A stretch of DNA of 64,000 nucleotides. Source: Pelecanus crispus. Its lineage: Eukaryota; Chordata; Aves; Pelecaniformes; Pelecanidae. The DNA is taken from NCBI RefSeq assembly GCF_030463565.1, contig NC_134645.1:1371501-1435500 (forward strand), written 5' to 3'. Numbering within the stretch: the first letter of the stretch is position 1; every line of letters starts with the position of its first letter. Positions 1 through 64,000 of the stretch are shown here, one piece after another. The translations under genes and the position numbers were made by a program. The notes beneath the pieces were generated by a model. That model did not search any database and was not told the DNA's origin. It saw only the letters and a program-made list of their open reading frames with translations.

Positions 1-1352
1 AGACTTTATGTTGAAGACGCATTTGTCTTCTTAATCAGATGGTTTATATCTGCCAGGAATGTATTTAATATAATGTCAAACATAATTTAGATGAGAAGCA
101 AAAGTACTGTTTGGTGTCATTTTCTGCCAAGCATTATTACTGAGAGGGAAGCACGGCAAGCCAAGCTTAAACAGAGCCTTTAAGCAATAACAAGCCGATT
201 CGTCTGTTTATTTTGGCTTGATGTTCTTCCCTTGGTTACAAAGCTGTTGTAAGCATGTGCTGAATAATAGCTATTTAAAAACTATGCTAGATGGGGACTA
301 TCAGGTTAGAGGATCAGATCAGAGCATCTAAAGGCCTCAGTAAGGTTGACAGCATCATTGTTGTGCTTTATGGGCAGGGGTAAAGGAGACTTCTTGTTCC
401 AGCCATATAGGTGGCATATGCAGGTTGAGACAGGAAAGCCACAGAGCTCTCAGGCGTCAGATTTTCTGTGATAATAGCTGGTATCTGTCTCTAGAGCTGG
501 CAGGGAAATGCAAATTGTTCTTTCTGAAAATGTCAAAAAACTTCTGACCCCTCTGTCTGGTGATTGAGAAGGAGCAGTTTTGCAACTTTTATTTTTATGT
601 AAAATGTTTTAGTTTTATTTTTCAAAAAAACCCCACCACTACCTTCTCAAAAAAATTGCTGCTATTTCTAAATGCATAGTTTGTCCCTGTATATTATTTA
701 AGTGGCCAAGTACAATAGAACTTACTATCATTATTAACCCCTAGGTTTGATTGTTTACGGGCGGGGGGGCAGGGGCGGAACAGAAACAAAACTGAACTGG
801 ATGCAAAGATTTATCCCTCTGCTTTGGCACAAGGGGCTGCCTGCCGCAGTGCGTGGAGCCTGGCGTGACTGTGAAAACACAGGCGCTGTTCCAACACCAG
901 CCGGGAAACAATCGGAAGTGCAGTGTGCTTCAGTTGCCCCTCAGTACAAGGCGGGTGGGGAAAGATGCTTGTTTCCACGGTAAATTGTTGTGACCTCGAC
1001 CGTGGAAAAGCGCTTGTATGAAGAGCGTTTTATTATTAAGCTGGGCCAATCACGTTACTTGTATTTTGTTCCTGTTAACCACCTGTGCTACAGAATATTC
1101 GCTCTGAAGGGTGAATCTAATAGATTTAGAGTGCAAATCTAAGTGTGTGACTGTAATAAACCCAGTGTGTTTGCTGATGACGGTTGCACTGATAGAAGTA
1201 ACCTTGAGGTCTTTACCATGTCCTGTAAATTAGGAATTAGGACATGGATCTCCACTGAGCTTTTTTTTAAGTGATTGATGTACATGAATGGAAAGGTAGC
1301 TTATGGAAGAGGGAGAGCAAGCATTCAAACATTTGTCTCTTTTTCTGGCAGG
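1..1352. other. Region upstream of the GZF1-like gene; no gene recognised
   Basis: I see no coding exon here. The GZF1-like coding exon begins after a splice acceptor at 1350-1351, so at least the end of this stretch is intron on the plus strand. The first, non-coding exon and promoter presumably lie farther left or outside the window. A short G-rich patch near 757-780 is the only compositional feature; it is too small to call a CpG island. An open frame at 747-983 has no recognisable similarity. Confidence 0.5.
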
Positions 1353-8521
<7,169 letters not shown>

Positions 8522-8880
8522 CGTCAGTTATTGGCAGAAAAGCGCCGTCTCTTTGGGTCATAACAGGCTGGATCGCCCGAAACTTGCGTTGCGGCCGCCC
8601 CGTGGAGCTCTGCAGCACAGTGTCGTCTTTAGGTAGGTGAGCTGGAGTCACGGGCGTGCGGAATTCCTGTTAAAAAAGTGGTTTATGCCGGTTAGATTTT
8701 TAGATCCCTACAGAGTTTTTATTTTTTACAAAGCCTTGGAGACATCGTAGAGGGTCTCTGCTTGGGAAAGCGGCGTGTACGGGGTTGTGTGCGGGTGTGG
8801 TGCTGTGGATGTAAGTTATTCCTTTTTTTTTTGTTTGTTTGGTTTGGTTTTAATAAAGATGCGCTCGCAATATAAGCGGC
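8522..8880 (+). other. Probable 3' UTR of the GZF1-like gene, polyA signal at 8852
   Basis: After the TAA at 8519-8521 comes non-coding sequence with an AATAAA at 8852-8857, following a T-rich stretch. The next CpG-rich promoter starts about 100 bases later. The two genes are therefore packed head to tail. Confidence 0.5.
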
Positions 8881-8974
8881 CACCCATCCCGTAGCTGATT
8901 AATTTGCCTAGATTTGACTGCAGAAAACTTTGTTCATTTGGGTAGCGTAAAAGCGGGGAGGCCGCGCCGGTTGG

Positions 8975-9170
8975 GCCGCGCTGCCTAGCAACGCCTGTCG
9001 CGCCGCCTGGCGTCACTTCCTGCGCGTCGCGGCCGCGCCTGCGCCGTTGTCCGCCCGCGGCCGTTGTCAGGGCGAGGGGCGGGGCTTCTGCCGGTAGCGC
9101 TTCCGGCCGCCGCCCGCAGGCTCTGGGGCGAGGAGCGGCCCGGCTCGGCTGCGGGGCTGCCCGGTGAGTG
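8975..9170 (+). promoter_or_regulatory. GZF1: CpG-island promoter and non-coding exon 1 of GZF1
   Basis: Dense CpG from about 8960. It contains a GC box (ggggcggggc near 9078), an NRF1-like gcgcctgcgcc near 9035, an ETS-type cttccgg near 9100, and an RFX X-box-like gctgcctagcaac at 8980-8992. A consensus donor (cccg|gtgagt) at 9163/9164 ends a presumed untranslated exon, which would splice to the acceptor at 13236-13237, 11 bases before the GZF1 ATG. CpG density stays high to about 9650. The factor sites are pattern matches only; the transcription start is inferred. Confidence 0.65.
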
Positions 9171-10164
9171 CGGGGGCGGGAGGGGCCGTTCCCCCTCGCG
9201 GGGCAGCCGGCCCTAAGCGGGGAGGCGGTGGTGGGTCTGGCCCCGGCCCCGCCGCGGCCTTGCTGCGTCCCTCAGCCGCTGGCCCTTGCCCTCACAGCCG
9301 GCTGGCCGCTGTGGCCCTCAGCCCGTTGCTGCTCTCCGCCCGGCCCTCGCCGCGGGGAGGTGGCGGGACGTGCTCCCGTGTGATCCGCGGCCCTTTCTGA
9401 AGGGGAGAGGAAGCGGGGGGGGCTCCCCTCAGCAGGGAGGTCACGGCCTGGCCTGGGTGCGGGCAGCCAGCTGGGCACCCTCCCCCTGTCACCCTTCGGG
9501 GGCTGCCGCCCTCTCTTGCGGCCGGGTCGAGGTGTGCGTGTGGGCTGCGGCCGGTCCCCAGGCCCACCTTCGGGTCGCTGTGGCGAGGAGGGGAGGCCGA
9601 GGGTGAAGCCTGCTGAGGAGGAGGGCGACCGGCTGCGTCACGCGAGCTGTGGGGAAGCGCGTGGCGATGTGCCATCCTCCTTCCGTGCAGGAGCCTCCTG
9701 GCCTGGGCTGGGGTCAGCGCACGTCTCTGAGTGCCCCTGCGCTCTCACAGGGGCTGCAGGGTCTTCGTGGGGTGCTCTCACCGGTCACAAAAGGTGGGGC
9801 TGGGTGTTTGCCGCAGCCTGTTAACTTCTGCTGCAGCCCTGTGGAGCGTGCCTGTTGTTGTGGTGCTGGTATTGCAGCTTCCATAGTTGGAGCAAGCCTA
9901 AATGAGGCAGGTCGGTGCGTAGCAGTAATGTCTCTTACTAGACTCTGTGGAGTTGGTGCAGAAAAACAGACAAGCTCGTGGGTTCACAGTCTGTTAAATC
10001 TACCTGGCTCTTTTCCCTCTTTTCAGCTAGTTTTGCCTCTGGATGGGGACACATTCATGGCGTATGATGGCTGACTGCATGCAAGTGTTGCTTTTATTTG
10101 AATCTCGGTCCTACAGGCTAGACCTAGTGAGCAGGCTCAGTCTGCAGGTTTTCAGGTCTTGTTC

Positions 10165-10403
10165 TTGGTTTAGTGGGCATGGTGGTGTTGGGTTGATGGT
10201 TGGACTGATGATCTTAGAGATCCTTTCCAACCTTAATGATTCCTAGTTTTTACTTTCATTAAAAAATAATCCAGCCACCAAGCCAAGAAACATGAAATTA
10301 TTACTCTCCCCTGAACTGGTTTAGTGTGGACTTGGCCGTGTTAGGTTAATGGTTGGACTGGATGATCTTCAAGGTCTTTTCCAACCTAAATGATTCTATG
10401 AAT
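10165..10403 (+). mobile_element. CR1 LINE 3' end, double-tail form
   Basis: Contains two successive CR1-type ends: one finishing ttccaaccttaatgattcc near 10243, a spacer (tccagccaccaagcc), then a second ending ttccaacctaaatgattct near 10395. It is 5'-truncated, as usual for CR1. Confidence 0.8.
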
Positions 10404-11485
10404 ATATCATACTTCTGTTGAAGATGTCGTGCCAGCCCAGTGCTCGGCAGCTCCGTGCACTTGCCGCAGGAGCGGCAGTGAAAACCCTTCATAGCACAAT
10501 GCGTCTTACTGTACGTGTTGGAATAACACTCCTCCTCTGAACAAATTCCAAACCAGTGGAAGGCTGGCGATGAGAGCGAGCGATGTGTTTTCACAGTGGC
10601 TTTTGATTCTGCAAATACTATGGTGGGAAGAACAGGAGGTTTCTGCTTTGCAGCCTTAAGAAAAGAGGAATTGGCGCAACATGTCTGTTAACACACGCAT
10701 CTGTGGTCAGCTTCTGAAACGAGCAGCTCGCCGAGTACAGTTAGGAGCTCGTTCACCCCAGCAGAAGAAGTTTGTGGTTTGGGTTCTTGTTTCCTGCTGG
10801 GGATCGCCGTTGTCTACATGCGACCACAGCTTTTGCTGTGTGCTCAGATGGGAAATAGATGGACAGGTGTGAAATAACACGATAAGTAGTTTGAAAATAA
10901 TTGCACTGGGAGCGGGGAAAGTTACATTTTTATATCATCGATTATTTCAGATAAAGCATTCAGTGAGTTTTTGTTTAATTCATTCTCAAATACTTGGAGT
11001 GCCAGTCTGTCATATAACTGGGAGGAAAAAAAATTGCAGAGTATGGAGAAAGGGAAGCACAGTTTAAACATCGTCTTTTATGCTTATTTATAAGAGTCAG
11101 CCTTTCAGTCAGGAGTCAAATCACGTCATTCACATTGATGTAAAATTTCTATCAAAACTAAAGTGTAGCATTGGGGTTTGCTTGTAAAAGTGGACGATGT
11201 TTTGAGATGCTTGTTCAGCTCTGAGCTGGCACAGGCGATTCTTTATCCCCTTCCTGGGTCTTTTGTTTTAGGCCTGGTAAGTGTAACTCAGTAACAGTGG
11301 GTTTTAGGTATTTGTTAGAATAAAGTCAATGGAACTATTGAAATCTTAATGGTAAGCCTACTGAGCTCACAGTTCAAAGCCTAGGAAATAGGAAAGGTTT
11401 GGTTCTGAGGACAGTCTTTTTCTGTGGAATCTAAGGTAGGGGTTTGGGTACCTGTGGTGGATTGTTTTTCCCTGTTCTCCCGCTT

Positions 11486-11795
11486 ATAGAATCATAGAAT
11501 CGTTTAGGTTGGAAAAGCCCTTTAAGATCATCCAGACCAACCATTAACCTACACTACCAAGTCCACACTAAGCCAATCAAGGGTAGACCAGACTGAACCA
11601 TGTCCCAAAGTGCCACCTCTGCCCGTTTTTTGAACACTTTCCAGGGATGGGGACTCCACCACCTCTCTGGGCAGCCTGTTCCAATTCTTGACTACCCTTT
11701 CCGTGAAGAAATTTCTCTTAATTTCCAACCTAAACCTCCCCTGGCGCAGCTTAAGCCCATTTCCTCTCGTCCTATCCGCTTGCTTGTTGCCTGAG
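11486..11795 (-). mobile_element. CR1 LINE 3' end, reverse orientation
   Basis: Begins with the reverse complement of the CR1 tail (atagaatcatagaatcg), then the reverse of the conserved 3' region (cacctctctgggcagcctgttcc). It runs straight from tail into body, without the internal second tail seen in the other copies. Confidence 0.85.
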
Positions 11796-13248
11796 GTTGG
11801 GGAAATGATTCCGCTTCCCCTGGGTCTTGTCTGCCTTATCTGTAAACTCCTTAGGGCAGGGGCTCCCTGTGGCTTTTTACCTTGTGCAGTATCGAGTCCA
11901 CAAAGCATTCATTTTACATGGCTGCTAATAATCTCCGTGAATCTGTGTATTTTGTGGCTCTCCATTTTACAGTTTCTTGAAAATATTTTATCCAAACTGA
12001 TTTAACAGAAAATTGTATTGGGATACGAGTCTAACTTTTGGTTTGTTGAAATGGGTATGGACTAAAATTTGAGTTTATAGCTCTATGGGAAGAGAAGGAG
12101 TATCTCTTTCTGATGCTATGAATATTATTCTTGTGTCTCTCATGCTCAATATGGCTTCCTTGCTGTTATATTAATATGAATTTTGTTCCATTTGTACACT
12201 TTTTTTTTTTAATTTATCTTTCTGAGCAAGATTTTTAGCATCTCGTGTATAAAAGGCTGCAAGTCTACTGTACCCGAGCATGTACAGAGAAAAGAAACCT
12301 TAGTTAACTTTTAGGAAGTGGAAAGAAATTCTTCAGATTCAAAATGCGTGCGTGCATAGTCGTTAGGAACACAGTGAAACTCAGTTGCAGGGGGGTTGTT
12401 GCTCAGAGCGTCTTCAAAGTTCACAGAAATGTTGGTTGTTCTGGGATTAAACATTTTTTGAACAAAAAATCAGGTTTTTTGAGAACTTTGGAGCAGCTTA
12501 AAACATCATTTGGAAATGCGACATAAACGGTAGCGGAGATGGTGAAGCCCTTGTAAGGCTACAAATGGGCATGCAAAGTTTAGAGGCTGTAAGTCCATTT
12601 TGAGTGATGAATTTTTTTGAAAAAGAAAACACTTTGAGGAAGTTTTATGATGTCTTAGGTTTACATGGTTCTGCAGTCTCCGATGCTTTGGCCAGTGTAA
12701 AGCATTTGGAATTTTATCTGAGTCTCGTTTAAAAGCCTTATCTCAAACGCCTGTTTAAGGAAGTGTTTGTTTAGGATTGCAGTTAACTTTTACTTAATCT
12801 TACCTTTCTCTTATTGCCCGATTAGGAGGGAGAATAATTTCTTAATTCCACACGCCTTCAAGAGAACATTTCTTTTGATCTCCCTCTGTTTGCTTTGTCC
12901 CTATTACAGGTTCTAATAGTCTCTGGTATTTCAGGTAAAATGACACTTGAGATTTAAACTTAAATTAACTTCAGAGAAATCTCTGTGTATGACTGGCAGC
13001 ATGGTTTTAGATATGACTGCTTAGGATGACACTTTTGGATATCTGCGCTCCTAGCCAGACTTTTCACAGTGCTCCTTGGAAAGTCTGGTCTCTTCAGATT
13101 TAAGCACTTAGGGTGCTTGAGCTTAAGCGAAGCACTCTCAAAAGTCAGGACGTGACTTTTGGCCGCTGAAATCTTCTGAGTTTTGTTAGCTTCCGTGCAA
13201 ATAGCTAACGCGCAATGTTGTTAACAGCTTTTTGCAGAGAGAAGAAAG

Positions 13249-20354
<7,106 letters not shown>

Positions 20355-22560
20355 TTCAGTATTTACAAATCCAGCTGAAGCTGCGCCCGTTGTGTAGTCC
20401 TTTGACTTTGCCAATAACCCGCTGAGGGAACTGGGGGAAGCTATTACAAAGAAGCAGGGCTAGCGGTGAAAGACATGCACTGGATTTCCAGAATTTCCTC
20501 AGAAAAAAAAAATGCATTATCCGCCTACAGCGTGTACAGCTCCATCTCCTGAGGGTAGGGCAGAGTAACGCCACAACGGCGTGGGGGAAAGGAGGCAGAA
20601 ATCCCAGGAAGTTTTATTCCCTACAAATAAAGAGGCTGTAGTTCAGCTTGTTGGCTCTAGCAGGCCTGCAGCGCGCGTCGGTACCTATATTCAGATAGGT
20701 TATAAAGACGGTGCGGGTTTGATTTCCAGTCGATCTGATGACATGCGTACAATCAAGAGAAATGACGTCGTGTTTCTCAGCCTAGTAGCTTAGTGAAACG
20801 AATTGCGTTTTCCCTAGTGGAAATTCGTACATAAAATGAAGTTTTACTAAATTGCTTTTCAGGAAATGTTGGTTTCTCTCTGCTTTTGCCAAAGATCCAG
20901 CCAGTGAGCCAGCTCGCTCCTTGGGAAGAGGAGTGGGAGCAAGCTTCAGGAAGACGTAGAGTTTTCATTCCAGGAGTTTCAATTCTCTAGTTGCAAAATG
21001 GGCAAGCGGGAGCCGAGTGCTGTGGCCGTACAGGTGGCGGTGGTGGTATTTTTACATTTTGGCGAGACCCAGTGCTGTTTGACACTTGCATTCGGTCAGT
21101 ATTCACCTTCCAGCTGCTCCAGCTTGCATGTAACTTGGCAGTTAAGAGACGAAAACATCTCTTGTAAAAATGTCTCTGAAAAGTCATATTTCAGCTGTGC
21201 TGGGGAAGTGAGGGTAGAGCCACAGCTTATTGCAATTTGCCCGTGAACTTCTAAACCGTTTTCTGCTGCTCCAGATAGGGCAGCAGTGCTCTTCTCTCCA
21301 CCACCACTGAAATGTCACCGTTGCTCTGAACTGCAGCCCTACTTTTAAATTAAGTAATACTCCGGTGGGAAAAGTTACTGTTTTGCTGGCGAGCTGCTAG
21401 AGCTGATTCCACCAGTGCAAGAGCCTGCAGAGGTAAATTCAGTCACAAACGGGAGGCAGGCGGGGTTCGTGCGACTAAAGGGATAAAAAGATGCAAATAA
21501 GTGAAAAACAGGCTGGGCCCTTCAAGGGATTTAGGCCTTTATTTCACGCACTGTGAATACTTTGTCTGTGAGACTGCGTTGGAGCCTGGCCGGCAGTTCT
21601 AGGCTAGTGTCTAACTTCCCCCAGCGTGGCGTTAAGAGGCAGGCCTTAAGAATGTAAGCGATGAATAAACTTAAAGAGTTCAGAGGCTTTTCCCAATTCG
21701 CATCTGCTGCTAAATTTTAGTAGAACAGCCCTGGCACCGCGCCTTTTTTTTTTTTTTTTTTGTTAGTTTTAACTAAGGCAAGGTGACAAAGTCAGCAGAG
21801 GGCCCAAGGGTCCCAAGCGTGACTTCCCTTCAGCCCAAAGCGCAGCCTCACGCAGCCGCCCCTAGCACCGCTTCTAGCAGGGCAGTTTCCTTCAGGTCTC
21901 CTCCCCTTCCCCAGGGAATACGGCCCCTGTTCTCCCCGCTCACGGCCAGCAGCTGGGAAAGCTGTTGCACAGGCAAACCCGAGCTTCTGTCCAGGGTTAA
22001 GCGTTTTCGGAAGCTCAGGCGCCTTTGCTGACACCCGAAGCTGAACTGGAAGGAGAAAGTTCCTTCCGCTGACCTCGCGTCAGCCTCACAGGAGTACCTG
22101 GGAGGGTTTTCCCTGGGCAGGGAAGGAACCTTTGGAATAGTTGGCGCTGACAAAGAAACATCTGACCGGGATGGCTCTGGGTTTTGGGAGCGGCCGTAAA
22201 TCAACAGCAGCTCGGTGGTGCGGTTAACACTGCCAATGCGGGACCAGATTCCCAGTGCCACCATGTACAAATCTGGAGCTTTTTCTCATTCCTTTTCCCG
22301 TTTTGCATTTCTGTTGTGTGGTGGGTTTGGTTTTTTTTTTTTTTAATATATTTCCACAGAAACTTTTCTCAGCTGAAGCTGTGAGAACAAACTTTCTGAA
22401 AGATTGCGGTAGCGTCAAGGTAAGCACAATCACGCCTGGTCAGGGCCCGTTCTAAGGCTTAGGGGTTGGCAAAGCAATAACGATACCCAAACCGCGGCAC
22501 AGAGCTATTTTTGAACCTTAAAGGGACATCCGACGCGTTACCACGGAATCATAACTTAAA
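20355..22560. other. GZF1 3' UTR and intergenic sequence
   Basis: The GZF1 stop is at 20352-20354. The first AATAAA on the plus strand is at 20626-20631 (another is near 21664), so the 3' UTR could be as short as about 300 nt. T runs lie near 21746 and 22331. No other gene was recognised; the end of the UTR is not fixed. Confidence 0.4.
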
Positions 22561-25500
22561 TCTATAGAATTTTTTTTTAAAAGAGAACGTTTCCGAGAGG
22601 TTATATTTGAAATATTTATTCAAGCACGATGTTCCTGTTGAAGCTTAGGATTCCCAATGACCGATGTAAAGCGTTTGTAGATATAATATTTAAAGACTGA
22701 GCGTTAGGACCTGTAGCCAGGGAAACTTTTGTACTCCAGGAATGTACGGGAGTGAGTTAACTCATATGAACTGTTCTTATTAAAATATTAAAATCCTAAG
22801 ACCGACCCCTCCAGTGACTCGCTGACCCTATCGAACATGCTGGGAATGCGCCAAGCGCGGGGTACGCCCTCCCGCCGCTCCGCTGCAGGGCTGAAGCTGG
22901 GGGGTGCCGCTCCTCTTCCTCAGGCCCTGCCAGAGCACGGTGACAGCCCGCGCTACGCCTTGCCTTTCCGCGCATCGGGATGGGTTTCTCGGAGCTTACC
23001 TCGCACTTCAGAAACACGCCTGAAAAAAACAGGAAGCGCGACACTTCGGGACATTCCCGTTTCCTACAGGTAACACGTGGTACCCCAGGCAATTAAGCGG
23101 TGTGACGGTCACTCTAAAACCTTTAGCCTGTGCTTTCCTGTACGAGCGTTCACCCTTAACAGGTCGCCGACCTCACAAGGGCGGCGCCGCGCACGCTGGC
23201 TTTTATCGCCACACCCCGCGGCTTTACCGCAGGCTCCAGCATTTTCCAGGAAAAGAACATTTTACCGCTACTTAACATTCATGATTTTCACTTTATTAAT
23301 GTACAGATTCACACAGAACATTATATTCTTGCTAAGGCCGTTTCACTCAGAATTTTTTAGAGTACAGAGTTGTGTACTGGGGCGGGGGGAATACAGCAGT
23401 GGCAGATTGTCATTTTAGAACTGTCACAATTTACCACGGATACACCGGAGGACATGCTGCAGCCTACGTACACAGAACTAATGTTTGTATTTTAATGATA
23501 TTACTCCAGAGCGCAGCAACAGACCACGCAACCCCACAGGTACGGTCTTCTGCTCCACCAGCTCCCTGCGCGTTTTATCACAACTGCGTATAATACTGAC
23601 AACTGGGAAAGCGAGCAAACGAAAAAAGAAAGGTGGAAAACGCTCGCCTCGGTTCTGCGTGACGCCAGGAAAAGTAAAACTCGCAGCCTGTGCCTCGGCA
23701 CCCCTCACCAAGGCTCCAAAGGTGCTGGACAGCAGTCAAGACAAACCCGTCAATACGATGGGTCTAAGGAAACAGGTAAATTAACCAAAAATGGTTCCAA
23801 CCCCATCCTCCTAACGTGGGTAAGCTCACAGCACTTACATCTTTGGGCCCTCTTGTCCAAAACGAGAGCGAATCTGCAGCTAAGCCAGCTTCAGCGAGGA
23901 GATCATCCACCTACCACATTAACCGCGTCCTAAGCCCAGTATTTTCTCTGCCCAGTGGAGGTGACGCAAGCACGCGAAGGACTCCGGTGCCGGAATGCGA
24001 AGCCTGGGAAAACGTCCGTCAGTCCTCGTTTCTGGTGAGCTGAGGCGTGCAGCCGTCTCTCGGAGCGTCTCGGGACCGCACGCTAAACGGAATGGGAAGT
24101 ATTTCTCTGCCAAGTTTGCGGAAAAACACACACGACATGTGGCGGCCTAGGTTTAAGTGAGGGGTTTGATGCGGACAGAGGTTGATGGTGAGCGGTAGCC
24201 TTAAAAACCTGTCTGGGGAGTGAAGAAACTGAAGCTGCTTGGAAGAAAGAGCATCAGCCAGCCAGGCTTTTTTAACACACTCACCTTGCCGGTTCTGCAC
24301 AGCTCATGGGTCTTTTCTATCAAGTTAGACCTTTCTGTGCGTCCTACAGAAATTACGTGACCAGTGAGATCAGCCAGGAAAACAGCAACGAAAAAAAATG
24401 TGGCATGTACCAGGAGCCTTTTTTGGTTTTCTTTTTCCTAAGTCAGTGGTAGAGATGAAAGTACCGCTCTAACAGAAGTAAACCCCTTAGACCAATAAGC
24501 CAAAATGTCTTCGACTCAAATACCTGTATTAAAACCGAAGCGTGAAAGCCAGCGTTTTGGCTGCCAGAATACGAGCAGAGACGACCGCTTCATCAAGAGA
24601 AACAACAGGCAGAGACCACGCTGCGCCCGCCGAAGCCGCCATGATATTCCTGCTCTAGCTGTGGATGAGGGCCCTGCTTCAACAGCAGCTGTGCCAAAGC
24701 AATTAATTATTTTGTCATTCTTGACAAGTGGGTAGTGCAGCTGAAAATCCCTTCACTGCAGAGAAATACTTGCATGTCAAATTGCATAGGGCTCCCAAGT
24801 CCTTCTTAATAAATACACGTAAAATAATAGGTACCTTAATAATCTGTAGTCAAACGAAGCATCGCACAAAGAGCCTGGGTCACAGCCATTTTAAAACATG
24901 CTTCTAAAACCACCGCAGGCATTTTCAAACGCGTCTACCCCTTTCCCAAAGCAAGCTCCGTTCAGCCGTCACCCGGACAACTAAAACAAGGTTTCTGCCT
25001 AACGTCAATGTCTCGGCCAACACCTCTGCACGTCACAACAGCAAAGAGGTCAGAAACGAACGGGCGCTGCCCGGCACACACAAGCAGTGGAGACAGCAGC
25101 GGGAGTTCGTGGAAACGAAAAGTTAGAAAAATAGATTATTACTCGGGTCAGGTCATCTTGGGGTAGGAGGGATGGGGTGCATCACGAAATAAAAGTGGAA
25201 AAATAGATCCAAGAAAATATAGAAGACCCTTACCTATTTTATATTTAGCTCTGAAATACAAAATACACCGTGAACTAGGTCTACTTGCGCCGCCTGGCCG
25301 GAGGGCTGCCACCAACCTAAGCACTCCTGTCCCCTCGCACGACGAGGTCAGGGTGGGTTCTGTGTTTAGACGTGCACACATGTATCTGTATAGGATGTAT
25401 ACACACACGTGCATACTGTGCCTACGAGTCACAAAGCCTTTCACTAGCACCGTTAAAAAACAGCTCAATCATTTAAAAAAAAACAAAACAAACCCAAACA

Positions 25501-25963
25501 CAAGGTCCAAGTGTTATCTGACAGAGGTCCATTTAGAAACAGAAAACGGCAACAACACAGCAACAGATCAGAAGCAATTATTTGCACTGTACTGGCACGG
25601 ACAAAGTATTTACATGCTGGAATCGATGGTACAGAGCCTTAAGACAGAACAGCACGGGGGGAAAAAGAAAAAAAAAAAAGTAGTAGTTTTGCAAGTGCAG
25701 CCTTTGGGTTCACGGCTAACAAAACCAAGGCAGGGTTTCTGCCAGAAGCGCTTCATTCGCCTCAAAGCTCTGCCAGCGCTACCCGGAGCATCGCTTCTCA
25801 TCTACCCCTGTTGTCACGACAAAGAGCAGGACACTAAAGAAACACACAAGTCATCGGATTCGTAAGCAACAAAATGAAGCCGGGCGTCGTATCCCGTGGT
25901 GGTCCTTGGCTGGAACGCAAGAACAGGTTACGTGGGCTGCGTGCCACAGGTACCACGAGCGAG
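22561..25963 (-). other. NAPB: Probable NAPB 3' UTR region
   Basis: Sequence following the NAPB stop on the minus strand. Minus-strand AATAAA motifs occur at 23292-23297 and 22615-22620, which would give a 3' UTR of roughly 2.7 or 3.3 kb. I see no coding potential. Which signal is used cannot be told from sequence alone. Confidence 0.35.
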
Positions 25964-28900
25964 TCACTTCAGGTCCCCGTCCCCTTCGCCTTGGATGGAC
26001 TTCTTGATGCGGAGCAGCATGGTTGTCAGCCACTGATCCAGCCGCGATATCGAATCAAATTCTTTAACCTGTTGGGGGAGAAAAAAAAAAAAAACCAGTT
26101 TAAACCAAGATATTAGGGAGCAAATGAGACTGCTGCAGAAGCAGCACTCTGGAGCTCTCCAAGTGTGGTCTTTTAAAATGTCTAGTCTTCCTGGGGGAAA
26201 GGAGGGGGGAAAGGGGAAAGGAGAGTAAAGGGGAAAAGAAAAAGGAGAGAGGAGAGGAGGAGAAAGGGGAGAAGGGAGAATGGGGGAAAGGGGGAACAGG
26301 GAAGGTGGAAGAGGGGAAGGGGCTAAGGGGGGAAGAGGGGAAGGTGGAAGGGGAAAGGGGAGAAAGGAAAACAAAAGAAAAAGGGGAAGAAAGGGGAAAA
26401 GAAAGGGAGAAGAAAAGAAAAGGAGAAGAAAAGAAAAGGGGAAGAAAGGGGAAAAGGAAGGGAGAAGAAAAGGGGAAGAAAGGAAGGGGAAAAGAAAAGG
26501 GGAAAAGAAAAGGGGAAAAGAAAAGGGGAAAAGAAAAGGGGGAAAAGAAAAGGGGAAAAGAAAAGGGGGAAAAGAAAAGGGGAAAAGAAAAGGGGAAAAG
26601 AAAAGGGGAAAAGGAAAGGGGAAAAGGAAAGGGGAAAAGGAAAGGGGAAAAGGAAAGGGGAAAAGGAAAGGGGAAAAGGAAAGGGGAAAAGGAAAGGGGA
26701 AAAGGAAAGGGGAAAAGGAAAAATCTCTCCCAAACCCCACAGCAGACTTCAAACCCCGAAAGGGGCTGGAGGAGAAGCAGGCAGGCTCTTTGCTGCCCTC
26801 CCATGATAACCGCGTCCTTCCGAAGCGTTCCGTCTGGGACCCGCCGGAGCCCAGGCTAGAAGCAGCGCTGCCAACGCCCGGCCTCCCTGCGCGCGGTTCG
26901 TGGCGGGATAGTTGAGCAGCCACGTGCCCGGTGTTTTGCCCAGTTACCCAATGCTTAACAGCGCACACACCCCAAAAAAAGATTGGGGGGAAAAAAAAAA
27001 AAAAAGGAACAACCCGCCACCTGCGAGCGCACTGCCGCAAATTCGTGACTACTTACAGCCTCGGTGTATGCCTCGCAGTTTTGCTCCTCGTGGGCTTCCA
27101 GCAGTTTCTAGAACACCATTTAAAAAAAAAGAAAAAGAGAAAATATTCTGTCACTGCGTGTCCCTGGGAGAGAGGGGACCTCTGCACGGGCACCCACGTG
27201 TCCAGCAGCGGCACCTTCGCACCCTACTCAAACCACCCGCCACAAACACAAAAATAGTTTGGGGTTTTTTTGTTTTAAGTTAGAATAATCATCTTTCTGC
27301 TGCAGCTGCGTCCACAAGCCTGGTGTAAACCCAATGCAAAGCGAGTCTGATCTCCTCTAAAACGTTCGAATAAATGAACAAAACTACAGCGAGGTGAAAA
27401 AGCACAGAGTAAAGGGCTGTACGCATTTTCCAGCGTGACTAAATACTGCCTTTGCTCACTTCCCAGTTTTCAAGCACGACTATGCTTTTAATACTGGCTG
27501 TACTCACTTTCAATAGCTTGCACTCCCGTGAATCTGTGAACGCTGGGAACATTTCTTCGTATTTCTCAAGTGCAAGCTGAAAGAGAGAAGACGACCCTTA
27601 CACTCGTTTCACACAAAACTACCTGCTTTGTATTTCGGGGCTTTTTTGCCTTCCAGCCCTAAAAACACACAGAGCGCTTGGGAAAGTGTTCACAGTAAAT
27701 CCAAGAGCAAGCATTCGCAGTAAACCCAGTTAGACACAACGGCACTTCAAGCTTCAGTCTGCACAATGGCCACGCGAATCCCTGGGGACACAGGAAGGCG
27801 TCCCAGCCGGCAAAGGTTGATTAAGAGGGAGGCGGAAAGTTTGGGATAATGGCTCCGAGCCCACTGACCTTCGCGTTCAGCTCGTCCACGATGAAGTGGC
27901 ACAGAGCAGCTTTGAAGAAATACTCTTTCGCGCTGTACTTGAGCAAAGGATTATCCATCGTGTTAGTCCCGACCTAGGCACAAGAAGATATTATTAGAGT
28001 TGGGAAAGAAAACTGCATCACTAAGAACGCAATTAAAAACAGGACGGCTGGTTAAAATTACACACAGCACCACCACGCGAATAAAGACCGCGGAAAAAAT
28101 GCCAGCGTCTGCACAAAAAGCTACCGGGAAGGCAGACAGATTTTAATGACTCCCAAGTGAGGCCAGGAACCCGCAGGCAGCTGCGAGAGCGCAGCCTGTC
28201 CTCCCAGGGAGCCACCGTGCCAGTTCGGGGGTGCCACGCTGGCACCTCGGTACCTCCTGCCCGACGCAGAAAGCGAGTCGGCTGGGTGGAAACCTGCTCC
28301 GCTATTCACCCTCCAGAAGCACGAAAGCAGCGCGGCAAGTATGCCCAGCTAAATACCCGGTACAAAGGCAGAGCAATCAAGTTTACAAATTTGGGGGGGG
28401 GGGGAATTTTCTGCCAAACACGTTTGTAAATACGACCACAAGTGTAATTACAGATTTCCTTCCCCCAGCCTTTCTCTACAAACAACAGAATGCAGGGAAA
28501 AAAAATACCTTTGGTAAGTTAAAGCAGCCCTTAAAAGCAAAGGAGCAAACCGTGTCTTGTAAAGGCATAATCAGCCCTGAAATAAGTAAGATTGGGAGCT
28601 TCTAGGCCACGGCAATTTTGTGAGCTGACACACTGACCTGCTTTTCATTTTCAAGACATTTTCGGCTCAGGATTTTCTCTAATTCGCACCTCCCAGCCAA
28701 TCTGCAGCACCATTTAAACAAGAAAACCTTTCACCACCCCCAACCAGACCTGAAACACCCAATGTGTAGGGAAGCCTTTAAAGATTTTAGCGGTGGCTAA
28801 CTCAGTCCTACAGCAGAAAACTCATCACGTCCCCACCGCCGAGACTGCTGTAACCGCACTGATGCCGGCGCGAGGGACACGACGGACAAGCACGCATCCT

Positions 28901-31900
28901 CACCTGCTCGTAGATCTCTATCGCCTTCTGGTACTGCTCCAGCTGCGCGGCGTAGGCAGCCACCTTCAGCAGACACTTGTTGGCTGAGCTACAATCAATT
29001 ATAGCGTTAAAGTAAGGAATTGTGTCCTGGGGCAGGGGGGGAAAAAACTCACCACCAAAACTATCCATACCCTGGTACCTCCCAGCACTACCTGTGCTAC
29101 TTAGCGTATATAAAAGTGGGCCTCAAAAGCGGCGAATCAGGGGAATTTTCTTTTTAACAGCCAAAATTAAAACATACGGAGAGGCACAAGGACCTTCAGC
29201 TCAGCACAGAAGGGTCTGGAGCACAGGGCTGGTGGGGAGCGGCTGAGGGAGCTGGGGGTGTTCAGCCTGGGGAAGAGGAGACTGAGGGGAGACCTGATCG
29301 CTCTCTACAACTGCCTGAAAGGAGGGGACAGGGAGGGGGGGTGTTGGGCTCTTCTCCCAAGGAACAAGCGATAGGACGAGAGGAAATGGCCTCAAGTTGC
29401 ATCAGGGGAGGTTTAGATTGGATACTAGGAGAAATTTCTTCATGGAAAGAGTGGCCAAGCATTGGAACAGGCTGCCCAGAGAGGTGGGGGAGTCCCCATC
29501 CCTGGGGGGGTTCAAAAAACGGGCAGACGTGGCACTTGGGGCCATGGTTTAGTGGGCATGGGGGTGTTGGGTTGATGGTTGGGCTGATGATCTTGGAGAT
29601 CCTTTCCAACCTTAGTGATTCCTAGTTTTTACTTTCATTAAAAAACAATCCAGCCACCAAGCCAGGAAACATGAAATTCTTACTCTCCCCTGAATTGGTT
29701 TAGTGGTGGGCTTGGCAGTGTTAGGTGAATGGTTGGACTGGATGAGCTTAAAGGTCTTTTCCAACCTCAATGATTCTACAGTTCTGTGGTGTCAAGACAC
29801 CATTCAACCCCTCTGTGCTTCCTCTGCGCCCAAAACGGGCACCCCACACCAGACAAGCCTGCGTGCAGGGTAAGAACCTTGAACAGAAATCCAAGCAGGA
29901 CTTGGGCATCCCCCAAGGGACATTTTAGCAGAGGCCGGCAGGCGAGGTGGGCCATCTAGGACAAATCCCCCGTCTCCAGCCCTTCCCTGTTGCGACTCTT
30001 TTACAAAGACCACTTGCCTGTTAGACTCCTCTCCTTTGTAATAGTCTGCAGCCTGCTCGTAGTGCGCGATCGCCTGGGGACAGAAACACCACACATGAAT
30101 GCCGCTTCTGAAGTACGAGTTTTGGCCAGGGCAGCATACAGCGACCGCGTTCGCAAAAGCTTTTCCATTCCGTGCGCAAAGGGCACGGCGCACCGCGGGG
30201 TTTCTGGTGGAGCGAGGCGTGGCCGCGCATCCCCCGCGCACTCGAAACGCGAGGCTGCCCTTGGAAATTTGACCCTGAACTTGTGAAAGAGTCCTGAACG
30301 CCAGTGCAGGTTTAATGCAGGTGACACGACTCTCAAGGTAACGACCACAAACACACACCATCACAGTGCGACAAGGCTCCTGCCAGCTTTACCGCTATAT
30401 AATAAATCGCTTAACAGAACAGCCCTGACATGGCAGGGCTTGATTTAAGCGGGGCGGCACGTGGAGGGGCAACACTGAAGTCATTCGTAGAGATAGATAG
30501 GATCCAATGAAGTGGAGCTGAGGAAACAAATGACCGTCTAGAAAATGGTACCTAGAAACCACGAATTTTTGTTCTGCAAACTTCAAGCGGAAGATTTGCA
30601 GCCAGTTGAGGTGCAGCAGGATTCCTGCTCAGGGACCTTGGTTACAGGAATGAGAGAGGGTCGGTGCTGAACTATAAGTAACAGCAGCTTCCTTTGGGGA
30701 AAAAATAGCTATAAAACCATGCCTGCAACTTTTCCAAAGCGCTTTTCGGATGTGAAACACCGCTTCACTGGAGATTTCTCACCTAGGCGTTTCTGCCAGC
30801 CCCGTCGCACCGCAGCTCAGCAGAGGGGCACACACAAAGAGTCAGGATTGCCCCGCCACAGGCCCGCACTGGGAGAAATCATCGCTCACCCTCTTAATGC
30901 TTAACTTCACGTTACGGGTGGCTTGCACCTACATAAAGAAGCCCGGCATGGGATGAGAGACAGGCTTTATCGGCCATGCCGAGCTCAGCGCTGCTCTGGC
31001 CGGGGAAGCAAATGCAGCCGCCACCACCGCAGTGCCTGCGGAGCGGTACCAGCAGCGCCCAGCACCCTTACCTTTTCAATATCTACCAGCTCGGCCTCGT
31101 AGATCTCCGCAATGGTGATGTGGTGCTTGGCAGCGATAGTGAATCGCCCCTAGAGAAGGCAGAGGTCGCAGGTGAGACGGGGGCTGCTCCCCCTCCGCCC
31201 GGTGCGCACAGCGTTTCCCCGAGCTGCAGCTCTTATGAGCGCGTGGCTGCACGCGCTGCCAGCGCAGCTTCTTACCATGTCGGTGTAGATATCGATAGCT
31301 GCATTTAAGCAGTTGATGGCCTCTGCAGCATGAGTGTTCAGGAAAAACAACAAAGTCAGCCAGCACACATCAGACTTCCCAGCCCAAGACCTCCCCCCCC
31401 AGCCTCCAAAAACCAGATCTCGGCAACGTTTCTCTTCGTCAGACCACAAACCAGCTTCTTCAATATCTACCCACGCACGTACGTATGTACGTCTGGAACA
31501 ACAGACGTACCTTTTTCAACCCCTGAGACCCACAAGATGGAGCTTAATGGGCTCAAGCTGCACCAGGGGAGGTTTAGATTGGATATTAGGAAAAATTTTT
31601 TCACGGGAAGAGTGGTCAAGCATTGGAACAGGCTGCCCAGAGAGGTGGGGGAGTCCCCATCCCTGGAGGGGTTCAACAAACGGGCAGAGGTGGCACTTTG
31701 GGACATGGTTTAGTGGGCATGGGGGTGTTGCATTGACAGTTGGACTGATGATCTTAGAGGTCCTTTCCAATCTTAATGATTCCTAGTTTTTACTTTCATT
31801 AAGAAATAATCCAGCCACCAAGCCAGGAAACATGAAATTATTCCTCTCCCCTGAATTGGTTTAGTGGTGGACTTGGCAGTGTTAGGTTAATGGTTGGACT

Positions 31901-34900
31901 GGATGAGCTTAAAGGTCTTCTCCAACCTAAACAATTCTATGGTTCTATGAAGATATAACATCTCTCTGCATGTTTGCACCTGCAGATCTAATCCCGATTC
32001 ACCCGGCCCCAACACCCCCGATCCCACCGACAGCCTGCCGGTTCGCCCGGGCAAAAATTCCGACGCTGAAAGGCAACAGTCAAAAAAATTAGGATGGGCA
32101 AAATACAAACGACTTGTACCCCGGGTTTGTCAGGCTGCGTCCTCAAACGGAGCAAAATTCAAAATGCCGATCTCATAACCGTGCAGAGGCTGCCATTTTC
32201 TAGGCAATTTGGGCGTTTTACGATTACAAAACAGCAGCATCAGCCCCGAGTTAGTTTCTTCAGCCCCGCGGGCACTGGAAGGCATGGGTAACACCGGTGG
32301 GTTGGTTGCTTTGTTTCCAAACACGCAGCTGGGGTAAGGGGAATGAGAGGTCTTGCAGAAAACCACAACCCTGCTTTTTACGACCAGATTTAAAGAATCC
32401 AGATCCTTTATTCCTCATCCCATGGAAGGTCGGTCCGTTTTCCTCCCACCTCTCCTCTGCCCCAGAGAAACCCCTGGACAGGGCTGCGGCTAAGGGCAGG
32501 GATCCCATCGCGATCCAGACCCGAGACCTGCCTTAAATATTCCCTAAGAAGTGAGGATTTCCGCAAAGTCAGGCTAAACCAGGAAGGAAGCTACCGAGCG
32601 CTCCACAACCAACGCGCTGCAGCGTACCAAAGCTCGGCAAAGGCTTCGGCAGAGCCAAAGTGCCGGAGCTCACCTAGAGATGACACCCCTACGCGCGCCG
32701 GTCTGCGCGGCAGACCGAGAGGATGCCAACTAGCTCGCACCATCCGAAGGACATGGTTTAGTGGGCATGGGGGTGTTGGGTTGATGGTTGGACTGATGAT
32801 CTTAGAGGTCCTGTCCAACCTTAATGATTCTTGGTTTTTACTTTCATTAAAAATATCCCAGCCACCAAGCCAGGAAACATGAAGTTGCTACTCTCCCCTT
32901 AACTGGTTTAGTGGTGGACTTAGTAGTGTTAGGTTAATGGTTGGACTGGATGATCTTCAAGGTCTTTTCCAACCTAAACGATTCGATTATTCTAGGAGGT
33001 ATTACGGCTTTAGATAGTCCGCAGCAAGGATTCCTGCAGCCCCCGTGACTACCGAAAGCCTCGGCGCGCCACCTCCCCTGCCGCTAAGCAACTTTGCGAG
33101 AAACAATCCTGGATTTCACTCCCCTTACCTTGCGGGTCTGCTTTTTTGTAGGCGTTCCCAGCGTCCACGAAGCTGGTGGCCGAGTCGTGTTTGCTCTGCA
33201 GCTGCATGTGCAGCTTGGCCGCCTGACAAAACGCGTTTCCTGCAGCTGGGAGAGAAAAACGCACACCGACCCCATGTACCCCTCCGGCCCGGCAAGGAGC
33301 GGCGTCGCCGCAAAATGGCAAAGCGCACGTCGCTTCCCAGGAGCCAGAGAGGTTGAGAACCCCAAAATTGTTTGTGGCCAGGCACTGCTGCTCTGCCGGG
33401 GGCTGAGCCCGGCGCAGCGGGAGCATCCTACCTGCACGCTCATCCTCGGCAGCGCGCGCTCGCGACCAGCCGCGCCCTGCATCTACGGGATCAGCAAGGG
33501 GGATCCCTGGGATCTCACAATCTGTTGGATTTGACGTCCCACCCCAAGGTATTTCCTTGCTGAAGGGCAAAGCCAGGGCAGCGCCCCTTTAGCAGGCTTG
33601 CTTGCAGAATTACGAGCTTTCATTTTAGAACGGTAAAGTGCACCCTGCCTAATTTAACAGGAGGAACATTCAGGTCAGCCCCGCTCTGACCACCCTCCCG
33701 GTATTTAAATCATCGCAGGGCCGGGCAGAGCAGAGGAACTGCATCGCCATAGGGACCATCCCCATGGAAACAGCCTGGGATGTAAAACTCGGCTGCGATA
33801 ATTCGCAGGAAGCTGCTGGGGCACTCGCAGGTCACCCCGGCGTCAGCCACCCCCTCCGCAGCCCCCCCAACGGCGGGGGCTGTACTCACCGCTCCAGTTT
33901 TTGGCGATCTTGAACATGTTGGCAGCCCTGGTGTACATTTCGCAGGCTTCCTCCACCCTGGTGTTGCCCCTGAAACACAGCGAGAAAGCCCCTGATGCCG
34001 TGCCGGAACAAAACGCTGACCCCGAAACAGGATTGGGGCGTTGCAGCCCCGCGCGCTCGGGCGATGTGGCCCCGCCGGGCTTGGCGAGGCTGACTGCCCC
34101 CATTTTAAAGCGCGGGGCGAGCATCACGCCGCTCAGAGAGGGGAAAGCTGGATTTGGGGGACCGGCAGCCCCTCGCCCTCGCGGACCCTCTCCCAGCTCA
34201 TTACCAACACACGGCGGAGGCGGGGAGAAATTTGGTTAGCACCCAACAGGAGCCCCGCCGCCAAGGGGGAGCAGGCGGAGCTGGCAGGCACCAAATACCC
34301 AAGCGCCTGCTAGACAGGGGAGGCAGAGTTTTTCATTGCATAAAGCAGGGACAGAAAAGCAGAGGGAAAGCCACTCCTGAAATGGCAGCTCAGGATTTTG
34401 GCACGTTCCTGAAGAGTTTGGAGCCTGGAGCAAGCCCCCATCTGCTCTTTGACCTGGGTGCCTCCTTTTTGGGCAGGAGCAGCTGGTTTCTAAGAGTCTC
34501 ACGAGACGCTCGGCAAAAACACCTTGCAAACTCCAGCACACGACAAACCCCTGCGTCGCATAGGGAACACAAAGCAAATCAAAAATTAAGGAGACACCAG
34601 ACAACTCGCTGCCTGCCTAACGCACAGAGGTGCGTGCGCTCTGCGGCTCCCAACAAATAAATAAATCTCATCGGACCAAGCCCCGACACGCCAGCGGGTT
34701 TGCACCTCTGCATCTCCTGGTACCAAGAGAACAACGCGACGCGAGCCTGACTGCTTGGGTTTCGCATGTAACTCGGCTCCCCGAACCGCGTGATTCATTT
34801 ACCTGTTAATTATTATTATTATCTGTTGTTAATTAAACATAGATTCCTTCACGCAGCTCGTTACTGCCCTCTGTAGCGCACAGTCCTGCTGACCCCAGAA

Positions 34901-37900
34901 AGGGCCGGAGTGCAAGAGGTGACAACATTTCTTATTGCCCTTGTTTGCTCCCTTCCTCCTCCTGGCAGCTGACCACGTCTCATTTCTAAGCACAGGCAGT
35001 GGGGTTTTTTTGGGTTTTTTTTTGTTTTGGACCGCTCGCTCTCACTCTTGAAAGCCGCCTTTTGCGTGAGCTAACGCCAAAGGAGGCGGCGCAAGGGAAC
35101 GCTACACCCTACCAGGCGTCCAAAACAGTTTTCAGCTTTTTAGTCTCATTAAAAAAAAAACCCCAAAAACCACAAAGCAAAGCACTTGTGCAAGCTAATG
35201 GAGGTCTTCAGGAAGAAGCCCAGCTGGCAATAACGCTTTTGGCCAGGCACACAGCGGCCTGGGCACCCCCTTTCACCAGGAGGATGCCAAGAGCAAAGTC
35301 ACCCATCACCTCTTCTTCCATTTTAAAAGCCGTTTTTTCTTGCATCTATTTTTAGCCCAAGAAAATGAGAAATTCGCCTCTCGAAATCTCTGTGCCGGTT
35401 CACGCCAAGGATTTTCAGCAATTTGCTGCCCAGATTACGCCCCTGGAACGCGCCCTGCCCGATTAATCTGCCGGAGGCTGGGGAGGAATTTATTTTTAAA
35501 ACTTCTGCTTTTAAGGCTGCGGGCATTAGATTTTTCTAGGCTGTTATTTAGAAACATCAAGGCCTCCACGGCAGCATCACTCTGTAAATGCTCTTTTCTT
35601 AAAAATTTTTTTAAAATAATAAATACATTTTAAAAGCCAAGGCTGAGGTGGCCAAAAGCGCGAGTTTTTCAAATCCCTTCCAGGCACAGCTCTCACACCC
35701 CCAGGAATACCTGCTTTTAAACAAAAAGAGCTGGTAAAAAGGAAGCTGGTATGTTTTCGGGGGTGTCGCTCCCCCCCGGCAACCCCATCCCTCCGGAGGG
35801 TCTCCGTGCCGCGAGGCGAGGGCTCGGTGCCGCTGGGCAGAAAAAAAAAATCCTCTGTAAAACCCTGAGCGTGGTGCGAACTGCAAAAGCTCCAGAGCTG
35901 CAAAAGACCCCAGGGAGGATGGGGGGGCTTCCAGCCTCGCCCTTGGGTGCTGCTGCCGTCGCCAGGGGGGACGCTAGCCCTCAGCAGGGCGAACCCTGGC
36001 GACGCCGCGGCCGTGAGAGGATTACCCGCGGGTCTCCAGCGGGATAAAGCTGGGATGAGCCGAGCGCAGCCGCCGTGGAGGCGGAATTGGGGGGGTGGGG
36101 GGGCACAGGCAGGCGCCCCGAGCTGCAGAGGCTGAGCGGGCTCGTCACACCGCTGTGCCCACGGAGCGCCCGGGGGGCACGGCGTGGGGAAGGGGGGCAC
36201 GGCGTGGGGAAGGGGGGGCTGTGTGTGTCCCCCCCATGCCCTCACACAGCCCCCCCGCTGCCGAGGGACCCCCTTGCCCACGCCGGGGGGGCAGGAGCTG
36301 GGGCTGCCCCCCTGCAGGCACCCACGCACAGGGCCCAGCTCCCTTGCCAGTCCCCCGTTTTGCACACCTGCACCCCTCCTTTTGCACCCCCTCCCTTCGC
36401 ACACCTGCATCCCCCTTTTTGCAACCCCTCCCTCCGCACACCTGCACCCCTTTTGCACCCCTTCCCTTCATGTACCTTGCACACCCCCCTTTTTGCACCC
36501 CCTCCCTTTACACACCTTGCCAGTCCCCCGTTTTGCACACCTGCACCCCTCCTTCTGCACCCCCTCCCTTCGCACATCTGCACCCCTCCATTTGCACCCC
36601 CCTTCATGCACCTTGCAAGTCCCCCATTTTGCACCCCCTCCCTTCACACACCTTCCAAGTCCCCCTTTTTGCACCCTCTCCCTTTACACACTTTGCCAGT
36701 CCCCCGTTTTGCACACCTGCACCCCTCCTTTTGCACCCCCTCCCTTCGCACACCTGCATCCCCATTTTGCACCCCCTCCCTCCGCACACCTGCACCCCTT
36801 TTGCAACCCCACCCTTCAGGCACCTGACAAGTCCCCCATTTTGCAACCCCCTCCTTTGCACACCTTGCAAGTCCCCCATTTTGCAAGCCCCTCCCTTTGC
36901 ACACCTGCACCTTTTTACAACCTGCCCCTTCGCACAGCTGCACCCCTCCTTTTGCAACCTCACCCTTCAGGTACCTTGCAAGTTCCCCGTTTTGCACACC
37001 CGCACCCCCCTTTCTGCAACCCCTCTTTGCACACCTTTCCAGTCCCCCTTTCTGCACCCCCTTTCACACAACTGCACCCCTTTTTACAACCCCTGCCTTG
37101 CACACTTGCACCCCTCTTTCTGCACCCCCTCCCTTCATGCACCTTGCAAGTCCCCCATTTCGCACAGCTGCACCACTCCTATCACATCCACACTCCCTTT
37201 TTGCACCCCCTCTTTGCACACCAGCACCCCTTCATGTACCTTGCACACCCCCCTTTTTGCACCCCCTCCCTTTACACACTTTGCAAGTCCCCCATTTTGC
37301 ACATCTGCACCCTCTTTTACACCCCCTCCCTTCACACATCTGCACCCCTCCATTTGCACCCCCCCCTTCATGCATCTTGCAAGTAAGTCCCCCATTTTGC
37401 ACCCCCTCCCTTCACACACCTTCCAAGTCCCCCTTTTCGCACCCCCTCCCTCCGCACACCTTGCCAGTCCCCCGTTTTGCACACCTGCACCCCTCCTTCT
37501 GCACCCCCTCCCTTCATGCATCTGCACCCCCTTTTACACCCCCCTCTTCGTACACCTGCACCCCTCCATTTCCACCCCCCCATGCACCTTGCAAGCCCCC
37601 CATTTTGCACCCCCTCCCTTCACACACTTTGCCAGTCCGTTTTGCACATCTGCACCCCCCCTTTGCACACCTGCACCTATCTGCACCCCGTTTTTGCACC
37701 CCCTCCCTTCGCACACCTTGCCAGCCCCCCGTTTTGCAGACCTGCACCCCCCACCTGCACCCCCTTTTCCACCCCCCTTCACACACCTTGCCAGCCCCCG
37801 TTTTGCAGACCTGCACCCCCCCATCTGCACCCCCTCCCTTCGCACACCTGCACCCCCCCACCTGCACCCCCTTTTCCAGCCCCCCTCGCACACCTTGCCA

Positions 37901-39378
37901 GTCCCCCATTTTGCAGACCTGCACCCCCCTTCACACACCTGCACCCCCTTTTCCACCCCCCTTCGCACACCTTGCCAGCCTCCCGTTTTGCAGACCTGCA
38001 CCCCTCCTTCTGCACCCCCCCACACACCTGCACCCCATCTGCACCCCCTTTTTGCACCCCCTCCCTTCGCACACCTTGCCAGCCCCCCGTTTTGCAGACC
38101 TGCACCCCTCCTTCTGCACCCCCCACACACCTGCACCCCCTTTTCCACCCCCCCTTCGCACACCTTGCCAGCCCCCCGTTTTGCAGACCTGCACCCCTCC
38201 TTCTGCACCCCCCACACACCTGCACCCCATCTGCACCCCCTTTTTGCACCCCCTCCCTTCGCACACCTTGCCAGCCCATTTTGCACACCTGCACGCCTCC
38301 TTCTGCACCCCCCTTCACAGAGCTGCACCCCCTTTTCCACCCCCCTTCGCACACCTTGCCAGCCCCCCGTTTTGCAGACCTGCACCCCTCCTTCTGCACC
38401 CACACACACACCTGCACCCCCTTTTCCACCCCCCTTCGCACACCTTGCCAGCCCCCCATTTTGCAGACCTGCACCCCCCCATCTGCACCCCCTCCCTTCG
38501 CACACCTGCACCCCCCCACCTGCACCCCCTTTTCCAGCCCCCCTCACACACCTTGCCAGTCCCCCATTTTGCAGACCTGCACCCCCCTTCACACACCTGC
38601 ACCCCCTTTTCCACCCCCCTTCGCACACCTTGCCAGCCCCCCGTTTTGCAGACCTGCACCCCTCCTTCTGCACCCCCCCACACACCTGCACCCCCTTTTC
38701 CACCCCCCTTCGCACACCTTGCCAGCCTCCCGTTTTGCAGACCTGCACCCCTCCTTCTGCACCCCCCCACACACCTGCACCCCATCTGCACCCCCTTTTT
38801 GCACCCCCTCCCTTCGCACACCTTGCCAGCCCCCCGTTTTGCAGACCTGCACCCCTCCTTCTGCACCCCCCCACACACCTGCACCCCCTTTCCCACCCCC
38901 CCTTCGCACACCTTGCCAGCCCCCCGTTTTGCAGACCTGCACCCCTCCTTCTGCACCCCCCCACACACCTGCACCCCCTTTTCCACCCCCCCTTCGCACA
39001 CCTTGCCAGCCCCCCGTTTTGCAGACCTGCACCCCTCCTTCTGCACCCCCCACACACCTGCACCCCATCTGCACCCCCTTTTTGCACCCCCTCCCTTCGC
39101 ACACCTTGCCAGCCCATTTTGCACACCTGCACGCCTCCTTCTGCACCCCCCTTCACAGAGCTGCACCCCCTTTTCCACCCCCCTTCGCACACCTGCACCC
39201 CTCCCCCTGCACCCCCTCCCTTCACACGCCTGCACCCCCTTTTCCACCCCCCGTTTTGCACACCTGCACCCCCCGCTCACCCGAAGAGCCCCCGCAGGAA
39301 GGAGTGGGAGCCCTTCACCCGCTTCTCGGCCTCCGCCATCAGCTGCACGGCCTCCCGCTCCTTCCCCGAGCTGTCCAT
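25964..39378 (-). CDS. NAPB: NAPB, beta-soluble NSF attachment protein (beta-SNAP)
   Basis: Adaptor that binds assembled SNARE complexes and recruits the ATPase NSF to take them apart; the beta form is mainly neuronal. Exons in coding order (minus strand): 39378-39281, 33969-33890, 33245-33129, 31322-31276, 31149-31072, 30073-30018, 28988-28904, 27973-27869, 27576-27508, 27107-27057, 26068-25964. Total 297 codons including the stop, close to the mammalian length. It starts [20 protein letters not shown]; the [10 protein letters not shown] loop at residues ~24-33 is the membrane-contacting loop of SNAPs. Helical TPR-like repeats follow ([37 protein letters not shown]), and the end is [17 protein letters not shown], the conserved C-terminus that stimulates NSF. 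Every phase agrees. The exon 6 donor is GC (AACAG|gcaagt); the others are GT. Alpha-SNAP (NAPA) is excluded by the match to beta-SNAP and by the GZF1 neighbourhood. Confidence 0.97.
26193..26722. repeat. Polypurine (GGGGAAAAGGAAA)n tract in NAPB intron 10
   Basis: About 530 bases of almost pure G and A on the plus strand (C/T on the NAPB sense strand). The right half is a regular array of ggggaaaaggaaa and ggggaaaagaaaa units. The left part is more irregular. It is open in several frames on both strands, which is a composition effect. Confidence 0.93.
29205..29790 (+). mobile_element. CR1 LINE 3' fragment, double-tail form
   Basis: The longest CR1 copy here: body (gggtgttcagcctggggaag, then gagaggtgggggagtcccc), first tail near 29622, spacer, second tail ending near 29775. 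It lies in NAPB intron 6, antisense to the gene. Confidence 0.88.
31540..31951 (+). mobile_element. CR1 LINE 3' fragment, double-tail form
   Basis: Starts within the gggctcaagctgcaccagggg region of CR1 and carries the same first tail, spacer and second tail as the other copies, ending attctatggttctatg. It lies in NAPB intron 3. Confidence 0.88.
32750..32995 (+). mobile_element. CR1 LINE 3' fragment, double-tail form
   Basis: Truncated at ggacatggtttagtgggcat; both tail modules are present. It lies in NAPB intron 3, about 0.8 kb from the previous copy and in the same orientation. Confidence 0.85.
33970..36340 (-). other. NAPB: Gene-facing part of NAPB intron 1
   Basis: Ordinary intron sequence between exon 2 and the minisatellite. 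Nothing gene-like; open frames near 34.0-34.7 kb and 35.6-36.5 kb occur on both strands and have no recognisable domain. Confidence 0.5.
36340..39270. repeat. C-rich minisatellite, ~2.9 kb, in NAPB intron 1
   Basis: Tandem array built from short modules such as ttttgcaccccctcccttc, gcacaccttgccagccccc, gttttgcagacctgcacccc and ccttctgcacccc. In the right half these form larger units of about 90-140 bases with nearly identical copies; the left part is more diverged. On the NAPB sense strand it is G-rich, with many GGGG to GGGGGG runs. It ends about 10 bases before the exon 1 splice donor (39280-39279). Confidence 0.95.
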
Positions 39379-39540
39379 GGCCGCCGGCCTCCTTCCTCCT
39401 CCTCCTCCTCCTCTGGCGCGGCAGCGGCCGCGCGCACGGGGGCGGGGCGGGACGCGCCTTGCACGGGGCACGCGGCACGGTTCACGCTGCAAGATGTTGC
39501 ACGATGGGGGCTGCAAGCCCCCGCCGCTGCCCAATTCACC
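39281..39540 (-). promoter_or_regulatory. NAPB: NAPB CpG-rich promoter and exon 1
   Basis: About 200 bases of unique CpG-rich sequence hold exon 1 (ATG at 39378-39376) and the likely promoter. On the plus strand there is a cctcctcct run at 39391-39413 and a GC-box cluster (gggggcggggcgggac) near 39440. No TATA box is evident. Minisatellite sequence lies on both sides. The transcription start is inferred, not seen. Confidence 0.6.
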
Positions 39541-40998
39541 TTGCACGCTGCGCAACTCGTCTTGCAAGACGATTCGCGTTGCACCGTCGTGCACGTTGCA
39601 CCGTCGTGCACAATTCGTGTTGCACATTGCACGATTCGTGTTGCACGGTGCACAATTCTTGTTGCACGGTGCACAATTCACGTTGCAAGATGCTGCACAT
39701 TGCACGATTGGTGCTGCAAGACCCACCATGGCCCAATTCATGTTGCACGCTGCACAATTCACATTGCACGATGCACCGTGCACAATTCATGTTGCACGTT
39801 GCATGATTGGTGCTGCAAGACCCACCTTGCCCAATTCATGCTGCACGATGCACAATTCACAGTGCACGATGCACTGTGCACCATTCATGTTGCACAATTC
39901 ACGTTGCAAGATGCTGCACGTTGCACGATTGGTGCTGCAAGACCCACCGTTGCCCAATTCACCTTGCACGCTGCACAACTCAGCTTGCAAGATGCACGGT
40001 GCACGATTCGTGTTGTACCGTCGTGCACGTTGCACGATTCACGTTGCACGGTGCACGATTCACGTTGCAAGATGCTGCACGTTGCACAATTGGTGTTGCA
40101 ACACCCACGTTGCCCAATTCATGTCGCACATTGCACAATTTGTGTTGCACAGTGCACAATTCATGTTGCACAATTCCTGTTGCACAATGCAGAGTGCACA
40201 ATTCACACTGCAAGATGTTGCACGTTGCACAATTGGTGTTGCAACACCCACCTTGCCCAATTCATGTTGCACACTGCACAACTCATCTTGCAAGATGCAT
40301 GGTGCACATTGCATGATTCGTGTTGCACGATTCGTGTTGCACGGTGCACAATGCATGTTGCATGTTGCACAATTCACATTGCAAAATGCTGCACATTGCA
40401 CGATTGGTGCTGCAAGACCCACATTGCCCAATTCATGTTGCACAGTGCACAATTCGTGTTGCAAGATGTTGCACAGTGCACAATTCGTGTTGCAACAACC
40501 ACGTTGCCCAATTCACATTGCACATTGCCCAATTCATGTTGCAAGATGCACGTTGCATGATTTGTGTTGCACGCTGCACCGTGCACAATTCATGTTGCAC
40601 GCTGCACAATTCACACTGCGAGTTGTTGCATGTTTGGTGTGGCAAGACCCATGTTACCCAATTCATGTTGCACACTGCACAATTCGTGTTGCAAGATGCA
40701 CGGTGCACGATTTGTGTTGCACGTTACACAATTCACACTGCAAGTTGTTGCACGATTGGTGTTGCAAGACCCACATTGCCCAATTCATGTTGCACGATGC
40801 ACGTTGCACACTGCACAATTCACATTGCACGGTGCGTGATTCCTGGTGCAAGATGCATGCTGCACGACGCACGGTGCACAATGCCCAATGCATGCTGCAT
40901 GATGCACATAGCACGACGCACGTTGCACAATTCATGATGCACGACGCACAGTGCACCATTCACATTGCACGATTTGTGTTGCACAATGCATGATTCAT
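39470..40998. repeat. TTGCAC-based higher-order minisatellite upstream of NAPB
   Basis: About 1.5 kb made of short modules (ttgcacgctgcac, aattcatgttgcac, aattcacgttgcac). A recurring marker, gattggtgctgcaagacccac, appears with drift near 39702, 39801, 39919, 40082, 40224, 40396, 40626 and 40747, giving larger units of about 100-170 bases. A remnant continues after a CR1 insertion, at about 41203-41235. Confidence 0.93.
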
Positions 40999-41202
40999 GT
41001 TTCCAACCTTAATGATTCCTAGTTTTTACTTTCATTAAAAAATAATCCAGCCACCAAGCCAGGAAACATGAAATTCTTACTCTCCCCTTAACTGGTTTAG
41101 TGGCGGACTTGGCAGTGTTAGGTTAATGGTTGGACTGGATGAGCTTAAAGGGCTTTTCCAACCTCAACGATTCAATGGTTCTGTGATTCGATGATTCTAT
41201 GT
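40999..41202 (+). mobile_element. CR1 LINE 3' end inserted in the TTGCAC minisatellite
   Basis: Begins abruptly at tttccaaccttaatgattcc inside the array, contains the spacer and the second tail, and ends with repeated attcgatgattctatg. Minisatellite-type sequence (tgttgcaaaatgcccaatt) resumes right after it. Confidence 0.85.
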
Positions 41203-41442
41203 GTTGCAAAATGCCCAATTCATGCTGCACGATGCGCGTGCAGCTGGAGCCCACCGGCTTTTGCGACTTCACAAGAAGGGGGGAACTGCGCAAGGGGGTG
41301 AAACTCGTGCACCTGCGTGGCCCCAGGGGCGCCTGTAACCCTCAGAATTACAAAAGTCATTTCTAAAGGTAGATTCGCTCATGACCTTCCTGAAAACGTA
41401 CATCCCCATTCGGAAATGAGCTGTCACCAGGATGGGAGTGCT

Positions 41443-41801
41443 TAAAGCACGGACAAACGTTAAAGCACGGACAAACGTTAAAGCACGGACAAACGTTAAA
41501 GCACGGACAAACGTTAAAGCACGGACAAACGTTAAAGCACGGACAAACGTTAAAGCACGGACAAACGTTAAAGCACGGACAAACGTTAAAGCACGGACAA
41601 ACGTTAAAGCACGGACAAACGTTAAAGCACGGACAAACGTTAAAGCACGGACAAACGTTAAAGCACGGACAAACGTTAAAGCACGGACAAACGTTAAAGC
41701 ACGGACAAACGTTAAAGCACGGACAAACGTTAAAGCACGGACAAACGTTAAAGCACGGACAAACGTTAAAGCACGGACAAACGTTAAAGCACGGACAAAC
41801 G
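41443..41801. repeat. 18-bp tandem repeat, ~20 near-identical copies
   Basis: Unit taaagcacggacaaacgt repeated about 20 times (359 bases) with no mismatch that I can see. Because 18 is a multiple of three it reads open in several frames (hexapeptides ARTNVK, VRALTF, NVCPCF). There is no spacer variation, so it is not a CRISPR array. Confidence 0.97.
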
Positions 41802-42417
41802 GGAGCAGGATCCCTCTCCAGCGCTTCCCGACAGACATCCACGCATTGCTAACAGTCGGATGTTAGCCAGGATCAACCCTTACCGCCTCACAGCTGACAC
41901 ACTTACCCGCTCCTGCGCTAAGCTGCATGTATGGAGTATGCCAGAAAGAAGAAAAAGTGAGTTTATCCCAACCTGAAGGGGTTTTTTTGTTGTTTTTTTG
42001 TTTTTGTTTTTTTTGTTTTTGCAGCTTTGATTTTCCTTTTACTTACATTACTCTCCGAGTTTCCATGGAATTACTTCAACTTTTAACGCAGGAGGATAGA
42101 GCTGAAGCTTAGGCTCCCAGGAGAAGGGTTGTCATTTAGGGTGGATATTCTGCATTAAGCAAAAGGATACAGAACAGGTTAGGAGAATAGGCAAAAGAAT
42201 TGCCTGTTTTCTCTCTCGCATCCATTTGTTTCCTCCACCCACCCCCCCAATTATCTGAGCACATAAATGAGTCCCTCCCTCAGGCAGTTCGGCACAGGGC
42301 TTACAAACTTCGCACAGACCGAACGCGCAGCAGAAAGGCAGAAATCACTCTGGTTTTTTACCCTGTAAAGCTGCAGCAGCCCCGCTTCTGAACTGAAGGC
42401 CGAAGGGCCCCGTGAGG

Positions 42418-42949
42418 TGTTACCTGGACATAAAGCTCCCGAATAAAGCTCCCAAAACCAAAACTGGTTTTGAAAGGAGATAGTGCTTTATTCTGCGCTG
42501 GGTGCAAGGTGGAAGAATTCCACAAATCAAGCACACCAAGTTGGGATCCTGTTCCCTTATTTATACATTAAATATACAATTTCCACACCTTTCTAATACT
42601 TAATCATTAACCTGCCTTCGTGCACTCATCTTCATTGGTTTAGTTGCCCAGTCTTTAAAAGACGTTGTGTCTTTTTGCGCAGGAGGAGTGGGGGGTACTT
42701 GCTTCAGTCCTTAATCAGGTCAGCAGTCGCCATCTCCCCCTGCCCAAATTACATTTTACCCGGTTTCTCCTATTTTGTGCATGCCCGTTTGTTTTACTTG
42801 CCCCTTGTCTTTGAAGGTCAGCGACCAGCCGCTTAGCCATCCTCCATTTTTCCTCACATTTTATCAGTATAGCAGAATGCGCGTTGCTTCGCTACCACTC
42901 AAGGACTGTATTTCAGCGGTATAACAAGATCTACTACTCAAGGGCAACA
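42418..42949 (-). mobile_element. Solo LTR, gammaretrovirus-like (class I) ERV, reverse orientation
   Basis: Runs from tgttacc to ggcaaca, short inverted ends beginning TG and ending CA. It is flanked by a 4-bp direct repeat gagg (42414-42417 and 42950-42953), as for class I ERVs. Read on the minus strand it has a TATA-like tataaata near 42560 and AATAAA near 42490, in the order expected of an LTR. No internal viral genes are nearby, so I read it as a solo LTR. Confidence 0.72.
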
Positions 42950-43049
42950 GAGGGATGCTCGTTCGCAGAGGCCGACGCGGGAGCCCGGGTGTCAGGCAGG
43001 CCTGGCGTGAGGAGGGACCCCTCTGGGTGCCTTTGCTCCTCACGCAGCC

Positions 43050-43560
43050 ACTTATTTCCTCAAGGTTTGAGGCCGTAGCGGCGTGCGGCCCCACACGCAG
43101 CCCTGACAAAGCGAGGCAGGATGGCGGCGGAAGGCAAAGCGCGCATCCGCTCGCACAGCGTGAGGCCTAAGGGGCTGCAAGGGCCGGGATGAAGCAGTGC
43201 GGGCAGCCGGCCCCCAGACTGGGCAGACGGGGGGGCCGGGGCGCTGGGGGCCGAGGGCAGCGGCCTGGGCCTCCCGCCATAACGCCGGACTACAGCTCCC
43301 GGCGTGCCCCGCGGCCCGGCGCCCCGCGATGGCGTCACTTCGCCGCGCCCCCGGCGTCTCCATGGAGACGGTGGCGCGTCCCCGAGGCCGGGCCCAGCGG
43401 CCTCCCACACGGGCACCCCCCGGCTCGGCCCTCAAGCGCCCTGCGGGCCTCCGACACCCCCCGAAATCCTCCCTGGCCTCGAAAGAGCAGCGGGGAGGAG
43501 GAGAGAGGCCCGCGGGGAGGAGGAGAGAGGCCCCCCACGACACCCCTCCACCCCACACAC
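43050..43560. promoter_or_regulatory. CpG island, probable promoter of the vinculin-like gene
   Basis: Dense CpG. Notable sites: an actacagctcccggcgtgcc stretch at 43289-43308, close to the ZNF143/SBS motif; a perfect palindrome cgtctccatggagacg at 43355-43370, of RFX X-box type; and a CRE-like gcgtcac near 43333. It lies about 0.6-1 kb upstream of the first coding exon at 44131, which itself follows a splice acceptor, so a non-coding first exon is expected here. Strand and start site are not determined. Confidence 0.5.
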
Positions 43561-44130
43561 CGCAGCAGCAAGCGCTTGCCTTCCACCTCTGCCTCTCCAC
43601 GACAGGGAATGGTAATCAAGGGGTAATTAATCCCATCCTTCCCCGCCGTGGGGTCGTATCACTGCCCAGGAGCCATTTGCGCACCCACAGGCCCGCGGTG
43701 GCGTGGGCACCCCCGTGTCCCCCCTCGCCAGCCGGTTGCTATAAGGTAACGTCACCATCACGGGGTCTCGCTGCTGGACACGGCACTCATCCGCAGGAGC
43801 GTCCGTGCCCGGGTAAGGAAACACCCAGGCTCACGTAAGGACTGGAGCAGCGTGGATGTAAACTCGGGACATCCCTGCGACGCGGCCGTGCCCTGGCGCT
43901 GAGCGAAGCCAGACTGCGGAGCCAGGAAAGCTGGGGGAAGAGCCCACCGCTGCGGGAAATGTGGGTTGCTGATCCCGTTTCAGAGCTGGGAGGAATGAAA
44001 CCCAGTAGCGTTTCCAAAGGCAGAAGCTGCCATCCAAATCCAAGGTCGCTAATGAAACCAATAACACTTACAGATTGCAAAGGATCCCAAGTAATCCCTG
44101 GTCTTGTTTCCCTTTTCCCGGCAGGACGCA

Positions 44131-47100
44131 ATGGAGCCTTTTTCTCTCTGTGATCTCAGGCTCCTGGCAGAAAACAAAGCTATTCAGAGGATCCTCTGCC
44201 CCATGGCCGCACAGCTCTGCCACCTAATCCTCGCCCTGGAATGGGAAGATGGGATTTGTCAGGCCTTTCCCCATTTAGGGGAGAACGCAGAAAAATTAGC
44301 CAAAGCCACAGAAGAACTCGCTTCTGTTGCAAGAAGGTAAGTTTTCCGGCTGTCTCCTGGGCAGATTTGGGGGCTGGGAAGGAGGAGGAAGGGATGGCAA
44401 AGAACCTGGCAGGGAGCCTGCCTCCCCTGCTTGGTGCTCCCTGCCTGCACGCCGCCAGAGAGGTGGGAACGTGAGGAGGAAAGGATGGGGAACGTGAGGT
44501 GGGTAATAGGATTAAAGGAAAGGGAGAGATGGGACAAAGCAGGGATATATGCTTGGAAGGGATGTGACGAAACAAGCAAAACCTCAACGAGCAATGTTTA
44601 AGCTACTTTGATTAAAAAATAATCCAGCCACCAAGCCAGGAAACATGAAATTAATTATTCCTCTCCCCTTAACTGGTTTAGTGATGGACTTGGTAGTGTT
44701 AGGTTAATGGTTGGACTGGATGAGCTTAAAGGTCTTTTCCAACCTAAATGATTCTATGATAAACACGGTTTAAAACAATAGTCAGACAAGTGACTGAATG
44801 CTTCAGTGAATTTACTGAATGCTTCAGTAAACAGGAGCCCAAAAGCAGAGATTAGGCACTGGCCACTGAGTTACTCTGCTGTTACAGCTAGGGCCTGGTA
44901 GATAGCAGACACCCATCTTAATCACAGCCACTGCAAAAGGTTCCGAAACAGTTTGCAAATACAGCTAAAATCCAGTTCAAGCCCAGTTAAGGTTTGGCAC
45001 AGCTAATTGTTGCAATAAAGCCCGAGGCCAGCGCGCCATCCTTGCTGGTACTCACAGGACGGCGAAGAGCTGAGCCCGGCGGCTTCTGTTCCAGGCTGGC
45101 TGAAGAGTCCGGCGATGAGGTGTTCGAGGAGGAGATGCGTCCTGCAGCCGAGTCTCTCGTCCTGGCAGGGAGGTGCACACTGCTGGCAGCCCACAAGCTC
45201 CAGGTCCAGCCGGAGAGCCCCAGCCACAGGCAGGAGCTGGCTGTGTCGGCGAAGAGGGTCTTAACAGAGACGGTGAAGGTAACAGCGGAGGGGGGCAGTG
45301 CCCCTGTCAGGGTTTAGCCCCAGCCAGCAGCTCAGCACCACGCAGCCGCTCGCTCACTGCCCCTGCCCTGGTGGGACAGGGGAGAGAATCGGAGGAGTGA
45401 GAGTGAGAAACACTCCTGGGGTGAGATAAGAACAGGTTAATAATTGAAATAAAGTAAAATGGTAATGATAATAGTAACAATATAACAATAATAATATCCA
45501 AAGCAAGTGATGCACAGTGCAATTGCTCACCACCTGCCGACCGATGCCCAGCCAGCTCCCAGCAGCGATCGCTGCTCCCCGGCCAACCCCCCCCCCCCAG
45601 TTTCTATACTGCCCATGACGCCCTATGGTATGGAACAGCCCTTGGGGCAGTTGGGGTCAGCTCTCCTGGCTGTGTCCCCCTCCCTTCTTGTGCCCCTGGC
45701 AGAGCATGGGAAGCTGAAAAGTCCTTGACTGGCATAAGCAGTACTGAGCAACAACTAAACCATCAGCGTGTTATCAGCATTCTTCTCCTACTAAATCCAA
45801 AACACAGCACTATGCCAGCTGCTAGGAAGAAAATTAACTCTATTCCAGCCGAAACCAGGACAGCCCCCCACCAGGACAGGGGCTGGGGGGAAACTCTAGC
45901 TGGAGCAATGGTTATTTCTTCACCACATGCTCGCTAGGGCAGGTCTGCTGAGCAAAACGCACCTCTTCTCTTCCCTCCAAGGGCTGGGGCGTCATCTTGG
46001 CTGCACAAGGGATGAAATAGTCAACAGGGATTCTTGAGCCTTAGCCACTCTGACCAGTTTTTCTCATGTTTTTTTCTTTTTCTGGTTAGATCCTTCAGAT
46101 CGAAGATGCTGCTGGGGCAAGGAGGATAATTCAGGCTGCCAGCTGGCTTTTGGAGCACCTGAGCATGCTGCAGGATGCAGGGGACATGCCAGGACTGCTG
46201 GCTGCTTTCCGGGCCTTCTCTGAGGCCTTGCTTCTGCTGAGCAATCTGACAGCAAAGCGCCTCGAGGAACTCCAAGACTGTCCTCGACAGAAGAGCTTGG
46301 CCCAAACTTTGCAGCTCCTTCAGAAGTGCATTCCTTTGCTCCATGCAGCCAAGCATGGCGATCTTAAACGCTCCTGGGATCAGCAAGTCAACCTCTCCAC
46401 AGACTACACTTTCCAGCTGACAGAGAGGACCATCAAGAAGCTCGCTTCCCTGCTCGTTGACAACACGGGCAGCGAGGAGCCACGGGACAGAAGCGGGACC
46501 TTCTCCCAGCACACGAGCAGGCTGCTGGCTCTCCTCTCTCGCCCAGACCCAGCACACCTCTCCGACAGCGAGCTCAGTGCTCACGTGGAAGCGGTCATTT
46601 TCTACTGCATGCTTCTAGCAGATTCCTCCAGGCCAGATCTGAAGCTGGACCTGGTAAAACGTTGCTGGGTTCTGCTACGGCTGAGGAAGAGCATCTGCAG
46701 CCACGTAAGCCAGCAGGAGGAATGGCCAGGGCAAAGCTGGGGAGAAAGCAGCCTGGAGAAGGAATGCCACACCATGAGAGAGGAGGTGGAGACTCTTGAT
46801 CAGGCAGCGCTCACAGCTACTCTGTGCCAAATCCTCGACACCTTCTTTGTGGGTAAGGAGCCCCTGAGGCAGTTAGTTGACAATGCCCTTGCCGGTACAG
46901 GGTGTTTTCCGGCAGGACAAGGAGACTTTTTAAAGAAGCTTCAGCCCTTCACTGCCACCTTCTTCAACCACGCCCAGCAGATGCTCAGAGTGGCAGACTT
47001 TGTTCTGGCCAGGTGCACCAAAACCCAAACCGCAAGAGAAATCGGAGAGCAGGTAGAGTATCTGAAAAGACTCCTCGCCAGTCTCCCTCCACTGCTCACA

Positions 47101-50100
47101 GAAATTAGCAGAAATACAGCCCAGATGAGCGCTGCTGAGCAGCTGCAGTCCTTGTACCGCACGTGGGCTGGAACAACAGAAAGCCTCTTGCAGTGTTTTG
47201 AGGAGACGGTCAGCATGCGTGAATTCCTCAAGCTGTCCGTCCAGGAAATGGCCAAGCACAGGGAATGGTGTGAAAAGGCCCTGGAAAGTCAGGAGCCTGA
47301 GAAGCTCTCTTGGCATGCGACTCGCCTCACCAGCTGGGCTCGGTGGGTGGTTGAAGCTACCACCAGGTACGTGGACAGAGCCACAGACCCCATTTTCAGG
47401 AATGGCTTGCTGGTTTGGGTTGAGCAACTGGCGAACTCCATCCTTGAGCTGAAAGCAATCGCAACCCTTTGTCTGGAGAGACTCTCCTGCCTCCAAACTA
47501 GGGATGTCTTTTCAAAGGCAGCAAGCTGCCTGATGGATGCTGCTCACCGTGTCCAGGATGGGCTGGATGGGTCCAACCACCCAGATATCCTCAGCCCTCT
47601 GCGGGCACAAGTGCGTAGCACCGATGTTGCAAAGACGCATGAACTCAGCCCGTCGCACACTGGGCTAAAAACCGTTACCGATGAGGCCACGTTGCAAGAA
47701 GACATCTTCAGTCGTCCGTCCCCACGAGCAGGTAACTTACACCTGGATGTTGTTCCGAGAAAAGGAGATACGCACCCCGTCATTACGGCTCTCTTAGCGG
47801 CAACAAGAGCCCGTGATACGGCAGCCGTCAACGCCGCTTGCTCCGCCTTGCTCGAGCTCTCCAACCGCTGTATCAATGCGGCAAAGGAAGCGCTGCCTGT
47901 TGCTGAGCCTGCCCAGATGGAGACGCTGGGGCAGCACCAGAAGATCGTATTACTGACACCACGCGTTATTAGCCTGGCCAGGGAAACAGCCCCGAGGCAG
48001 CTTCAGCGTCCAAGCAGATTTCTCCAAATGGCGCTCATGCTCTCAGAAAGGATCTGTGAGACCAAAGAGTGCCTGGCAGCCGTGGCAGGCTCTTGGTATA
48101 GTCTGTCTCAGCAAGTATTTGGCTTTATCTTGTCTGCTGACTTTCTGAGAGGCAAACAGGCTTTGGACGAGACCGTGATGGGTTTAGCAGGAGCAGTTCA
48201 GTTAGCAGGAGACATTGCAAGCGTAGCCTGTACTAAGGGAAATCCCATTTCCCCCGATATCTGGGAGAGCTTTCTACATGTCCAAGCCAAGTTTTCACGT
48301 GCTCAGATGAGCACCAAAGCGTTACTTGAGAAAGCAGCATCCTTCAAGGGCTCCTGCAGGGTGGGAAAGGCCAGCCTGGAGCTGCACTGCATCCAGTGGG
48401 CCGTCAGCATGCGCGTCCTGCTGGGTGCCGTGGATCGGTTCATAGGCAAGGACGTCCTGTTCCTGAGGGAGCTGAGGAACGCCGTGAAGAACAAGCTTTG
48501 CTCGCAGAGCCTCTTGGCTGCCGTGTCCGAGAACTCCCTGAGGCTGCAGGAGGCTGCCCGGCTCTCTTACTTATCCTGCACCGAAGACTGTGGTCGCAGT
48601 GAAATCCTAGCACTCAGGGAGGAGATAAAGGTGCTAATGGAAGCACTGCTGGATGCCTCCAATACCCTCTCGGTCTCCTCACTGTCTACTCCCAGCTTGT
48701 ACATTCGCTTCGAGCTCCTGCAGAGAGACCTGGCCCTCAGGGCCAAGGCACTATTGCTCCACCTGGAGAAGGTCAATTCCGAGCACCTGCAGGTCATCCA
48801 AGATGTCATTGGACCAGCCCTGTCCCCCCTCTCTCAAGAGGAGAGGGAGAGGAGCAAACAGGCCTTTGAAGAGAAGGCAGGTCGGCTACTGGCTAACGTT
48901 CAGTGGGTCAAAACCACCCTCCAAGAGGTTTTGGAGGCCAGCACTCAACTGCTGTCGCAGGCAAACTTGCTCTCCGTCGCAGACCACCTCCTGCTCCTCA
49001 CGTCTGAGGCGGTGGGCAGCGCCAAGCGGCTCTTCCAGAGCCACCAGGACAAGGGGCATCTCCACCTAGACAGCACCGTCTGGTACTGGTCAGCAAACGC
49101 GCACTACCTCGTCACGCAGCTTCGGGCTGTCCGGGGCATCAGTGGAGACGTCGTGCGGCTCATCAGACAACGCTTGCAGAACGCAGGGGATCAGCGCTCT
49201 CCAAAACAACCCAACAGCACGACCGAGCTCTTCCCAGCCCGAGAGCTTGACGCTGTGAGCCACGGCAAGTCAGCAGAAACGTGCCCAAGCAGGAGCAGAC
49301 GGGCAAGCGGAGCTACCAGGGAGGCACGTGAAATGGTACAGTAGCTTCTTCCCCCATCAATGCTTACTGCAGGGTGATGGTCAGGGCTGTCAGTCAGTCC
49401 TGCTACCCACAGCACAGAGCATTAAGTGATGCTGGCAGGGATCTCTGGAGGTCAATAGTCCAACCCTCTGGCCACCTTCAAAGTTAGATCAGGTTGCTGG
49501 CTGCCCTATTCAGCTGAGTTCTGGATATCTGATCTGACGGACACACTCACGTAAACAAACCCATCTCCACAATGCTGTTTCTGAGGCGCAGAGGGCTGTA
49601 CTGCTCTCCCTCCCCTGAAACACTCCCTGCCTCTGCTCAGCTCCCCACAACCACCCTTTGGGTGTACCAGCGACTCCGCTCCCGCAACAACCGCTGTCGG
49701 TTGTCAGGAGCTGGCAAAGGCTTCAGCAACGCTATCCAGATCGGTCAAAGCTGTTTACAGCACTTAATCGTACTTCTCAACTGCGGGTGCTGTCAGCTCA
49801 CTTGACAGCTACCACCCATTTGGAGATAGCTCCAGGAGGCAATGGCACGGGGTGTTTTGGATTTGACAGTCGCGCTGTGGGTGGAGGCAGGGGAGAGAAG
49901 GGCTGGTTGGGAAGGCAGTGCAGACCCACCGAGGTGGCGGGCAGCTCTCCCCGTCTCCTTTACTCACCAGAAAGCCACTTCAGAAAGACACAGGCGGAGT
50001 CTTCTCAGCGTCGGTGCGTCTGCACGCTCCAGACTTCAAGTCTGTTCAGTTACTGTCTCGACAGCACCAGAACGGTCCTCCCAGCGTCTCCCTTGCCAGC

Positions 50101-52837
50101 AGCCCTGTGAAGCATGAGAGAGAAGACAGTGACACGTGGGAGGGTGGCCCCAGCAAGATGTCCCAGGTCACCAAGGACATGGCAACAAGGATGCTTCACA
50201 TGACTCAGTTCCTGAGGAAGAAGGGCCCCATCACGGTATGGAGCATTTCACCCCCTCCACCCCAGCACTTTAATAGGCATAAAGAAAATATTTTTTTTTC
50301 CTTGAGAGCACAAAGCCAGTGACGGGGCTGCCCAGTGCCTGCTGAAACCCCTGCATTACCTGGCTCTTATAAGAGTGGCACCGACTGCATTTGTCCAAAG
50401 CACTAGAAATTACTTCCTCCTGACTAGATGTGAACCTGGCATCCAGTCCTTTCCTTGTTTCAGAATACATACAGGCTTCCTGGACGCTCCCCTGTCTTGC
50501 AGAAAAAGTGGTCTTTTTTTCCTCCTTCTCTCCCCAAACACATATATTTCTATTTCGTTTCAGAGCAAGGACCAGCTTGTTGCCTGCGCGAGGCAAATTG
50601 CTTCCGACGGGCAGCTGTTTGTGAAATTTGGCCGGATCATTGCAAAGCACTGCCTGGACGCGAGATGCTCCGCAGAGCTGCTGTGTGCCGCAGAGCAGAC
50701 CCACACCATCAGCAGCCAGCTCGGCATCGTGGCCAGGTGAGTTGCCAGGGTCAAGGACAATCTCTCCAAAGGTTGGCGGCCCCCTTCTCAGAGAGATAGA
50801 ATCATCAAATCATTTAGGTTGGAAAAGACCTTTAACATCATCCAGTCCAACCATTAACCCAACACTGCCAAGTCCACCACTAAACCAGTTAAGGGGAGAG
50901 GAATAATTTCGTGTTTCCTGGCTTGGTGGCTGGATTATTTTTTGATGAAAGTAAAAACTAGGAATCACTAAGGTTGGAAAGGATCTCCAAGATCATCAGT
51001 CCAACCATCAACCCAGCACCCCCATGCCCACTAAACCATGTCCCCAAGTGCCACGTCTGCCCATTTTTTGAACACTTCCAGGCATGGTGACTCTACCACC
51101 TCTCTGGGCAGCCTGTTCCAATGCCTGACTACCTTTTCCATGAAGAAATTTTTCCTGATATCCAATCTAAACCTCCCCTGATGCAACTTGAGCCCGTTTC
51201 CTCTTGTCCTATCGCTAGCTACTTGGGAGATGTGCATGGTGGTCTCCAGAGGTCCTTGCTGGATCTGGGTGTAGCCCTTAGAGTTCAGTTACAATTCAGC
51301 GGGCTCCCGCTCCTTTTCCTCTTGCTTTAAACAGCCCTTTCCTCCCCTGGTTTGCCTGCCTCTACGGAAACCTGCTCTGACAGCACAGGGGACAATCTTC
51401 TTGTTTTGGAGTAACTGACAGTTCTGGCCACGCAGGGGAGGCACGATGTCTGACGCTCTTCCAGTAAAATCCTTTAAAATGTCTTTTAAGGGTAAAAGCA
51501 GTCACTGCAGAGAGCAAGTCATCTTGTGAGCTGCTCGTGAGCAACGCGCAGAACCTAATTCAAGCGGTTTTGCATGTTCTGAAGGCAGCCGAGGCAGCAT
51601 GTATCAAAGTAAGTTAACGCTGATGGCATCAAATGTTTTGCAAGGTGGAGCCCACGCTGCGGGCAGCTCCTACAGCGAAGTCTGGTTACGGGGGTGGGAG
51701 CCGGCTGCCGTGGGACCTCTGTCAACTCCAGCTGGGGGTAAACATTCTTGCTGTGATGTTTTTCTTTTATGCCTTTCTGCCTTGTTTCCAAAGCCCACTA
51801 CGCATCCTTTCCAGGCATTGAATCTGCTCTGTCACTGCTACCAACTCTGAAGTCATCTTCAGCTGGTCCATATCCCATTTCATTTTTGGATAGGGGAGCA
51901 GCAGCATCTCGTTGGAGGCCTTTATTTGGAAATAGTCCATGTCAGTCTCAGCCTTTATGTTGTCTCAAAATGAGCTTTGATCGAAACTCCCAAGAGCTTC
52001 CCTTGCAGCTGCCAAGATGGCTGACTGATCCAACTGCAAATAGTTGGTGAGAACAGACTTTATCTGAAAGCACTCAGAAAACAAGTGCAAATACAGCCCA
52101 GAAAACAAGTGCAAACACAGCCAGACTCTCCACTGCTGCAGTTGTTCAGCGTGTTGCCTTCGCCTCCTGCGTAATCCTACAAATTTTGCTGAGCACGTCT
52201 TTTTGAAAGAGACAGTTTTGATTAGAATCCCATTTGATGGAGAATCAGCCACAAGCATGGAAAAGCTCATCCCGTGGTTAGTTGCCCAGACTGTGAAAAA
52301 CACACTACACTACATCTATTTTTTACTTTGCTGATGTCAGCCTGAAGTAACTAGCCATTCTTTCATCTTGATTGTCTAGACTACAAGTCCTTTATGACCT
52401 GGCTTTTTCTCTTTGGAAATTTCCCTATTATCAATAAACTAACTATACTGTATTCCTTTCGTCTCTCCGTAAGCAGGTTTTTAAGCACTTTTAAGCATTT
52501 TAAGCATTTTTGTAAGCATGAACAGGTAGAAGTGCCACACTGGTCTCACGCATACATTGATATATTCAGGCTTTTATATTGTTTAAGGTATTTTAAACTA
52601 GTTCGTGTACAACAATATATTAAAGCATGCAAATATTTTGTCATCTCCTAACAGGGTTTGCAACAGCCCCCGCCTGACTCTGAAGAAGAAGAAGTAGCTG
52701 CTTTTTGCATGCAGTGGAGAAAAAAACTGTTGTGGCACAGAGCCAAGGAGTCTTTAAACTCAGACAGGGATGAATTAGGGCTCCGCAAGACTCGGGCAAG
52801 GGCTGAACCCACCCTGACGGCTATGGTGCAAGAATGA
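44131..52837 (+). CDS. Divergent vinculin/alpha-catenin superfamily protein
   Basis: Predicted helical-bundle scaffold of the vinculin/alpha-catenin type, proteins that link adhesion complexes to actin. Exons: 44131-44336, 45095-45278, 46090-~49335, ~50042-50235, 50564-50736, 51491-51608, 52655-52837; roughly 1,400 residues. Similarity: the exon 2/3 junction and start of exon 3 ([24 protein letters not shown]) match the vinculin segment [20 protein letters not shown]; about 47120-47420 resembles the alpha-catenin M region; the exon ending at 50235 ([15 protein letters not shown]) resembles alpha-catenin (MTDFTRGKGPL); [13 protein letters not shown] near 51530 and [12 protein letters not shown] in the last exon match the vinculin tail (MLVHNAQNLMQSV, LRWVRKTPWYQ). 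The left edge of the fourth exon and the exact donor of the large exon are unsure. It is not VCL, CTNNA1-3 or CTNNAL1 as I know them. No frame breaks. Confidence 0.8.
44609..44760 (+). mobile_element. CR1 LINE 3' end
   Basis: Starts in the spacer (aaaaataatccagccacc) and carries the second tail module, ending aaatgattctatgat. It lies in intron 1 of the vinculin-like gene. Confidence 0.82.
45305..45862. mobile_element. Solo LTR, 5-bp target duplication (copy 1)
   Basis: Starts tgtcagggtttagcccc and ends gaaaccaggaca, imperfect inverted ends of TG...CA type. It is flanked by gcccc at 45300-45304 and 45863-45867. It shares its whole length with the copy at 54119. An A/T-rich stretch (aataataatatcc) lies in the middle. 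The 5-bp duplication fits ERVL-type elements in birds; the assignment needs a repeat library. It fills most of an 811-bp intron and starts 26 bases after the splice donor. Confidence 0.85.
46090..49335 (+). CDS. Giant internal exon of the vinculin-like gene (~3.2 kb)
   Basis: Acceptor ttctggttag at 46080-46089, then about 1,082 uninterrupted codons. The preferred donor is ATG|gtacag at 49335; alternatives are gct|gtgagc near 49254 and caa|gtcagc near 49268. If unspliced, the frame stops at TAG 49342-49344. In vinculin and alpha-catenins the equivalent region is cut by many introns. The stretch is leucine-rich and helical, with no signal peptide or membrane segment seen. Confidence 0.75.
50798..51226 (-). 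mobile_element. CR1 LINE 3' fragment, double-tail form, reverse orientation
   Basis: Reverse complement of the same arrangement: tail, spacer (ggcttggtggctggatta), second tail, then body (ccacctctctgggcagcctg). It lies in an intron of the vinculin-like gene. Confidence 0.88.
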
Positions 52838-54118
52838 TCACCTCAGACCAAGAATACCCCCAAGCATCCAAACCCTATTAAAGGGCATACAATTACGGAC
52901 AGCCAGCTGGAAGACGAGGACAGGATTTTTGCTGGAGGGGAACTGCATCGCTAACTGGCCTCAGCAGAAAGAACGCAACCCTTGCTGCGCTCCTCCCGGC
53001 TCACAGCTCTTCTGCTGGAGCTGCTCTTGCGAGGCGGACTGAGAGTGCAAGGCCCAAAAAGGCTTTTGTGTGCTGGCCGCTCCTCCTGTGGCAAATTCCA
53101 CCCTGCAGAGACACTGCTTCCTTTTGGTGACTGAACAAAGAGAAGAATAAAACGATGCCACACGCTAGCGTGTTTCCTAAGAGGCCTCTCATCCAGATGG
53201 CGTTTGAAGTTGAGTAATAAGATGTGATACTGAGCCACAGAGGACACAGGAGTTGGGGAAGAGCTTTAAGACCCAAAGGGAAAACAGAGTATTTCCTGTT
53301 CAATAAAATATCATTCACTGATCTTCGTTATTGGGCATGGGAGTCACTCTGAAACCATCACTCTTGAATCAATGGCCACCAAGCAGGGCCACATGGGAAT
53401 GAAATTCTTTAAATTCATGTACCGCATAGCCCCATCCAGCTGTGAGCCAGCTCTGGCTCTTTAATATAGTCAGTCAGGCTTTTTTTTTTTTTTTTAATTC
53501 TTTGGCAAACATTGCTATAGGGAAGACAGCATTCAATGAGGTACCTTCATTATATTACTTTCAATAACTGCCAGTTCTTCTGTGCTCTCCAGCACCCGAG
53601 ATGTGAACAGAAAGATGTAGGAAACGCACTTGTAGCAGCACCAGCAAATCTGGCTGGTGGGAAGGATCAGGGGGTTCCGTAAATGATCGAATTGCTCATC
53701 TCCTGCGCAAAAAAGCCTCGGAGCTGGGAGGTCTTTCTCAGGCCCTGATCTTTAGCATGCTATCAAGCTTTTTTGCAACCATCACCTTTTTAGCAACCAT
53801 CACCTTTTCTTCTAGGGGTAGCAATCCTAAACACTGCACAGGAAGGGCAGCCAGAAATATATAATCCTGCAGAGCCAGTGGGCTGGGTGGAGCTCATACA
53901 CAAAACACAAATTCAGACGGTAGCATGCACTACAAAAGCTGGAGGAAATAAGAACTGAACAAGAGGGAAGACTAAGGCACAGGATCACTAACTTTCGACA
54001 TGCAAAACAGGAGTGTAATTAAGCATTCTCTACTTTGCAAGAATAAACTGATTTACTTTGCAATATGAAGGATTCACGTTAGAGTTTCTTCATCATAGTA
54101 GAAAAATATTAAAACAAG
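52838..54118. other. 3' flank of the vinculin-like gene; nothing further recognised
   Basis: An AATAAA at about 53147-53152 and another near 53302 could end the transcript, giving a 3' UTR of about 0.3-0.5 kb. A T run lies near 53480. No coding segment was recognised. Confidence 0.4.
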
Positions 54119-54688
54119 TGTCGTGGTTTAGTCCCAGCCAGCAACTCAGTACCACGCAGCCGCTCGCTCACTCCCCCTACCCCGATGGGATGGGGGAGAG
54201 AATCGGAGGAGTAAGAGTGAGAAACACTCCTGGGTTGAGATAAGAATAGTTTAATAATTAAAATAAAATAAAGTAAAATAATAATAACAACAATATAATA
54301 ATAATAACAGTAATAATAATATACAAAGCAAGTGATGCACAATGCAATTGCTCACCACCCGACAACCGATACCCAGACAGTTCCCGAGCAGCGGTCGCTG
54401 CTCCCCGACTAACCCCCCCCAGTTTATATACTGAGCATGACGTCATATGGTATGGAATAGCCCTTTGGTCAGTTTGGATCAACTATTCTGGCTGTGCCCC
54501 CTCCCAGTTTCTTGTGCGCCTGGCAGAGCATGGGAAGCTGAAAAAGTCCTTGACTAGCATAAGCAGTACTCAGCAACAACTAAAAACATCAGCATGTTAT
54601 CAACATTCTTCTCCTACTAAATCCAAAACACAGCACTATGCCTGCTGCTAGGAAGAAAATTAACTCTATCCCAGCCGAAACCAGGACA
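54119..54688. mobile_element. Solo LTR, 5-bp target duplication (copy 2)
   Basis: Same family as 45305-45862: starts tgtcgtggtttagtcccag and ends gaaaccaggaca. It is flanked by perfect 5-bp repeats acaag (54114-54118 and 54689-54693). It contains an AAT/AAC-rich microsatellite near 54280-54325. No internal retroviral sequence is adjacent. Confidence 0.88.
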
Positions 54689-54693
54689 ACAAG

Positions 54694-56470
54694 CTACCTA
54701 GGGAGACTGGAAATCTCCCTACGAGGATTTTTATTGTGGGGAAGCAAACACCAGGTGGTGATCTAGCAATGCTCAGTCTTTCTGAAGAGAGCAGACAAGA
54801 TCAGAGACAAACATTTTACTGTCTCACATCTCCAGGGCTAGCAGAAGTGGCAAGCATTTCCTCTCACCTGCTGCCCCGACTCAGCAGACCCTGCAGCCTG
54901 CAGAGAAATGCGACTTTTGCTCCCCAAATCCCTCTCAGCCCCAGGATTCTCTTTCACCCAGAGTAAAACATTCAATGCTGATGATTACCCACCTCACAGC
55001 TACAGGCTTCCAGAGCATCCAGGACCAACGACACCGGCTGCTCCTGTTATCGCTCTCCACACCCGTAACTCACAGCCTCAGGGGCACGCGTTGCAAGCGT
55101 CCGAGGAAAACACTGCTCCATGCCAGCGTACTGCACGCGTGGAAGAGACGGAAACGAGCCTCCCCTGCGAAAAGACACGATCAGCCCGCGCAGCAGATCA
55201 GACTTGGCTTGCTTGGTGGCTGCAGCCCATTCCCGCCCACCTCAGTGTGGCAGGACTGTCCCCACCTGCCCTCCCTGACACCCCAGCACCTTCACCGCAT
55301 CAGACGGTTTAGTACTTGCGCCGGAGCAATGAATCTCCTCCACGCTTCGGGAGCAGCGGGCACGCCAGAGCAAGCGTAGACTCGGGGAAGAAACCTGCAG
55401 CGAATAAACCAGCAAGCGCAGGCGGACGGAGGAGCCGAGCAGCAGCCCGCAGAGCTTCACGCTGTAGCTGGGAAGAAGGAAGGAGACAGTTACACATGGA
55501 GACAACAGGCTGCATGGACTAGCTGGCCCCTTTCAAATTACATTTCCTCCTTACTTTGTACCCCTCTTCCAAGGTTAGAAGCCAGCGCTCTGGGTCCCCC
55601 TCCCTGAACACACCTCATTTTGATCTGCAACTCCAAAATGGGTCCATAACCGGACCGATGGCAATCCACCACGATCCTCCATTGTAAAGCATCTCATTTT
55701 GCTCTGGGTATGAAAGTTTCTCCTTTGACTCTTTTTTTCCCCCCCCAGTACTTTGAAAAAAAACCACAGAGAATCCAGTGATGACACCAGTGCCACCCCA
55801 CAAGAAGTTGTAACTTGAGGTTAGAGCTGCGCATCCTACGAGTACTTTCCACATCTAAATGTGAAACCACGCATTTGGCTCCAGTACTGCAACTTTTTCC
55901 TCTTTGTTCCCCTATCAACCCACATGCTATTTCCAAACTATTTCTATTTTTCCCTGCTGTCCAATTCTGCTGGCTTGGGGTTTTTTTGATGAAATTCTTG
56001 AACAGCTAAACTCATCATCAGATGAAGAAGTAGCAAGAAGTAATCACGTAGGACTAAGATTACTCCAAAATAACAACAGAGTTTCATGCCTGTTACCTAG
56101 TTTTCAATTATTTTGAGTTATATCATAAAATTAATACAATTTACACTCTGGGAAATTAGGCAAACTGAAACCATTATCGCCTTCAGCAACATCTCCCCTG
56201 ACAGGTTTTGCACACGTAGAAATCGGGAGCTTCCCTCTGTTCACCCAAGCTCTACTCACCAATGCAAGACGCAGGTGTTCTTGCCTCTTTGTCTCACAGG
56301 CGCAAGCAACCAAACCCACAGAATTTGCAATAAACACTATACTGTCCCAGTCGCAAGCATTACTCAGGCCAACAAACAAAAACAAAGAGGAAAAGGTCCA
56401 CCAAGGAAGAGACTTAATGCAAAGAAACATTCCAAGTGGGCGGGAACCAGATGGCAATTGAGCAGACGGC
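54694..56470. other. Intergenic sequence between convergent genes
   Basis: No coding region, RNA gene or repeat family recognised. Small open frames occur on both strands without domain signatures. Confidence 0.45.
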
Positions 56471-56475
56471 AAATT

Positions 56476-57796
56476 TTTATTGTAAACGCAGCTAGCTAGG
56501 TATGACTACATTTCCTCTATATAAAAAGCAACCCAAAAGGCAAAACAAGAGAGGCTTTGAGGACAGTTGTGCTCTCGGCATGCAACATCTTCAGAAATTA
56601 AAGAACATGCACGACATTTCTCACAGCAATGCTGATAAATGACGACTCTCTCCAAACCGGCGGTCTGAGCTTGGAAGCGCGCAGCAAGCTAACTCCGTTT
56701 GGATTCGGTACAAGGCTAGTTTGAAAACCCGCTACCATCTGACTGCAAAGCAGCGTAGCGACCGTACCAAAAACGGGTTTAGTCACCTCCATCCTGCAGA
56801 CACCCCTACTCCTGCTCTTTCCCCAAGGCTGAACTAGCTGCCAGCGTGTCAACATCACAGTCATTACCAGACTTGAACTGTACCCTTTTTAATTTTTTTG
56901 TTAAAAATGTCATAAAGACACCATGAATACAAGTACTGCAGTTACATCAATACAAAAAAAGCAATACAAATTAAGCAGCTGAATACAAAAATACATTGAA
57001 ATACATGAACACCACAATGTAACTTATAGCACTAATCAGAATTGTGTATGCGTGAAAAAATTAAATAAAAACCCTTTTTTGTATTAGACAACTTAGGTAT
57101 TCTCCACTTTTAACAGTAACTTTCTTCTAGTTAGGTACTTCACAATTTCTTCTATATACAGCATAGAATAAAATACTTTTAAAAGATATGACATTTTTAA
57201 TCCTCAATATGCGATATAGGTCTCTTTTACACTAAGAATATTGACTGCATGAATAAAAACTGTCAATGTCTTACATCAACTGATCGGAAAAGGAGGATCA
57301 ACGTTTTCCTCTTAAATCATTTACGCAGGTTTTAAATCAGTTAGTAGGTTTGGCTTGATGCGTCAGACAATCCTTGTCAAACAGTGTCTCTCACAGTAAT
57401 GTACATAATATTGCTTGTATCTATACAATCATACAAATGTGGCAATCATATCTAAATGTTGTTTATGAAAGAGACAGCTCACACATATACAGGTCTTCAG
57501 ACTTTCTTAATGACTTATTTACAATGAAAGTGCTTTTATCAGCTCTAACACGATACATGGGGGGTTTTCTACATGTCAATTATTAGTCTCCCTGAAATTG
57601 GAAAAGTATTATATAGAAAATACCACAGCTTTGCAAACACTATAGCATACTGTATAACTGCATGTGGTTCTGAGATTAGCAGCTGAAAAGTGTTGATAAT
57701 TATAATTTAAAAATAAATAAAGCAAAGAGGTAAACCAGTTACAAAACAGCAGAAAACTGCAATATTCACAACAGTAAAAAGACTTAAAATCAATTG
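56476..57796 (-). other. ZC3H6: Probable ZC3H6 3' UTR
   Basis: AT-rich sequence after the ZC3H6 stop (TAG, 57799-57797) on the minus strand. A minus-strand AATAAA at 56481-56476 is a candidate end, giving a UTR of about 1.3 kb. Nearer signals cannot be excluded. Confidence 0.4.
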
Positions 57797-60700
57797 CTAA
57801 CAAAACGGTGAAGCGGTTGGATCGAAAGTCTTGAAAACATCTTTTAATGACTTATCATCTGATTCCCCATTCGGATCGCTCTCCTGCGTCTGAGTTACCT
57901 GTCCAGGCTGCCTAACCTGCCTCGGGTCGCTGTACTGCGGTCTGATTAATCCCGATAAAGCTTGGATAGGAAGATTATGCACCGCCGGTGCGGCGCTGGA
58001 GTGTTTAGCCTGAGATTTACTGGTGCTATTTGCTTTATCTGAAGTAGCTTCTGCCGATCCTTCAGTATTTTTTTCCACGTTCGAGGCAGCCTTCTGCAGC
58101 GATGTATCTTCTGAGAGACTCGGTTCATTTTTACCAGAGTTTTTCAAAATACTTTTTTTCTGGTTCTCTCCGTTCTCTCCTGAACTAGCTGGAGCTGTGT
58201 CCAATGCCGAGCTGTGATCTCTCGGATCATACAAACTAATCCCGCTCAGTATCGAGCCCGGAGTTCCCAGCCTAACGCCACTCGATGATAATTTGGGTGC
58301 GTACGGAGGCAGAGCATCCGGGTCAGGTTTAGCAGTCGCGGCTTCCGAGGGCTGCGACGAGGCGGCAGCAGATCTGGCCAGGCGGGGGTCAAACTTCGGA
58401 GGGTGCGAATCCTTCGCGACTCCGTGATGCGTATCTGCGCTCGACAGTCTGTGGAGTCTGGGATCGACGTTTTTTTGTAAGCGAGGATCTCCTAATTTGC
58501 TTGAGCTACTGGCATGCGAATCCGCAGATGGATCCAAGTAGCCGCTCCTGCCCGTTAAGCTGTTTTTTGCCTTCGCAGCTAGCCGCGGGTCAGCTGGCAT
58601 GGCATTTGGATGGGGATCGTTTTTCAAATTCCGCAGTTTATTAAGTCTCTGGTCAGCGATGAGTGGAGGAAGAGGTAAATTGATTGAAGAGACGGGGTCC
58701 GGCTTGGGCAAAGGTATTGGGAGCAAGTCTTCGGGTGCCCATACAATATGCTTAGCAAAGTTTGGTTTCATCAGGGTAACATCCATTTTTATGTGGCTGA
58801 ACTGCCTAAGCTGAGATCGGGGATCTCTTAACGTTACACCAGGCAAAGGTTCCAACGGTATCAGGAAAGCTCGCTCTCTCAGCTCTCTTTCCGAGTCCTC
58901 TTCGTCATCATCCATCCCTTTTTGCTTGACCTTGACTCCAGTGTGCGCGTGGTGTAAATCTAGCTTTGCTCCCCCAAGGGAGGAGCTGGCGTGACCGCCC
59001 TCGCTGACCTTGTGCATCCTGGGATCTCGTACAAGCCGTGGGTCCAGGGACGCGGATTCGGAAGGCTTTCTGGGGTTGGACCTTGGAGAGGCCCGCAGTC
59101 TCGGGTCAGCAGCCTGAGGCCCTGCGCCTTTTTCTTTTGCCAGCCTCGGATCAGTAGGCATACCAAGCATGTGCTGCTCCGTGGAATGTTGTTGCCGATT
59201 CCTAAAATTTTCGCTTTGTTTCTTTAAGGTTTTTAGTATTGATTTAACACTGCTCCCCTCTTCCTCTTCACTACTGGAATACCAGTTGACATTGTCATCT
59301 TAAAAAAAAAAAAAGATTATTCAAGCAAATGATCACCAGGGAATACAACACATTTATTCACAATAAAAGGTAACTTCTCAGTAAAATCAAACTGAAAAGA
59401 CCTGATACTACACCATCACTCCCTGTACTATAACAACTGCAATCTAAAATGATAAAAATCAATTTGAATGAAGAACTGACACAAAGAAACTGTAGCTAGT
59501 TGAGATACTCCCAAACTCTGCTGCATTCTGCCTACATATCTCTGTTGATATGAGTCTGGGAAAATAACCTGCTTTCAAACAATTATTTCTACCAGTACTA
59601 GTAAAAAAAAAAATTAAAATCTCAGTCTTGATGAAAGGGACCTTCATTGTGGGATGGTAGAACAAAAAGTAAAGTGGCACCTTACAGTAGTCTTAAAAAC
59701 AGATAAATTACAAATGTGGAATTTGCTGCCTTATCACTATCCAAATCACAAGGTTTTGGGGAGAGGTCAAGATTCAGGAAGGGAAGAAATACGAATACCT
59801 CATTTTAAAGGATAAATTCTCAACTACCTTCTGCAATTTACTGGCAAGCCTTATCAACACAGCTGCGTGCTCAGGTCCACATCCTAAACTTGCCTACTCG
59901 CTGAAGGAGACTAGTGGTCTACTCTGGCTCAATAAAACGAGAAATGAAGGCGAAACCCACCACCATCACTGTCTAATGCACAATAACGCATGTTTCCTCA
60001 ACGCTTCTTGTACCACACAAGTATTCAACGACAGGGAGTGGCGTGCTGTCGGAGGCAGCTAATAGGAATATTCTTCCGTTACACTGCTTTCCGAAAGCCC
60101 TCTAGACGGGAGGACCAGTCACTCCAAAGCTCTGGTGAGAAGTCTGCAGAGGTCACTCTGGTTTTGTATGTACCCTGAAGCATTTCCAGCTTTCTCTCAT
60201 CATCTGATCAGAATTATATTGGCAATGTCCTCGAAATCATTTGATACAGCAACTGCCTTTTGGTCAGACAGAAGATGCATTTCTGGTCACAGAACCTAGC
60301 AGCCTCAGAAAAGGGTGCGGCAGGGAGCAAGCCAAGGGACAAACGTGCTCTGCGGGGCTGAAGCTGATCTGCAGGCTCACTGCTCTCCATTGTCCAGGTG
60401 ACAGAAGAGACACGCAGACTGAACACTGCAAATTTCGGTTATCACAGAGGAAAAAAAATACTCCTCTAGAGAAACAGAATATGCAGAAACGATCAAGAGG
60501 CACAACTGAATAAACAGAACCAAAGATGCACTTGTACTGGCAGTTAGAAATAACAACCTTTCTGTTTCAACCAGGGATTTTAAGAAGTAACTGAGTTAAC
60601 AGAACCTTTTAAAAGTACAAACTATATCCAAAAATTACCCACAGATCTTTCTACTTGGAACTGGAATGCAGCAACTAAGCGTATGCTAAAATCCTGGAAC

Positions 60701-63685
60701 AAGCTGGGAAGGAAAGCAAGTATATTCAGCTGAAAATATTATTTGAGTTGGTACTTGCAGGTTCACAACAACTGTGAATGGTAACGTGATGAAAAGCCAA
60801 GTCAACACATTTGTTCCAGGCTAATACATGGTCAATAAGTATGTTTAGAACAGTAACAAAATTATCTTTACCTTCATCTTTGCTCATTGCCCTCTGACCC
60901 TGGCTGCTGACAGAGTCTCCGTCTCTTTGATGCTTTTGACTAAGTCTCACATAAAGGGCTTTCTGCATTGCTGGAAGAAAATCCGGTACGTTAATGGCTG
61001 GTTTATGGCCCATATGGCTACTCATGCAGTCCGACTCGCTTCCACCTTGATGCGACTCTTGAGCCATGAGGTGAGCCTGGTGATCTGTAAATTCTCCATG
61101 CCATGTTCCATCTGCAATATAAAAAAAACAGTTAGCAGCTAATCTATACAAGCTTTTACAGCAGAGGAGATAAAACATAAAACACAATCAAGCAAAACTA
61201 ATGTGACTTATATTACATGACTGGAAAGCATCAGACAAAAGAGCCTATACACTGCAGACGTTCCAGGAGGTTTGGCTTTCTATCCAAACTTCTTGCAGCT
61301 GCTCCGCTTTGGAGCCGTGATGCTTTAATGCCGCGCAACTGCGAAGCACCATATCAAGGAACGAGGATTTTGAAATGTCCTTACCACCAGAGTTATTAGC
61401 TGGCTGGAAGTTATGAACGGCTTGATGAGAATAGTAATTGTCATAGAAATCAGCTGGGTTCTGAATAGGCTCGTAATTCATATTCGGCTGCCGTTCACCA
61501 GGCATCTGCTGGTATTGTGGCCCCGGAGGACAATGATTCTCTCTCGGCATATTCACCATATGTCCTTGAACTCCTGGGGCATTGTAAGATCCACCGAGAC
61601 CTGGCGGCGTGAGAGGTGGCCCACCTTGCTGTCCTTGCATAGGCATACCAGTCTGGTTCTGCGGTCCCAGAAAGCCTGGCGGAACACCCTGCATAGGAGG
61701 ACTCTGCGGCATCCCTGGGCCCTGAGGCCCCGCGCATGGATGATGTCCAGGAGAACCTGGGTGCATCGGCGGCCCGTTATGTCCTTGTGACATGCCGGGT
61801 CCCGGCCCTGGACTTGAACCTGGATTATACATATGCTGAGAATGGGGGTCATTTCCCTGAAACGGTGGTCTTGGTGGTGATGCGCTGTTATAGAAGGTCG
61901 GTGGCCTGTAGGCGAAAAAAAATTGGCGACTCAAATTTCGCACCTACAAAGATCAACAGCCTGTTGGCTACCTCCTCCCCCCTCCTCACTCTTACAGATG
62001 TCTGTTCGTACTTATTTGATCTTAAGTTGGATAAAAATCTGAAAGAAGCAAAATAATTTTCAAAGAGAATAACTATGTACGTTACACATGGCAGAGCTTG
62101 TCTGGAAGTAGAACATTTTTTCCAGTATTAGCACATGCAGAACTGGACATTTGCTGCCACTAAGAGTTTTAAACATCCCAAGGCCAACCATCTCCATCAG
62201 GACTGTCTGGCTTCGGTCAAGAAAAAGCTAACTATAAAAAGAATTCAGAAGGAATGAACTTTGCTCAACCTGCAAATGGAGATAGGCAAGGCAGGCACAG
62301 AGCCAAAACAAAAGCCAATGGAGTGGCTTTCTGGAAGGTCAAGGCTCAGTAAGTTCTCTTCTATGGAAAGCATTAAATAAGTAAATAATTATGACAGCCA
62401 ATATTTGACAGATCATTAACTTAGCAATATACTCGGAAGTATATACTTCTGACAAACAAAAATATTTGTTTAAATATTTATGCAGCCATGTTTTAAGGAG
62501 AGTTCTACGCACAGTTCTAAAACCTACTTTTTTCCAATTTTGTGTGCTAAATCCACGGTAGGCTTCACAACTATTTCAAAGAGAGACGGGATTTTCTTGT
62601 ATTCTCCTGAAGGATCTTGATAATTTTCTATATCAGACTCGGAAAACGGATATTGCTCTGGCGGGGTTGGCAGAAGCCCAACACCTGGTGGTGGCTTAGG
62701 GAGAGGAACAATGCCACGCTTTCTGAGTTCCTCCAGTTCTTTCTCATCTTCGTTTTGTGGTTCCTCCTCAGTATTCAAAACCTAGAACAAAGCAACGTAA
62801 CAAACACTTAATTTCGCAGTACACGCAATTCAATTTAGTCTTGCACTTTCCGCTTACATATAATCACCTGCTAAAATACTACTATATATTGACATCAAAC
62901 TCAGATGAATTATAACTCTGTATTACTTGTTCTGCAGGACACAGATTCACAGCCAGGAAGCAAACTATTTCTGTAATCAGGAAGGGACAATTTCACACAA
63001 GTCCATTTCCTTCAGACAGTAATTTTAAGTAAGAGAAACTGAAGGACTTATTCTAAGATTCATTAACTTAATTAAATTCAGGCCACTTTTCTGTTAAGGC
63101 CTGTTGTACAGTAACTGCAGAGAGACAAATATCCAAGTTAACACAAAGGTCAAGATTTCATGAATCATTCAGAGGAGGCACCTCATTCCTTTCTCCACCC
63201 CGAGTGCAGAAGTCAGTCAGATGGTATCTAATTTCTAGGCAGCTAAAGGAAAACAACATAAAAGCCACGCTTCTTGTTACAGAGTACATGAAAATTTCCA
63301 CAGAAAAGGATGCAAAAGAAAAGTTCAAGAGCAGAAACTTGAGTTGTGAAAATAAATGAGTGATATAGCTAAAAAATAACTGAATAACTGATGGCAAGGG
63401 GAATTCCTGGTATTGAACCTGGTCACAGACTTACTGTGCTAAAAAGCAACAGGGAAGCTTAACATCGTTACTGTTTAGCATCACATTCCCCGAGAATCCC
63501 ATGGAAATTTCTAGCAACCTCCCCCCTATTCTTTCAAGCAACAAACCTTGCGTTTACAGACCAAGTGCTGCTCACCTTATCCAACAGCTCTTTTGTTTCT
63601 GCAGTCAGGGGAGCATGAGAAAATTTGCACTTATCTCCTTGATAGCATTTCGCTCCTGTGTGGTAGAACTTGCAAGGGAATTCAT
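57797..63685 (-). CDS. ZC3H6: ZC3H6, CCCH zinc-finger protein 6 (3' part; gene continues beyond the window)
   Basis: Nuclear, probably RNA-associated protein of the ZC3H4/ZC3H6/ZC3H8 family; ZC3H4 is known to restrict non-coding transcription, the role of ZC3H6 is less clear. Exons in coding order (minus): 63685-63576, 62781-62528, 61905-61385, 61111-60872, 59298-57797; about 875 codons, all phases compatible. The first exon holds a complete C-x8-C-x5-C-x3-H finger ([20 protein letters not shown]), the last of the array. Then [20 protein letters not shown] and [20 protein letters not shown], a Pro/Gly-rich region (61.4-61.9 kb), an [13 protein letters not shown] acidic motif near 59270, repeated DPRL motifs, and the end [17 protein letters not shown]3H4 shares several motifs but differs in the third finger and the Pro-rich part. 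Fingers 1 and 2 and the start lie past 64000. Confidence 0.93.
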
Positions 63686-63703
63686 GTAAGCAATGTATTA
63701 AGG
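63686..63703 (-). promoter_or_regulatory. ZC3H6: U12-type AC splice acceptor with branch-point motif in ZC3H6
   Basis: On the minus strand the exon is preceded by ccttaat (63703-63697), an exact match to the U12 branch core CCTTRAY, then attgcttac. The exon starts after AC (63687-63686). The putative branch adenosine is about 12 bases from the splice site. The nearest AG acceptor upstream lies at 63709-63708 and would not reproduce the family sequence. With AC the codon split N|AT gives asparagine (MHN|EFPCK) if the previous exon ends in A. Confidence 0.7.
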
Positions 63704-63897
63704 TTTCCTAACAAAGGTCGATTTCTCATTTGCACTGTTTGGCAAGTTTATGAAATTCAGCTGTCAACTATCCTTCAATTCTTCACCAGTACTTAATCTT
63801 TCCAAAGCAATATGTTAAGAATTTTGAAAGCTGATAACCAACTTACCTCCTAGTTCCATTTAACATAACAGTTACATTACTGTGCCTTAATATTCAC

Positions 63898-64000
63898 CAA
63901 GCGCAAGTCCTGCCTGACCAACCTAGTGGCTTTCTATGAAGGAGTAACTGCATCAGTGGACAAGGGAAAAGCAATGGATGTTATCTACTTGGATTTCTGC
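63898..64000 (+). mobile_element. CR1-type LINE reverse-transcriptase fragment (cut by window end)
   Basis: From 63902 the plus strand reads [20 protein letters not shown] and then MDVIYLDFC, the reverse-transcriptase segment before the (K/S)AFDTV motif of CR1 ORF2. The frame is open to the window end. It lies in an intron of ZC3H6, antisense to it. The 5' edge is not clear. Confidence 0.75.

What the first reader, a model, noticed from the sequence alone, without database searches (positions are those of the whole stretch)
44131..52837. Unnamed, divergent vinculin/alpha-catenin family gene
Its N-terminal, middle and C-terminal parts each show the family pattern: alpha-catenin-like in the middle, vinculin-like at the tail. 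Yet it matches none of VCL, CTNNA1-3 or CTNNAL1, is longer (~1,400 residues), and lies where mammals, as I know them, have no such gene. It may be an additional vertebrate member lost in mammals.
Basis: partly seen in the sequence, partly recalled or inferred. Interest (0 to 1): 0.85.

Follow-up and report, generated by a model that had tools for sequence, protein, structure and literature searches.

The report
Bird VINAC1, an ancient vinculin-family gene
The gene is real and intact, but it is the bird copy of VINAC1, a little-studied relative of the cell-adhesion proteins vinculin and alpha-catenin that goes back to sea anemones, is still present in many mammals, and carries an unusually long chain of force-sensor-like modules.

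Summary
A seven-exon gene (44131-52837, +) encodes 1,426 residues with GT-AG introns and no in-frame stop. Pfam Vinculin E=1.5e-68. It is not VCL, CTNNA1 or CTNNAL1. But it is neither unnamed nor lost in mammals: it is the orthologue of rodent Vinac1, and 49 of 107 hits of a reptile-tail search are mammals. The human locus is listed under a pseudogene name, VINAC1P. Relatives reach echinoderms, lophotrochozoans and anemones and form one branch, 100/99, apart from vinculin, alpha-catenin and alpha-catulin. The extra length is explained: after the alpha-catenin-like force-sensing region come four more M-type modules, present already in cnidarians, then a linker and an actin-binding tail keeping two actin-contact residues in 58 and 60 of 60 rows. 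Most likely a long tension-bearing link to F-actin; binding is inferred, the head partner unknown. It may be the vertebrate counterpart of insect Sry-alpha/Spt, as a 2013 paper hinted. No functional paper was found. New, within these searches: the module array and two signature motifs.

The parts
44131..44336 (+). coding exon 1 (start codon; begins VH1 head); an AG acceptor ends at 44124 just upstream, so a 5' exon probably precedes it
   Evidence: matches stork/hoatzin/alligator N-termini
45095..45278 (+). coding exon 2 (VH1 head, to residue 130)
46090..49335 (+). giant coding exon 3 (residues 131-1212): rest of VH1, M force-sensing region, four extra M-like modules, start of linker
   Evidence: two partial bird records (emu, tinamou) span just this exon and many others have the same length
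47575..47604 (+). family signature 1, [10 protein letters not shown]
   Evidence: loose form of the motif in 195 of 225 proteins of the VINAC searches, 0 of 67 vinculin records
47776..48087 (+). extra M-like module R1 (residues 693-796)
   Evidence: profile comparison and structure
48088..48450 (+). extra M-like module R2 (residues 797-917)
48451..48780 (+). extra M-like module R3 (residues 918-1027)
48784..49140 (+). extra M-like module R4 (residues 1029-1147)
49198..49335 (+). predicted disordered linker (exon 3 model residues 1037-1082, pLDDT under 50); continues into exon 4
50065..50235 (+). coding exon 4 (linker end, start of actin-binding tail at about 50137)
50564..50736 (+). coding exon 5 (tail); holds Ile1324 (50726-50728), equivalent of vinculin I997 / alpha-catenin I792
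51491..51608 (+). coding exon 6 (tail); holds Val1328 (51492-51494), equivalent of vinculin V1001 / alpha-catenin V796
52655..52837 (+). coding exon 7: family signature 2 (QWRK...DELGLRK...PTL, core at 52769-52786) and stop
57800..61943 (-). neighbour on the right: two ORFs read by eye as ZC3H6-like (no Pfam hit)
25967..39786 (-). neighbour on the left: NAPB (beta-SNAP) exons; Pfam SNAP in two of the three ORFs scanned, the name NAPB by eye

Best explanation
[quoted passage not shown] Shown by sequence and predicted structure: a VH1 head, an alpha-catenin-like M force-sensing region, four further M-type modules in a row, a disordered linker, an actin-binding tail, and a class-specific C-terminus. 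Inferred: the head is held by an adhesion or membrane partner, the tail holds F-actin, and the rod of M modules bears tension between them, opening bundle by bundle to expose hidden binding helices, as alpha-catenin's M region and the talin rod do. Likelihoods: identity and class about 0.95; direct F-actin binding about 0.8; multi-module force-bearing linker about 0.5; identity of the head partner unknown.
Confidence: 0.66

Rival explanations
1. A divergent alpha-catenin (a CTNNA paralogue, for instance the fourth ctnna postulated as lost after the genome duplications) that works in the cadherin complex through beta-catenin.
For: The M region is alpha-catenin-like in sequence and structure; CTNNA1 is the best-scoring non-VINAC row over head plus M (85.1 bits); many partial bird records are auto-named CTNA1 or CTNA2; a lost ctnna4 was postulated in PMC3933685 (passages).
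Against: The tree puts it outside alpha-catenin together with cnidarian and echinoderm relatives, so it long predates the vertebrate duplications; VINAC-specific modules and motifs. By eye the first helix also looks more like vinculin.
Confidence: 0.07
2. A vinculin-type focal adhesion protein recruited by talin, with the extra modules as a spacer.
For: The tail scores slightly higher with vinculins (76-84 bits) than with CTNNA1 (75 bits); the tail contact pattern Thr/Ile/Val equals vinculin's.
Against: Vinculin forms its own clade, 100/100; acorn worms and Lingula have both a vinculin and a VINAC; the C-terminus lacks vinculin's end and has another motif. Talin binding as such is untested: the position of vinculin A50 is Ala also in alpha-catenin, so it says nothing.
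Confidence: 0.15
3. The vertebrate counterpart of the insect Spt/Sry-alpha clade: an actin regulator at the cell cortex or cleavage furrow rather than at adhesion sites.
For: Pfam Serendipity_A (PF05482) hits 5 of 30 VINACs at E<=0.01, best 1.3e-8, and 0 of 21 vinculins; not listed at E<=1 for human CTNNA1 or VCL. PMC3820746 (abstract and passages) calls Sry-alpha and Spt a distinct clade of the superfamily that binds F-actin, and its Fig. S2 legend places uncharacterised zebrafish and Xenopus proteins there.
Against: The best hit, 34.4 bits, is still below Pfam's own cut-off of 35; 25 of 30 VINACs show none at E<=0.01 and the window protein none at E<=1; no insect sequence was at hand; the insect proteins align with the middle sequences only; of alpha-catenins only CTNNA1 served as control.
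Confidence: 0.45
4. A decaying gene or pseudogene in this species.
For: The human copy bears a pseudogene name; listed birds differ quickly from the window protein (58-88% identity); an early stop removes about 25 residues kept by stork, shag and hoatzin.
Against: All 1,426 codons open, all splice sites canonical, tail contacts and both signatures intact; the lost end is not present in alligator or rat either.
Confidence: 0.03

Closest known systems
Vinac1, vinculin/alpha-catenin family member 1 (rodents; human VINAC1P)
   Same: Full-length alignment to rat (34.4%, E=0), same tail contacts, rat within the mammal part of the VINAC branch. A mouse Vinac1 exon is listed at chr2:129,038,002 (PMC8560743, passage), which from recall is near Zc3h6; the window gene lies next to a gene read by eye as ZC3H6-like.
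   Different: Far diverged from the rodent copy; this species ends about 25 residues earlier than stork.
Alpha-catenin (CTNNA1)
   Different: Four extra M-like modules and another C-terminus; L785 is Thr; separate clade.
Vinculin (VCL)
   Same: Tail contact pattern and tail score.
   Different: The extra bundles lie after the M region; another C-terminal end; separate clade.
Sry-alpha / Spitting Image (insects)
   Same: Weak Pfam match in 5 of 30 VINACs; an earlier paper placed fish and frog proteins in that clade.
   Different: Insect proteins as described align with the middle sequences only (PMC3820746, passage); the window protein gives no Pfam hit.
Uncharacterised alpha-catenin-like clade of Miller et al. 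2013, also reported in ctenophores (PMC13245172, passages)
   Same: Possibly the same class: a group beside alpha-catenin and vinculin in early animals.
   Different: The tree figure could not be seen and Miller et al. is not held, so identity is unproven.

Membership tests
Vinculin/alpha-catenin superfamily | Pfam PF01044 above its curated cut-off | tested here: met
   232.5 bits against 38.1, E=1.5e-68
Vinculin/alpha-catenin superfamily | VH1 and M helical-bundle folds | tested here: met
Vinculin/alpha-catenin superfamily | C-terminal actin-binding domain with conserved actin-contact residues | tested here: met
Vinculin/alpha-catenin superfamily | binds F-actin in vitro | not testable with these tools
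VINAC1 orthologue | groups with rodent Vinac1 apart from VCL, CTNNA and CTNNAL1 | tested here: met
   VINAC 100/99; 14 vertebrate VINACs 100/100; tail alone 87/73
VINAC1 orthologue | class motifs HPDILSPLR and DxLGLR (chosen here after seeing the sequences) | tested here: met
   both in the window; loose patterns in 195 and 109 of 225 proteins P0001-P0225 (about 106 of them reach the tail), 0 of 67 vinculin records P0226-P0292, many of them isoforms
VINAC1 orthologue | shared gene neighbourhood with mammals | tested here: inconclusive
   ZC3H6-like neighbour named by eye without a Pfam hit; mouse neighbours recalled; recalled TTL and POLR1B have no match in the window
Alpha-catenin (CTNNA1-3) | groups with alpha-catenin in the tree | tested here: not met
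   CTNNA2 and CTNNA3 not in the tree
Alpha-catenin (CTNNA1-3) | binds beta-catenin | not testable with these tools
   needs an experiment
Vinculin | groups with vinculin; vinculin C-terminal end | tested here: not met
Alpha-catulin (CTNNAL1) | groups with alpha-catulin | tested here: not met
   one recalled, long-branch sequence only
Sry-alpha/Spt clade | Pfam PF05482 match | tested here: inconclusive
   5 of 30 VINACs at E<=0.01, best just below the cut-off, none in the window protein

The most novel reading that the evidence does not exclude
VINAC is a fourth, animal-wide class of the vinculin superfamily that amplified the alpha-catenin force-sensing module into a five-copy rod before cnidarians and bilaterians parted; it acts as a long-travel tension sensor on cortical F-actin, the insect cellularisation regulators Spt and Sry-alpha are reduced descendants of it, and the human line has discarded it.
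Probability: 0.33. Interest if true: 0.68.

Novelty: new member of a known kind. Interest (0 to 1): 0.42.

Why it matters
A 2022 review lists vinculin, alpha-catenins and alpha-catulin as the family, and a text search of it found no word beginning with VINAC (PMC9569426, passages). A fourth class kept from sea anemones to birds and many mammals, yet under a pseudogene name in human and without a functional paper in the searches made, is a gap in adhesion biology that can be tested directly in mouse, chicken or Nematostella. The tandem M-module rod is a natural experiment in building a longer force sensor. It also corrects automatic names: many bird records call this gene CTNA1, CTNA2 or VINC.

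Tried and rejected
Additional vertebrate member lost in mammals: rejected. Lost ctnna4: rejected by age. Recalled TTL and POLR1B as flanking genes: no match in the window. Rfam scan of the window: nothing at the gathering scores. Literature: Vinac1/VINAC1P in 4 papers, seen as passages, each a gene list or table; Gm14025/VINAC1P in 4 papers: one is a grant number, one a gene list, the other two the VINAC1P lists. Two family-phylogeny searches gave 3 papers each, and one search gave 75, 25 listed, of which I looked into PMC3141441, PMC3933685, PMC3820746 and PMC7588230 by passages. PMC4118598 and PMC4948710 are not held. 'No functional paper' rests on these searches of an open-licence library only. 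The search of the window's own genome did not complete, so no paralogue count. dN/dS was not computed, for want of related DNA. Whole-model structure matches have high rmsd because the bundle arrangement differs; only domain matches are used.

Full report
Observation. The window holds a gene of seven coding exons on the + strand from 44131 to 52837. Frames join, all six introns are GT-AG, and the 1,426 codons are open. The exon 4 acceptor, ambiguous from DNA alone, follows from the hoatzin protein. Part of VH1, the middle and the extra modules lie in one exon of 3,246 bases; partial emu and tinamou records span just this exon and many other bird records have the same length of about 1,073 residues. 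GC by codon position is 0.60/0.44/0.65 against 0.49 in introns.

Which member. A first protein search gave 236 hits, best 120 listed: birds of many orders, an alligator and a sea turtle, mostly 'uncharacterized protein' or auto-named CTNA1, CTNA2 or VINC. A search with the alligator tail gave 107 hits, all listed, 49 of them mammals by name, with lizards, snakes, turtles, birds, lungfish, bowfin, reedfish and a mormyrid; four rodent rows bear the Vinac1 name. No row names human or a great ape, though each row stands for a 90% cluster; the human locus appears in two papers' lists as VINAC1P. No amphibian or monotreme is named in that list. A search with the tail of an unnamed 1,661-residue relative gave 101 hits including anemones, amphioxus, acorn worms, echinoderms, Lingula, a nemertean and bivalves, and, further down, vinculins, some from the same animals.

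Tree. On 787 columns shared with vinculin and alpha-catenin, 25 VINACs form one branch (100/99), cnidarians splitting off first; vinculin (6), alpha-catenin (2) and alpha-catulin (1) lie outside. The order inside is broadly that of the species, with exceptions: dog groups with gibbon rather than rat with gibbon (97/88), stork with zebra finch apart from the window bird (93/87), and several forks are weak (alligator with birds 54/18, a fork in the deuterostome-protostome part 78/44). Two outgroup rows were recalled from memory; without them head+M gives 100/97, the tail alone 87/73. The root is not inferred and CTNNAL1 and CTNNA1 are long branches. I conclude that the class predates the cnidarian-bilaterian split. 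A 2026 paper reports ctenophore proteins in an 'uncharacterized alpha-catenin-like clade' of Miller et al. 2013 that may be the same class (passages).

Function. Alpha-catenin residues I792 and V796 contact actin and weaken binding when changed (PMC7588230, passages). Their equivalents, vinculin I997 and V1001, are Ile1324 and Val1328 here; across 60 aligned rows Ile is kept in 58 and Val in all 60. L785, the most severe site in alpha-catenin, is Thr here as in vinculin. From this I infer F-actin binding, and from the M rod between head and tail a tension-bearing linker. The head's partner is not known: nothing here separates talin-type from beta-catenin-type binding. Rapid change in vertebrates (34% to rat; 58-88% to the birds listed) and the human pseudogene name suggest a specialised rather than essential role.

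Insect link. Pfam's Serendipity_A family matches 5 of 30 VINACs at E<=0.01 (best 1.3e-8, 34.4 bits, just below the cut-off of 35) and 0 of 21 vinculins, and is not listed at E<=1 for CTNNA1, VCL or the window protein. A 2013 paper named Sry-alpha and Spt a distinct actin-binding clade of the superfamily and noted zebrafish and Xenopus proteins within it (abstract and passages). This makes VINAC a plausible vertebrate counterpart, unproven.

Neighbourhood. Left to right: two GZF1-like BTB/zinc-finger pieces, GZF1 (+), NAPB (-), the gene (+), a ZC3H6-like gene (-) (gene names by eye and recall, Pfam supporting BTB, C2H2 and SNAP only). A mouse Vinac1 exon lies at chr2:129.04 Mb, from recall beside Zc3h6, so one flank appears shared.

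Verdict. What seems new, within the searches made, is the ancestral five-module M rod and the two class motifs.

Noticed in passing
window 52835-52906: The stop comes about 25 codons before the end seen in stork, shag and hoatzin; the stretch after the stop still resembles theirs.
   Followed up: partly
window 41442-41801: A perfect 18-base unit repeated 20 times between NAPB and VINAC1.
   Followed up: no
window 36300-41000: A long C-rich, then TGCAC-rich degenerate minisatellite, within or beside the NAPB 5' end; GC skew about -0.5 at 36001-40000.
   Followed up: no
window 1275-4771: Pieces with BTB and zinc fingers, 45% identical in the BTB part to GZF1 downstream: a probable tandem GZF1 paralogue.
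   Followed up: partly
P0137 (lungfish), residues about 75-800: The lungfish gene model includes what looks, by eye, like a LINE endonuclease/reverse transcriptase between the first VINAC part and the rest.
   Followed up: no
window residue W549 (alpha-catenin R551 position): Arg in the six invertebrate VINACs shown, Trp/His/Gln in the seven vertebrate ones: a possible change of the M-region switch in vertebrates.
   Followed up: partly
window 44690-44760 and 50800-51300: CR1-like bird retroelement sequence in introns 1 and 5, recognised by eye only.
   Followed up: no
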